Assembly: GCA_036172665.1 (NCBI GenBank)
Contig: CM069876.1
Location: forward strand, 35,061,001-35,125,000
Direction of reading: 5' to 3'
Length of the DNA stretch: 64,000 bases
From: Prosopocoilus inquinatus
Lineage: Eukaryota; Arthropoda; Insecta; Coleoptera; Lucanidae
Below are positions 1-64,000 of the stretch, piece by piece. Every line of letters starts with the position of its first letter. Within the stretch, counting starts at the first letter, position 1. Under the pieces are notes generated by a model that saw nothing but the letters and a program-made list of their open reading frames with translations, searched no databases and was not told the DNA's origin. A program made the translations under genes and the position numbers.

Positions 1-1261
1 ACAAATGAGGAAACTGTGCCTTATATTTTTTTAAAACTTGGTACAGTTTTCTTTTTTATTAAAAAGAAACATTCGAGTTACAATTGGGTAAACTACTTTT
101 GGGCCCGTGTACTCTTATGATAAAGAGTGATCGTGAAAAACAAAATCTGCGTTTTTCATTCATACCACCGTCGTAATGACTTCGGACTAATTTGATTTAT
201 CGAGGGAAGTTGTTCGAGTTGTAAGATTAGGCAATTCTGTAAACCAATCGTGCGAAGTGTAGGAAGAAAGAAGATCATAAGTTGCTTTTTGGTTATTCAG
301 TGAGCTAAATAATAGTCATTTTTCATCACCGAGGAAGTTTTGAAGGCCCACTTTTTTCTCCCAAAGACCTTGTCTGTGGTTACACCGCAGAGGTATCAAG
401 TATTCAGAGTTTCACGTCCATTCATTAAAGGTGTGCCATTTTTCGGAAACTGAGAGCCTAATTTATTGACAGCTATTTTAATGGAATGGAAAATTGCAAT
501 AATCCTTATTATTTCATGCTTTGCTACACGTTGGCTTTGATGACAGTACAATTCTTTGGTTCGGGCTTTAGTTAAAGCTTCGTTAGTGCCCAAGAACTCC
601 ACCGCACTCTCCTTGATCAACCTTCTTATGCTTGACAGCGCAAACTATCATCTCAATTTAGATCAAAAATCGTCGGTTAGATGTCCCAGTAGTCTGAATT
701 TTTTGACAGCTGTCAAGTTAATAGAGATGTGATTGTGGTAATTTTGTTTTCTACAATCGTCCTTTGTCAAAAACGATGTGATCAACAATATTGTACAACT
801 AACTGTAAAAAGAATTTTGATTTGTTTCACCGGAGACGAACTTAAAGTGCCTTATTAAAAACTAATTGATAACTCTTTTCAAAACCGTTCCACTGATTTC
901 TTTTTCTTACAGTACGATACAAGAGTACAAATTTTTTTCACACGCTTCCACTTCGTGAAATATCTTCGACGCTACATACTTTAAATAAATAAATACCTGT
1001 ACGCCGTATACAATTGCAGGTAACTTACATCTAATAGCGTTTTCGATTGGGGTGCACTAAGTGCACTGAGTGTATCTCCATCTCATTTTATTCCACGAGG
1101 TTAAAATAAGATGAAGATGCACTCAGTGCACATAGTGCATGCCAATCGAAAGCGCTATAAAATAACTAAATAAAAAAGAAACACCGTTACCTAGTAGCAG
1201 TTCATACGTTCATACGAACAACAATAAATAATAGAGTATTACGATTATGTTTATGATTGAT
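1..1261. other. No gene seen; left flank with one MITE
   Basis: No lola-type exon, RNA gene or long frame is visible. The stretch is AT-rich and non-coding. It contains the foldback element at 1034-1158 and a 14-bp perfect palindrome centred on a CAGCTG E-box (703-716), which could be chance. It lies downstream of T1, the last exon of the array in this window; further exons may lie beyond the left edge. Confidence 0.5.
1034..1158. mobile_element. MITE-like foldback element, family 1 copy A
   Basis: The ends are inverted copies of each other: TAGCG-TTTTCGATTGG on the left and its near complement on the right. Just inside lies TGCACT..GTGCACTGAGTG, also inverted. No coding capacity. A second copy lies at 47039-47138 with the same ends and inner motif, so this is a dispersed non-autonomous DNA element and not a one-off hairpin. 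The superfamily is not clear. Confidence 0.7.
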
Positions 1262-1491
1262 CTACTGCCTCCGATTGGTGAGGATCGCAGCGAACTCGCT
1301 CTTCTTCTCCTTGTGCCTCGCGAGCAAGTGCATAGTGAAATGTATCTTTTGTTTGCCCTTATAGGGGCAGTACGAGCACTTGAACTGGGGCTCTTTTCCG
1401 CACTCCCATCTCAGATGGTTGTACAGGGAAGACTTGCGCTTGTACACTCGCCTGCACACTGTGCAAATGAACGCAGTGTCCACCAGATTAT
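1262..1491 (-). CDS. lola: lola alternative 3'-terminal exon T1 (C2HC + C2H2 finger pair)
   Basis: The exon starts after acceptor TTTACAG at 1492-1493 and encodes 75 residues plus TAG. Knuckle 1 is CTVC-X12-HLRWEC (CX2C-X12-HX4C). Finger 2 is CSYC-X12-HLLARH. The conserved turn ECGKEPQF joins them. The two bases before the first whole codon are AT, so the split codon would be Asp if the constant exon ends in G. A 17-residue basic tail follows finger 2. As a lola isoform end it would provide the sequence-specific DNA contact of a nuclear BTB regulator. It is the most distal exon seen here. No AATAAA is close to the stop. Confidence 0.88.
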
Positions 1492-1688
1492 CTGTAAAAT
1501 AAACCATGTAAAACAGACACAAACAAAAACGAATCGATTCATAACTATTAGTAGTCCAAGCGAGGTATATTTACATTTATGCCTTAAACTTACCACAAGA
1601 AGAAAATTTTAATGTACAACAGAAATTAAACCGATGGTGTCACTGTTGTTTGGCAAAACGAAGTTTTGATTTGTCTAAGGGTATAAGT

Positions 1689-1755
1689 CTCAGTGGCGCA
1701 GTGGTTAGTGCGGTGGTCTACCAAGCTACTGGATAGGCGGTTCAAACCCGAAGCC
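1689..1755 (+). repeat. tRNA-derived SINE head, copy 1
   Basis: An A-box-like stretch (TGGCGCAGTGGTTAGTGC from 1694) and a B-box-like GGTTCAAACCC (1739-1749) have tRNA-like spacing, but there is no cloverleaf acceptor stem, so this is not a working tRNA gene. A related head at 42853-42915 shares the CGGTGGTTAGTG-type A box, which suggests one SINE family. The 3' body is not delimited. Confidence 0.55.
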
Positions 1756-2094
1756 CAACTCGTTTTCTCGGTGTTGATAAATAGCGAATCACAAAGGCGT
1801 CCTCGACGTGCCCTTTCGAAATCTTACTCAAGCAACTTAAAGGCAAACACAATTTAAAGAATTCCCATTGCTGAAATATGTTAACACTAAAGGATAGCTC
1901 AAGATATCTATGGAAATCCTTAAGCTTAACCAAATAATACATGTGTGGATGGATGTATGTAGTTGAAGCCACACAGTTTTGCGAAGCATTTTCCTTTAAG
2001 GGCACCAACTTGGATTTCACTTTCCATCTTATTAAAATATGACGATTTTACTTAAAAAATAGGAGTAATGAGTAAGACAGACGTTGTTCATGCA

Positions 2095-2182
2095 ATCACC
2101 AGAGAGTCTATAATTTATGCACTTTATCATCGACGACTTGCATGAGTTAGTAAACTGCATAAATTGTAGACTGTCTGGTGAT
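2095..2182. mobile_element. Short foldback (MITE-like) element
   Basis: Two 27-bp arms (2095-2121 and 2156-2182) are inverted copies, with 25 of 27 positions matching by eye. The outer sequence is ATCACCAGA and the loop is about 34 bp. No coding capacity and no target duplication identified. Confidence 0.6.
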
Positions 2183-2360
2183 CACTTCACTGTCGGTCTA
2201 GCACCCAATAAATTTGTCTCACCCTGAAAGAACTTTGATTAAATAAAGCAATTGTAGAGTAATATGGTTTTATATAACTTGTAGGTGTATAATTTTAAAG
2301 CCCTCTAAATATCCCTTTTTTTTAAGAAAAACTAATCTGCTCCGCCGCCCCACCCCCCAT

Positions 2361-2644
2361 TCAGATCACTTCGTAATCGTTCTGCTCGTAGTCGAGTTCG
2401 AGTTTGATAGCCGCCTCCTTGCGACGGTGTACCAACGACAGCTTATGCCTCTGCAAGACGTGATGGAACTTGCAAGAGAAATTGCAGATGCCGCAGCGAT
2501 ACTTCGGCTGGATTCCGCACTCGTTCTTCAGGTGCGTGTAGACGGAGGTCTTGTACTTGTACAGCTTGTTACAGTTCGGACAGACGAACTCGCCCTTCCA
2601 GTTCTGTCTTATTTTCCTGTCGCCGGATTTGCGCGATCTCCTGC
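2361..2644 (-). CDS. lola: lola alternative 3'-terminal exon T2 (finger pair, long acidic tail)
   Basis: The exon follows acceptor TTTTTAG (CT at 2645-2646), split bases GC, and encodes 93 residues to TGA; it has no internal ATG start and is only readable from the acceptor. A basic linker of about 21 residues (RRSRKSGDRK) precedes CPNC-X12-HLKNEC. Finger 2 is CGIC-X12-HKLSLVH, HX5H instead of the usual HX4H. The turn is ECGIQPKY, without the usual CGK. The tail ends in an acidic stretch (LELDYEQNDYEVI). The length is above the array average because of linker and tail. Confidence 0.87.
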
Positions 2645-3552
2645 CTAAAAAGAGACGACGTCAGTACGAGCGAAAAACTCATCGGCAAGAAGTCGGTGAA
2701 AAAAAAAAGAAAAACTTCTTGGAAATCATCGAAACAACAAAACAGAAATTTGCGAAAAATAAGTTTTTATTTTGCATTAACATACACGTCCTAGTTGATA
2801 GCTAAAATAAATTAAAGTATATACAGGGTATTACCGAACGTGGTCATTTATTGAAACTGCGCGATCAATGTTGCGTGGTCAACAATGTTTTTGATTTACT
2901 TCGTTAATAAATGACAGATGTTATTAGTAACATCTCCTGTATTTAAGACTAGATTCAGTAAAGATGTTTGGGCGATATCCAGGCCCTATCTACACCATAT
3001 ACATCGAAGTCTAATGTTTTGATGGATACTGTATACTTATATAAAACCAGTACCATTTCAATGTGTTAATTAAACTGCGAGTTAAGATTGGAATTATGGT
3101 TCAGTCCTGGAATGTGTAGATACTTGCAGTCATAACAACGGTCATCAAAATGTGCTGTGCGAACCTGAGAATATGGCCCTTGAAGCTAAATGGCAGGACT
3201 TTCTTAATCGCCATAGACTTCAAAACCTTCTGCAACATCACCAGTAAGTTTGCTGACATGCGATGAAGACAAAAAAAAATGTGACTTGTTAAATAAAATC
3301 CGCAGGACTTTCTTAATCCCCACAGTCTCTTATTCCCCATTCACTCCTTAATCACCATCAGAAATCTTGCTGATAGACGATGGAGAAAAAAAAATGTTTG
3401 AGGACGGGATCTCTAATAATAAATATACCTCAATTAAACTAAGACAAGACAGAGAATTTCCTAAATTAAAATCTAAATTCTTTAGCATTTCGATAAATCA
3501 TTTGGAGAAGGTAACTAACCACAAACGAATAAATTATAAATCGATTTTAGAG
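2645..3552. other. Inter-exon stretch T3-T2, partly a local tandem duplication
   Basis: No gene. A block near 3188-3290 recurs at about 3295-3400 with an offset near 107 bp (shared GCAGGACTTTCTTAATC and a later GATGGAGA/GATGAAGAC plus A-run), so part of the spacer is a decayed direct duplication. A TACAGGGTATTACC piece near 2822 resembles common insect transposon ends, but no partner end was found. Confidence 0.4.
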
Positions 3553-3788
3553 CTAGATTTTCAGCTCGACTTGTTCCTCCTTGGCCTGATGCATCTGCAT
3601 ATGCCTCTTCAGATGATGCCTGTAATAAAAGACAGCGTCGCATCTTTCGCAAACGAAACTGGGCATTTTCCCGCAGGAAAACCGCAGGTGATTGTACCTG
3701 GACTTCCTGCTTTTGTAACTTTTGCCGCAGTTTCCGCAGGGGTACTCGCTCTTGTCTTTACGCCCGGATTTTCTTCCTCCTCCTCGCC
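3553..3788 (-). CDS. lola: lola alternative 3'-terminal exon T3 (finger pair, Arg/Gly/Lys linker)
   Basis: The acceptor is TTTGCAG (CT at 3789-3790) with split bases GG, followed by 77 residues. The linker RGGGRKSGRKDKSE is strongly basic and could act as a nuclear localisation or AT-hook-like DNA-contact segment (inference). Knuckle 1 is CGNC-X12-HLRFSC, with Ser in place of the usual Glu before the last Cys. Finger 2 is CERC-X12-HMQMH, a shorter HX3H end. The tail AKEEQVELKI is short and mixed-charge. A longer upstream frame reads into the intron and is not used here. Confidence 0.87.
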
Positions 3789-4094
3789 CTGCAAACACAA
3801 GGAACGGTTACAAACCGGAACTTCAGGGCGCGGGGCAGACTGAGACTTCAATACCTGCCTTGCAAACACATGTAAGTCGACGCATGCTTTATTACCAAAC
3901 TCAAAAAAAGAAAGGTGCTAGCTACAAATACAAACTTAGTTTAATACTGGCGATCTGATTATAACTTACAGGGTGATTTAATTATTTATGAATTACCTAC
4001 ACCAAATTACAGCCGGTTGTGGAATGGGGATGGAACCACCACATCACAGTTCAATTCTCCCATTGTGATTTCACCTTTTGCACACTATAAACAG
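3789..4094. other. Inter-exon stretch T4-T3, no gene
   Basis: About 300 bp of AT-rich spacer with no frame, repeat or RNA gene that I can support. An ACAGGGTGATTTAA piece near 3969 resembles insect transposon ends, but no inverted partner was seen. Confidence 0.35.
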
Positions 4095-4348
4095 TCAATA
4101 ATTTTTAAAGTCTTCCTCACTGTGGTACCGTTGGAAACAGTCGCCGGGGTGGAGTCCCGGCTTTCGCGAGCAAGTCTTGCACTGGTAAACGGTTTCACGT
4201 CTTCCCCCTTTGACCTTGCGGTTGCTGCACACCGCACAGTCCTTCGACTTCGTCGACTTCCAGATTATGTGCAGCTTGCCGTTCAGTCTTTCAATTTGGT
4301 CACTTATGGTGAACCGCCCAAATTTTCGAATTGGGGCCTCCTCGTTAC
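4095..4348 (-). CDS. lola: Alternative 3' exon T4 encoding a piggyBac-transposase cysteine-rich domain
   Basis: The acceptor GTTTTAG (CT at 4349-4350, with a CTAAC branch-like site just upstream) opens an 83-residue frame with split bases GT, the same phase as every lola exon here. It lacks the lola finger pair. It has the C-terminal zinc-binding domain typical of piggyBac-like transposases: an IERLNGK lead-in, CAVC (37-40), GGRRETVYQ, CKTC (56-59), PGLHPGDC (63-70) and FQRYHS with His75. In the autonomous family this domain follows the DDE catalytic core and binds transposon ends. No catalytic core is visible up to T5. Likely an exonised transposase fragment giving a BTB-transposase-domain isoform. 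The alternative is a dead fragment with a chance acceptor. The domain call is firm; its use by lola is inferred. Confidence 0.68.
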
Positions 4349-4826
4349 CTAAAACAAGAGTTAGAGTTTTTGATTTGGGCACTCGGTTCTTGCAAATTGC
4401 AAAAGGGAGGAAAACAAAGCCAAAATGTTGCGGCCTATTTTAATATCTTCAAAAGTCACTTCACTCATCAATCAGTTAGGCTTTAAAGATGGTCATAGGA
4501 GAAGGGTTTGATGTGACCACCATGTCCTCGTTGATCCTCGTTGATTTAAGCAAAATTGCTTTTAAGCATACAAATGAGATTGGAATTTTAAATTAAATGA
4601 ACCAATAATTTTTCTTCATTTGGCCCTAGATGTACATAGATGGCAGAGGTACGTACATGTAAGTGTGCAGTTACCCTTTTTGAGCTTGTAAAAAACATCT
4701 CCCCCCTGTTTATTTAGGCACCGATTAAAATATCTTGGTTACATGAGTTTTATTTGAAAACACATAGTATAAACAGATCATCATCATCATCATCATCACG
4801 ATCATCAGGTTCACAATTGAGCTTGA
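4349..4826. other. Inter-exon stretch T5-T4, no gene
   Basis: No piggyBac catalytic domain or terminal repeats were recognised here, which is where the rest of a transposase would lie for T4. A short ATC microsatellite sits at about 4779-4806. AATAAA for T5 (minus strand) is at 4749-4754. Confidence 0.45.
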
Positions 4827-5080
4827 TCAAAGGAACGCCCTTATGGTTTTGTAAATGGCGATGAATTCGTCCTTCTTCACCGAATGTAGGCGAAGGACGT
4901 GTCCGTGCAAGTTGTACTTTTGTTTCGTGGTGTAGACACAGTAGGGGCACTTAAATACGAACCGTCTTCCGCACTCGTATTTCAGGTGGCGGGTCACGGA
5001 ACACCGGTTTTGGTACAGTTTCAGGCACTTCGGGCACGCGAACCCCTCGATTTCCGGTCTCGGTTTCCACCTGTGAAAGC
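4827..5080 (-). CDS. lola: lola alternative 3'-terminal exon T5 (finger pair)
   Basis: It begins after CTTTTCAG (CT at 5081-5082), split bases GC, and runs 83 residues to TGA. The linker FHRWKPRPEIEG leads to CPKC-X12-HLKYEC. The turn is CGRRFVFKC, without the Lys-Glu-Pro of most exons. Finger 2 is CPYC-X12-HVLRLH. The tail is hydrophobic and basic, about 19 residues. AATAAA lies 73 nt past the stop at 4749-4754, which supports this being a true terminal exon. A plus-strand frame over the same bases is the antisense shadow. Confidence 0.88.
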
Positions 5081-5334
5081 CTGAAAAGCGTCAAGCGTTT
5101 ATTTATGTGTGCCGGAGGCCGCGCGGAGGTTTCCTTTTACTTACTTAAGAAAGAGAGAAAAACAAGTCCAGAAAATTATAAACAGAGGAAAGAAAACTGT
5201 GCCGTTCCAAATTAATTATAATTTATGCAATTTATGTATGAAGTGCTCATTTAAAAAAAAATTGGCAAGTACCTTTGAATTTTTCATAACTTTATAAAGC
5301 AGAGTTGCGTTCGAAAACTGCACCCTCGACTACC

Positions 5335-5438
5335 TCACTATCGATTTCTAACTTACTCAGTCTCATCTGCTTCAAGAAGCACAAGACTTCTTGAAACGAA
5401 ACAGCGAGACGCAAAATAAGTTAAAAATCGAGTGTGAG
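5335..5438. mobile_element. Foldback (MITE-like) element
   Basis: Arms of about 22 bp (5335-5356, 5417-5438) are inverted copies: CTCACTATCGATTTCTAACT against a right arm that reads CTCACACTCGATTTTTAACT on the other strand. A smaller inner hairpin (CTTCAAGAAG with CTTCTTGAA) sits in the middle. No coding potential. Confidence 0.55.
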
Positions 5439-6299
5439 AAAGATGCGGTCACACGTCCACGATGCACTCGAGAATGTTGTTCTTGAACACACCCTAAGCC
5501 ACTTTAAGTTGTCCTGTTAGGTTTCGAGCGAGATCCCTTTCTCATTCTATCTTCTTTGAAAAATCAAAACGAACTTCATGAATTCTTCAATTGAACACTC
5601 GTTAGTTTGTACGATACTTACGGAACTTTATGGTACATTTCCCATCACTCTCCTTTATGAAGTACGTATTTAGTTTCTTCAAATTCCAAATAAAATATAA
5701 AACAATATTTTTCTTAGAGGCAGAACTCTATAGGCCAGACAGTTTAGTATATACAGGGGGATTCGGGTTTCGGATATCTAGGGTGATAATTTTTTTTCTT
5801 TTTAGAATTTCGTAGAATTTCAGACTTTAACCGTAAGATTCGCCACTTACTTTTGTCTCCGTGCTTAAGGAAAGCACGTTCCTTTTATCCCTCACGGTCT
5901 TTCAAAGATACATAAGGCTTTGCCATAACGTCCTCAAGAAGTCGACAAGTTGAACTGAAAATTCATCTAACTACAGCATACCTTAACGGAAATAGAACAG
6001 AGCTGGGCTAAAAATATTTATTAGGGTACCATTCAATTAAAAATAAAGAAGAAAGCCTGAAGGGCTCGGCTAATAATCAATAGAAGGCAAAGAAGGGAGA
6101 AGGAAATATGAAATCGGCACATGCAAATCAATAGTGTACTTTCGACAACAAGAAGAAAATAAAAAAGACCTAGCCAATAACCAAAGAAGGATGTAATGGC
6201 AGCAATAAACGAAGAAAGGAACAGTATTGTTATCAACAAAAAAAGAAAAGGGGAAGATTTAGTTTAACTTGAAGGCTTCCGCTGCCGTCGTCCATGCTT

Positions 6300-6530
6300 G
6301 AATTCATGGCTTCCGGTTGGAACCGCGTGTCTCGGGTTTTCTCGACTGCCAACATTTCGTTCTTCATTGCAAAAGAACTTTCATTGAGACTGTGTCTTAG
6401 TCTCAACGACTAACGAGAAGCAGCAGCAGGATCACCAGCAGTAGCCCTGAGGAAGTTCTGTAACAAAGAACGAAACGTCGGCAGAAGAAAAAATCCGAGA
6501 CACGCGGTTCCAGCAGGAAGCCTAGAATTC
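6300..6530. mobile_element. Inverted-repeat element with hammerhead-like core
   Basis: The terminal arms are about 36 bp each, starting GAATTC and carrying GGAACCGCGTGTCTCGG on the left with its complement on the right; about 32 of 36 positions match. The inner sequence is also partly self-complementary. The plus-strand right half contains CTGAGGA, a short GTTC/GAAC stem and GAAACGTC at 6447-6479, the arrangement of a minimal hammerhead ribozyme. See the separate ribozyme entry. Confidence 0.6.
6442..6486 (+). ncRNA. Possible minimal hammerhead ribozyme (weak)
   Basis: Core order matches a hammerhead: CUGAGGA (N7 may be any base), a GUUC..GAAC stem II with a 9-nt loop, GAA, then ACGU that can pair with itself as a two-bp stem III, then C before the cleavage point. 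Stem I has only three clear pairs (GCC with GGC) and the base after CUGAGGA does not pair, so activity is doubtful. This compact form is known from Penelope-like elements. No reverse transcriptase is visible nearby. Confidence 0.35.
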
Positions 6531-6559
6531 AACCAGGGGAGGATTTAACTGAGAATTAA

Positions 6560-7290
6560 AGAGAGTTGTGACAGGAGTAATTGGAGAAGAAAAAACTAAC
6601 AGGAATACTGTCCACGGCACAGAAAAAAACGAGAGAGGCCAAACTAAGAGTAAAAAAATCATAGGTGGAGTAATGAAAATTCCACAAGTTTACAACAAAG
6701 AAAAAAACGAGAAAGGCTAAACTAAAAGTTAAAATTTTAGTTGGAGCAATGAAGAGAAAATAGCATTAAAATATCAAATGAACAACAAAAAAGAAGATGA
6801 GGAACTTTCCCTCAACACTTCCTTAGGTCAAACAATATGAAGTTGTTGCAAAAAAAAAATATTGGACAATCAGATTTGCTTTCCAAACGACCATCAACCA
6901 CAAATAAAAAGAAAAAATATGGAAGGAGGATTAGAACTAAAAAGATAATCCACCTTCCAGATAGATAATAGTTTTAGATTACTGTTGATAGTAGAGCCAA
7001 TAAAAGAAGGAGTAAAAAGTGAGTTTATGGGGAAAAGACTCGAAAATCAAATCAGATTCACGAAGATTAAGGCAATAGCTGAAGAATCTTCTTTTCTTAT
7101 TTGACGAAGATAAAAGAAATTTGGGACATTTGCTGTGCACCAAATGAAGAAGACAAAATCAATGCAGGGTCTTTGTTGATTCAGGCATAAAATCTGGTGG
7201 GGCAATCCCAACTTTGCCTTCAACACTTCCTTGAAGCAAACGACATCGAACCTGCTGCACAAAAAAAGATACTGGCCAATCCGATTTGCT
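6560..7290. repeat. A-rich decayed repeats beside LINE remnant
   Basis: A unit of about 75-80 bp repeats at 6625-6690 and 6699-6765 (both with AACGAGA.AGGC.AAACTA and TTGGAG/GTGGAG cores). A longer motif with CAACACTTCCTT and ATTGGACAATCAGATTTGC recurs near 6815-6885 and 7210-7290. The second copy leads into the LINE remnant, so these may be decayed parts of that element, but I cannot identify a product. Confidence 0.4.
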
Positions 7291-8650
7291 CATACTGAAC
7301 AGACAGTTCAAGAAATACTTGAATCACGTACTTGTTGTTACAAATAATTACACTTTAGTGCCAGGGGTGCTAAGAACTTTGCTTTTTTTTGCAAAGTCAC
7401 TCTTACGCATTCAGATACCAAAAGAGGAATGTACTGGGGATCTTATATTTTTTGACGTACAAAAGAAAAAAAGAAGAAAAAAAAACTCTGAAGACGAGGA
7501 AGCTATGTGCCTGGTCACTCTCGATGTTAAGAATACCATTAATACCGCAAATTGGAACAAAATCAATGAACAGCTCGCTCGAGAAGAGGGAGAGGGGGGT
7601 CTCTCTGCAGTTAAGGAAAATATTGGTAAACTAACCGGACCAAAGGAAGAGTGAGTGAGTGTGGGGCTCGGTATTGGACCCGACCCTGTAGAACGTCCTG
7701 ATGGATGGAGTCCTGAGACTGTCGCTGCCAGAGGGGGCAGAGACAATTGCCTTTGCTGATGATCTTGACATTACGGTCCAAACAAAGGATGGAGAGGAGT
7801 TAGAATATAAATAATAATATAAAGAATCCATGAGGAGATCAGTGAATGGATAAATGGAGCTTTCGCTCGATCCGGAAATAACAGAGATGATTTTGCTGAG
7901 TGGCAACAAAAGTGCCACCAAGAAATCAATGTGGTATTAATGAAAACAGGATTGAATTGAGTAAAACTTGAAAATACTTAGGCATCGTCCTGGATAGGAG
8001 TTTAGACTTCGGAAGCCACGTAAGACATATCAATGCGAAAGCACAAAAGATGGTAACAACCCTGACAAAGACTATGCCAAAGACGCGCGGGGCTGCTGAA
8101 AGTAAACGTAAAATCCGTAGTGGAATCCACAATACTATGCGCAGCCCTGGAACATGGAAAAGAGCAATTTGTGTTCAAAAGAAAAAAAAAGAACAACTAC
8201 GTACTATCCTGCCAACGTATTACAATGATGCAAGTTTGCAGAGCCTATAGAATTGTCTGGATGAAGGTCGTATTGGCACGCATGATTCCAATAGACTTAA
8301 TGGTCCTGGAAAGATGGTAAACTTGGGGTACGAGCCGCGAGGAAAAGGTCAATCTGAGAAATTAAGCAATAGCTTCCTGGCAGGAGAGATGGCTAGGCAC
8401 TTCTTCTGGTCCAAAGCATCTTGGACCAGAAGAATAGAATCATGGCTACTAAAGAAACTCGGCAAAATCACATACCAACCAACCCCGGCGATAAATGATA
8501 TTTTGAAGATTATAAATTTAGACGCAAGCTGGCAGACTCATCCGATTGTTTATGGTAACGAACACGTGGAGTTCACACTTTGAATGACGATGGAATAATG
8601 AAAGAGAGACACATAGACACAACTCCGGGCATCTCCTGAACCTCAATAAG
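7286..8650 (+). pseudogene. Decayed R1/Jockey-like non-LTR retrotransposon (RT region)
   Basis: Pieces of a reverse transcriptase can be followed on the plus strand across several frames. LVTLDVKNTINTANW (about 7515-7556) matches the RT motif usually written LDVKNAFNS. GVLRLSLPEG then FADDL (FADD near 7752-7763) is the catalytic motif block. SLDPEITEMILLSGNKS and LKYLGIVLDRSLDFGSHV follow, then a decayed thumb and C-terminal segment to about 8650. Frame breaks and stops make it non-functional. No ORF1, endonuclease or poly(A) tail was recognised. Clade assignment rests on motif resemblance only. Confidence 0.72.
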
Positions 8651-8846
8651 GGGCAGGCACTGTTTGCAGTCAATTTATAATTTGGTCTATTGTGGGGCAG
8701 AAAGTATTAAAACCGGGCTCCAAGGAACACTGGATACAACACTCGATTACGAGAGTTAAGTGGATCAAAGAGTTTGGATTTGGTTTGAAACATCATTCTG
8801 GGCATATGATGCTACACAATAAAACCTCGGTCTCCTACAGTAGCAG

Positions 8847-9148
8847 TACCGTAAAATAGCGCCCGTAAGTTGGCGTTGAATGACGTCACATAGAACGTGG
8901 TTTGCTAGAAAACCGTCACAGTCATCCAAGAAAACGTAAAAGGTTTCTTAAACGTTCGGAATCCTCTTTTGGTGATTTCTTATTTTCTAAATCTGTTAGG
9001 AACGATAAAATTGAGAGGAATCATTATGAAATATGTAAAATAAACTACACATAGTAGCTTTTCTTGCTTACTTTACGTCAATGTACGTCATTTTTTAAAC
9101 GCTACATAACGTCTTTCACCGTCAAATTACGGTCGCTACTTTACGATA
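8847..9148. mobile_element. Non-autonomous DNA transposon with ~40-bp TIRs
   Basis: The left end (TACCGTAAAATAGCG, then CCGTAAGTTGGCG and GACGT) and the right end read on the other strand (TATCGTAAAGTAGCG, then CCGTAATTTGACG and GACGT) match at about three quarters of 40 positions. The 300-bp length and absence of a frame fit a MITE. The target duplication was not resolved. Confidence 0.6.
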
Positions 9149-9257
9149 CCTTTATCCTAGGATCATGCTATTTTGCAGCTTGAGCAGTCCTCTTACAGAC
9201 TGAGATAATCACTGTTTATTCGGGAATAGTAACGCAGTTGCTACTGAAATAATGTAA

Positions 9258-9319
9258 CAATAAATTTGGATTTGACTCCTAACCACAATTGTGGTTAGGA
9301 ATCAAATCCAAATTTATTG
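9258..9319. repeat. Near-perfect 62-bp palindrome, family shared with 60859-60915
   Basis: Two 31-bp arms with a single mismatch and no loop meet at 9288/9289. The arms carry GGATTTGA-TCCTAACCACAA. A related palindrome at 60859-60915 has the same TTGGATTT.A.CTCCTAACCACA arm, and both copies are followed by CAGTCTCCAATACATT, so they belong to one dispersed family. Confidence 0.7.
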
Positions 9320-9910
9320 TTAGACAATCCACAGTCTCCAATACATTAAATATTGAAATAATTTAAGACAGCGAATGAAATTAATTTGTAAGAAAATATT
9401 TTTAACCTTTAACGGGACACTATTAAAATTGGGAAGAACATTCAACGTTTCACTATCGCCTGATAGCTCCTATAGTTTCACTATGGCTTGAAACCTTCCA
9501 AGATTAAAAACTATTTTCTTACAAATTTCAGAGAACAATTAAAATTAATTTTCTGTTTTTTTTTGTTATTGTCTTTTTACATCCCTACCAGCCCCAAGCT
9601 TTCAAAATATTTTCAAAAGAGCTTGTTTATCTTTTGTCTTATGAACTTAAATGCAGAAAACCCTACAATCCGAAAGAGCTACAAGCTATCTCTTACAGAG
9701 AATTTACATGTACTTAGATAGGATTAGAACCCATACCTATGCCCGTTCCTAACGAAGCGTTATTTCGGCTTTTCATATTAATGCCGACCTCAACGAAAAA
9801 CATACATTTCGTTGAATTATCACTTTTTATTTTTAAAATTGCTTCGAAAGCTCTAATCACAGCATTAAAAAAAATTATTAAACTAAGACTGACATCTATT
9901 AAACAGGTAG

Positions 9911-10134
9911 TCAAGTCCTGTGTAAAACTCTGGAGAGACCTCTTGCTTTATGGGGGTGATATCTTATGATGTGCGTCTTCAAGCTGTATCTGTACTTCGT
10001 CGTGTGCTTACAATAGGGACATTTAACGTCCTTCTCCTTCCCGCACTCGTACTTCAAGTGCCTCACGACCGAACGCCGGTACTTGTAGACTTTATTGCAG
10101 TTTGAACATGAAAACGCTTGCACGTTTCGACAAC
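9911..10134 (-). CDS. lola: lola alternative 3'-terminal exon T6 (finger pair)
   Basis: The acceptor is TCTTGTAG (CT at 10135-10136) with split bases GT, then 73 residues. The linker is only seven residues (CRNVQAF). Knuckle 1 is CSNC-X12-HLKYEC and finger 2 CPYC-X12-HIIRYH. The turn ECGKEKDVKC has Lys-Asp in place of Pro. The tail PHKARGLSRVLHRT is basic. AATAAA lies 80 nt past the stop at 9826-9831. It opens a compact cluster (T6-T8) with spacers of 113 and 186 bp. Confidence 0.88.
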
Positions 10135-10247
10135 CTACAAGACAAAACTGCGCTTAAAGTCAAGCTGGGAAAAAGAAGCTTCACTTAAATATACGACAAC
10201 AAACACAAGCGGTTAAGAGTAGGTGCGTTTATTGGGGAAGGCATAAA

Positions 10248-10438
10248 CTATAATATGTTGTGGAGTTTCTTCATGTGCAGCTTCAGGTAGTAATTCTGTG
10301 AAAGCACTTTGGGGCAATAAGGGCACTGAAATGTCGGTTCTTTACCGCAGCTGTACTGTAAGTGTCTGATCAGTGATTTTCTCCATTTATAGCTGCTACC
10401 ACAGGCGGAGCAGGTGTGTTTTATCAAGGGGTCTTCAC
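10248..10438 (-). CDS. lola: lola alternative 3'-terminal exon T7 (finger pair)
   Basis: The exon starts after GTTTTAG (CT at 10439-10440), split bases GT, and gives 62 residues to TAG; it contains no usable upstream ATG and is readable only from the acceptor. The linker is EDPLIKHT. Knuckle 1 CSAC-X12-HLQYSC has Ser before the last Cys. Finger 2 is CPYC-X12-HMKKLH. The chain stops three residues after the last His, one of the shortest tails in the array. AATAAA at 10228-10233 is 15 nt past the stop. Confidence 0.88.
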
Positions 10439-10624
10439 CTAAAACATATTTTAACGCTTAGGGGGGTGTTCTACCTTTGCCCCTACAATGACGAATGAAA
10501 ATGCACCCACCCAAAAATACACAGTTTTCAATTGAACGTAACTTTAATGAAATATACTGCAAACAAAAATAATTTAATACCGAAAATAAATACTAATCCT
10601 CCTCGGACACAAGGACGCTTGCCT

Positions 10625-10815
10625 TTACATTAGGTAAGTCATTTTGTTGTGCTGTGTGAACATATGTCTTTGATAGTTTCCCTTCCTGTACGTCGAGTAC
10701 GAGCACAAGCGGCAGTGGAAGGACGGCTCCTTTCCGCATTCGTACTTCCGGTGGTTCAGCAAGGACGACTTGTACTTGTACTGCTTTGCACAATCCGGAC
10801 AACAAACGAACGATC
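10625..10815 (-). CDS. lola: lola alternative 3'-terminal exon T8 (finger pair)
   Basis: The acceptor is GTTTTAG (CT at 10816-10817) and the split bases are GA, which excludes T as the last base of the constant exon because TGA would be a stop. It encodes 62 residues: a five-residue linker, CPDC-X12-HRKYEC, then CRLC-X12-HMFTQH, with ECGKEPSFHC between. The tail is NKMTYLM. A longer open frame on the same strand but in another register is a shadow. Confidence 0.88.
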
Positions 10816-11778
10816 CTAAAACAAACGGTCCATTAGTCGGGCATCACGAAGTAATCACATGTTAGATAGTAAGTGGGAAGTTCCAGAATGAGAGAAAAGC
10901 AATAAAAATATGAGCAAGTTTTTTTTTTGTTAATAAAGAGTTTATTTAACCGTGTTCTTAAATTAAACGTAAATTCATCTCCCAATACATTTTTAAGTAT
11001 TAAATTAAATAACCCGCCGCACATTTAATATTACAACAATAGAGTGTGACGTAATAACAAAAAAAAGTAGATTCTCTTTCAGTGAAAAAAATGAAATTTA
11101 AATGAATGCAGAACTTCCAACAATTAATTAAATTAACAAAACGTGTAACAGACAGACTTGCCTGCGTACGTGCTTACATGCTAATAGACATGTTTGAGGA
11201 AACGTAAAGAAGAAAATTGTTTATAACATGTACAAAATGGTCATTTCGTTTACTTTTGATCGGGTTTACGGGCTTCTCAATCCTCTTTCTGTTGAACCAA
11301 TTTTCTCATTTCTTTCGGAAAAGACTATTTTATTCAAATCTACAAACTCGTCTATGAACATATTCACGTATACTGCAGCCATAAATCACAAACAATACAC
11401 TTAAGGAAACGGATATGTCGAAGATACCTCGGTATGTACGGGTACAAGCTACTTCTAAGTCTTATTTACTCATCGATGTCATGTTAGTCCTCCTTATAAA
11501 CACATAACTGTAAATAACTATGTGTTTCTTTCACATTCAACACGACGTACACTCTCGAATGCGAGGATGAATCGTCTTTGACATATCAGGACCTTAAAGG
11601 TCTCCGCTCACTGGTCTTGACCGTAATCAGACCGTCACCCTTTGTAACCCATTACAACATCTGCACATCTGCAAGGACCGATACGATATCGTTGCTTAAC
11701 ACTTAAGAAGTAACGAAATGTTTTGTTCTCGGCAAAACTCTAGGCCGCGCAAGCCTGCTTGTCATATTCTGTACATCC

Positions 11779-12245
11779 ATACGCTACGCTCCCCCTCACT
11801 CCCCTACGATCCTCCCTAAGAGAGATAGAGGGTTTATAACGTAGCTTATCGTAGCATCGTTACCAAATTCATGTACTCCATGGCACGGGTTGGATATCTA
11901 TACGCTACGCTACCTCTCGCCCCTCCTACGAACCCCTCTAAGAAAAGTAGAAGGTTTGTAACGTATCCTAACGTAGCGTTAATACCAAATCCATGGACTC
12001 CAAGGTACGGTATACGAACCTCTCTAATGCCCGATTTCTTCACCTTACCTCCTTATAAATCTATCTGCCAGGTAATATCCTTAATATCCTTGGAAACTAT
12101 TATCGATACAATGGTTTCCAAAGATAATACCTGGCAGATAGATTTATCAGGAGGTGAAGAAATCGGGCCTAAGAAAAGTACCGGGTTTGTAACGTAGCTT
12201 ATCCTATCGTCGACACCGAATCCATGGACTCCATGGTACGGTCCA
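11779..12245. repeat. Three ~120-bp tandem repeats, last one interrupted
   Basis: Units begin with ATACGCTACGCT (11779, 11899) and contain AAGAGAG/AAGAAAAGTA, GGTTT(A/G)TAACGTA and CCATGGACTCCA-type segments. The third unit starts near 12011 (TATACGAACC), is split by a 142-bp MITE, and resumes at 12170 with TAAGAAAAGTA. The interruption dates the MITE insertion after the tandem duplication. Confidence 0.6.
12028..12169. mobile_element. PIF/Harbinger-like MITE, copy A, with TAA target duplication
   Basis: The ends are inverted (GCCCGATTTCTTCACC on the left, complement ending GGGCC on the right), with the inner CTATCTGCCAGGTAATA also inverted. TAA flanks both sides (12025-12027, 12170-12172). 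Three-base TWA duplications are typical of PIF/Harbinger elements. Copy B is at 19182-19309. Confidence 0.65.
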
Positions 12246-12369
12246 GCATCTGCCGAACCCGATAAATGATAACGCGATTTCTTTCATTTGTCGGTTCTAT
12301 TACGGTCAGATCCAGTGAGCAGAAACCATAATGTGCACACAAAAACAATAATGAATATCGTTGTGATGG

Positions 12370-12593
12370 TTATTTACATTTCTTAACGTCAAAAATGGGA
12401 TGCACATTGACCATGTGGGACGTGACGCTGCACTTCTGCTTCGCCTTGTACGTACACCCGAGAATGGGACAGTGAAAGCTGGGCTCTTTCTGGCACTCGT
12501 ATTTTTTATGCCTCCACAACGACCTCTGCACCTTGTAAGACCGCCCGCACGTATCGCAAGGGTACTTCTCGCCGTACCAACTTAAAAATCCTC
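12370..12593 (-). CDS. lola: lola alternative 3'-terminal exon T9 (finger pair, CX4C second finger)
   Basis: It follows TTTTTAG (CT at 12594-12595), split bases GA, and encodes 73 residues to TAA, with no internal start. The linker GFLSWYGEKYP precedes CDTC-X12-HKKYEC. The turn is ECQKEPSF, with Gln in place of Gly, shared with the neighbour T10. Finger 2 is CPILGC-X12-HMVNVH, the CX4C type. A short tail ends DVKKCK. T9 and T10 are likely a tandem duplicate pair. Confidence 0.87.
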
Positions 12594-12710
12594 CTAAAAA
12601 AGCATCACTCAGTATACAAAGTTGAACCTCGGAACCCGATGATGAATTAAGCTAGATTGTCAGACAGACATGGTTTATGAGAAGATTTCAGTTTTATTAG
12701 GTACTTCAAG

Positions 12711-12910
12711 TTACTTGGGGGCTTTAACGCTATGCTTATGACTAATGTGGATTTTGATGCTGTCTTTGCGCTTGGTCTTGTAGATGCAGTTCTTGTACGG
12801 ACAGGAGAAGGAGGGTTCCTTTTGGCATTCGTAATGTATGTGGCGTTGTAAGCTACGTTCGAATTTATAAGAGCGACCGCACGTGATGCAATGCACTTTA
12901 GTATTTAAAC
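12711..12910 (-). CDS. lola: lola alternative 3'-terminal exon T10 (finger pair, CX4C second finger)
   Basis: The acceptor is GTTTTAG (CT at 12911-12912), split bases GT, then 65 residues. The linker is short (LNTKVH). Knuckle 1 is CITC-X12-HIHYEC and finger 2 CPYKNC-X12-HISHKH. ECQKEPSF matches T9, 117 bp away. The tail SVKAPK is basic. AATAAA at 12693-12698 lies 13 nt past the stop. Confidence 0.88.
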
Positions 12911-13278
12911 CTAAAACAAAACATATTACTTCAAAATTTTCAACTCGGTATGTCTTCGGCGGATATTGACTTTCTTGGAACCTTTGGGAGAGTCATAATA
13001 AAATAATCTCCTGATTATGTTAGAGCATGCATACATGCATTACACTGGACGTATCACACACTAGAATTTCTGGGCTAATTTTGTGTGGAAATTAGGTCTA
13101 GAACTTCTACAGAAAACTCTGCGAATTAATTGAAAATGGTCCGGATTTCGTAGATGACATGTAATGCAAGCAAAACAGCGCATCGTTATTTATTGTTTAT
13201 CTCCAGCAATGGAATTTTCGGCTAACGGTTATTTCTGTAGGATGCTGAGTTCCGGGTAACCTTGACAAAGCTGTATGG

Positions 13279-13377
13279 GTACCGTACCTGAGTTGGTCGG
13301 CCGATACCTATCCTACCCTAGTTAGTCGACCAATGGCTTCGGTACACTAATCGAGTCGACCAACTCATGTACCGAGG
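13279..13377. mobile_element. Foldback element
   Basis: ACCGTACCTGAGTTGGTCGGC at 13281-13301 faces GAGTCGACCAACTCATGTACC near 13353-13374, with about 20 matching positions and a further GTCGACCAA copy in between. No frame. Superfamily unknown. Confidence 0.45.
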
Positions 13378-14465
13378 GTGCATTGGTGGACGAACGCAAC
13401 GTTCGACTTGCGCAAACGTCTTCTGAGATGCAAGTCGTTATCAAGGGAGCTTGACTGGTAACAACCAGGGTAGAGGGCGTTCCTTGGGATTTGCAAGTCA
13501 AACCATTTGGTAATTTGCATTTGTGCAGGAACGTTGATTGAACGTATTTCAATTCCTTGCACCACTCCGTTTAGGTAGGTGCGGCACATACGAGTAAAAT
13601 AACTAGGACTTATTTCTGGTAATGTATTATGTACGGGAGGGGAAAACCTTGTCTTTCGGATATCAGGATTAATACACCTCGCTCCTGACCCGACTGAAAC
13701 ACCCTGAGGGAGTCTCTATGGAAGATTAACTTTTCTACCGACCCCAAATTAATCTACTAAAGCCTGGTTTGTACGTGTTTTATTTATAGTTAAAACCCGG
13801 GCATTCTATGGTGACGTTGGTTAGTAGCACCGGCGACCGGTCATATGAAGGTTTAAGGTATTTTCCCGGTGATTGGGCTTGGTCTTGCCAGGGTTTTTAC
13901 AAGATAGGTCACTTAGTTGATCCACTAAAGCCCGATTTGCACGCGCTTTAGTCTAAAAGGCTAACCACTCGAACGGCGGTAGCACGGGAGTGGGCCGCGA
14001 CCGGTCGACTATAGGTTCGATGGTACCCATCTGAGAGATTCATTTTGATGGAGAACATTGTAAAAGCTAGTACGGGATAGTTAAGGATTGGAATATAATG
14101 TTGAAATTTTTTGTCGCTTCGTATAGATAATGGGCACATCAAAAATGTGCGTTGTTACGTTATATTTTTTAAGTTTTCCAGATCTATCGACCTCTGTGGT
14201 CGTCGATAATGTAAAGAACAAGCTTTCTGCCTGCGTTGATATGATAGCTAAACATGTGTCGGCTTGTTGCCAGTCGCGTTGACGAATTTGGTGTATTTTT
14301 GTTCGCGAATCGCTTGTTCTACGGCCACGTCCCCGCTAGCTGGTCGACCTTCGTCAACGCTGCGCCGTAAGTCATTTTGGTACTTCTCCTTTTTCGACTA
14401 CTTCCTCTTTGTGAACGAACTCGTTTCTGGGTTTTTACGTTATCTTTTCCCCTTCAAAAGAGGTA

Positions 14466-14620
14466 GTTCCAGGTCTTCCAAGCTTGCATCGAAGTAGCTC
14501 CGGGCTTACATCGTATAAGTAGTTCCGGACTCGTACCGAAGTAGTTCCGGATTTACATCGAAGTAGATGCGACCTCGCATAGCAAATAACTACGGGCTTG
14601 GAAGGTCCTGTTTTCGCTTA
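14466..14620. repeat. ~32-bp tandem repeat flanked by inverted sequence
   Basis: About four units of the type GTAGTTCCGG.CTTACATCGA lie between 14485 and 14585. The block is bounded by AGGTCTTCCAAGCTT on the left and GGGCTTGGAAGGTCCTG on the right, which are roughly inverted. No coding role seen. Confidence 0.5.
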
Positions 14621-16067
14621 CAGCTGTGCCCTCAGCGCCTCAGTAAGCTGCCACCTTTCTCTCTCCTCTTCGCCCCTGCGCGAAGCTTAGTGCTATAGGT
14701 TGGCTTAACCTCAGAGTGAAGTAGGAGCGCACCCATTTATTCTAATTTTCTTCTACGTCTCTTGACGTTCTCGTGATTTGGGGTAAACACTTGGGAACGC
14801 GCCGAAGCGTGATTCTGGTTGAGCGATTCGCAAGCGCCAAGCGTTTAAAGTCAAAAAAGTTGTCTTTTTGTGATACTGTCATCCATGTTGATTTGGCGAG
14901 TTTTAGTTTTTCTCGCCCGTTAAATTTTAGGGAGTATTTTAATTTTATTTAGTCTTATTTCTTATTTGTGCGTCTCAATGTTTTACTTGCATTGCTTGTG
15001 TAAGCTAACGCTGGAGTACTCTCGCCGTGGCGTCGTTGTCCTACTTTTCTTGGTCCATATTTGATTTATACGGTTACTGGACCATTATCGAGTAAATTTA
15101 ATAATAAACGTTATTTGTTTACCGCTTTTATTTTTGTCTTATTTTGGGGTCAGTTCTCTTTTTTTTTTTCAATATTACACGGCGCGATTCCGAATCGTCT
15201 TGTGTTGTTTACTCATGTTTACACAGAGGTCTTCTGGTAAGACATGAAGGGTGGTTTCAAACCACTCCATTGGGGAAACTGTGGGGGCAGATGCTGCGGT
15301 GTTGCGCCTTTTTGGGGTCATTTGAGTTACACTCTCCAGATCGTGTTTACCCCTACACTAACGTTTTGCGTAAGTCGCTGTGTGGCGCCCTTACGTGTAA
15401 CATTTCTTGTATAGCCACACTGTATCCACTGAGTAGGCGGTGTTACGCAATACACCCCACTTCGTTTATCCGAGGTGATAACCGACTTCACTTCTAGGCA
15501 ACCACTGACTACCACAAGTTACGGGTATCTACAGTCACAAAGAGGGGAACGTCTAGTTGCATATATCTCCGGGAGGAGCCGAAGGTTAAGATCGATGGAG
15601 CTGGATGAATGGATGACGTGATTGTGACTCGACCAAATTTGCCTGATACAGTCTCTTTGAAGTTTCAAAACCTCGCCAATCCTGAATTGGTTCACCAAAA
15701 TCTGGTTTGCGTAAGCATTAATTGGAAGGGTTAAAACTTAAACGTTCTAGCAGTAAGTCGTCTGGCTAGTCATACCGGGTTTTGTTGGCGTGTTAATTGG
15801 GCGTCTCTTGAGTAGTTAGGAGGTTAGTCATTTCAGAGTCTAGGGAAGGTTTGGCGCTTTGACGGATGAGCTAGTCTGCAAGGGTTTATGGTCATCGCCT
15901 AGTAGAAGACCAAGTTCAAACTTAGGACAAATAATTAGGAACCATCAAGGGTTAGGTGCGGGTACGGTCGTGTAAACCATCAAATGTTGGTACATTAGAA
16001 CGAAATACACCAAAAAATATCACCTTTCATTTATTATTTATACAATTTGACAGTCTTAACATCCGAT

Positions 16068-16267
16068 TTACTTAGTACCATGCACACAATTCATGTGACG
16101 CTTCCAATTACTTTTCAACTTTGTTTTGTATCCACATCCGGGGTAAGTGCAGAATATATTGGGCTGCTTTCCACACTCGTATCTTCGATGAGAGTACAGA
16201 GAGGGATAACGAGTGTACTGTTTATCACAACCGGAGCACGAATAAATCCTTGAGTTGTCATCAGACC
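16068..16267 (-). CDS. lola: lola alternative 3'-terminal exon T11 (finger pair, NAGNAG acceptor)
   Basis: The acceptor region reads TTGCAGCAG, two AGs three bases apart. Using the second (CT at 16268-16269) gives split bases GG and 65 residues. Using the first (exon start 16270) gives split bases CA and one extra Gly. Knuckle 1 is CSGC-X12-HRRYEC; finger 2 is CTYPGC-X12-HMNCVH (CX4C). The turn ECGKQPNIFC keeps CGK. The tail is three residues (GTK). AATAAA at 16030-16035 is 33 nt past the stop. Confidence 0.87.
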
Positions 16268-16437
16268 CTGCTGCAATAAGAAAGGCGTCAGTACAAAGTC
16301 TTTTATTATCAAAATGGAGTCCGTGTGCTCGGCAGAAGCGACAAGTACAGTTTCAAACTAACAAAATCAGACAACACTGCGATAGCCAAAATCAACATTG
16401 AATTGTGGCCTGTACTTAAAAAAAAAAATAAAATAAA

Positions 16438-16655
16438 TTAACGAATTTTTTTTCTGGTTCCACGTCCGTGTGCTTTCTTTAAGTGAACCGTGAGGTTACT
16501 CTTAACGTTCGATTTGTAGCGACACTTGTCCTGCGGACAGGTGAACTGAGGTTCAACGCCACATGCAAACTTGAGGTGAGCCCTAAGACCTCTTGCGTAG
16601 GTGTATCTTCTAGGGCACATTGGGCATTCGTACATTTTGTTTAGTCCAGCATTAC
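16438..16655 (-). CDS. lola: lola alternative 3'-terminal exon T12 (finger pair)
   Basis: The acceptor is GTTGTAG (CT at 16656-16657) with split bases GT; 71 residues follow. The linker is NAGLNKMYE. Knuckle 1 CPMC-X12-HLKFAC has Phe-Ala where most exons have Tyr-Glu. Finger 2 is CPQDKC-X12-HLKKAH. The turn is CGVEPQF. The tail GRGTRKKIR is strongly basic and may add nuclear targeting or DNA backbone contact (inference). Confidence 0.88.
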
Positions 16656-16977
16656 CTACAACTTACCACAAGATATCAGTAATTAAATATATTGATTTAG
16701 TAATCAGTAATGGGGGGGGTGAAATTAAAGCGCTATCTGTACGCTTCTCGCTACGTATTATTTACAAATAGGGTTGCTTAATTTGACGTACAAAAAAAAA
16801 CACGTATTCTTTTATATTTTATTACGAATTAAGTAAATGAAGAGAAATGGCACATGGACGTTAGAAACACGTGTGAACACTAGTTTACCTATTAGAAAGC
16901 AATGAGTACTTGAGATTAGAAGTGACAACATCTCGAAACTAATCACATCACAGTCAGAACAGAATAAAACGCGTAGC
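16656..16977. other. Inter-exon stretch T13-T12, no gene
   Basis: AT-rich spacer with a G-run near 16711 and AATAAA for T13 at 16818-16823. No frame or repeat recognised. Confidence 0.4.
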
Positions 16978-17189
16978 CTACACATCTTTGTGCTTGTTGG
17001 CGACGTGAGCCATGAGATTTCCCTTGCGCTTCGCTTTGTACGTGCAGTCCTTGAAGGGGCATGCAAATTGGGGTTCCTTTCCGCATTCGTACTTCAGGTG
17101 CTGGCTGAGTCCGCCCATGTAACTGTACCTGCGGTTGCAGTTGTGGCACGCGTATTTTCTTTCGTCGTAGGATTTGAACCGTAGCCTCC
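16978..17189 (-). CDS. lola: lola alternative 3'-terminal exon T13 (finger pair)
   Basis: It starts after GTTTCAG (CT at 17190-17191), split bases GG, and encodes 69 residues to TAG. The linker RLRFKSYDERKYA is basic. Knuckle 1 is CHNC-X12-HLKYEC; finger 2 is CPFKDC-X12-HVANKH, with ECGKEPQFAC between. The tail is KDV. AATAAA is 155 nt past the stop (16818-16823). A longer overlapping minus-strand frame in another register is not the product. Confidence 0.87.
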
Positions 17190-17782
17190 CTGAAACGAGT
17201 TAGGTTAAGTATCGTTTGGCTCAAGGGAAAAAATAATGGGTCGCTACCAAAAGAAAATTTTGGGTTAGTTTCGGTTACTTACGCAGATGTGAAGATCTGA
17301 TTCAAAAACAGGATGTTCCACTTAAGGCACTTTTAAAGCACAGCTTAGAATGATTTAAGAAAGAAACGCCACCATGAAGTGCATGGTTTGTAGGTCGGCG
17401 CCCTCACATGGATTTGAATTTGTATAAGGGCAAACAATGAGAAATAAGAAATAAAGGATGTATCTAAGCTTTCATGACAAAAAAAAGTCTTGGGTGGAGG
17501 GGGTCGGGGCGGACAACTTAAGGGCGTTTTCACACACACACACGGCATGGCAAAACCGGAGCCGGTGACCGTGCCGGCACCGGATGCAATGTAATCAAAT
17601 TACCTGCAGGGCCGAGGTATGTATGTGTGAAAAGTATAATTTAATCACATTGAATCCGGTCCCGGTGCCGTTACCTGCTCCGGTTTTGCCGGTATGTGTG
17701 AAAATGCCTTGCATTTCCAAATCAAATTGAAACAGCCTATATGTACGTGTAGGTATGTATTACTGTTACTAACAACTTTTTT
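17190..17782. other. Inter-exon stretch T14-T13 with one MITE
   Basis: No gene. AT-rich sequence, then the GC-rich foldback element at 17521-17709. Confidence 0.45.
17521..17709. mobile_element. GC-rich MITE with long inverted ends
   Basis: The left end AGGGCGTTTTCACAC and the right end GTGTGAAAATGCCT are inverted, followed inward by GGCAAAACCGGAGC and its complement, and by CGGCACCGGAT-type inverted sequence. Arms total about 75 bp. A CA microsatellite sits in the left arm. No coding capacity and no clear target duplication. Confidence 0.65.
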
Positions 17783-17991
17783 TTATGTAGCGTGCTTCCT
17801 AAATATGTGTCGCTTCAAAGATGTCCTAAGTTTGGTTTTATAGTCACATAGCCCGCAGAAAAATTGGGGCTCTTTGCAGCACTCATACTTCTTGTGGCTC
17901 GTTAAGCCCCTGCGATACTTGAAAATTCGGGGGCAGCTATCGCAAGGAAATGGGCCCGAGCTCTTTTTCTTCGGCTTCGTCTCCGCAAGAC
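17783..17991 (-). CDS. lola: lola alternative 3'-terminal exon T14 (finger pair, ECCKEP type)
   Basis: The acceptor is ATTGCAG (CT at 17992-17993), split bases GT, giving 68 residues. The linker LAETKPKKKSSGPFP is Lys-rich. Knuckle 1 is CDSC-X12-HKKYEC followed by a second Cys (ECCKEPQFFC), a rare change of the conserved Gly. Finger 2 is CGLC-X12-HIFRKH. It is closest to T18 (shared RIFKYRR, SH-K-ECC, FFCG, YKTK, SLKRH), 7 kb away. The tail is AT only. Confidence 0.88.
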
Positions 17992-18769
17992 CTGCAATGT
18001 ACTCCGATAAATAATTCAAGGCAATTATTTACGACAATTTTAAAATTTGGTGGCACTGAGGTTTCAGAAAGCAAAAAAAAGGTGGCGTACAGTCGTCTTT
18101 AGGCGTTTGTCTAAACGCCCGGGCAGTCTGTTTTAAGATGACGGCGAGTTGGTCAAAATGTAGATGGTGTGAGGATGTAGGTTATGGTTGTTAAGACTAC
18201 GCGGGGAAGGAAAAGATTTTTCTGCCAACAATTGGTAAGCGAGCAGCAGCAGCTAATTTAATTATTTCTTTAAATAAGTTCCTTCCCCGAAGCCCACACA
18301 CTTTCATACACTACTAAATTACTTACTTGCACCAATTGTATTGATTTTGTCAAATCTCAGGGCCTTGGATTACAAATCCAAACCAATCAACTACTGACCG
18401 ACTCGCCGCTCCTTCTTAGCTCTGAACACTCATCACGCATGCGCTACATATACTGCACTGACTAAGTGACCGATGTCTTACGTCATGATGACGACACGCC
18501 ACCTTCTTTTTGCATTCTGGAGCCCTCACGGCATTTCTTATGGTAATTTGGCTTGAAACGCCTATTACCCCAAAATATGATCAGATCTTGTACCATAAAA
18601 CGTGACCAAACGCATTCAGAACGACATTTCCCAACTGTCTGGATGATACCAACTAATCTCAATAGTACCCGGAGGACCTCTACTTTTAAATGAAAACGAA
18701 AAAGTCTTAAAATTTTATATTAATCAAAAAGTCATTAAAGTAAACAGTTCCCTGTAAGTAGTAAAGTTC
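17992..18769. other. Inter-exon stretch T15-T14, no gene
   Basis: Contains GGGGAAGGAA (18198) facing TTCCTTCCCCG (18281), possible ends of a small element, but too short to call. A minus-strand match to a B box near 18365 is also too weak. No frame supported. Confidence 0.35.
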
Positions 18770-18987
18770 TCATATTTTCTCCATGTGTTCGTGCACCATA
18801 AGCAAATGTCGGCGCAGACTCCCTTTGATTTTGGACTTGAAAGAGCACCCTCCGAAAGAACAGTAAAACTGCGGCTCTTTCCCGCACTGGTACCTTTTGT
18901 GGCTCTTCATGTTCCGATGGTATTTGAAAGTTTTGTCGCACGTGTCGCAGGGGAACACTCCCGGGCGACCAGAAAGCGGGGGATAAC
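18770..18987 (-). CDS. lola: lola alternative 3'-terminal exon T15 (finger pair, CX4C second finger)
   Basis: It follows ATTTTAG (CT at 18988-18989), split bases GT, with 71 residues. The linker YPPLSGRPGVFP is Pro/Gly-rich. Knuckle 1 is CDTC-X12-HKRYQC, with Gln before the last Cys. Finger 2 is CSFGGC-X12-HLLMVH. The chain ends EHMEKI. The FKYHRNMKSH core resembles T21 (YKYLRNMKAH), which suggests common descent. Confidence 0.88.
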
Positions 18988-19181
18988 CTAAAATGGGGGT
19001 TATTAAACGTAGTCAAATCTGATTGGATTTTCATGCAACTGTTTGCTTACTTTACTGTAATAAAGTAAAGTTAAGGCTTTGTAAGTCTTGAAGGTCGTTG
19101 GCTAGCGCGTCCATCGGTTTTTGGGTCTTAGGGTGCCAAAAATTTTTTAAAAGGTTAAGTCGACGATAGGTATGTACCTTA

Positions 19182-19309
19182 GGCCAGATTTCTTCACCTC
19201 CTCATAAATTTATCTGCCATATAAAATCCTAGGAAATCATTATCGACACAATGGTGTCCAGTGATATTACAGGGCTGATAAACTTATCAGGAGGTGAAGA
19301 AATCTGGCC
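19182..19309. mobile_element. PIF/Harbinger-like MITE, copy B, with TTA target duplication
   Basis: Both ends carry GGCCAGATTTCTTCACCTCC (inverted), with an inner AAATTTATCTG / CTGATAAACTT inverted pair. TTA flanks it on both sides (19179-19181, 19310-19312). It matches copy A at 12028-12169 in ends, length and TWA target site. Confidence 0.68.
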
Positions 19310-19321
19310 TTAGAGAGTCTC

Positions 19322-19385
19322 GCTCTGACTAACTGGATTTGAACTCGGAACCACTAACTCAGTAAGCCATTGTACTAATCCTGTA
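19322..19385 (-). repeat. tRNA-like SINE relic
   Basis: On the minus strand, TTAGTACAATGGC (A-box-like) and GAGTTCAAATCC (B-box-like) are spaced as in a tRNA-derived SINE head. No acceptor stem, so not a tRNA gene. It abuts the MITE at 19182-19309. Confidence 0.4.
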
Positions 19386-20084
19386 ACGGGGATGCTTTCG
19401 TTTCGAGTTAACTCGCCGGTGTGCAGGTTCGTAAACTGAGAAGTCGTGATTATAATGTAACTTAATCCTTATTCTTATCTTAATTAATATAACTTGTGCA
19501 CACTTGTACACGTACTTACAAGCGAAAATACGTATTTTGGATTCGGTTTCCCATGACGCGCCGCGACACTTTGATTGGAATTGGGAGTGTAGCCAAGATG
19601 CTTGTCTAAGGTAGGTTATGCAAGACGCTTGCACCAGACCAGATTCAGGAGTGCAGTCAAGACGCTTGTCTCGCGTTATGCAAGGCGTTTGCACCGGAGT
19701 CAGGAGTGCGGATAAGACGCTTGTCTCAGGTAGGTTATACAAGACTAAACTAATTCAATTGAATGACTCGCTTTGTGCAGACCGCCGACTTTTATACGGT
19801 TTGGTAAGTAGTGGGAGAGACGCCCCGCGTTTCAGTCCCCCAATAAAAGACCCTTCCACATCATAAACTTCAACAGTAACTTTCACAAGCTATGTATGCG
19901 GAGGGTTTGCTTTACAATGCTAATCACTACGTCATTCATAAATAAGCATGTACTTTGAACAAAATTAAGAGCAAATTTATTAAAATATATGCGTTACATT
20001 AAACGAGGTAGTATCAAAAAATGTGGTCTGGTAACTTATAAAAACAACAACAACAAAAACAACAAACGAAATTAACAGCATTTC

Positions 20085-20308
20085 TCACCGTAACGGTTCA
20101 GCGTTTATAACGGTATCTTGCTGTTGCTGTTTGTTGAACTTGTGAACGTTCCCTAGGTGTTGTTTCACGTGCTGCTTCAATTTTCCTCTGTATTTGCAGT
20201 TGATAATTGGGCACATAAATCTTGGTTCCTTTCCGCAACAGTATTTCACGTGTAAGTACAAGCTGGAGTGTCTGGAGTAAAACCTTCCGCATTCTCCACA
20301 TTGATAAC
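20085..20308 (-). CDS. lola: lola alternative 3'-terminal exon T16 (KQHVKQH subfamily)
   Basis: The acceptor is GTTGCAG (CT at 20309-20310), split bases GT, then 73 residues to TGA; it has no usable ATG. Knuckle 1 starts three residues in: CGEC-X12-HVKYCC (Cys for Glu). Finger 2 is CPIINC-X12-HLGNVH with KYRGKLKQHVKQH, the signature shared with T17, T19 and T20. A Gln-rich stretch (KQQQQ) and tail TVINAEPLR follow. The shorter linker and Gln run set it apart in its subfamily. Confidence 0.87.
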
Positions 20309-20508
20309 CTGCAACATAATTCGGATCAACGATTTAATACAATCTCGAGGGGAGGGAGAGATGGGGAGGATTCACTACTTTTAGCAGCTCCATAGATATT
20401 AAATACGAAAAACGAAAAATCTTGTATAAAATTAAATATGTATTGTAACAGCAACGAGTCAAATTTATACAGAATAATAATTAATAATAATTTAATAGAA
20501 ACCCTAAA

Positions 20509-20759
20509 CTAGAACGCCAGTTTCATAACGGCTTCGATTTCCTTGGCAGTGTACTTGTGCGCTTTCCTCAGGTGTTGTTTGATGTGCTGCTTCACTTTGG
20601 CTTTGTACTGGCAACCTCTCAAAGGGCACTGGTGTATACGATCCTTGCCGCAAAAGTACTTGTAGTGCATGTACAGGCTGCCCTTTCGCGTGTACATTTT
20701 GCCACATTTGGTGCATTGGCAGTCCGAGTCCGTGTTCGCGTTAAATTGGTAGACATTAC
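20509..20759 (-). CDS. lola: lola alternative 3'-terminal exon T17 (KQHIKQH subfamily)
   Basis: It starts after GTTCTAG (CT at 20760-20761), split bases GT, and gives 82 residues. The linker NVYQFNANTDSDCQ is acidic. Knuckle 1 is CTKC-X12-HYKYFC; finger 2 is CPLRGC-X12-HLRKAH. The end KYTAKEIEAVMKLAF matches T19 (KYTAEQIEILLNNR) closely, so T17 and T19 are recent paralogues. FC replaces EC at the knuckle end, as in T20. Confidence 0.88.
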
Positions 20760-21212
20760 CTAGAACACCAGAATAAAGATGGGCGAAGTAGGGGTAACTT
20801 ACGTGGCGAATATTAGTAGGGGATGGGGGTTAACAAAGCTAATCTACAGTTTGTAAAAGAAAAAAAATTAAAATAGCAGCGTCTACCTCAACCCTCAACA
20901 ACTTATTTACATGTTCGTCGTACAAATACCAATGTGGCTTTTCGGGAGTAAGTCATCGTATTCTAAGACAAAGAGAAAAAAATATGCTACTTTTATTTAT
21001 TGTAGACAAATTGTACAAAAATTGACTGGACTTCTTTTTTTCCATTTTCACTCCTAGGAGATGGTTCGACACAATGAAATTTATTGGACTTCGTTCCAAT
21101 TGTACTGATGGTTCTTTTGGGCCACTGTATTCAAATCTTCACAGATAATTAGTAGTTAACCTACAAATCTAATAAAGAACGGGATAGAATCTGCACCGGA
21201 TGGATTAAACTA

Positions 21213-21465
21213 GGGTTCCTAGATGCGGTTGACATTTAACATGTCGAACAGGGTTCGGCAGTACAACGTCAAAACCGCCATTTTGCAAAGCTCTGAATCG
21301 TTTACGGCACAGCAAAACTATGTTTCATTCTTTCTAATCCACGGAAAAATCATATCAAGTTGGGTCAGCCAAATATAAAATGTTACATTACTAACCAAAC
21401 GACGTTGTACCGCCGCCGAACCCTGTCCGAAATGTCCGAAATGTCAAGCACATCTGGAGATCCTA
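21213..21465. mobile_element. TIR element with 10-bp flanking direct repeat
   Basis: The left end (GGGTTCCTAGATGCGGTTGACA) and the right end read in reverse (TAGGATCTCCAGATGTGCTTGACA, one indel) are inverted copies, and inside them ACAGGGTTCGGC-GTACAACGTC is inverted too. GATTAAACTA lies directly on both sides (21203-21212, 21466-21475), a likely target duplication. About 253 bp, non-coding. An 8-10-bp duplication would fit hAT or Mutator-like groups. Confidence 0.6.
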
Positions 21466-21751
21466 GATTAAACTAACGACGAACATTCTGGCAGAGAACG
21501 TAAGTCTTTGATTAGGTTAAACCCAATTAGAAAGTGAACGGGTTTGGAAAAAGTCGATAACATCGAAAAAGGGAGGGAGCTTCGGAATGTATCCGGCTAG
21601 GCCCTTACAACCAATCTGACAAAATCCCCCGTGGTAAGTCTGCAAAGCTACTGGTCATCTGACTAGATCTATCAGAAGGGTTGAGGTGGCATGTAACCCA
21701 GAGTAGTCTTGGTAGTGAGCAGACGCCGCGAGGGTGAATCTTAATTCAGGA

Positions 21752-22110
21752 CCAAGTTGATGTAATCAAAAGGGGCGGCTACTGGATAGTCGGACGCCGA
21801 AGTTGCATATTTCCCCAACCCCTTCGATAAGGGAATTTCTTTTAAATCGATAATAGCTTTGCATTAAGCAGGAGAGTTGAACCAGATCCGTCTGATCGAA
21901 ACCAAAAACATCTCCGGCCAACTATCCAGTAGCCGCCCCTTTCGGTTATATCAACTTGGCCGACGAAGATGTCTTTAATTTCGGTCAGACGGATCCGTTT
22001 GTCCAATCGGGTTCAATTCTCCTGGGTAGTGCAAAACTATTAGCGATTTGAATGCAATCCCTTATCGAAGGGGTTAAGAAAGCATGGAACTTCGACGTCC
22101 GAATAGATTA
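21752..22110. mobile_element. Nested double foldback element
   Basis: Two hairpins overlap. Arms 21752-21790 and 21921-21959 are inverted 39-mers (core GGGGCGGCTACTGGATAGT). The sequence 21788-21919 is itself an inverted match to 21957-22105 (shared CAGACGGATC, TTCAA.TCTCCTG, CCCTTATCGAAGGGGTT). This yields a three-arm palindrome of about 360 bp. No coding capacity. Confidence 0.6.
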
Positions 22111-22262
22111 ACCTGAGAAGGGTAGGTAAATCTCCTTGAACTAATTCCAACGACTAGGTCTGAGGTTGAAATTGTTTTATCGAAAGAGTCAAGGAAGCAC
22201 GCAACATCGACGCCCGAATAGATTAACCTGAAAAGGGTAGATAAGTCTCCTTGAACTAATCC
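22060..22262. repeat. Direct duplication, offset ~118 bp
   Basis: GAATAGATTAACCTGA.AAGG and TCTCCTTGAACTAAT occur at about 22102-22145 and again at 22218-22262, with similar sequence upstream of each (AAGAAAGCATGGAAC / AAGGAAGCACGCAAC). It extends the right arm of the foldback element and may be part of it. Confidence 0.5.
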
Positions 22263-23736
22263 TTAAACCTAATCGTCTTCGATTTTAGATATTTACAGCG
22301 AAACCTTTTTGGGCATTTGAATTATTAAATTTTTCCAGGTAATCGCCAATAAATCTACAAAGCTAATAGAAATCTGAAAAGAATCTCGCGTCAAGAGAGG
22401 GCACACCTTGCAGCATTCTGGTAGAATCCTCTACGGCAAGAGTACAGACATGTTGCAGTAACTCTTTTGTATAATCATTGAGGAGTAAACGATGGACCAG
22501 GCAAGTCAATCACACTATTTATTAAGGGATTTGGTTTCCATGATTGGTCCGTCAACTGTTTATTCTGCCATGAATCTTCCAAACCATGGTTGAGTCAAAT
22601 AAATGGTCAAACTGCATGAAATCGTCAAATCAACAGTCACATCCAACCACTTGACTGTAAGACTCGAAATTCCAACTCGTTTAAAACCAGTATTTAGTTT
22701 CATTCAACCTCTAGATAATAAGCTACAGGGTGAGAATTGCAACGATAGTTTCTCTCCACGTGTAATATGTTTTACTTTAGTTTCGCGCATTGGATGAAAT
22801 ACGATGTTATATGAAGTCTTTACGTTTCATTTTCTTAAACAAAGGGAAAGCTGACGATAAGACTCTCATGTACTGTACCTGACGTGCGTGGGAAACTTTG
22901 AGAAAACAACCCCAAGGGGCATCACTGCGCCACGTTCCGGACGCATGTATTTGTGGTGAAAGTGTCCAGAGGGAAGGCGGGGAGATGAAGCTTTGAAGTT
23001 GATAAAAGCAATTAACATTTGAATTAGTAGTCAGTTATTGCGCGGTCTCCGAATTTTGAACTCCAGATTCAATCTTATTTTCTTAAAATCAGTAATTTTT
23101 CCCCGTGTTAGATACTCGAGAAGTGATTCAACCGACTGTACGAAAGTTTCATTTGTTTTTATATAAAATTTTCGTGCCTCTTAAATAACGAATACGAAAA
23201 GATTAATTTACACTCGGTAAGATGAATCAATTCCGCTTAAAAAACTAATAAATGCAAAAACCTAAATTCCGTGTCTCTCTCTCTCCATTGTATTATTAAT
23301 TTGTTTTGTTGCAAAAACTCATTTCTTCTTTTATTTAACGCTGTTATTTTGTAAACTATCTGAACGACAATGGTTGTTATTTTATTACTTTTGTATTATC
23401 TTTTGACTCTTCTCTTTCAATATATTTATTAAAGTTATCATTCTCCATTATTTCACTAATTTTATGTTCACTTAATATCCTCAATAAGTATTCAAGAGGA
23501 AAAATCTTCATAAGAAGAGAGGGAAAATTTGACAATCTTCAGGCGAATAACGGCCCTGTTCCGACGTCTCGAGGTAAACACCTTCGTGAGAGTATTTTTC
23601 GGCTTTTACCTCAAACTAGTCACCGAACAAGAAAATCGCCGCTTTCCAGCGGTGGCTCGTTGATCAAAAGAGCAGGTTAGGTTTTATGTAAAACGAATGC
23701 AGTTTTGTTGTTAATCAGGATTAAAGAGATTTTTTT

Positions 23737-23975
23737 TTATCTGTGGTGTTTGCCCAACGGGGTGTATTTTTGTGTGTGTAAAGTGTTCCACGGCTTTGTT
23801 ACTTCCAAACCTCCTCGCCTTTGAAGGGAAAACAGTGTCGAATTGTTTCCCCAACACTGAAGGCTACCTGAAGTGAGTAACGACCACCCCCGAGAAATAT
23901 CTGGACCAGGGTGTGAACCCACGACCTTACGATTGCAAGGCCGGTCCCTTACCACTGGACCATTCAGGCGTTTCG
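23737..23975 (-). repeat. tRNA-derived SINE
   Basis: On the minus strand, TGGTCCAGTGGTAAGGG (A-box type, near 23950-23967) and GGGTTCACACCC (B-box type, near 23909-23920) are spaced as in a Pol III promoter. The body runs left to about 23737, ending in a T-rich (plus strand) stretch near 23730. The tRNA part lacks a clear acceptor stem, so it is a retroposon head and not a tRNA gene. Confidence 0.6.
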
Positions 23976-25067
23976 AATAAGTATTCAGGCTGACGACTCT
24001 TAAATTATTAGAAAAACAACTCGCGTCCGTTACATGACCACTCGGCGACCAGGAAAAGTAATCACATTGTTTATTATCACCAGTCTGACTATAAAGGACT
24101 CTATGTTATGGCGTGCACCCCACAAGGGCATTAATTGTGTGTATTTACTTTTGGCATGGCTTTCGCTTCCCTAGAAAATAACTATGATGGTAGGGTTGTG
24201 GTGTTGAGGGATGCATTTCCTTCTCTATTTGCCTAAATTCTCATGAAGTGATTGATAAAAATTATTTTGGTTTCAAGATAAGAAAGAAGTGAGAAATTTC
24301 TGGCTCCTCAGAGAAAGTTAAATAGTACAACTGTACAACTGTGTATCCTGGAAAGATTATTATCAAGTCAAGTTATAGTTGGTGTTATGGGATTGATAAT
24401 CTTCGGACACAAAGGTTCGAGATTTTCAATCACAGAACTCTATAACACTTTTCACCCACGCGGTCGAAACCACGACAATTCTGTCAGTAACGTCGCATAT
24501 TCTTGTGAATTTGCGATCACAACAAACCAAACAATAAGAATGTAAATTCCTTTGTGGTTTTCCCTTCAAGCGTCTTTTACGATTTAAAACAGGGATGGGT
24601 ACGAGCGGGGAAACGTACTCCCACCATGCAACTACAACGATTGTGTTTATTTGCCGGGCTTGCATGTACCTGTGAGTGAATTCTCGTTTCCCCAAAACAA
24701 TCAAGAGTGGCGGTAACATTAAACAACTTGCTGCTAATAAAGTATATTGTAAATTAAAATTGTAATATTAGTTTTATTATGAACGGGAAGTATTTGTTTG
24801 AGAAAATATAAAACAAATATAAGTATACATTTTACCCTAAAACATTTTAACCCTATGAAGTATCAATTTGTAAACCGTCAATTACTGCGTGCAACCATTA
24901 CGACGCCGCTTGGCATCGAGTTCCTGAACTTCTTGTCAATGTAGATGGATCAATAGCGCGTTGCTCTTGGCCTGTCCTTCACGGTACAATCACATTTTAA
25001 AAACTGTTTTTTTTTATCACATGGTTTGCTCTAAGATTCTAAAAGACAAGATTTTTTTTTAAATTAA

Positions 25068-25297
25068 TTAATGTGTCGGTAACGTATTGTGCTTGGAAAT
25101 CATGTGTCGCTTCAAACTACCCTTGTATTTAGTTTTGTAAACGCACTGTCCGCAGAAAAACCGGGGCTCCTGGCAGCATTCGTTTTTAATATGGCTTAAC
25201 AAGCTCCTGCGATATTTGAATATTCTGGAACAACCATCGCACTGGAACACGCCCGGTCCGCTGCTTTGTTTTTTGTTTGGTTCCTTATCCGAATAAC
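25068..25297 (-). CDS. lola: lola alternative 3'-terminal exon T18 (finger pair, ECCQEP type)
   Basis: The acceptor is GTTGCAG (CT at 25298-25299), split bases GT, then 75 residues. The linker YSDKEPNKKQSSGPGVF keeps the Lys..SSGP pattern of T14. Knuckle 1 is CDGC-X12-HIKNEC followed by CQEPRFFC, again with Cys for Gly. Finger 2 is CGQC-X12-HMISKH. T18 is the duplicate of T14, and its neighbour T19 is the duplicate of T17. Confidence 0.88.
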
Positions 25298-25478
25298 CTG
25301 CAACGTAACAATATAACAGTGATAATAGAAAGACGTTCGAACCTAATATTAATAGGTACGTTGGATGAAAACCTATTAATACTAAAATTGTAAAACCTTG
25401 TAAAATTCTTTGTATTTATTTTTTCTTTCTTTCTTTTAAATAATACATTTAAAATAATTGTTTCTTCAACGACGTTAT

Positions 25479-25732
25479 CTATCTGTTGTTCAGTAAAATT
25501 TCGATTTGTTCGGCTGTGTACTTGTGAGCTTTCCGCAGGTGCTGTTTCACCTGCTGCTTCATTTTGCCCTTGTAAACGCAGGACCGTATCGGGCAGGGGT
25601 GCGTGGCTTCTTTACCGCAGTAGTACTTCCAATGCATGTAAAGACTTTCCTTGCGTGCGTACAATTTCCCGCATTTTATGCACTTGCCTTCCGTGGGTTC
25701 CACGTCGAAATTTGTTGCTATAGAGTCGTACC
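25479..25732 (-). CDS. lola: lola alternative 3'-terminal exon T19 (KQQVKQH subfamily)
   Basis: It follows TTGTAG (CT at 25733-25734), split bases GG, and encodes 83 residues. The linker YDSIATNFDVEPTEGK is acidic, as in T17. Knuckle 1 is CIKC-X12-HWKYYC; finger 2 is CPIRSC-X12-HLRKAH with YKGKMKQQVKQH. The end HKYTAEQIEILLNNR could form a short helix (inference). AATAAA at 25415-25420 lies 59 nt past the stop. The spacer to T18 is 181 bp. Confidence 0.88.
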
Positions 25733-26854
25733 CTACAATTACAGAATAACTTAGAATGTACCGAAAGAGGGTGTCATGTATTCGATAAAATAATATCGGA
25801 AACTCATTATATCAAAATACTTGGTTGTTTATCGCCGCCTCTATCTTCATAACGCAGCTATCCACCATCTCCTTATTGATATAATGTGGAGACCATGAGC
25901 TGGAGCTGAATTAGAAAGCAAGAGCGATGAGGTGTCCAATGCCCGGATTCGATATCTGGAGATAGAACCAGGACCTGTTCCTAAAACCTAATCTGAAAGC
26001 TGATACGCATATTTTTTTATAGTAATCAGTTTCCGTTTCTGGACTTAACTTGAAATTTTTACTTAGGTAATTCAATTATTCGTGTAGGATTTTGAGTTTT
26101 GCAAAAGAATTACTCCTAATTAATTTTATTTAATATTCCGGCCTGAGATAAAGCTTCCATTTATACTCGCGACGCCAGCATATATAAAAATCAACTCAAC
26201 ATAACAACTCCTCTGTTAGATGTCATGTGCCAATTGAAATATGAGCTACAGAGGCTCCTGTCACACTGGATAAGATAATGATTTAACTTACTGCGCACTG
26301 CACCTTTCCTGTTTTATTGCGACACACGGTTAACGATTGTCTTCTGTTTCTTACACGGCCAAGAACTTGTCCGTTAATGTCGAAGAATTTAAACCGACTC
26401 TTTTTATTAATTTAATTTAAACTCTGCGTCTATGAGTTGACAGAATAATTCATTTTTACGCACAAAGAAAAGATATTTTGTAATACAGGATTGTTTTTTG
26501 ATTCTTTTTTCTATTTGATGTACTATAAAAATTAATTGCGATTAAACGATATTGAAATTATTAATAACGCGTGCAAGGTCAGAAATGGTTAGACTGAGCA
26601 CTTCTTGGAATTTTACACACGTGCAGAACACGTCCGCCGATTGAATGAGATCGAGTGGGCGGAAGTCGCAATATTACTCGCAATTTCTGTACCCAATTAA
26701 GGATAACTTTTGCAGAGCAAATGCAACATCCAATATTTCTTACTTCCGCGGCAACCGGGACAGGGAAGAGAACTGTTGTTAAGTAGAGGGGGACCATACA
26801 AGAAATGGATCGTAATTGTATTGTCATCTAAATTTCGCGTTCTTTAATATAGAT

Positions 26855-27075
26855 TTTTATAATATTTTGTTGCAAATCGTTTTTAATTGCAGTGAAAACC
26901 ACGAACAGCCTCTGTACAGATGTTTCAGCCCTGTTTGGGACTTCGTCAGCAGAGACGTAGCCCGACATTTCCACTTGAAACCAAAAAGGACTTTATTCGC
27001 AAATGCGATGTAATAGTGATGAACAGATAAAACAGCGACATCTTACGATCGCTATTTGACCTGACATTGCATCGT
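26855..27075 (-). mobile_element. Hammerhead-bearing repeat family, copy at 26.9 kb
   Basis: This copy matches the repeats at 51880-52090 and 62185-62833 (shared TGCAAATCGTTTTTxATTGCAG, CAGCCTCTG, TTCGCAAATGCGATGTAA, AACAGATAAAACAGCGACAT). It has diverged but keeps the ribozyme core on the minus strand. No reverse transcriptase is attached, so it may be a non-autonomous retrozyme-like unit or a Penelope-like LTR piece. Confidence 0.6.
26908..26957 (-). ncRNA. Candidate type I hammerhead ribozyme
   Basis: Read on the minus strand: GUCUCUG (stem I 5' strand), CUGACGA (core, N7 = C), AGUCC..GGGCU (stem II), GAA, ACAUCUGU (stem III, three pairs with a two-base loop), A at the cleavage site, CAGAGGC (stem I 3' strand). 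Stem I pairs over seven positions with one G-U. All conserved core bases are present. The H17 base is A, which is allowed but usually slower than C. Confidence 0.62.
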
Positions 27076-27582
27076 AGCAAAAAACTGTTGACTCAATAGC
27101 TGGACGGGAATTTTATACCAAGCTTACGCGTTGCTGTAAAACAATCCAAATCTGAATTGCAGTTCTAGCCCTCTAGCGGAGATAAGTTTGTTGAGAAGAC
27201 GTCCTGTTACGTTAAGAGAATTAACACCTACCGGAGTAGGATTGAAGCTTAATTATTGCCTTATTTCGATACGGGATCAATTTTCTTTGAAATCAATTCT
27301 AATTTCAGTTTAATTAAAATCAGTAATTTTTCCTCAAGTTTCGTCTTCGTTACGTGGAACACAGACTTCCAATATCCGATTCAGAATTACTGATCCCCAG
27401 ACACCATATCAAATTTTTCCAAATTTGAGGGTTCGGCAAAAGCACCGAAAACCTGGAAAATCTAGCAAAACCTAGCAAGAAAATGAATCAAAACCAATTT
27501 TGTTTTAAGGAATACTTTCATTTACAACTCATCATAATAACATGTTGTGGTACTTAACTAACTAAACTCGTTCTCATGGTCA

Positions 27583-27824
27583 CTAGTTCAACTTGGCGAT
27601 TGGAATCTTATGTACTTCGTCGAAAGAAAACTTGTGCATGTTTCTGAGGTGCTGCTTGACGTGCTGCTTTAGCTTGCCCTTGTACGCGCACTCGTTAATC
27701 GGACACTTGTACTTCGGCTCCTTTCCGCAGAAGTAAGTGACGTGCAGATACAGGCTGTTCTTTCTCGTGTACACTTTCCTGCAAGTGCCGCACTCGTATA
27801 TTTGGGTATCAAACGGCGGAAAAC
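27583..27824 (-). CDS. lola: lola alternative 3'-terminal exon T20 (KQHVKQH subfamily)
   Basis: The acceptor is TTTTCAG (CT at 27825-27826), split bases GT, giving 79 residues. The linker is FPPFDTQIYE. Knuckle 1 is CGTC-X12-HVTYFC; finger 2 is CPINEC-X12-HLRNMH with YKGKLKQHVKQH. The end HKFSFDEVHKIPIAKLN parallels the HK-(Y/F)-x-x-E/D pattern of T16, T17 and T19. It is the most upstream member of that subfamily. Confidence 0.88.
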
Positions 27825-28474
27825 CTGAAAAACAGAAAAATAAATAAAAATACAAAAAAGGAAGTTTTACAGAAATAGGGAAAGCTCATTTTACTTTTAT
27901 CATCAAATCATCAGTTGTAAAATTATACTTATCATATACGTCGCGATTTATTCGGTAATATACGAATGCTTCTCGCCGAAGTTGGTTAAACGAAACATTT
28001 GTTTAAAAATTTTTCAAACAGCCCATTTGAAAATGACCCCCAACGACAAGTACAAAAACTAACTGTCATGTAAATAAGCGTATCAAATGGAGTAATCTTG
28101 TACCTCCACCGTAAATGCATTTTACACGTACCTTAATGCAATATTCGTACGCTTTATTAGCAAATAATGTCTGAATGTTCCTTTTTTTATAGTAAAGAGT
28201 AATGGTCGTGGAATATACCCTTGCAGTACACTGAATATACCCTTGCAGTATACTCGTTTCTAATTTAGTTAGTCTTGAAAAACGTTTCTTTTCAGGCTTA
28301 GTAGGTATGTGCTGTAAATATTATAAATTAAAGGCCCACTAATCAAAACTAACTTTAGTTTTCGAAAAGTTAAAAACCGTCTACATCCTGACGTTAATCT
28401 TCGTACACCGGTCTCAAGGGTCTTTTTAACCTCCCACGTAATGCTACAACAAAGAAAAAAAACATTTCAACAGC

Positions 28475-28935
28475 CACCTCTGGTCGTCATTGTTGTTGAC
28501 GCGATTTCTTGCAAAAATTCTTCAACCTCCTCCCCCCAAGATAGATGAAAGAACAAGCACGCCAAAAGAAAAGATATTCGACGACTACCTCTGGTTATCA
28601 TCGTCGACGTTACTTCTTGCAAGAATTCCTCAATCTCCAGTCAAATTACGTCATTTTCCACAGTTACAGGCAGCAAGAATTAAGACAATCAACTCTGATC
28701 ATCGTCGACCAGGCTTGCACAAATGTCTCAACTCAAAAAAAAATCATCTGCTACCTCTGATATTGCCGACGCTACTTCTACTACACCGTGACAGATATAT
28801 TTTTTCTGGCAACATGTCATGTTGTCATTGTAGATATTTCTTTAAATGCGACGTCTAAAGCCTCTGGCCATAGCTGACATTTTCTCGACCCTCTGGTCAT
28901 TGTCGATACTTCTACAGATACAAAAACTGAAGGGG
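28475..28935. repeat. Degenerate tandem repeat, CCTCTGGTCATCGTCGAC type
   Basis: Segments of the form CCTCTGGT(C/T)(A/G)TC, GTCGACG, TACTTCTTGCAA and TTCCTCAATCTCC recur near 28477, 28588, 28697, 28755, 28860 and 28890. Spacing falls from about 110 to 60 and then 30 bp, consistent with a decayed array. It reads open on the plus strand in places without resembling a protein. Confidence 0.5.
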
Positions 28936-30556
28936 CTACTTCTTTAGCACAAAAAGTAACCCTAAAACAGCTGATGCTCTTCAATGATGGTCTCCCGAAC
29001 AATTTTACGATCGTCTTATTTATTTTATTTAATCGTTCTTGATGAATACAAACACAAAGCGTAAACGATTTTGTTCATCGCAGCAATTTTCGTAATGGTC
29101 AAGATAAAGAAGGAAACATATTCACCATGGTAAAGACACAGACGGCGGCAATATAACGTGTGGATTTGCGAAGCACTGTGTTACATTCTTTTTCGTGGTT
29201 ATCGTTACGGTCGGGTAGGCTTCCCTTTATGCACGCATGTTAGGGCGATGTTAATTGCTACTGAGCAAGTATTAGGTCGAGGCGCGTGTTTCCGTCGACT
29301 TGAGCGCGAACAACGAGACGGGACAGTTGTGTCACGTTTGAGAGGCGTAGTGAGTTTAGGTTCATTATGGTAAAACGATTTTCCCCGCTATTTGTGACCC
29401 TACTTCTTGTACGGATACACTTACTTCATTATTTGTTGTTCCGAAAAGTCCAGGATCGTTCTTATGCGGTTCTGGTGGACGTGAAAACCTTTTCATTTCA
29501 GGCTTGAATTTCATCCGCAAGATAAGCATCATGTTGCTCTTCAATTTTGTTACCTGATTGCTTTCCACGTGCATTTATCGGTTCGCAATGTTTATTCCAT
29601 GCTTTATCTACTTTATAGCAAGCAGTCTGGGGCAGATTTTCACCGGCCAGTTCAGCGTCGGTTGTTTGCCCTACTTTTTCCACGAGCTTTTGCTGGGAGG
29701 TAAAAAGGTACTACCGTTTCGGCTTTGGACTGCTTCTTTCGACTTCCCGTTCAGTAGTATTCCTACGTACGATTATTCCAACTTTTCTTCTTGCTCTTTG
29801 AAGTCGTGGGCGTGACGCCATTACACGGGCGTGGATTTCTCCAGTGGCGGAGAACTGGTAGCACGTAAGGGAATTCCCGGCGACGAATTCAGCGGAGACG
29901 GTCTATTGTGTAACGTAGTCAGTGGAGTTTTTTTTTTTAGTTTAGTTACATTTATAGAGTCATATTTACACTATTCTGTCTTTTATTTTGTTTTACTTGC
30001 GTTTTATTCTTTTATATGTTAAATGTTAATGTTTTTTTGCTCTTATAAAGAGCGAAAATTTTACGGAGTTTTGGAGACTATCGTTTTGCATTTGTATGCT
30101 TAACTTATATTAGCCATTTCGGCTAGAACGCTCAACGCTTTAAATCTTAGATTTATTATTCTGATGCTTGAATCTGTAAGCAAACACGAGAGTGCTCACG
30201 TCGTTGCGCTTTTGCTCGTCGGTTTGCATAATTTCGAAAAATTTATGTCGATCGCCCCATTTGGGATACTTTTTTAAATATTCAACAGTGCGTTGCAATA
30301 AACGATTTATTTTTAGGCCAAACTAGAATTTATTTGCTGATTATTTACTTTTGCTGGGACATATACTGTTGGGAAGGAGCCTCAACTATCGTTAATGGGA
30401 TTCTCTTTATTTTTGTTTTCGTTATCAATTATTTCGTAGGATATACCAACAGAGAAGCGGGTCCTAGGGAGTTGTATCTTCCGGGGACAAACAGGGATAC
30501 ACTTTCCCAGCCATGTATCATCGATACTTGTGGGTTGCGTAATCGCTGCTGGGTGG

Positions 30557-30711
30557 ATTCTCACACGGCAGCGCGTCGCGTCATTTTGCTGCCTGTAAAA
30601 GTTGCCATGGTTTTAAATGCAGCAATTCTCACTCGGCAGCATTTTATGTCAAAAAATTACATGTAAAAATTTGACGCGACGCCACGCGCTGCTCGTGTGA
30701 GAATTGAGCCT
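30557..30711. mobile_element. Foldback (MITE-like) element
   Basis: ATTCTCACACGGCAGCGCGTCGCGTCA on the left (30558-30584; shown here only by its ends ATTCTCACAC and GTCGCGTCA) is inverted at 30674-30706 (TGACGCGACG ... GTGTGAGAAT). A second ATTCTCACTCGGCAGC lies between them (30627). About 150 bp, no frame. Confidence 0.6.
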
Positions 30712-31313
30712 AATCGTAACACCTTTTGAATTCCTCCAGGCCGTCTCCACTGAGTGGGCACGGAACACCTTTAATCTTCAATTTCGTTTCAAACAGCAAG
30801 TTTTCAGGGCAAAAACGTAAAAATATTGCAGACTGCGTTACATGCACCCTGAACACAAAATACCTCCTTCTTTGTCTTGATCCTTACAAATCGGTTTCCA
30901 ATCAGTACATTATGATTACGTATAAAGCACTAAATGAAAAATGTTGAGAAAATTTAAAAAGGTCTTTATTTTGCTACACAACATTATTAAAAGTAAAAAA
31001 AGTTTTAATTACAAAAAAAGAACATTAACTGGCTTACAAATTAATTAATTTCAAGGCACTTCATACTAAAATCACGATTAATTATTTTATTATTGTTACC
31101 TTAACTGATTATTGCTTGCAGTTGGTGACGAATAATTACAAGACGAACTTCTCTTGACTTATAGAATTAGTATCTTCCTGTTAGCTTTGAGATTAATTGG
31201 GTCAAAACATGGCCGGGCGATGTCGCGACCTAAACTGTTGTTGTTATTAATTTTAAGCATAATTTTTTTTAATGGTATTTCGCTTGAGAGAAAAATGCGT
31301 TCCGTGTTCTGCT

Positions 31314-31516
31314 TCACCAAACAAAATCGATTTTGTGCATCATTTTCAAATGCTGTTTCAAGCGTGATTTAAGTTTGGCCTTGTAACCGCATTCCGAGCA
31401 GATCAGGGTCGGCTCTTTCCCGCACTCGTACTTCTGGTGGGCCTTCATGTTCCTCAGGTACTTGTACGTGCGAAAGCACCTCTCACAAGTGAAAACCTTC
31501 CTTCCAAACTGCATCC
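31314..31516 (-). CDS. lola: lola alternative 3'-terminal exon T21 (finger pair)
   Basis: The acceptor is TTTTTAG (CT at 31517-31518), split bases GG; 66 residues follow. The linker is MQFGRKVFT. Knuckle 1 is CERC-X12-HQKYEC and finger 2 CSEC-X12-HLKMMH, with ECGKEPTLIC between. The tail is KIDFVW. The nearest AATAAA seen is 344 nt past the stop (30965-30970), a longer 3' UTR than most. T15 is the nearest relative by the YLRNMKAH core. Confidence 0.88.
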
Positions 31517-31639
31517 CTAAAAAAACAACCCTCGTTAATCCAAAGTATTCGTTCACGCGACACACGCAGACCTAAAGGTATTTACATGAAAGAGAAGAAG
31601 GGAAATGAAACTCGAACTAATTCTATTTTTTATTTTTAT

Positions 31640-31893
31640 TTAAAATGGGGGTGAGAACATGGGTTTGAGTGATTTGAACTTGCTGTGGAAGTCTAGGGCT
31701 TCGTTGGGGTGTGTGCAGGAAACGTGCGCGAACAAGTTGTGTTTCTGTTTCACGGATTTGGGGCAGTACAAGCAACGGAATGAGGCTATCTTTCCGCATT
31801 CGTACCTCATGTGCCTCAGGAGGTTATGTCGGCGTTTGTAACGTCGGTTGCATTTTGGGCAACTCTCGGGGTCGCTTTGATTTGCCAAGTAAT
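31640..31893 (-). CDS. lola: lola alternative 3'-terminal exon T22 (finger pair)
   Basis: It begins after GTTTTAG (CT at 31894-31895). The split bases are AT, one of seven exons not starting with G, so the junction residue would be Asp if the constant exon ends in G. It encodes 83 residues: linker YLANQSDPES, CPKC-X12-HMRYEC, CLYC-X12-HVSCTH, with ECGKIASFRC between. A tail of about 22 residues (SKFKSLKPMFSPPF end) follows. AATAAA overlaps the stop codon at 31635-31640. Confidence 0.87.
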
Positions 31894-32238
31894 CTAAAAC
31901 AGTTTTTCATCATCTAAATACAGTTGACAACTCAACGCAATGATTCGGACGCGAGGTTTTCATAAAAACAAGATGAAATTTCAAAAAGTGAAGAGTGCAG
32001 TAGAGTTTTATTTAATCAATAAATACAATAATTAACAGAATCAATTAGTCATTGTAAATAAAATAAAGGCAAATACATTCGTTTCAAATTAAAAAATAAA
32101 TAAATAAATAAAATAAAAAGAGCGAAGAAAATCGACCGTTGCAAAAAGATACAGGAGGCAATCAAAAAGTCCCGGAAAGAAAGCGTGAACGGGGTATTTC
32201 AACTGCTAATGAAAACAAAAAAAAATAATAGCACAGTC
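31894..32238. other. Inter-exon stretch T23-T22, no gene
   Basis: Very AT-rich with AAAT microsatellite-like runs near 32092-32120. Nothing coding. Confidence 0.4.
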
Positions 32239-32486
32239 CTAGCTAATTAAATCGCAGTCTCCAAAAATAATAATGTCGCAGTCTTGAGGGCCGATTACCC
32301 CATGAATCTTCCCCATATGCCTGAAGACATTGCTCTTCTGATACACTTTGTAATCGCAGTGGGGACAACCGAACCTCGGGGCTTTCCCGCACTCGTACTT
32401 TATGTGCCTCCACAGGGTCGACCTTAGGCAATAACCTTTCTTACAAGAGGGACACTTGAACGCTTTTCCGACCCCCCAATTGACGT
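32239..32486 (-). CDS. lola: lola alternative 3'-terminal exon T23 (finger pair, long acidic tail)
   Basis: The acceptor is TTTTTAG (CT at 32487-32488) and the split bases are AC. It encodes 81 residues to TAG and has no internal start, so it is only found from the acceptor. The linker VNWGVGKAFK leads to CPSC-X12-HIKYEC. The turn is ECGKAPRFGC. Finger 2 is CPHC-X12-HMGKIH. The tail of about 22 residues is acidic and hydrophobic (CDIIIFGDCDLIS), with two Cys that fit no finger. Confidence 0.87.
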
Positions 32487-32980
32487 CTAAAAATTAATAT
32501 GATATTAAACGGAAGTTGGAAATTACAAGTGCTATTATTATACTACAGGAAAGCAGGATTAGATGAAATGTGTTAATGATAAATGAAATGAGAAGAGCGC
32601 AGATAATTTAGGAACTCAAATTCGCAATGACGCGACGTATAAGGCTGCTGATGAGTTTCAAAAAATAGTGAAGTGGACAAAAAAATTATTAAAGTGCAGT
32701 CTTTTAATTCCCTTAACAACGAGTTTCTCTGAAAACAATATATTTGGTTAATCCCCCGATACGGACGATACCAATTTCTTTTACTTTACAATTAATGTAC
32801 AGTCGCGTTCCTTTATAATGACACGTAGCTACGCAGTAGTCATTAGAAAGGAACGCGGGTGCATATTACAATACAATAAGGTTTTATATGTCTTAAATTA
32901 TGTCAACTATTTATTATATTATAATAAACGACGCGACGTTTCGCTTGTGTTTAAGGACACCTTGCGTATTTGGCTGTACT
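32487..32980. other. Inter-exon stretch T24-T23 with a small palindrome
   Basis: No gene. Holds a short foldback at 32805-32860. AATAAA for T24 lies at 32910-32915. Confidence 0.4.
32805..32860. repeat. Short foldback palindrome
   Basis: GCGTTCCTTT-ATAATGACACG and CAGTAGTCATTAG-AAAGGAACGC are inverted copies around GTAGCTAC; arms of about 24 bp with few mismatches. It could be a minimal MITE or a hairpin in the 3' UTR/intron RNA. Confidence 0.5.
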
Positions 32981-33159
32981 CTACATGTTGTGTTTTCTGT
33001 ACATGTGGGATTGAAGGTGCACCTTCTGTCTGCACTTCTTCGGACAGCTCGGGCACTGAAATTTCGGCTCGACTCCGCATTCGTAAGACACGTGCCGCCA
33101 AACGTTATTTTTTGTCGAGTAGGTCCTAATGCATTTCGGACACTTATACATTTTCATAC
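32981..33159 (-). CDS. lola: lola alternative 3'-terminal exon T24 (finger pair, short)
   Basis: The acceptor is TTTTCAG (CT at 33160-33161), split bases GT; 58 residues. The linker is four residues (MKMY). Knuckle 1 is CPKC-X12-HVSYEC; finger 2 is CPSC-X12-HMYRKH, with ECGVEPKFQC between. CPSCPKKCRQKVHL matches T28 (CPVCPKKCKQKVHL), 9.5 kb away. The chain ends NM right after finger 2. AATAAA is 66 nt past the stop. A long frame running into the intron is not coding. Confidence 0.88.
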
Positions 33160-33311
33160 CTGAAAAAGATACAGCGTTTCGAATTAATACAAGGCGAGTA
33201 GTAATAAGACGGTCTGGTCTTGTTTGATCGAAAGGGAAGGGGGGGCGTGGTTTAAATAATACAGGCAGATGAAGAGAAAGGAAAAACAAAATATTTCAAA
33301 AAGTGAAATAA

Positions 33312-33596
33312 TTAGGGCCGGTTTTATTATCAAACTAACGCCCAGTTTTACAATGACGGTTTAACTTTGAGCCGAAGCTTAAATCCTTCACAACAATTGT
33401 TGAAATAATAGTTGCTAAAGGTTTAAGCCTCGGCTCAAAGTTGAGCCTCATTTATAAAACTGGACCTACAGGAGACTTGAAAATGAAAGTCACAGTTAGA
33501 CGTCACAATTAATGCAAAAACATATTTATTTACACATCAGATTGTGACCTTTATTTTAAAGTCTCGTTTAGTTCGATTATGATATCGGCCCTTAAT
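33312..33596. mobile_element. Composite foldback element, family shared with 51551-51702
   Basis: The outer ends are TTAGGGCCGGTTTTATTAT and ATGATATCGGCCCTTAA (inverted, TTA flank). Nested inside, CCAGTTTTACAATGACGGTTT with CTTTGAGCCGAAGC is inverted at 33412-33468. The right part (TCTCGTTTAGTTCGATTATG) recurs at 51663-51683 with the same GGCCCTTA end, so one dispersed family is involved, with a second element inserted. Confidence 0.55.
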
Positions 33597-34539
33597 CATG
33601 TATGTTACAATACGCTGTCCTTGTTTCATCATAAAAGATCGTAATAGGACTCTTCTTAGAGGTACAACGAAAACGCTCAATCAAAAATTCAATTCTTGTG
33701 GGGTACATCAAACGTACTCCAATAAATACTTAAAAATCTATTTTATTTTTAATCACATTGTAACAGAAAGACTTCAAACTGTTACTTTCTAATTAAGTCT
33801 TTACGAAAGTTCAGTTGCACCAATCTCAACGCTTGATTGATGGCAAATTCAAAGTACACTGCTCAAAAACAATTAGGACAAAAGCCTGAAGTTACACAAA
33901 CAAAAGTTGTAAATAAAATATTTGAGGTTACCAAGAAACCGAGCCGCGCATGCGCTATTCGTTACACGATTACTTCTGTTCCCGTCGGTCATTTTGTTGC
34001 GGACAATTTCAGTACTGTGAGTGTCATACTTGCAAGGTTAGGTTGGTAAATAATTAACATAAAATTTTCAAAATCACAGGTGAAACACTTAACTTAAAAA
34101 CGCTTTTCCTGTGGTGGTCATAAATACCTGATTAATTGAAGTTTTCAGACTTTGAAAAGCATGACGTACGCTTTGCTTTAAATTTTTGTTATTTATTCGT
34201 TTTAAGAAATGTTCAACATGTAGTTCATTTTAAGTTCTTAACAAAATGTAATTAACTGTCGGTGATTCAGAAGAAATTTCCATAAAAAAAGCATTTTTTT
34301 CTTGTTTTTTTTTCACATCGTCGATTAACCAAGAACTTGAAAATGTTATGTCCTTGTAGATGTGGTAATAGTTGCAACTTTTAATCAATTAATTAATTTT
34401 AACTGTAGAGAATTAATTAAATTAAGTAATCTCATAACACGTCTAACTCATTCAAACGCATAGGTTATGTTCACTTTATAAACTCCTTGGAAAGCAAAAC
34501 ATTACATTTGGCAACGTAGCTGTGTTAAAAAAAAGGATG

Positions 34540-34830
34540 ACAGCGTTATAGGAAAATCGGGAAACGTAATAAGTGACAGATAAAGCTCAAAGGACCCCCC
34601 CCTGTACTGAAAATTAAGGGTGGAACTAGGGTTAATAACATCGAATCGATGTTGACAAACAAAAATATTACTTCAAATAATTCTGACAGCGTTATAGGAA
34701 AATCGGGAAAGGTAAAAAGTGACAGATGAAGCACAAAAGGCCCCTTGTATTGAAGATTAAGGGTGGAACAAGGGTTGCCAACAGTGAGTCAATATTGACA
34801 GGAAGATGTGCATATCATTTCAACTTACTA
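34540..34830. repeat. Direct duplication, ~145-bp units
   Basis: GACAGCGTTATAGGAAAATC starts both copies (34539 and 34685), followed by GTGACAGAT.AAGC.CAAA and AAGGGTGGAAC. The two copies differ by substitutions and a few indels. No coding content. Confidence 0.6.
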
Positions 34831-35159
34831 ATTTTCGCATGAAGAAAAGCCCAAAGGATGAAATATTAATGAGATTATAACAATCGTAGGAAAAAAAAAC
34901 AAAAATTATTTTGCAAGTAAGAAAAATAAAATCCTTGAATAATAAATAAATAAAAAATTCTTGTGATAAATTGCAAATTTAAAAAAAAAATCTCGATTTC
35001 CACTCTAGCATGTAGCATTCAAAGTATGCGATGTTGTCGCTTTCATTTTGTTATTGTTGTAATTTGCGACAGGGCAGGGTTGCCAGATTTTTTTCACGCA
35101 GTCGCCAACTTATTCACAATATGTAGCCAAAAGGTGCCTGCCAATTTTTGTCTAAAGCT

Positions 35160-35870
35160 AAAAACACAAAAAATTGCCGAATTGGGATATCAAAATCAGA
35201 ATAAATTAAACCTGCAAAAAGTCAAGAAACAAAAGAAATCAAAATACAAGGCATGAAGTAAACAAAAAAAAAACAAAGGAGGATCGACAAAGCCAAGCTG
35301 AATGAATTTTCCGTACGAATCAAAAAAATCAAAGCAAACCATAAAAAAGTCAATAGTACGATTAAAGAAAACAAAAAGGAAAGGCAAAAGAAAAATTGCG
35401 AAAGAACAGAAGAAGACTGACGAATAAGATGAACAAAAACCAAATGAATCTCCTGACGAAAAATGAAAAAGAAATTTTGTGGAGAGCAAAAAATAAATCT
35501 AAAAGAAACGCCAGTCAACAAAAAGTGAAAAATCAATTTGGTAAAAATAAACAAAAGAGAAACGTATAATAAATTTTAAAAAAGGCAGAAGCACCAAACT
35601 CGTAGGAAACAAAAGAGAACTGTAAAAAAGAGTCAAAAAATGTGAAATACAATTGGATTAAAAGAAGTAAAATGCAAAAAATATGAAAAGAAAAAGCAAA
35701 AGATTGGATAGAGAAAAATAATTAAACGAAACGCAAGTTAAGAAACCAGCGGGAAACAAAGGACAAAATAAACCAACGAACAGTGCATAAAATGAAAAAC
35801 ATCAGTTCTATAAAATAAAAAAAAAATAGAAAAGAAAGAAATGAACAAAAGCAAATCTGGCAATCCTGCA
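35160..35870. repeat. A-rich degenerate low-complexity stretch
   Basis: The plus strand is rich in A with recurring AACAAAAG, AAATGAA and GAAAC words in no fixed period. Frames on the minus strand here give Phe-rich translations, typical of low-complexity DNA and not of a gene. Confidence 0.45.
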
Positions 35871-37674
35871 ACAGGGGCACAGAATAGAGGGTCAACCCAG
35901 TGTTGTCAACCTTGTGAGTCCAAAGTTTCACACATATCAGTGAACATTTTCCTTTACATTACCTTTTGTGAAATGGAATTTAATTTCAACTGCAAATACA
36001 AAATTTATTTAAATGAACAAGAATTCACAAAAAAAGTTGCTGTGGGTAATATTCATTTCTTTGAAATTATTAACTTCATTTCATTTCATTTCATCAAAAA
36101 ATTATTTACGTTTTTACAGTTGTGTTACGCCATTGCCATCTATGTTTATGTTGTGGAACTGCAATCTGTCAGCGCGAAATTTGAAATGATTTTTTTTTTA
36201 GTATACACCTTCGACTTTTATAGATAGATTGTCGAGTGCGATAATAACAACAAACATAAATAAAGAACGTAAAATAGAAATTTAAAGTCAATGTTTTGAT
36301 TTAAAAAGAAAACCTGAAGTCATAGGATTAAAATGATCCTAGGTGGGGCGATTTTTAAGACGCTCAAACCGCCATTCTTTCCTGAAACACCCTGTACATC
36401 AGGTTTTTTTAAAAATAATTTGTCTGTCAATAACTTCCTAATTAGGTTAATGAAAATTAAGAACAATTTTAATTATACCTTTCAAAATTGATTTTCTCGT
36501 TCTTTGGACATTCGTGCTGCTCAAAATAAAACGATTACTGAGGGCTAATGAAAAATTTCTAACATTGGGAACAAAATGAAATAAAAGGTAAAAGCAGGGG
36601 TGGCCTGTCATACTTGCAAGGTCGGGTTTCTTTATAGGTGCTTTCTTTCGCTCACAAAATCGTGGTCCAAACGCGTTTAGATGCAAAGACGGACGTTCTT
36701 TTGCAAACAGATTGATCCCCACTCTCCTTGAAATCTCAGTCCAAAACGGTAATCCCCTTTCCTCTTCGAATCGAAGTTTTTTCATGTTTCGTTTGGACTT
36801 AATTCTAGTTATTTGCAGGTGAACTATTAAAAAATAATTCAAATCTGAGGTGCTTTGTTGCAACAACTACGGAATCCAGATTCAAACTACTTGAATCTAG
36901 ATTCAAACTTTTAAGCAAAAGAAAGCAGCTTATAATTAGCTTGAAATTTCTCAAGTCACAGGTAAAGCACAAAAATCAAACGCTTGCTAAGATGAAATAC
37001 CCAGAACTAAGGGGTATTGTCTGACAAAGTAAGAAGGAAAAAGTTAAGAGCGGAGGTGTCGTTCTAAATGACAGTGCACGGAAGGAGTAAGAATTGTGAA
37101 CCTCTTTTTTAAGCTCAGTATTACAGATGGATTATTAAAACCTCTGCATGGCTCAAGTACTTTGCAGTTCCGTGCAATCCCCCAATCACGCCTATGGCAG
37201 GCCATGGGGTAAAAGGAAAATGTGTTCGGTGATCGAAGAACAGAAGAACTTCGAATGCAAGCGAACTACAAAAATCACAAATACTAAAAAAAAAACATTA
37301 AACAATGACCTGCGAGGTAGATCCCGAAGACTGCCGGGTACCCACCTCACAAAAGATTGTGGTAGGACTCACAAAATAATTACAATTCATTGTCCAAAGT
37401 TAACCTACCAGAAATTATATTAAAATAAGCCGCGCCTATCGCGTCTGCTTTTATTGCGATAAAAATGGGTTTTTGTCATTTGTGTCCGTCGCAAAAATAA
37501 TTGAATTTTTATAACACACATAGTTTCACGCTCTGATTTCTATCAAGTGCAACTCGAACGGTTTTTTGCAATACACCGGTCATAAACCATCGTTTGATTC
37601 CCATTGGTCAGCAATTCCTTTTTTTTTTAAATTAATACAAGAAAATACAGATTAATACAGAAAAATTCTGTCAT

Positions 37675-37735
37675 TTTACGCGATTTGAACCTGGGCTTCT
37701 CGGTTTCGCGCCGAGTGTTCTACAACTTAAACAAA
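37675..37735 (-). repeat. Degenerate tRNA-like relic
   Basis: On the minus strand, AGTTGTAGAACACTCGG (D-arm/A-box-like), GAAACCGAGAAG and GGTTCAAATCGC (B-box-like) follow tRNA order, but the ends do not pair. Likely a SINE head. Confidence 0.35.
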
Positions 37736-39966
37736 AGTGACTCCGTCATTCATAGAAATAATCTAACAGAAGTCATAATTTGGTCGTAAAGGATCCTTCT
37801 CTTTATATTCAAGAATTTTTTTCTTGCCTTAAGAAACAATATCGTCCGGAGTCTCTATTTTTAGATATGATTGATCACCTGTTGCAAGCGTTTGCAGATG
37901 CATTTTATCTTTTGCGTGAGAACAGATCGAATTGTTTAGTCTACCCCTTTAGACGGTCCTAAAACTCCGACGTCGCGTTGTCTCATTTTTTCTGCGTTGA
38001 AAAATCCTGAGAATTATAGTTTTTTCTGCGTTGTTATTTCGACGGAAAAATTAATTTGCGCTCACACTTGACCTTTCATGCTATCGGTTTCCTTTTACTC
38101 GATTGAGTTTTGATGCTGTTTCGACGTTTTCGATTCGCGCAAACCCTTCTTTATTTCGAAAGGGAGTACGGCCAATTTTGGCTTTACCAATTTGCGACGT
38201 ACCTTGAGCACGCAGTCGTCGTTGTGAAATTGCCACAAATGATGCTAAGGTAAGTAAATCAATAATAATTGTTTTTAGTTTAGTTAAGAATTAGTAGGAA
38301 ATGTAATGCTGACTTCAGCAGGCAGAAATAATAAAACCGGGCGAAAAGAACGGATCGGGGGAAGTGTGTGACGGCTGGCGACAAGTGCAGTGCTATTAAC
38401 GGCGTAGCGCCCGAAGATCCGGTCCTGCCTGCTGAAGAGACCAGACCAAAGTCCGTTTCGAATAAAAGGGTATTTTAAGGTGTGTGTGCTTTTTAGTAAT
38501 AATCTTTAAGGTACCTCCGCTACTAATTTAGCGAGTGATTCCTGATCAACCCCCTAGCGACCCTCAATTTCCAGGGTCGTGACGATATCTCCAGGGCGCT
38601 CTGGTGTGGGGGCTGCAGCCTCTTGGCTGCCTATATTCCGTGGTGAACAAGGCAGGCTTGTTTTGGTACCGGCAGGATCTAGGAGAGGTTTCCTGCAATT
38701 GTACGACTTCGGGCGGAGCTAATTTGGTGTGCTGGTGGATCAAAAAGTCATTAGAGTTTTTCCCAGCTTGTCCCCTTGAAACTGTTGCGTTCTCTTTTCG
38801 TACAAATTATTATTGTCGGACTTTCCTTTCCGTACAAGCTTCTAGTTCCCGTTTGGTTAAGGTCCATTTTAGGCGACGGTCTTATCTTTATTGTTGGTTT
38901 TACTCGTACTCTTCGATCAGCTTTCATCTGTGACGATTCGGTTGGGGGAGCAGAGGCATGGTAGTAGCCAAAGCTGATGGTTTGGTGATGGCGTCTCCAC
39001 AGGTCAACGTTTTAGGAGATGAACCACGAGTCCGGGAGTCTACAAAAATGATTCCGGTGCGAGGTTCCCATTGTTTGCGCCAGGGTCCTATGTCGACGAT
39101 TGATATTTAACGCTATTTTTGGAAGCTTCATGCCATATAAAATACTATTTGTTGTACCATATTTGTTAACATTTTTGATATTACCAATACAATTTTTATT
39201 TTTTCCGTGAAAAAATTCAACAAAGGAGAAGCCTCAAGTCACTATAAAATTGTCCTTTGAATTACCAATACATTTCAATAGCGTGTCCAAGTTTTAAAGG
39301 TGCGTACACACTTTGACGGTGTTACGGTTGGCACACACTACGACTACTGTCAACAGTCTGAATTGCCCTTAAAGCTTGTTGCATAAATTGAATCCTTTCC
39401 TCGTCTGGGGTTAAGGTGGCGCTCGTTTCTTGCCGCGTTTAATTAACACCTACACCCGTCACGACTTAAGCTGCCGGCTGCGCTGCAAGTTAATGTGCTC
39501 AGCACACATTTTGTTTCTACTCCAGGTAGGTAGCAATAAATAAGAAACTTTCAAATCAAAAAGTCACGATTCGGGGTGTTTTAAATCGTTTCTTTCGCGG
39601 ATAAGGTCGAAATCATTGCGAAGGAAGCGTCTGATTGGAGAAGGACGTCAGCATGAAAATGAAACCCTGTAACACGAATTTCGATAAAAAAAAAAGTTTT
39701 CCTTTTTGATTAAGAGATGACGCCCTGAAATCTTCGGTCACGCCATTATTTTAAATTTTGAAATTTCACTTTGAAAAATTAATATCATTGCGAAGCTACG
39801 AGGCAGGGATTTTATATAAGAAATTCAGTTAAAACAGTTTTCACTGTTGGATAACAGATGGCGCCTTGAATCATGTGCTTTTATGAGCTTAGGCTTAATT
39901 TATTTTTTAGTTTAAGAAATTGTACGTGAATAAAAAAATTCTAAACTAAACATTATTCCTGTAAGA

Positions 39967-40180
39967 CAGCGATTTTTAAACTGGGAGGCGGGGGCACTTG
40001 CAAAGGGAGGCGCGAAAATTTAACAGAAATTTAATATTCATAACAAAACATAAATTAATAAGAAAATATGTTCTTATTAACAAACTTCCGCAATATTTTA
40101 TGAAAAGGACGAGGTGGGGACGCCAAGGTTAGATTTTTTTTTAAAGGGAGGCGTAGTAACATAAAGTTTGAAAATCGCTG
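39967..40180. mobile_element. hAT-type MITE with 8-bp target duplication
   Basis: Ends CAGCGATTTTTAAACT and AGTTTGAAAATCGCTG are inverted, followed by GGGAGGCG-type sequence on both sides. CTGTAAGA (39959-39966) and CTGTAAGG (40181-40188) flank it, matching at seven of eight bases. The 8-bp duplication and CAGCG end fit hAT. 214 bp, non-coding. Confidence 0.75.
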
Positions 40181-40914
40181 CTGTAAGGCAACAATTAAGC
40201 TTGAAATGGGAGCGGGAGGGAGTCGAAGAAAACTTTCATTCCTTTAAGGGGTCGTTGTTCAGGAAAGATTAAGGATACCTGAACTACGCAAGCCAACACG
40301 AAAGTTTTTAAAGTTGAGTTCCGAAGAAACTCCAACCTACTTTTATAGGTTTTAGATCCTCAACATAATAGTCGACTGTTGACAGTTCATCGATTCCGAG
40401 AAGACCCCTAATGATTCACTTATCACCAAACCGATTCTACAGATTCACGAATTTAAACGATCCAAAACGAAAGTTTAAAAATCAAGCTCCCAAATACCCC
40501 CCTCCTCCGCATCAGATTCCTACAGTTTATAAATCGTCAGCATACAGTCGTCACAGTGGACCATTAATATTTATACACGTCTAGAAGATCCCCCTAAAGA
40601 TTCATTAATCCCGTCGTGAAACCGTTTCAAGTTGTCGTTGACTTCATTGGGAACCCCTGGTTTAAATCGTCAGCACGATAGGGGATTTTCTTAACTGCGA
40701 GGTCGATATGTCTAACAATATATCTCACAACTGAAAAGAAAGTAGCAACGCTTAACAAAAAAAAGTATATGTATTAAGTATAAATGAACAGAGTATGAAT
40801 AATCCGAATATCAAATGATCAAATTTCTTAAAAAAGAAACAAAAAAATTGACAGTCTTCGAAGAAACTTCTTTCTATTCCTGTAACTATGAGCAGGGATT
40901 CTATTTGCTTACGC

Positions 40915-41168
40915 CTACTGGCATCTGTTGCTCGTAGTATTACAATGCAAAATGTTTTCCACGTCAATGTTCTGATGCTTCTTAGTGTTCTTCAGGTGCA
41001 CCTTCAACACATCCTTCCTGTGACACTTGTAGCTGCAAAACGGGCACTGAAACTCCGCCCGTTTGCCACATTCGTACTTCTGGTGCCTCGTCAAATTCCC
41101 TAAATGCTTGTACATCTTCGAGCAGGTCGGACAGTGGTAGGTCTCGTGGTCCATGGGGTAGCTCGTGC
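40915..41168 (-). CDS. lola: lola alternative 3'-terminal exon T25 (finger pair, HX6H)
   Basis: The acceptor is TTTTTAG (CT at 41169-41170), split bases GC; 83 residues. The linker is TSYPMDHETYH. Knuckle 1 is CPTC-X12-HQKYEC; finger 2 is CPFC-X12-HLKNTKKH, with six residues between the two His, longer than standard. YKCHRKD links it to its neighbour T26 (YKCCRKD). A 20-residue polar tail follows. T25 and T26 are 157 bp apart and look like a tandem duplicate. Confidence 0.88.
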
Positions 41169-41325
41169 CTAAAAACAAACGAGAACTTCATCGAGCTCCG
41201 AGGAAACGCGGGGGAAACCCGTAACCGCACTTGCACCATTTAACCACAACAACGACATATTTATACCAAAAGAAAATTCTGCTTAAGTTTTTTTTTTATT
41301 GGCCAAGGAACGAACACAACCTACA

Positions 41326-41525
41326 TTATTCTCTGTGAGCGTGCTTTTTGGTTTGGAGGTGCTGCTGGAACGCGTCTTTTCTGCAGCACTTGTAATTGCA
41401 CAGGGGGCAGTAAAACGCGGGGATTTTGCCGCACTCGTACTTTAGGTGGCGCTGCAAGTGCGTTTTGTGCTTGTAGGTCTTGTAACAAGAGGGGCATACG
41501 AATCTTTGATAACCTCCGAAGTATC
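41326..41525 (-). CDS. lola: lola alternative 3'-terminal exon T26 (finger pair, HX5H)
   Basis: It follows GTTTTAG (CT at 41526-41527), split bases GA, and encodes 65 residues. The linker is YFGGYQRFV. Knuckle 1 is CPSC-X12-HLKYEC; finger 2 is CPLC-X12-HLQTKKH. A third Cys pair (YKCCRKD) inside finger 2 is unusual and shared in part with T25. It ends AHRE. AATAAA at 41295-41300 is 26 nt past the stop. Confidence 0.88.
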
Positions 41526-41833
41526 CTAAAACACACAAAGCATTAGGTACTTAAAACAAGAGCAAAAACTTCAAAAAGGAGAGAGGATTTGGTAATTTTA
41601 AATTCCGGATAAATTGGTAGAGGCGAAAGAAAAAAATGTAGATAATTACACTTCAGATCAAAATTTAGGCAAGTTTGCAAGAATCACCCTTTTCTTACAC
41701 TTCCTAACCTCTTCAAAAAAAAACTGATTACGTCCACTTATTTGTCCGAAAGTCCATACCTAATCGTAAACAAGACCCAACTAGACGCATACATTTATTT
41801 CTGACTAGACCAAATACAAGATTCTACCAAGTA
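41526..41833. other. Inter-exon stretch T27-T26, no gene
   Basis: About 300 bp of AT-rich spacer. AATAAA for T27 is at 41794-41799. No repeat seen. Confidence 0.4.
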
Positions 41834-42009
41834 TTAAATATTGTGCCTCATTTTCAGGTGTTGGACAAGAATGTAATTGCGCTTGGCCTTGTAATTGCAC
41901 ACGAAGCACTTGTACAAGCCTTCCTTGTTGCACTCTAAGTTAACGTGCCTCGATAGGGAGCCCTTGACCTTGTACGATTTTCCACAACTAGGGCATGGAT
42001 AGGATCTTC
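41834..42009 (-). CDS. lola: lola alternative 3'-terminal exon T27 (finger pair, shortest)
   Basis: The acceptor is TTTTGCAG (CT at 42010-42011), split bases GA; 57 residues, the shortest in the array. Knuckle 1 begins four residues in: CPSC-X12-HVNLEC. Finger 2 is CFVC-X12-HLKMRH. The turn is ECNKEGLYKC, lacking both Gly and Pro. SYKVKGSL resembles the first knuckle of T41 (TYKVRGSL). AATAAA lies 35 nt past the stop. The long frame running upstream into the intron is not part of the exon. Confidence 0.87.
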
Positions 42010-42606
42010 CTGCAAAAAAAATAGTTACTGACGCGCAAGCTCTTGTCAAAACCTGTTCTGTTACACGCCCGTAAAACAACAAAACTAAACAATAAAATTG
42101 ATGATACATACGCAAAGAAGATGGATGGTGGATTTCCTTTTTCCGCATTTGACTTTGATCATTTTGATATTTGGAGAAAATGTGAGTAACAAAAAGACTA
42201 ACTCCAATAAAAAGAGGGTTTATTTCTTCCATGGTTAACACAACTCCAACGTGACCAATAATTTTCTGAGATTTGGAAGGCTCCTTGTACCCCCACTTTC
42301 TTCTTACGGCACACGGGACAATGAAACCATGCAAACTACAGGTAAATTAACAAAAAAAGGCGAGTCCAATAAAGAGAGGGTTTATTTCTTCCATGATTAA
42401 CACAATTCCAATGCAACTAATCATTTTCAAGATTTGGAAGGCTCCTTGTGCCCCCACTATCTACTTATGGCACGCTGAACAATGAAACCACGCAAACGTT
42501 TGTTAAAGAAGTCATGAAGACCCATACAGGTCAGTTAACAAAAAAAAGTCAAGTCCAATAAAGAGAGCCGTTTATTTCTTCCATGGTTAACACAATTCCA
42601 ATGTTA
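42010..42606. other. Inter-exon stretch T28-T27 with decayed T28 copies
   Basis: Most of this spacer is two decayed tandem copies of the 3' part of T28 (see 42190-42510). AATAAA for T28 is at 42571-42576. No intact frame. Confidence 0.6.
42190..42510 (-). pseudogene. Two decayed partial copies of exon T28
   Basis: Copies at about 42190-42340 and 42355-42510 match T28 and its 3' flank at 42545-42740: TCCAATAAA.AGAG, TTTATTTCTTCCATGGTTAA, CACAA.TCCAA, GGCTCCTTGT, then CGGGACAATGAAACC for the T28 CGGGACAGTGAAACC finger-2 region. Both lack the same ~60-bp segment of coding sequence and have no intact finger. They record tandem duplication and loss of an array exon. The order is copy, copy, T28 from left to right. 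Confidence 0.68.
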
Positions 42607-42815
42607 CTAAAACCTTTCGAGCTCCGACGGGCTCCTGTACTCCTTGTGCCTTCTTTGGACGTGAGACTTCAAGTGCACTTTCTGTTTGCACTTTTTCGGG
42701 CAGACGGGACAGTGAAACCTCGGTTCTACCCCGCATTCTAAGTTCATGTGGCGGTACAAGGTGGATTTCGACCTGTAGGTCTTTCGGCATCCAGGGCAAG
42801 TGAAGACGACCGCGC
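42607..42815 (-). CDS. lola: lola alternative 3'-terminal exon T28 (finger pair)
   Basis: The acceptor is ATTTTAG (CT at 42816-42817), split bases GC; 68 residues. The linker is AVVFT. Knuckle 1 is CPGC-X12-HMNLEC; finger 2 is CPVC-X12-HVQRRH, with ECGVEPRFHC between. The KKCKQKVHL segment marks it as a paralogue of T24. The tail KEYRSPSELERF is charged. AATAAA is 31 nt past the stop. Two dead copies of its 3' part lie just downstream. Confidence 0.88.
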
Positions 42816-42852
42816 CTAAAATTAAAGTCAATCACTCTAATGATAAAGAACC

Positions 42853-42915
42853 TCCATGGTGCGGTGGTTAGTGAGGTGGGATAACTAAACTATGGACTCT
42901 TAGTTCAAACCTTGT
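42853..42915 (+). repeat. tRNA-derived SINE head, copy 2
   Basis: TGGTGCGGTGGTTAGTGAGG (A-box-like, from 42856) and AGTTCAAACCTTG (B-box-like, near 42902) are arranged as at 1689-1755. The A boxes of the two copies match closely. No tRNA acceptor stem. Confidence 0.5.
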
Positions 42916-43404
42916 AACATCTAGGTCGGTAACCAACTTATACTGATTTCCGGTTGCAAACTTGCTTGAGATGTTTAACATTCACCTGAAATAAAACTAT
43001 TTAACCCCTTTCTCCACATTCTTTTAAAAAAATTCATCACAGAGAATTCAAAGTAATAAAAAAAAATCACTAATGCCGCGAAACGTCTGAATCGGCGATA
43101 GGACCTAAATGAGTATCTCTAAACGTAAAAACCTAAAAAAAATATAAATTTAGCTGAAAATTATTCAATATTAGCCACCATTTTGAATTTTGAAATGGTA
43201 ATTCATTTACAAACCTTTATCGCGTGTCGTTTCAAATTTAGAATAGGCGAGAAACGAATAAAGACTAATGAATCTTATACCAAGATGGCGTCGAATCTTA
43301 TATATCGCGAGTCGTCTTAATAAGCAAGCGACCGTAAGATCAAATTTAACTAAATCTCAGAGTACCTTCAAGCTCAAATTCAAATACACCTGTTTCGTTA
43401 TACC

Positions 43405-45960
43405 TACGAGCCTACGAAGTCTCTTAAAGAGACCATGAACACCCATTCACGATAGGTTAACCCCCAGGGACCTTTAAAATCTCTTAAAAAGACCCTGAAG
43501 ACTCATTTAAAGTACCGTTAATCCCAGGGATCTTTAAGACATCTTAAAGAAGACTCCTAAAGAGACCATGAAGATCCATTCAAGGTATCGTTAACCCCAC
43601 AGATCTATAAAACCTGTTACAAAGACTATGAAGATACATTCAAAGTGCCTTTATCACCAGGGATCTTTAAGACCTCTGAAAGAAGATTCTTAAAGAGACC
43701 ATGAAGACCCATTCAAAATACCGTTAACCCCCGGGATCTTTAAGACCTCTTAAAAAGACCTCGAAATCCCATTCAAAGTACCTTTAACCCCAGGGATCTT
43801 TAAGATCTCTTAAAGAGACCATGAAGACCCATTGAAGATACCGTTAACCCCCGGGATCTTTAAGACCTCTTAAAAAGACCTCGAAATCCCATTCAAAGTA
43901 CCTTTAACCCCAGGGATCTTTAAGAGCTCTTAAAGAGAACTCTTAAAGAGACCATGAAGGCCGTTTAACCCCAGGTATTTTTTAAATCTCTTAAAAAAAC
44001 ATGAAGACCCATTTAAAGTACCTTAAACCCCAGAAAACTTAAAGAACTTATTAAAGATGACTGTTAAATCCAGGTAGTTAGACGCCGTGAGCTTTTCAAA
44101 GCAATGAGCGCTCCTAAGAATGCTCCCCTAACCTTTACAGGTCATCAAGGTCTATTAAAGAGGTCATAAACTCCCGCTCAGAGTACCGTTAAGCTTATAC
44201 CTATTTCGTTAACTCCAGAGGACTGCTGAAGAGAGTCACCGCGAGATTTCCAAACTGAAAGGCGCTCTCTGAGAGTGCTCAGTTAATCCTAGGGGCCTTC
44301 ACAGTCTGTTAAAGAAGACACGAAGTCCCATTAAAAGTACTTACTTTGCTAACTCCATGGGTCTTCAACTTAAAAATGTTAGACGGTCTGTGGTTTACAA
44401 ACCAACGCGACGCGATGGCCAAAGATTTACAAACCGATGAGTACCCCTGCAATTGAACCCTAGGGGCCCTCAGGGCCTATTAAAGAAGTCATGAAGACCC
44501 ATTCAGTTAAGCTCGGACCTGTGTCTTTAAAGAGAGATGCCGCGAGTTCTCCAAACCACTAAGCCCACAGGCCTTCAGAGTTTCTTAAAGAGGCCATGAA
44601 GACCCATTCCGAGTGTCAGAGCTCAGATCTGCTTGGTTAATGCCGGGGGTCTATTAAAAAGAGACGCTGCGAGCTTTTTAAATAGAACAGCGTCCCCTAC
44701 GAGGCTTTATTTATCTCAGAGGCTTTCATGGTCTATTAAAGACGCCATGAAGACACCTTAAGAGTTTCATTAATACCAGGAGACTGCTAAAGAGAGACGC
44801 TGGGGATTTTCAAACCCAAGGGCGCCCTTTAAAGGTGCCCCATTAACCCCACCCCCGAGGTTTACAAACCGACGCGGCGGCCAAAAATTTACAAACCGAT
44901 GAGCCCTCCTAAAATTTAATCCTAGGAGCCATCAGGGTCTATTAAAGAAGTCATGAAGACCCAATCGGACTCTCATTAAGCTTAGACCTGTGTTTTTAAA
45001 GAAAAAAGCCGCGAGCTCTCCCCCTTGTTAAAGAGGTCTTGAAGACACATTCAGAATGTCGTTAAGCTTAGATCTGCTTCGTTAACCACATTGGCATGTT
45101 ACGCATGTTACAGCCGCGAGCTGTGCAAACTGAAAAGCGTCTCCTAGGAGGGTTCCATTTACACTAGGGGCCTTCAAAACCTTTTCCAAGGCACCTTTAA
45201 TAAATCTATTAAAGACGCCATGGAAAACCAGTTAGAGTATTGACTTAGTTAACTCTTCAGTGATCTTCACGGCCTCTTTAAGAAGAATTTAAACGCAAAT
45301 GCTAGACGGCCTGAGGTTTACAAATCGACGAGCACCCCTAAACGTTGTCTTTAGGGGTATAAAAACCTATTCAGTGTCGTTAAGCTTAGATCTGCTTCGT
45401 TAACCGCTAGGGTCTGTTAAAGAAAGACGCCGCGAGCTTTCCAAACTGAAGAGCGTTCCCTAAGAGGGCTCTATTTACCCTAGGGGCGTTCATAACCTTT
45501 TCCATGGCGCCTTTAATAAATCTATTCGAGACGCCATGGAAACCCAGTATGAGTATTTGCTTCGTTAACTCTTCAGTGGTTTTCACGGTCTCTTTAAGAT
45601 GAATATTAACAGGGTTAATATTCATAATAATGTTAGACGGCTTGAGGTTTATAAACCCATGAGCGCTCCTAAGTTGTTTTCAGGGGTCTTCAGGGTCTAT
45701 TAAAGAAGTCATAAGATCCATTCAGAATGTCTTTAAGTTGAGAAGTGCTTCGTTAACCCCAGGGGTATTCAAGGACTATTAATTTGAAGTTGCTAGATTT
45801 TTCTAAACCGACGTGCTAGGGGACCCTGGGGTCTATTAAAAAGCCCACGAAGGCCCAATTTAGAGTACCGTTGAGCTTAGATCCACTTCGTTAACCACAA
45901 GGGTATGTTAAAGAGGAGTTTTAAGATGTTGTGAACCTTTCAAAACGAGGAGTGTCCCTA
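43405..45960. repeat. 2.5-kb degenerate minisatellite with higher-order units
   Basis: The left part repeats about every 60 bp: CCAGGGATCTTTAAGA, CCTCTTAAA.AGACC, ATGAAGACCCATTCAAAGTA, CCGTTAACCC. Positions 43741-43800 and 43861-43920 are identical, showing a 120-bp higher-order step. To the right the units lengthen and gain segments such as GCCGCGAGCTTTCCAAACTGAA and GGCGCCTTTAATAAATCTATT, recurring with steps of about 300 bp (45110 and 45415) and 470 bp (44400 and 44870). No coding frame. Confidence 0.75.
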
Positions 45961-46191
45961 AGGAAAACAAAATTAAATTTTATGTACTATTTACTCTTTT
46001 GGTTTAAACCCCAATACGTTAGGGTGAAGGACGTGTATGACATGTAAATAATTTAGTCCCTTTTGGATACAATGATTGTATTTTCTACACACTTACTATC
46101 CGAACTGACACTGACGCATGAATAAATTAATCATAAATTAAATTTTAAATAACAAACCATCAGTCTTATAGCAACCGAGTTAATTAGTTAA

Positions 46192-46397
46192 TTAATTAAT
46201 TAGATATCTGTGTTGAGATCTCATATGAATGTCCAAGCTAAATTTCCTTTTCGTGATGTATTTACAGACCAACACGGGGCACTTGTACGAGGGTGCCTTC
46301 CCACACTCGTACTTTACATGCCTGAGGAGGGTCGAGCGTTGCTTGTAAGATTTTCCGCACTGGCATGTGTAGGGTTTTTGGGGAACCATCGCGAACC
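46192..46397 (-). CDS. lola: lola alternative 3'-terminal exon T29 (knuckle with CX1C)
   Basis: The acceptor is TTTTAG (CT at 46398-46399), split bases GG; 67 residues. The linker is FAMVPQKPYT. Knuckle 1 reads C-Q-C-GKSYKQRSTLLR-HVKYEC, with one residue between the first two Cys instead of two, so zinc binding must adjust or the knuckle is weakened. Finger 2 is CPVLVC-X12-HMRSQH. ITKRKFSL pairs it with T30 (RTKHKFSL). The tail is RYLIN. Confidence 0.87.
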
Positions 46398-46508
46398 CTA
46401 AAAGAAAACAAAAGTCACCGTTACAACTGTAATCCACACCTTACTGAATCTAATCATTTTCGTCTTATTATTATTATTATTAATATTACATCGATACTAA
46501 CACAACAT

Positions 46509-46741
46509 CTAATTGAGCGACACATGAAATTTTTTAACTAATTGTTTGTCCTGGGGGAGCTTGTGCTTGATCCGGATGTGTTTGTTGAGGGAGAACTTGT
46601 GCTTCGTTCTGTAGGTGCAGCTCATGTAACCGCAACCGAATTCGGGGGGTTTCCCGCACTCGTATTTCTTGTGGCGTTTCAAGGTCGCCTGAAAACGGTA
46701 CGCCTTGCCGCACCGATCGCAGACGTACGTTTTGTAAAAAC
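46509..46741 (-). CDS. lola: lola alternative 3'-terminal exon T30 (finger pair, CX4C)
   Basis: It follows GTTGCAG (CT at 46742-46743), split bases GT; 76 residues. The linker is FYKTYV. Knuckle 1 is CDRC-X12-HKKYEC; finger 2 is CGYMSC-X12-HIRIKH, with ECGKPPEFGC between. A basic tail of 18 residues follows. T29 lies 111 bp downstream and shares the KFSL.(I/K)H core, which suggests tandem duplication followed by the CX1C change in T29. Confidence 0.88.
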
Positions 46742-48053
46742 CTGCAACACAAAAAGAATGCACCAAATCATTTAAGAAAACCAGATGCTTCCTAACGTAC
46801 ATACATAATTGACGGAGTCAGGCCAAAAAGCGAAAGGGAATGCCGCTCTAATTCGAAGCAGAAGGTGCAAGTTTTAAGAAGCTGAAAGAAATCGACATGG
46901 AAAGACGTTTTCATATTAGAAGTTAGCAGTATATGAAACTATTGCTTAATTTGATTGCTATGTTTTAGAAATCTACTTTTAATTAATTAATTAATTAAAT
47001 AAATATAAGTGGGTTTTTTTATTTCAAATTACTTATAATACTTTCGATTGGGATGCACTATGTGCACTGTACATCTCATTTTAACCTCTTAGAATAAAAC
47101 GAGATGAAGATACACTGAGTGCACCCCAATCGAAAGTACCATTAAAGTGTGAAAGGTTGAAGAAATATTTTGGGCCATAGCTTGATGGTTCTTCTCTTTT
47201 GTTTTCTCCTTCGAAGATCTCAAGCACCAAACCTCCTTCGACTGCCTTCCTTTCTCCAATACATTTCTTCTTTTTCTTTCAGTTTAACCTGATCTTCCAA
47301 TTTCTGTGTTTCTTTTCTTCTAAAACCTCTTCACTTCCACCCTCTTCCACGTTTCTTATACCTCTCCTACTCATTTCTTTTTCTTTTTTCCAGCTTTCTC
47401 CAACCTTTTGAGGTGTCCTAACCATCCGTATTTGCCTTTTTCGAAAATCTCGCCCAAAAAACCCCTATGCATACGTCTTGGACGATCAAACCAAGTTGTC
47501 TCAAACTCGACATCTTCAGATGGACTCTCCAAAAGAGTCAAGTTCTTCTTCAAGACTGTGGAACCTGCTCAGTTCGCAGTAGTGATAGTTCATTACGCGG
47601 TCAGTTGGAAGAAGACTCCAGCAAATGAATTCCTTTCTCTTTCTCACTCGTTCGATTTTAAGGGTAGAAAACTCGATCGGAAGTTAATGTAAATAAATGT
47701 GGGAAATGGCTGTGGCGTGTTTGACTCGCCTATAATCTCGCAGAATAAGAATTAAAAGCGTTAATTACAGTTGTTTGAACAAACATGTTCACATGGGCGG
47801 AAAGCTCAAGCGGAAGTTAATGTAAACAAAACAGGGAAAGGGAAAGAAAGACGTGGAATGTTTGTCTCGCCCACAATCCCAGATAATGTATTGGATTAAA
47901 TATTGTTGCCCCAATACAAACAATTATAGATAGGTCCACATTCTTTGATACGGCCCCTTTGGGCCAAACAATTGTTTTAATCTTCCTTACAATACGTTTT
48001 TATTTGTCTACATTTTTACAAACATCTATGGCACTGTAAATATTTTTACGAAT
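46742..48053. other. Inter-exon stretch T31-T30
   Basis: Contains MITE family 1 copy B (47039-47138). The CT-rich segment 47190-47410 and the following frames show no domain I recognise. Two GAAGTTAATGTAAA.AAA and AATCTCGCAGA/AATCCCAGATA blocks near 47680-47750 and 47810-47890 are a local direct repeat of about 130 bp. AATAAA for T31 is at 47999-48004. Confidence 0.4.
47039..47138. mobile_element. MITE-like foldback element, family 1 copy B
   Basis: ACTTTCGATTGGG and CCCCAATCGAAAGT end the element, with GTGCACT motifs and CATCTCATTTTA / AAAACGAGATG inverted inside. It matches copy A (1034-1158) in ends and inner motif but is shorter. Confidence 0.7.
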
Positions 48054-48271
48054 TTAATATCTGTGATTAATCGAGGGCTCTTCCCGTTTGGGGTGCGCCC
48101 TCATATGCGCCCCCAAGTTATCTTTTCTCTTCGATTTGTAGTAACACCCCGGATATGTGCATGCGAATCTCGGCGACTGACCACATTCATACTTTACATG
48201 CCTCGTCAGCGAATGAGGATATTTGTAGGCCTTTCCGCACAAGTCACAAGGATACAGATGAGAGTTATCGC
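48054..48271 (-). CDS. lola: lola alternative 3'-terminal exon T31 (finger pair, HX3H)
   Basis: The acceptor is TTTTTAG (CT at 48272-48273), split bases GC; 71 residues. The linker is DNSHLYP. Knuckle 1 is CDLC-X12-HVKYEC; finger 2 is CTYPGC-X12-HMRAH with a short HX3H end. The turn is ECGQSPRFAC. KRKDNL..H is shared with T32, 222 bp away. The tail PKREEPSINHRY is charged. AATAAA lies 50 nt past the stop. Confidence 0.88.
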
Positions 48272-48493
48272 CTAAAAAAATCAAGATGTTAACACAGTTA
48301 TAACAAAAGCAAGCACATGTCTAATAATGTCATGGTTAAAGCAAAACAAACCTTTATTGTTTAAATTGTTTTTTTTTGTGAATCGCATTAATAGGTGAGG
48401 GAATAAAAAAAAAGAAAAGAAGGTAATCTGGTGTATGTATTTTTTTTCTTCAAACCAAACTGATTGAGGAAATTAGCTGCGCGCAAATGTGTT

Positions 48494-48702
48494 TCAAGGA
48501 CATATTCCATGGCAACACCTGAGGTGAGCTCGCAGATTATCTTTTCTCTTCGCCATGTAATTGCAGCCATCCACTTCGCAACAAAACGTGGCGTTTTTCC
48601 CACACTCGTAGTTCCTGTGCTTCCACAAGGACGAGCTGTGCTTGTACTGTTTAAAACACACGGTGCAAGTGAAGATTTTTGGCTCGTTGTCTTCGTAATA
48701 CC
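48494..48702 (-). CDS. lola: lola alternative 3'-terminal exon T32 (finger pair, CX4C)
   Basis: It starts after ATTTTAG (CT at 48703-48704), split bases GG, and encodes 68 residues to TGA; it has no usable ATG and other-register frames mask it. The linker is YYEDNEPKIFT. Knuckle 1 is CTVC-X12-HRNYEC; finger 2 is CEVDGC-X12-HLRCCH. ECGKNATFCC lies between, with an extra Cys before finger 2. It ends GICP. AATAAA at 48353-48358 is about 136 nt past the stop. Confidence 0.87.
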
Positions 48703-48861
48703 CTAAAATAAAATCAGATTTTATTTAAAAAGGTGAAACCAATCCACGATCTTCTCTTCTAATCGCTACAATTTATTTTTTGATTGGTTGGATGATGATG
48801 AACCGATGATTGAGATTTTTGAAGACCGCCAAGAAAACGAAGAGGTGCACTTATTGTTTAT

Positions 48862-49040
48862 TCAAGTATTTTTACAAACTAGTACGTGTCGCTTTAAACA
48901 CCAGATCCGTTTGAATCTTCTGGTGCAGTTGGTGCAAACGAATGGGGAACCTTTCCCGCAATCCAAGGATTTATGGGCGTGCATTGCTCCGTAAGATCGA
49001 TAGTTTTTGTGGCAGTTTGGACATTCGTAAATCTGACTCT
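48862..49040 (-). CDS. lola: lola alternative 3'-terminal exon T33 (two C2HC knuckles)
   Basis: The acceptor is CTTTCAG (CT at 49041-49042); the split bases AG again exclude T as the last constant base (TAG). It encodes 58 residues. Knuckle 1 is CPNC-X12-HKSLDC. The second finger CTNC-X12-HVLVC ends HX3C, so it is C2HC and not C2H2. CGKGSPFVC has an extra Gly in the turn. The chain stops three residues later (KNT). Confidence 0.87.
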
Positions 49041-49357
49041 CTGAAAGGAACAATCATGAGGAATTAGTGTTACTTGAGTCACTTCTTTGGGTTAGAGGTC
49101 AGTTACATGGAAGTAAGTACCTACAACTACGTAAAGTTAATTTTTTTAAGACAATAGAGCCATAAGTATGACGCCGTCTCTTTAGATTAGATACCAGTAA
49201 AGAAATTATTATTTTTTACTATTTGTCCCCTTAGAATTATGTGGTTTCATCACTTTGGGGAAGTTAAAAAGTTGTTGCCCTGTCATTATCAATGATTGTC
49301 AGATGGGTCGCTCTGAGATGCCTCCCCCTGTATTCAAGGTTTAGCACCTGTATAGAG
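49041..49357. other. Inter-exon stretch T34-T33, no gene
   Basis: AT-rich spacer of about 320 bp; no frame or repeat recognised. Confidence 0.4.
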
Positions 49358-49605
49358 TCAGCAAGAAAAAAAAACTACTCGATACCCTTCATTAAACTTG
49401 TGTTTATTTTTGATGTGCAGGTTTACATTGAATTTCCTGTGTGATTTGTAATCGCAATAGAAACAGGCAAAGGAAGGAAGTTGACCGCACTCCCTTTTGT
49501 GAACCCTCAACCCCCTCTCGTCCTTGTATCTCCGTGGGCACTTATCGCAACGAAACGGGTTGCTCATCTTAATCCGCCTGTTTAAAATAAATTGACCCTC
49601 GAAGC
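49358..49605 (-). CDS. lola: lola alternative 3'-terminal exon T34 (knuckle with HX3C)
   Basis: It follows GTTTTAG (CT at 49606-49607), split bases GC; 81 residues. The linker FEGQFILNRRIKMSNPFR is long and basic. Knuckle 1 is CDKC-X12-HKREC, with three residues between His and the last Cys instead of four. Finger 2 is CFYC-X12-HIKNKH, with CGQLPSFAC between. The tail KFNEGYRVVFFSC ends in Cys. Knuckle geometry differs from all other exons here. Confidence 0.86.
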
Positions 49606-49807
49606 CTAAAACAAAGCGCGCCGTGAGTCTTTCCAAGCAACTCCACCACCAGATAGGTTCTACCAACTTCAAACTAACAAATAAGTAATACTGTATAAAG
49701 GTGCCTTTTTTTTAAATCAATGAGTTTTCGGTTTATTTCCAACGAAGAAAAATATTACAATCACATTCTGAGAAGGGGGGCGGGGGCGAGGAGAGGCTTC
49801 TTCTTCA

Positions 49808-50028
49808 TCACATGATGATGTTGTGGGTCTGTCGCATGTGAGCGTTCAGAGTGTATTTTTGGTAGAAACGTTTGGAACAGACTTCGCATTCGAACTGCGG
49901 CTTCTTCCCGCACTCGTACGTTATGTGACTGTTGAGGTGGCGCTTGTGTTTGTAATTTTTGTTGCAGGTCGAACAGTAATACCTCTCCGCCACTGTCTTA
50001 TGCCTGAGAAACCAAGGAAGTTGATCAC
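49808..50028 (-). CDS. lola: lola alternative 3'-terminal exon T35 (finger pair)
   Basis: The acceptor is ATTTCAG (CT at 50029-50030), split bases GT; 72 residues. The linker DQLPWFLRHKTVAERYY precedes CSTC-X12-HITYEC. Finger 2 is CEVC-X12-HMRQTH, with ECGKKPQFEC between. The tail NIIM is hydrophobic. AATAAA at 49732-49737 is 71 nt past the stop. CSKRF in finger 2 relates it to T36 and T38. Confidence 0.88.
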
Positions 50029-50705
50029 CTGAAATACAAAGCGTTAATGCTACTTTTGTGAATGAAGGAACCTCTTCTTGTTTTTTTTTTGTCTTGTAAA
50101 CAATAACCCTTCAGATATGTAAATTGTTATTAATAAGAAGCGGAGATTTGGAATGTATGGAAAAGTCGAAGAGTCAGTTTGGCCATAAGAGAAACATTAA
50201 CGTTAGATAAGTGGTCCACTGGACCGCTACGTCACATGTTTGTTGGTTGGTTCTGCACCTATTTACGTCTTGAAACCAAAAGCCCAAAAGCCAATCAATT
50301 TTATAAACTTTGAAGATTTCCTTGATAAAAAATCCTAATAAAACATTAAATACTTCAGTTTACAAACTCTGATCAATTCCTTGAACATAGAATTGTTTAA
50401 AGTCCTAACCACCAGAGGCCAGCGATTACTAAGACATCTATAAAAATCAGATATCCCAGGTTTTTACTAGATATCTTAGTTTTTTTTTTACCAGATATCC
50501 TAGGTTTTCACTAGATATCCTAGGTTTTCACTAGATATTCTAGGTTTTTACGAGATATCCTAGAAATCGCGAGCCTTTGCTAATTACATATTAAATGAGT
50601 TTCATTTTTGTGTTCGTTTGCTGCAATTTTGCTTTAATGGAATGAAATAGAAGAAAAAAGTTCTTACAAAGTGAAGAATGATTTATTATTAACGAATTAT
50701 CTTAT
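50029..50705. other. Inter-exon stretch T36-T35 with a 20-bp tandem repeat
   Basis: No gene. Contains the repeat at 50449-50573. AATAAA for T36 is at 50682-50687. Confidence 0.45.
50449..50573. repeat. 20-bp tandem repeat, TAGATATCCTAGGTTTTCAC unit
   Basis: About six units start near 50449, 50468, 50493, 50512, 50532 and 50552, with one T-run expansion at 50480-50489. Each unit contains AGATATC and CCTAGG, both palindromic. Confidence 0.7.
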
Positions 50706-50887
50706 TCACTTTTTATGTTGGGTACGGAAATGTTGATAGACCTGGTCTTTCCTCTTGAACATCTTGGAACAGATCGGGCAAGGAAAGGTCGGCAGTTTTC
50801 CGCATTCGAGGTTCTTGTGTCTTCTCAAAGTGCCCAGGCTCGCGTACACCCTGGCACATCTATCACAAGAGTATATTTCGCAATTCC
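50706..50887 (-). CDS. lola: lola alternative 3'-terminal exon T36 (finger pair)
   Basis: The acceptor is ATTTTAG (CT at 50888-50889), split bases GG; 59 residues. The linker is NCEIYS. Knuckle 1 is CDRC-X12-HKNLEC; finger 2 is CPIC-X12-HFRTQH, with ECGKLPTFPC between. CSKMFKRKD is close to CSRKFKRKD of T38. It ends KK directly after the last His. AATAAA is 19 nt past the stop. The frame continues open upstream into the intron, which is not coding. Confidence 0.88.
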
Positions 50888-51550
50888 CTAAAATCACAAG
50901 CAAATTAGCAAATTCGATGTCGCGCCCCCTGCGATTATTACACAAGAACTTGCATATACATACTTTTAGAGAGAGAAAAATCGCTTTTTCTAAAATGCCT
51001 CGCAAATAATAGAACTAAAAAACAAAAAGTCGTTTCTGAAGAATTACAAAAAAAAACATCTAGGTAGTGCAACTTAAAAATGTAAAAAAATCATGCCTGC
51101 TAATCTTACTGGGAAATACTACGTAGGTACACCTAAAAGTAAATACAGAAAAAAAATCTTCTTTTATTAGATATTTAATTAATGGCTTACATCATCTATG
51201 TAGGTATTAGTTTATTTGAGCTTCTTCATTTCTATTATTTACGAAAATATTGGCCCTAATGCAGACCCATGAGGTTGTCCAAATCCTCTACGGTTTAAGG
51301 GAGACTGAGATGGAAGGAAGGAAGGAAGAATACAGTTCATTTCAACAATAATCATCTTCGACAGATTTAATAAACACAAAACTAATTTCTGCGACGGAAC
51401 GAATAAAAAACGAAAACGGAAGGATGTTAAACAATTGAAACTATAGCATTCGTATATTAAAATCAATATCATTTAAAAATATAGCTGAGGAGACGATCGT
51501 TCAGTTGTGCCCGCTAGAAATTTATTTACTTAAAAAAATCTACAACTTTA

Positions 51551-51702
51551 AGGCCCGACTTCATAATAATCGAACGAAAGGAAACTTTAAAATAAAGTCA
51601 CAGTCATACGTCAAAAAAATGGGAAAACATAGGTATTTATGCATCAGAATGTGAATTTTTAAGTCTCGTTTAGTTCGATTATGCTATGAAATCGGCCCTT
51701 AG
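51551..51702. mobile_element. Foldback element, same family as 33312-33596
   Basis: AAGGCCCGACTTCATAATAATCG on the left (ends AAGGCCCG and TAATCG) is inverted at the right end (CGATTATGCTATGAAATCGGCCCTTA; key ends CGATTA and GGCCCTT). The inner AAAGTCACAGTCATACGTCA matches the copy at 33490. Non-coding. Confidence 0.55.
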
Positions 51703-51879
51703 AGTTAGAAAATACAAACATACAGTGATAGCCAAAAATAACGCAACCTTTTCATTTAAGGAATCGCAAAGTGGCGGTAATTATGACGGAGATGTTTAAG
51801 GCTAAGTTGCTCCAAACTGATTCCAGGTTGAACATAGGAACTTTCTACGCTTAAATTCGAAGTTAACTTTAATTATATG

Positions 51880-52090
51880 AACAGATAAAACAGCGACATC
51901 CTACGATCGCTTTTTGACGTGTCATTTTTCATCGCAATTACGAATAAATTGGACCAAGTCGTTTTTGGTTTGCAGTGGGAATTTCGAGCTACGTTTAGGC
52001 TGACGAAGCCCCAAACAGGGCTGAAACAGCTGTACAGAGGCTGCTCGAGGTTTTCACTGCAATCAAAAACGATTTGCAATACAATTTTTA
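51880..52090 (+). mobile_element. Hammerhead-bearing repeat family, copy at 52.0 kb
   Basis: Inverted in orientation relative to the 26.9-kb copy. It shares AACAGATAAAACAGCGACAT, GAATAAATTGG.C.AGTCG, TTTGCAGTGGGAAT and ATCAAAAACGATTTGCA. No open frame of note. See the ribozyme entry at 51991-52042. Confidence 0.6.
51991..52042 (+). ncRNA. Hammerhead ribozyme, probably decayed
   Basis: CUGACGA, AGCCC..GGGCU stem II, GAA, ACAGCUGU stem III and A before CAGAGG are intact. The 5' strand of stem I reads UUUAGG where the other copies have UUUCUG, which breaks pairing at two of the first positions. Cleavage would be weak or absent. Confidence 0.45.
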
Positions 52091-53049
52091 ATTATCTGAG
52101 TGAGTGGCTTGATCTCACCATTGATTTGACGATTTCTTGCAATTTGACTATTGACTTAACTCAACCAAAATTTGGATATTTATTGAAAGGTTCAGTATAT
52201 ATGGGTAAGAAACGAAGTGGTCAAACTAAAACCACATGATCACTTTTCCCAGGCACTGATTGGTGAGATGAGCATTGACTTGACGATTTCGTGCAGTTTG
52301 ACCATTGACAAATTTTGAATGTTTATTGAAAGGTCTACATTTGGGCCAGAAACCAGAAGGCCCAATTAAATCAATCCAAGTTTCTATTAAAAAAAAGGGA
52401 AGGTTGTTCACTTCGGCTTTGATTGCCTTTAACTGCACCTAGCTTCATCCGTTCGCCAATTGAGGAAGCAAGGTCAAAAGAGACAGCTTTATTTTTCTGC
52501 TAGAAAGCTTTAACGAACCGACAAACTCACATCAATACAGTAAATAGAATCCACATGGGTGTCAAAAAATCAAAGAGACATCGTCCGCAAACCACTCATG
52601 GATTGATGTCCAGCCAGTTTATCTTTAGTCACTTTGGGCCGAATTCAAAGTCGCCAACTGTTATATGGGAGACGTAAGTCCTACACGCTTTTCCTAATTG
52701 TCAATCAAAATGAGTCAAACCTAGACTTCCTACTGATGTCATGCAACATAAGTAGATGATAAGTAAAATAGCTTCCAGGGAACAGAAAACAGAAACCAAC
52801 TAAAAGTTGCAAAAAGAAGTAGTTTGGGAAATCAAAATAGACTTGGCAAACAGTAATTTGCACAATCAACAACAACACGCAAGGACGACAGAAAATAAGA
52901 AGACGTGATCAGAAGACCACTAGTGGAGTCAAGATGTGGAACAAAAGTAGAAAAGAAGCTCACAATTCAAGATTTCGACGGCAAAAACTGATCAAAAAAA
53001 AAAAAAGGAAAAGAGAACTGCAAGTCAAAAGTAAAAGTTACAAGAAGAA

Positions 53050-53720
53050 ACGTGATTAAATAAAGACTTGTACTGAATGTTCCACTTTAAAAGAGGAATA
53101 TAGTAAGGTTCACTAAATTAACGAGAATGGTCGAGTTGGTTTTCCAGAATTTATGGCAATTTCAGTTCGGACAAATTTATCAAATTTAAAGTGAAGGTTA
53201 TCGAATATCGCAGAGCTTCTTTCTTTTTGCTCCTCAAGCATCAGCCCAACAAAATTAGGGTGCAAGACTCAAGAGATTGATTAATTGAGTTTGGGTTGGG
53301 TTAGCTTTCGTAAGTGCTCCAAAACAGTATCAGATTGAAAATCGTTTCAAAGACTAGACAGACTGAGGAGATAAATTTAATAAATGACGGAGCAGTAGTC
53401 CAACATTTGGCTAAAATTACATAACAATCCGTAGGACCCAAGCACAAAATAAGACGTAGTGAAGATGAAGCAGAATGTGAAAAGGTTAGAGGGTGAGGAG
53501 TTGAAGGTGGGCAGACCAAAGATAAATCTTTGAAAAAAAAATGAGACCAAATAAATGTATTGAATGTTCGAGTTCAAAGGAGGCCATAAAAAGTTTCGCC
53601 AAGTCTTAACGACAATGGTCGAGAAGGTTTTCTTAAATGCCATCCATACTTTATGACAATTTCAATTCGGAGCTGTTGTACCAAATTTAGAGTGAATCTC
53701 GCAGAGTTTCCTTCTTCTTT
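53050..53720. repeat. Direct duplication, offset ~490 bp
   Basis: GAATGTTC-AAAGGAG, AACGA.AATGGTCGAG, TTTATG.CAATTTCA.TTCGGA and AAATTTA.AGTGAA occur at about 53075-53200 and again at 53565-53700, in the same order. Decayed copies of an unknown repeat. Confidence 0.5.
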
Positions 53721-53978
53721 CAGCATCAAAATTAGGGGCGCAAAATTGGTCGAAGATGTAGTCAAATATTTGGCTTTAAGTTGCCCAATACCCAAAGCCT
53801 ACACAGAACGTAGTGAAGATGACGCAGAATCAGAACGGTTGGAGACCTAGGAATCGAAGATGGAAATTTAGTAAAAGAAGACTCGTTCAAAAGTCAAATA
53901 CTCGTATCAAATAACTATATTCCTGCCTAAGGACACCTTTACTTCTTCGTTTGTTTAAACCTTAAGACAGGTATAAAC

Positions 53979-54796
53979 CTGAAGTGTCCAAACTACGGCC
54001 CGCGAGCCAGACCCGGACCGGCAAGTGATTTTATCCGGCCCGCGAAGGTTTTTGAAAAATATTGACTTTTCGCGAGAACGCGTTTGATTTTCAAAAATGT
54101 ATATCGAAAATTGAAAAAAAATCAAAGAACATATTTGATAGAATAACTTTTTTCTATCAAAAATGTATTACAAAATCCTTTTTTTTTAATAATAAAAATG
54201 AAAAAAAATATACACATAAAATGTTTGAATTCAAAGGAAATCCGGCTGTTTAAAAATCCATTTGACTGCAACGTTGCCGACGTTTCAAGTCAGTTTCAAA
54301 TGGAAATTATTGATCTTCAAGCTAACGATCAAAGATAGGATAAATACAAAGAAACTCGATTTTTACTAATTTTTGAATGCAAAAAAAGTATCCAAATTTA
54401 AAGCAATTTGCTTGTAAATTAATTTCTATGTTCGGGACTACCTATACGTGCAAGCAAACTTTTCCAAGATGAAGTATCTGAAATCAAAGTGCAGGGCAAA
54501 TTTATTGGATGATCATTTTGCATGTTTTAGATTTTAATCCTAAGTTTAAAGAAACTCTTAGGCAAAAAATACAGTTCCAATATTCCATTTAAAAGTTGCA
54601 TGAAATTATTCTCTTATTATGTATAATTTAATCATGTTTTTCAATTAAAGGTGTATCTGTAATTAACTGTAAAAAAATAAAATTCAATGCTGCCATAGTC
54701 GTAATGGGATTTTTCAATTCACGTATTCACGTGACCCGCCGCAAGTTGATTTAAATTCCAATGCGGTCCTTGCAGCAAAAAGTTTGGACAACCCTA
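53979..54796 (+). mobile_element. hAT element relic with exact 8-bp target duplications
   Basis: GTATAAAC flanks both ends exactly (53971-53978, 54797-54804). The ends are inverted: CTGAAGTGTCCAAACT and, read in reverse on the right, TAGGGTTGTCCAAACT. Inside, the plus strand carries the end of a hAT transposase in broken frames. QMEIIDLQANDQ (near 54300) and, after a frameshift, FGTTYTCKQTF then SKMKYLKSK and LLDDHF (54430-54530) are the C-terminal dimerisation motifs. Catalytic regions are missing, so it cannot move by itself. Confidence 0.78.
54240..54545 (+). pseudogene. hAT transposase C-terminal fragment, frameshifted
   Basis: Residues resembling DLQ-ND and FG-TY-C-Q-FS-MK--KSK-R--L-D-H are the conserved C-terminal block of hAT transposases of the GTF2I/ZBED-associated type. 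There is at least one frameshift (after TCKQTF) and in-frame stops. It lies inside the TIR element 53979-54796. Confidence 0.65.
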
Positions 54797-54804
54797 GTAT
54801 AAAC

Positions 54805-55670
54805 AAAGGAAAAAGTGAAGGTGAAGTCAAATTTCCAAAAGGATGGGGAGATACACACATATGTAGTGAAACCCACACCAGTTGCTATTTTTTTCTTTCT
54901 TTCATTATGGAAATGGTCAAGGCTTCTTTCACTCTGGAAATTATGAAGGCTCCTTTTTTATTATGCAAATAATTCGACCACGAATGAAACGGTATCAATA
55001 AGTAACAGGCAGGGTAATAGGGAATTTCAGCTCCACTCTTCATTCATCATAGTCTTTAAAAATTATTAGCTTTTATTAATTTATTCCGCTGGACTACAGT
55101 GGCCTTTCAAAGTACACTGAAAGGGAAATTCCAAACTAAACATGTTACTGGGATTCCATTTGAGAGAAAAAAAGACAAAAACCAATCCTCGCCTAAAATA
55201 AAGGCACCAGAAAGGAGGCAAACAGGGCAAAAAGGTTGAGATATCACCAAAGAGTAAATAAGCTTTTCCCCATTACTGTTTTTTTAATAAATCAGGTTGC
55301 ACTGCCCAAAGGATAGGCAGAAGGAAGTAGTAAAAGTGGAGTCAAATTGGGAAAGGATGGAGATTGCTATTTTCTTCTTCATTCATTATAGAAATGACGA
55401 AGGCTTCTTTCATTATGGATATGATGCACGCTTCTTTCATTATGCAAATAATTCGACCACGAATGGAACGGTATCAACAAGAAAAGGAAAATAGGGAATT
55501 CAGCTCCACCCTTCAACCTTTATACTTTCTGGGTTCTCAACTGAGAATATCAAGGCAAAGGGCAACACTCCTGTGGAATAAAGGTATCAGGAAGAAGGCA
55601 AACAAGGCAAAAAGGTTGGAGACATCATAAAATAGTAGTTAGGTTTTTGTCCATCACTGTTTCTTTGTAA
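54805..55670. repeat. Direct duplication, offset ~500 bp
   Basis: AAGGCTTCTTTCA, TATGCAAATAATTCGACCACGAATG (key parts CAAATAATTCG and ACCACGAATG), CGGTATCAA and AGGGAATT.CAGCTCCAC occur at 54915-55035 and again at 55395-55510; CAGAAAGGAGGCAAACA and AGGAAGAAGGCAAACA with AAAAGGTTG.AGA also recur (55208, 55590). Two decayed copies of one repeat. Confidence 0.6.
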
Positions 55671-55757
55671 TATAATATAAATGGGGCGTATCCGAACTAC
55701 CACCACACACAGTACATAATTAAAAATCGCAGATATTCTAAAAACCGAAGACACTAA

Positions 55758-56008
55758 TTAAACTTTCTCTGAGCGCATGGCCGAGTGCACCGTGTACATG
55801 TGGACGTTCATGTTGTGCCTGTGCTTGAACACTTTCTGACAGAGGGGGCACTTTTCCGAGCCTTCTTTGTGGCACTCGTACCGCACGTGCCTGAGCATCG
55901 TGCTCTTGTAGTTGTACAGTTTTGAACAATTGGGGCACTTGAACATCCCCGATGAGGTACACGGAAAGGCTGAGGCCATCCTGGAGCGGCGCGCGTTCGA
56001 GCGCAACA
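55758..56008 (-). CDS. lola: lola alternative 3'-terminal exon T37 (finger pair, Arg/Ser linker)
   Basis: The acceptor is GTTTCAG (CT at 56009-56010) and the split bases are TG, the only exon starting with T; the junction residue would be Val if the constant exon ends in G. It encodes 82 residues. The linker LRSNARRSRMASAFP..GMFK is long (about 24) and basic at its start. Knuckle 1 is CPNC-X12-HVRYEC; finger 2 is CPLC-X12-HMYTVH. The turn is ECHKEGSEKC. The tail is SAMRSEKV. Confidence 0.86.
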
Positions 56009-56373
56009 CTGAAACGAAAATATTTCAGTTTCATCTGGGAACGCTAAAGGACGAAAAGAAAAGATTAACGTAGTACACAAAACGAATGGGGTTAAACAAC
56101 TGATTTAATTCAATTTAAAAATACGCTATGCGATACTATAAAATGGTTTATTGGGTTGGGTACTAACGGCAGTAGACACAATGGAGTGTTTGTCATCACA
56201 TCTCATAAACAAGGTCGAGACGTAGTTGGCAAAATTGCCCTCCATTCTGCAGAGCGGACAACGTTAACGGTGGAATGGAGTACGCATTTATCCAACCATG
56301 TCTCGACCTTGCGCAAAAATTAAGAAATTAAGTGAACTTAATATAACAATGGAAAAGTTCTGTTTAGTTTAGT
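56009..56373. other. Inter-exon stretch T38-T37 with a foldback
   Basis: No gene. AATAAA for T38 is at 56147-56152 and a foldback lies at 56213-56314. Confidence 0.45.
56213..56314. repeat. Short foldback element
   Basis: AAGGTCGAGACGTAGTTGG and CCAACCATGTCTCGACCTT are inverted 19-bp arms with one mismatch; CTCCATTC / GAATGGAG is inverted inside. It lies in the 3' UTR/flank of T38 and beyond its likely poly(A) signal on the coding side. Confidence 0.55.
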
Positions 56374-56594
56374 TTATGAGGAAGACGAATCGTTGACGCC
56401 GTGCAATTTCACGTGCTCCTTGTACAAGTCTTTCCTTTTAAACTTTCTGGAGCAAACCGAGCAAACGTGCTTGGGAGCAATCCCACATTCGTGATTGATG
56501 TGCCTGCTCACAGAACTCTGGTTTCTGTACGCTTTCTTACATTGAAGGCACATGTATTTAAAATCGTCCAGACGTACATATTTCTGAGGTCGCC
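56374..56594 (-). CDS. lola: lola alternative 3'-terminal exon T38 (finger pair, HX3H)
   Basis: It follows GTTTCAG (CT at 56595-56596), split bases GG, and encodes 72 residues to TAA, visible only from the acceptor. The linker RPQKYVRLDDFKYM is basic then acidic. Knuckle 1 is CLQC-X12-HINHEC; finger 2 is CSVC-X12-HVKLH (HX3H). The turn is ECGIAPKHVC, like T2. The tail GVNDSSSS is Ser-rich. AATAAA is about 221 nt past the stop. Confidence 0.87.
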
Positions 56595-57275
56595 CTGAAA
56601 CAATAACGTGTTTTAAAATTTATATAAGAGGGTTCTTGACGTAGGAGGATGGAAATGTGTTGGTGGACAATTCCATTACCCCATGACAGTAAAAACCATG
56701 CGCAGTAACCTCTCTTGATCTGTCCCCCATCACCCCCTCGATAAAAAGAGGTTATGTACATACAGGAAAAGTTTATTTCCTCTTGCGTTACGGAATACGG
56801 TGCGGTACTTTGCTTGAAGAAATTACGAAACAGCCTGTATAATATACAGTATTTTTTTGCGTTGGTTTGGTTACGAATTTCCACATTTAGATTTAAATAA
56901 ATAAATAAAATAAAATTCACTTAAGTGATTGTACTTAACACAAACTCGTTTATTTAATTTTTAAATCTTTAACTAGGAGGTATTTAGTAAGTGATTTGAC
57001 AAAAAGTTGCTCTGGTTTGGTGGTTCTCTTGAAAACCCGTTACTGCAACCGTACACCTTACCTGAGGTCTAAATAGCTACATCTGAGGTCTAAATAGTTA
57101 CATAATTTTAAGTCAGTAAATTAGTTTTGGTCAATACACGTGCAGAGGTCGAAAAGGAATCAATCCATAAGTGAACCAATAAGCGTCCAGTCTTCTAACT
57201 AGTCGGACTGCAGCCAGAACGAATCTTGTCAAAGTAAGTAAATTAACACACAAATGAAATAATCGATTGGAGATT
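56595..57275. other. Inter-exon stretch T39-T38, no gene
   Basis: AT-rich. CTGAGGTCTAAATAG-TACAT repeats twice near 57061 and 57082. No frame supported. Confidence 0.4.
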
Positions 57276-57487
57276 CTAAAATTTATTTAATATAGAGAAG
57301 TCCAAGTTTTTGCTTTGGTGCACGCCGATGATGTGCCTTTTCAAGTTGCTGTTTCTTTTCGACTTGTAGGAGCAACTCGGGTAAGTACACTTGAACGCCG
57401 GTTCTTTCCCGCAATCGTACTTCATGTGTACGTACAAGGACTGATCCTGTTTGTATTCCTTGCCGCATTTGGCGCAGGAGAAACGGC
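57276..57487 (-). CDS. lola: lola alternative 3'-terminal exon T39 (finger pair, CX4C)
   Basis: The acceptor is TTTTTAG (CT at 57488-57489), split bases GC; 69 residues. Knuckle 1 starts four residues in, CAKC-X12-HMKYDC (Asp for Glu). Finger 2 is CTYPSC-X12-HIIGVH, with DCGKEPAFKC between. The tail QSKNLDFSILNKF is 13 residues. AATAAA overlaps the last codons, which could mean very early polyadenylation unless another signal is used. Confidence 0.88.
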
Positions 57488-58373
57488 CTAAAAACAAAGA
57501 AAAAAAATCAGAGGGGGTTTACGTATTCATCTCACCTTCCCAACTTCCCCGAAGCGATTAGGGAAAGTCCCAAAAAATGGATTTCTCAGACATAATTTAT
57601 AACTTACAGCGTGCTCTAGAGCACTCTCAGATTATTCACATCTTGCTTTAATCTCATGTAAAAACAAGGGGTGGAGGTACTCTGAGAGTGGTCTGGAGTA
57701 ATGAATTGAAAACGTTGTTAGTTTTCGAAATAAAAAATCAGAGACTACTGGGGATTGTAAGACTAACAGGTGTCCTAATTCAACAGTTGGCAAAACATGA
57801 AAATAGCTTCTGGAGGTTTGAGGACATTTGCGGAAAATATAAATAATTAAAAAAAAAACTTAGATACGGATAACATAATTATAATAATGGTGCAAGAGGA
57901 TACTTGAATCGAAAATAGAAGAATGTGAATGCAAATCGCTGAAGACAAAGAAGACAAGTTTTCAAAATTGGAGACGATTGCCCTAAAGAGTGAGACAGTG
58001 CTCCTCCCTTCGCCACCCCATCATTTTTTAAATACTTTTATCCCATGAAAACTTTTATTTTTGCTTTCATTTTATACTATATGATGAAAGCAAAAGATTG
58101 AATTGGTTCGATCACTTAGAATGGATTAGAACTAGATTCTTCAAGGACAAAAAGACATATCACAGGAAATGAAGGTGTCAAATAGACTCTGAAATGGTGG
58201 CGACACGTCTATCAACAGAAACAAGCGAAATAGATGAAGATTCGAAATGGTTCGCAATACTAAAAAGAAGGGGCGCTTGTACTCCCTTCAATCTAACTGC
58301 GCACTCAAAAAAAATAATACGAAACAAATAAACAAAAGTGTTTTATTTCTAAACAACGTCCTAACAAAAACTT
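57488..58373. other. Inter-exon stretch T40-T39, no gene
   Basis: Contains a weak inverted pair (AGAGCACTCTCAG near 57617 and CTGAGAGTGGTCTGGAG near 57680). AATAAA for T40 is at 58342-58347. No frame supported. Confidence 0.4.
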
Positions 58374-58582
58374 TCATGATTTCTTCCTCTTTCCCGGCGC
58401 TTTGTTTATGACATGGGCGACCGAAATGTGCTGCAGGATGTCCCTTTTGTTGCTGAACATTTCCTGGCACACCGGGCAAGACGCTCTTGTATTCTTGACG
58501 CACCCCTCTTTAATGTGCCGCAAGACGGGCTTCTTGGTCCTGTACACTTTGCCGCAGCGTCCACAAGCATGCACTCGAAAAT
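58374..58582 (-). CDS. lola: lola alternative 3'-terminal exon T40 (finger pair, divergent turn)
   Basis: It begins after CTTACAG (CT at 58583-58584), split bases AT; 68 residues. The linker is FRVHA. Knuckle 1 is CGRC-X12-HIKEGC, with Gly before the last Cys. Finger 2 is CPVC-X12-HISVAH. The turn CVKNTRASC has no Gly and no Pro, the most divergent in the array. The tail INKAPGKRKKS is basic and could add nuclear targeting (inference). AATAAA lies 26 nt past the stop. Confidence 0.86.
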
Positions 58583-59327
58583 CTGTAAGAAGACGTCGGA
58601 GTCAGGTTTATGAGAGAAGGAGGTTTGAGGCGAGTTTGGAATCGAAACTTACATACTAAGAGTCTCCTTGCCGGGCTCGTACTAAAAAAAGAAGAAAAAA
58701 ATGATGAGAACGTGATAAAGAAAACACAATGGTGCCAGATTCGCAAATTATTTATTGTGTATAGCTCACACATCCTTCTTAAGAACTAATTTACTATTTA
58801 CACAAGCAAAAACAAATACAAAAAAAAATTATACGCGAGATGTATCTACTAAATAGCATAAATCTTGACTGCAAGTGAAAGTACGAATTTACTTAACCGA
58901 GAACGAACGCTGATAACCAACACCAAAGCTTTGGTTAATTATAAAAAAAGAAGCAACAGATGCGATGATTTCCGTAAACTGCAAATAAGACAATAGTATA
59001 GTACAGGTTGATGATCACGTGATTTTTCATTCCCCCTAATTTAAGAGTACACGAGATTTCCAAACATGTTTAGCCGCTCTGTACTTTCAGTACCTATAAA
59101 ACAGTTAAATACGAAAGAAAAAAAAACAGAAACGTGAGGATCAAAAGAAAATTAATTATTATTGGCAACTACCAGCAAACTTGTTTTTTCTTTTTCTTCT
59201 TCTTCTTCTTCTTAGGCAAAATGTCATTTTAACGATGAGTTTTATCCATCGAACTAAGAAAAACTATGTATATACACCAAGGAGCAAAACTAATGAGACC
59301 GAACATCTTAAATAATTTTGTGTCTAA
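58583..59327. other. Inter-exon stretch T41-T40, no gene
   Basis: AT-rich with a CTT microsatellite near 59188-59212. No frame, repeat family or RNA gene that I can support. Confidence 0.4.
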
Positions 59328-59707
59328 CTAATTCGACGCGCTGCTGCTGTCCATCTCCAAAGAACACCTCATTTTAGGTTTCAATACAAACGGTAGCTTG
59401 TGCACCATCCGGACGTGTTGGAGCATCCTCGAGTTCATCTTGGCCTTGTACGGACACTCTAAAACAGGACAGCTTATGGTGGCGGACTTCTTGCATTCGT
59501 ACCTCAAGTGGCGTTTCATCGAGCTGAAGACTTTGTACGACCTATCGCAGGTCTGGCATACGAACTGATTCTTCTCGTAGGTATATCCAGTGATTATGGG
59601 TTTGTCCATCCTTCCGCATTCATACTTGATGTGCCTCGTAAGAGAACCTCGAACCTTGTAGGTTTTGTTACAGCACGGGCAAGCATGGACGCCGTCATCA
59701 CTCATAT
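59328..59707 (-). CDS. lola: lola alternative 3'-terminal exon T41 with three zinc fingers
   Basis: The acceptor is GTTTTAG (CT at 59708-59709), split bases AT; 125 residues, the longest exon. It has three zinc units: CPCC-X12-HIKYEC, then CQTC-X12-HLRYEC (both C2HC), then CPVLEC-X12-HVRMVH (C2H2). A 20-residue linker (GRMDKPIITGYTYEKNQF) separates the two knuckles. The tail is long (24) and ends SSSASN. No internal acceptor in the right phase is seen before the second knuckle. It is the exon nearest the constant region in this window. It looks like a normal pair with an added N-terminal knuckle. Confidence 0.88.
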
Positions 59708-60858
59708 CTAAAACATATTTGAAATTAGCCGGCGAATTTCATTACCGCTTCTAACTTAATTTTTAACTGCACGTGACTGTATACAGACATTTCTTACTGG
59801 GTTTTTAAGGGTTTTGGGACTCAGTCTTCAGCAAAAAATGTCATGGGAATGGGACTCACGAGGGAAAATCGGGGAACACGTTGTGGTCCCTTGTCATTTT
59901 TGGACTCCCAGGAGAAAAATTCATATCACCCGGAGAGTTTGTTTCACCTACAAACAATGTCCTAACAGGAATTCTCACCACCACCTCTTGCTGTAGAAAA
60001 CCCCTAGAGATGCTACAGAAGTTCTAACTTAACAAACAACTGTTTTGTTCTCCAGAATGAAAATCCACCACAGTGTCTCTGTTGGAAACCTGGATTATTT
60101 CTTTTTTGGAACAAAAAAAAAACATCCCTTTGTTCGCGATTTAATGTTGTAAAGCTCTTTTGGTTCGCCAAAATCAAAACCCATATGAAAAGATATTATT
60201 TTTTAACGGCCAGAAACGTGCAGTTGCCATGAAACAAAAACACAAAGAAACATCTCTACCGTTCAATTTCCTATTCGTCCAAAGATCCGTTTCCCAAAAT
60301 TAAAATGTCGATGAAAGGACGTTATTACAGTAATTTGGCCCATTTGGGGCCTCTTGATAATGTCCAATATATTGTGGCGACTATTTGGCACAAAAGAATA
60401 TCTCCCTCAACCTAAGGGGGCAAATTTATTCTCTACCTTTTTACTGCTTTTGAAAACATGCAAATATTTTACGGTTTGGCTTCCCCTTAGGGCTTGCCCA
60501 ATGATGCGCTGAGAAGAAGGTTTGTTTACCTTTTCTTTTTAAAATAAAAAAAGTGATCCAGAAAAATTTGCAAAAATAAAAATTACATTTTCTGATGCGG
60601 ATCTGAGCCTTCCTGGTTATTCCATACCAAAATGCAAACGATAGGACAACGTTTTGGCACTGTTCAAGATGCACAATCTCTTTAATCTCCAATGCCTCAA
60701 AAATATTCCTTCCCTTCTCTACCCCTTCTGCAAAGCTGACTTAGCACCGTGAGACTTTCTATTTATTATAAAACGTATCTATTATAAAACGTATCATTTG
60801 GACCTGCTAAAAAACGTTCAGGTTAGCTGTGAAAAAGAGTTTCTAGCAACTGGAGGAG

Positions 60859-60915
60859 AATTGGATTTAACCTCCTAACCACAAAAAGCGTGCGGTTAGG
60901 AGGTTATATCCAATT
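60859..60915. repeat. Palindromic repeat, same family as 9258-9319
   Basis: AATTGGATTTAACCTCCTAACC faces GGTTAGGAGGTTATATCCAATT (shown by their ends) around a 13-bp loop. The following CAGTCTCCAATACATT also matches the 9.3-kb copy. Confidence 0.65.
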
Positions 60916-62234
60916 ATTTGTACTACAAACCGCAGTCTCCAATACATTTTAAAATTGGAGGAGAACAAAATCGTTCCAGATGTGGAGCGTTACAACCGCC
61001 ACAACGCCAAGAAAGGAAACTTACATGTAACATGTCACTTTGGAATACGCCATAACATAATTGCTTGACTAAGACTAAGGACATTTCTGGCTTTGCCACG
61101 ACTATGCGTACAATGCGTACTATTCACTGGTCCTCGTACTGTGTAACCTTAGTAAAGCCCAAAATTATCCTAAGTCTAGTTATGACTTCACAGACCACGA
61201 TAGGAAACAACAAACAAGCGATTTGGAGTCCAAAGAAATATTTACATATTTAACCTAACTGTTTTTAGCCTCTTCATTGTGGAAGTAAAATACATACATA
61301 TACTCTGGCCACCGAAGGAACGGAGTAATAAAACTACATGAAGTACACGTGATTGTCGTTTCTGTGAGAAGCAAGTATGGACAGATTTACACCAGTGTAC
61401 AGTGTCTGTCAGTCTGTAGTCGTTGGTTACAGCGTGCTAGTGTATGTGTTAAATGTTACAAATAACATGAAAAGAGAATTTTCATGATCAATTCGTTTCT
61501 TCGGAGGCCGGTAGTATAGTTATTTAAAACAACTTCAGTATTGCAATAAAGAAACGGTTTCCCAAAAAAAAACCGTTCCTCCGCTTACCCCATGGTTCAA
61601 ATTTGGCGGAATTAGACTAGTTTCTTTCCCAAAACCAAAACTTGTCTCCACGCGAGCGACTCTTCTGCCCACAAAACAAAATCCAAATGAAGAAAAACAC
61701 CAATTTAGAATTACCGGAAGCGTTGAGTCTGTACGAAACCGGAATTCTGTACCGAAAGATTTGGTAATTTTATATTTAAAAACATGCAATTTTTAAATAA
61801 TTTTGAAACACAACGAGTCTGAGTACAATCGTAAAGCAAAGCGACCCACTTATGTTAAAAAAGAAATGTTTCGATATTCATGTAACAGACGGATATTTTT
61901 AGGGTTGAATTAATTGCATTGCAATACTAAATTTGTTTTCATTCTTACACGGACAGCTGGAACTGCCAGGAGCATGTTCATAACAAAAAAAAACTCGAAG
62001 CCTTTCTAATTGCGGCTTTCTCGTGATGGTTCTAGGACTGTTCTTATGACAACCAAAACAAGCCTTCCGTAATACAAGAGAAACAGTGAGTAAATAATCA
62101 AGCTGCTCACACTGGCTCACACAAACGCACACGATGTTGAGAGAAATTCCGGAAAGCTGGCTGGCATGACATTATATTTATTTTAGAAAAATTTTGTGCA
62201 AATCGTTTTTGATTGCAGTGAGAACCTCGAGCAG

Positions 62235-62284
62235 CCTCTGGACAGCTGTTTCAGCCCTGCTTGGGGCTTCTTCAGCAGAAACGT
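62235..62284 (-). ncRNA. Candidate type I hammerhead ribozyme
   Basis: On the minus strand: CGUUUCUG, CUGAAGA, AGCCC-CAAGC-AGGGCU, GAA, ACAGCUGU, C, CAGAGGC. Stem I pairs CUUUGC-type bases over seven positions with two G-U pairs; stem II has five pairs; stem III is ACAG/CUGU. The cleavage triplet is GUC, the most active type. Confidence 0.68.
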
Positions 62285-62590
62285 AGCTCGACATTCCCAC
62301 TGCAGACCAGAAACGACTTGCCCAATTTATTCGCAAATGCGATGTAAGAATGATGAACATATAAAATAGCGACATTTTACTATCGCTTTTTGACCTAACA
62401 TTGCAGTAGGATAGACAAATTGAAGCGGGATTTGCTCCTAATGAGTCCCCCATGCAAGGCGGCCATGCTTGCTGTCAAAGCATAATGAAAGATTTTAGAA
62501 AAATTTTGTGCAAATCGTTTTTGATTGCAGTGAGAACCTCGAGCAGCCTCTGGACAGCTGTTTTTGGTCTGCAGTGGGAATGTCGAGCTA

Positions 62591-62640
62591 CGTTTCTGCT
62601 GAAGAAGCCCCAAGCAGGGCTGAAACAGCTGTCCAGAGGC
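62591..62640 (+). ncRNA. Candidate type I hammerhead ribozyme (palindrome loop)
   Basis: Stem I 5' strand CGUUUCUG (62591-62598), CUGAAGA (62599-62605), stem II AGCCC/GGGCU, GAA, stem III ACAGCUGU, C17 at 62633, stem I 3' strand CAGAGGC (62634-62640). Every conserved hammerhead base is present and the order is that of type I, open at stem I. This form is known from Penelope-like elements and metazoan retrozymes. Confidence 0.7.
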
Positions 62641-64000
62641 TGCTCGAGGTTCTCACTGCAATCAAAAACGATTTGCATAAAATTTTTCTAAAATCTTTCA
62701 TTATGCTTTGACAGCAAGCATGGCCGCCTTGCATGGGGGACTCATTAGGAGCAAATCCCGCTTCAATTTGTCTATCCTACTGCAATGTTAGGTCAAAAAG
62801 CGATAGTAAGATGTCGCTATTTTATATGTTCATTATATTTATTATTCGCCCGGATTATTCCAGTACAGCGGAATTGAACCCGTACGCGCGAAGTTCCCCT
62901 CCTTTAACCAGTCTGGGAATCATTTACAACCAGAGGCAAGGCTAAAAATAAACAATCAACCAAACCCAACCCAATCCAACCCGAGACAAGCCTAAGAATA
63001 AACAGACGAAGCCAGATGAATGACTACCATGTAGTGCTCTTCAAGTGTGAATAGTCCGTTACTCTCCCATACCCCGTTTTGGAAAGCGTTTTAGCTTTGC
63101 AATATAAATTCAGTAACTAACAATTTGCTTAATACTTTCTTTTGTACGCTAAAATAACGTGTTCTTTCTTTTCTCTTCCTCCAGAAAAAAAAAATTCTGA
63201 ATTTATTAAATAATGATTTGTGTCATGAATCAATGTTTGTTTGCGCTTTAGGCATTTATTTGTTTTAATTATTTTATATTGACTGGGATTTGGCCTGAAA
63301 TATTTTTAGTTGTATGGGAAATTGTCTGAATTATTTTGTGTTAAAAGCCTCTAAAATTATTGTACTCGATTAATTTGTTATTCTGTCCAATAAATTCTAA
63401 GTCGAAAATAATTTGATTTTTAAACTCTGTTTTTATATTAATAAATATTTATTTATTTATATTAACAAATATTGTGTAGGCGGGCAAGGCATGAAATGTT
63501 ATATCATTGCGAAGGGAACTGAGAGCGATTTCTGGTTTATTTCCAGTACAAACCAGTCACGTACGCACAAGGAAATTGCTACTTTGGTCGCTAATATGGT
63601 TAATTAAAATTTTTGGAAAAAGAGTGACAAGAAAGTGGCGGGGGGGGGGGGCTAAAAATAAACGTTTCATTTCATTTTTTTTGTTTTATGTAAAAGACAG
63701 GGATTTTTCTAGAGTAACAGTCAAAGTTTCTTCACCCTCTCGACATATGTTCGCGAGATATAGGTTTGAACTCGACGAGCCCTTGTAAGTGATAATAATC
63801 TTTTATCATTTACATTCACCTGCAGGTGAGAAATAAAAACGGCGATTAATCAAAGAACAAGCGATGCAAATCGCATCGGGTAAACGTAAGAAATAAAGAA
63901 CTGCCAGGACATCTATCGGTGGATACATTTCACTTAGGAACTTAGCGAGAGGCTCTAATATTCAAATTCCGACGATCGCGGCTGGCTTGCATCGTATCGG

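Follow-up and report, generated by a model that had tools for sequence, protein, structure and literature searches.

The 64-kb window analysed here (the whole stretch of DNA presented above) lies within a large array of zinc-finger exons. A profile built from ten finger peptides of the window recovered 40 lola-type two-finger ORFs, all on the minus strand, and 127 such ORFs, again all minus, over 254 kb of the chromosome (C8:34991001-35245000). The array holds at least these 127 ORFs plus four in a 3.2-kb locus around a second exon of the kind studied here (T4b), on one strand throughout, the count covering the 254 kb and, 46 kb away, the T4b locus. The host gene is recognisably an arthropod lola, as judged from its BTB sequence together with the exon array. 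A second BTB exon lies upstream of the host gene on the plus strand (C8:35243266-35243484) and may be pipsqueak, judging by synteny. The main features are as follows; numbers without a prefix are window positions.

1262..59707, minus strand: part of the array covered by the window, with 40 zinc-finger ORFs on this one strand; BTB exon, hub exon and T4b fall beyond the window
4827..5080, minus strand: lola zinc-finger exon neighbouring T4 upstream (profile and ORF list)
4349..4368, minus strand: phase-1 splice acceptor of T4 (aactctaactcttgttttag), scored 11.55 by the matrix
4095..4348, minus strand: T4, candidate alternative last exon with a piggyBac-type cysteine-rich domain (sequence, Pfam, homology, acceptor score)
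4122..4271, minus strand: segment of T4 bounded by its outermost candidate zinc ligands, eight in all (H26 C37 C40 C56 C59 H66 C70 H75)
3888..3893, minus strand: AATAAA, possible poly(A) signal of T4, 201 nt past the stop; weak, the hexamer being common by chance
3553..3788, minus strand: lola zinc-finger exon neighbouring T4 downstream (profile and ORF list)
C8:35220579-35220400, minus strand: BTB exon of the host gene, outside the window, upstream of T4
C8:35219282-35218514, minus strand: hub exon of the host gene, outside the window, donor CAAG/GTAAGG
C8:34943637-34943381, minus strand: T4b, second T4-like exon, 122 kb beyond T4 on the same strand of this chromosome

T4 consists of two exon bases, 83 codons (4346-4098) and a TGA stop (4097-4095). 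The acceptor junction reads ..ctctaactcttgttttag/GT AAC, with the AG at 4350-4349 and the exon starting at 4348, equivalent to C8:35065348. T4 is on the same strand as the array exons and, like them, sits behind a phase-1 acceptor, meaning that two exon bases stand ahead of the first whole codon. Phase 1 is the best acceptor phase for all 40 zinc-finger ORFs of the window, where a stricter acceptor script found phase-1 acceptors for 37 and none for the remaining three. Of the 127 ORFs in the 254 kb, 124 have their best acceptor in phase 1 and two in phase 0, and one has none. The first-pass annotation, made from the letters alone, had described an acceptor, an 83-codon open frame and a splice phase shared with the 40 zinc-finger exons, all of which are present. 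An acceptor matrix trained on 101 zinc-finger exons from the first 164 kb, with T4 left out, gives the T4 acceptor 11.55 bits. This is above 50 of the 101 training exons, i.e., of median strength. Outside those 101 exons, a score of at least 11.55 occurs at 19 of the 8,690 AGs on the minus strand, T4 being one of them, and at 23 of the 8,987 on the plus strand.

Other signals around the exon are less informative. The CTAAC motif annotated earlier as branch-like does occur in the T4 acceptor (4364-4360), with its A about 13 nt from the exon. Branch points usually sit farther from the exon, and the motif is thus weak evidence for one. No AATAAA occurs within 150 nt after the T4 stop, the nearest being the one at 201 nt. 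The hexamer follows 79 of 104 array exons, yet it is frequent by chance and its support is therefore weak. The peptide LVLGN read across the T4 acceptor was considered as a remnant of piggyBac coding sequence, relatives having LVGN, and rejected. Other lola exons read V/F-L-G from a ttttag/G acceptor, so that short upstream alignments are no evidence of homology.

The protein encoded by T4 carries the C-terminal cysteine-rich domain (CRD) of piggyBac and no C2H2 zinc fingers, which are typical of most lola last exons. It matches the Pfam domain zf-Tnp_2 (PF13842) at 30.4 bits (cut-off 24), and its best match among solved structures is the C-terminus of the piggyBat transposase (E 7e-4; runner-up E 0.61). 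A piggyBac-type identity had been proposed for the 83 residues and is upheld by both searches. Database relatives comprise 22 proteins with 47-66% identity, 16 of them with a precomputed PF13842 match. Because the search was restricted to proteins about as long as T4, these relatives could not include full transposases. T4 matches 38 of 44 conserved columns and shares its stop position with many of the 22 relatives, giving it a transposase-like C-terminal end. Searching the 22 relatives against the window returned no other place better than E 0.003, and no T4 relative was confirmed in viral_contigs and genome_contigs. An AlphaFold model of T4 built on 23 sequences was poor (pLDDT 48.7); it does not confirm the fold and was not used for fold searches. 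The predicted isoelectric points are basic in both copies (9.5 in T4, 10.3 in T4b).

T4 is flanked by lola exons. Its two neighbouring exons leave 1,038 bp of room, which excludes an intact piggyBac element spanning T4; the transposase is reported to be about 590 residues long (PMC7351741), and the remainder of it would not fit. The ORF list has no minus-strand ORF of at least 60 codons wholly inside 4440-4826. Judged by this space and these ORFs, no catalytic core lies at T4. The first-pass annotation had likewise seen no core beside the domain, and the intact spanning element that it said would refute its reading is ruled out by the gap. Inverted repeats and TTAA are present, none of them recognisable by eye as transposon ends. 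A blastn search of the T4 region against the genome found only T4 itself, a result that excludes close copies only, since the same search missed T4b at 72% identity.

Codon choice places T4 among the array exons. Its GC3 of 0.64 equals the mean of the 40 finger exons (0.64, sd 0.09), and the flanking DNA has a GC content of 0.35-0.36. Synonymous codon choice, with amino-acid content removed, was compared with 114 finger exons and 3,749 non-coding stretches of 83 codons. T4 ranks above 63 of the 114 finger exons, and its value is reached by none of the non-coding stretches. The hub exon is without this bias (above 0 of 114 finger exons; reached by 2,036 of 3,749 non-coding stretches), indicating that GC-rich codon choice characterises the array exons and not lola coding sequence generally. 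Two finger exons about 124 kb apart (C8:35054844-35055239 and C8:35178478-35178903) have an identical first-finger stretch (SSDSQFACRHCGKRYRWKSTMRRHEQVECGGKEPSF), which may be a sign of duplication or conversion inside the array.

As for a lola last exon, a hub exon with the BTB and a complementary donor phase lies upstream of T4. The hub exon is located 153 kb away on the same strand, and its donor falls after the first base of a codon, complementing the phase of T4. Joining the BTB exon, the hub exon and T4 in silico yields an open protein of 400 residues, in which Pfam finds both BTB (98.8 bits) and zf-Tnp_2 (25.3 bits, cut-off 24). In the genomic sequence, the transposase domain is thus in frame with the host domain over the predicted splice junction. 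We predict that T4 is spliced to the hub exon and completes a BTB protein. A host-transposase fusion made by alternative splicing had been suggested at this locus, and the suggestion is supported by the domain, the acceptor, the codon choice, the phase of the hub donor and T4b. The accompanying description of the BTB as a dimerisation domain needs revision. The BTB is present, but Drosophila Lola BTB domains are reported to form hexamers and not plain dimers (PMC11426971).

A whole-genome search with the T4 protein found at least 25 places. T4b is an open frame 70% identical to T4, with a phase-1 acceptor of 12.6 bits (above 61 of the 101 zinc-finger exons) and an AATAAA 172 nt past its stop. 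Its 3.2-kb locus contains the four lola zinc-finger ORFs counted above. The distance from acceptor to GRFT is nine codons in both copies, the eight candidate zinc ligands are at identical positions, and 55 of 74 residues are identical. T4b has no zf-Tnp_2 match in Pfam even at E 0.1. Over the 74 codons, silent divergence far exceeds replacement divergence (pS 0.727, pN 0.152; Fisher p 2.8e-14), with pS-pN above 0 in all 2,000 bootstraps. The resulting dN/dS of about 0.065 is rough because dS is saturated. Eight pairs of finger exons with 65-85% identity span pS 0.50-0.89 and pN 0.09-0.25, so the divergence of T4 from T4b is in line with that among the remaining array exons. A neutral-decay simulation on T4 alone, the outcome of which depends on the number of changes assumed, was dropped once T4b had been found. 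T4 and T4b have nine residues and a two-column gap in common, and none of these residues is seen in more than one of the 22 database relatives. The split of T4 and T4b from the rest has support of 98.3/99 in a tree of 28 rows (T4, T4b, the 22 relatives and four of the other own-genome matches). Another tree held T4 and 21 of the 22 relatives (P0019 was too short), without T4b. The other own-genome matches number at least 23, show 35-45% identity and in several cases lie in long piggyBac-like ORFs. At least three other types of piggyBac-like C-terminus exist in the genome, several of them in long open frames and as near-identical copies, and recent activity of these elements is possible.

T4 is probably a captured piggyBac CRD with the anatomy of a lola last exon, which was presumably captured once and then duplicated under purifying selection, and is predicted to be spliced to the BTB hub, likely giving a DNA-binding factor. 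We regard it as extremely unlikely that T4 is instead a dead piggyBac remnant with an acceptor, a phase and an open frame produced by chance. Clear homology to transposases and the retained transposase stop position would suit a remnant, and one in three insertions would match the phase by chance. Yet the strength of the T4 acceptor is reached by only about 0.2% of other AGs, codon choice is that of the array exons, and no close DNA copy of the region was found elsewhere in the genome by blastn. An intact T4b in the same array with pN far below pS is also difficult to reconcile with decay. Two insertions of one lost piggyBac lineage are an improbable source of T4 and T4b, even though transposases are themselves under selection, which could have acted before capture, and the two loci are dissimilar outside the exon. 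The DNA similarity of T4 and T4b ends at the exon borders, so a duplication leaves no flanking trace. Independent insertions would have had to reach the same array, strand, exon boundary and phase twice. They would also have to account for nine residues absent or rare in the 22 relatives, for at least 23 other genomic matches that reach no more than 35-45% identity, and for pS and pN values within the range of the eight finger-exon pairs. There is a slim chance that T4 has a promoter of its own or is trans-spliced, rather than cis-spliced to the hub. The hub lies 153 kb upstream, and Drosophila lola isoforms are reported to arise by trans-splicing as well (PMC11426971). Trans-splicing of T4 to the hub would, though, yield the same protein as cis-splicing.

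Under the favoured account of capture and duplication, a single event would have brought a piggyBac transposase C-terminus into position behind a phase-1 acceptor of the lola type. The captured exon would then have duplicated within the array into T4 and T4b, as the surrounding finger exons do, and purifying selection would have kept the zinc ligands in both copies. T4 spliced to the BTB-bearing hub would make a transcription factor, one that is likely to bind DNA. Self-association of the BTB would bring at least two basic CRDs together in this predicted isoform. In T. ni piggyBac, two CRDs are described on one palindromic repeat, and the structures suggest that a monomer is insufficient (PMC7351741). 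A BTB-driven multimer would suit a CRD of this type, for which a monomer is apparently not enough at a palindromic site. Together with the hexamers reported for the Drosophila Lola BTB (PMC11426971), the paired CRDs of T. ni piggyBac make presentation of the CRDs as multimers a likely mechanism. DNA binding by the T4/T4b domain is likely; the related layout of the CRD of Paramecium Pgm comes without DNA binding (PMC8086355). The isoform could be real with a CRD that binds chromatin or protein, e.g., the histone H3 tail, and not specific DNA, an unlikely outcome but one to be taken seriously. The Pgm CRD, which also has an upstream histidine, is described as showing weak binding to the H3 tail and none to DNA (PMC8086355). 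This behaviour is tied in the same report to an acidic CRD with a pI of 5.48, whereas T4 and T4b are basic. Nearly all Drosophila lola last exons are moreover reported to encode DNA-binding domains (PMC10551640), which argues for specific DNA binding.

The 254 kb were also scanned for non-finger phase-1 ORFs behind good acceptors. The scan returned 36, mostly plain low-complexity or AT-rich frames, and three candidate exons stand out.

C8:35190735-35190287, minus strand: CENP-B/Tc5-type exon, 148 codons, phase 1, acceptor 13.2 (Pfam)
C8:35218376-35218123, minus strand: Psq-type HTH exon, phase 1, directly after the hub (25.7 bits, cut-off 20.4)
C8:35197315-35197095, minus strand: Cys-rich exon, 72 codons, phase 1, acceptor 8.0 (above 10 of 101)

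The CENP-B/Tc5-type exon has the domains of a Tigger/pogo-like transposase (CENP-B_N 43.4 bits, HTH_Tnp_Tc5 69.2 bits), and its best solved match is human CENP-B (E 1.4e-11). Its stop lies just past the second HTH, where a database protein with 59% identity continues; faint similarity to that protein extends a few codons beyond the stop of the exon. Codon choice is less array-like than in T4 (above 19 of 114 finger exons; reached by 32 of 3,749 non-coding stretches). The Psq-type exon, the first ORF past the hub to have a good phase-1 acceptor, shows no array-like codon choice (above 1 of 114). A 37-codon phase-1 ORF (FGGWHMGNQSQDEVF..) follows it on the minus strand at C8:35218014, with an acceptor of 10.9 and no Pfam match. 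The Cys-rich exon has an AATAAA 22 nt past its stop, and the search found no homologue for it. A link to piggyBac is not claimed for this exon, as zf-Tnp_2 scores 11.2 bits, below the cut-off. We tentatively suggest, with more doubt than confidence, that the lola array is a standing platform that catches DNA-binding domains of transposases. A domain landing in phase 1 would create a new BTB factor and leave the other isoforms undisturbed. At least two such domains might have been kept by separate events (the duplicated piggyBac CRD and the CENP-B/Tc5 HTH) besides the Psq HTH, and some isoforms might police the source transposons.

A foreign DNA-binding domain could enter a gene with a hub and tandem DNA-binding exons as an extra choice and then be duplicated and kept. 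Transposase capture by alternative splicing is thereby testable at one locus, with more than 100 finger exons as internal controls. Provided that the isoform is made, it would offer a naturally occurring BTB-piggyBac factor for testing whether a domesticated domain keeps transposon ends as its targets or gains other sites. The host gene resembles lola as described in Drosophila, Nasonia and Apis, with a hub exon and many 3' exons that mostly encode zinc fingers (PMC10551640, PMC5000498). Its array is comparable in size to those reported for Nasonia (more than 180 alternates) and Apis (58) (PMC5000498). In Drosophila, 17 of 20 last exons have zinc fingers (PMC10551640), so fingers are not obligatory in a lola last exon. 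These descriptions present zinc-finger exons and no transposase domain, unlike T4, and among the open-licence papers listed, none describes, by its title or abstract opening, a lola isoform that carries a transposase domain.

Among transposases, the CRDs of T. ni piggyBac, piggyBat and Pgm resemble T4 in their paired CxxC motifs, further Cys/His residues and C-terminal position before the stop (PMC7351741, PMC8086355). The upstream histidine of T4 recalls the CRD layout of Pgm and some piggyBac-like transposases (PMC8086355). T4 differs from piggyBac transposases in having no catalytic core, and two residues that most relatives have ahead of the first CxxC are missing from both T4 and T4b. In mod(mdg4), likewise a BTB gene, the 3' alternatives are reported to encode mostly a zinc-binding domain other than C2H2, namely FLYWCH, which belongs to the WRKY superfamily and, in contrast to T4, not to piggyBac (PMC11426971). 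The ZBTB11 family, which combines BTB/POZ with an integrase zinc-binding domain, parallels the predicted fusion as a BTB zinc-finger family that took up a domain from a mobile element. Its integrase domain is described as constitutive and N-terminal, found in vertebrates, not an alternative last exon and not of piggyBac origin (PMC12062965). A close parallel in exon arrangement comes from CSB-PGBD3, a primate host-transposase fusion with piggyBac as an alternative 3' terminal exon (PMC2268245). Part of a piggyBac sequence inside a host gene, with an in-frame acceptor ahead of it, forms the alternative 3' terminal exon in CSB-PGBD3 and is predicted to do so in T4; CSB-PGBD3 also has a poly(A) signal. 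In CSB-PGBD3, a single intron of a SWI/SNF gene is described as containing the complete coding region of the transposase, whereas T4 has the C-terminal domain only, is one of more than 100 alternative last exons and appears duplicated as an exon. By analogy, CSB-PGBD3 is a mechanistic precedent for T4.
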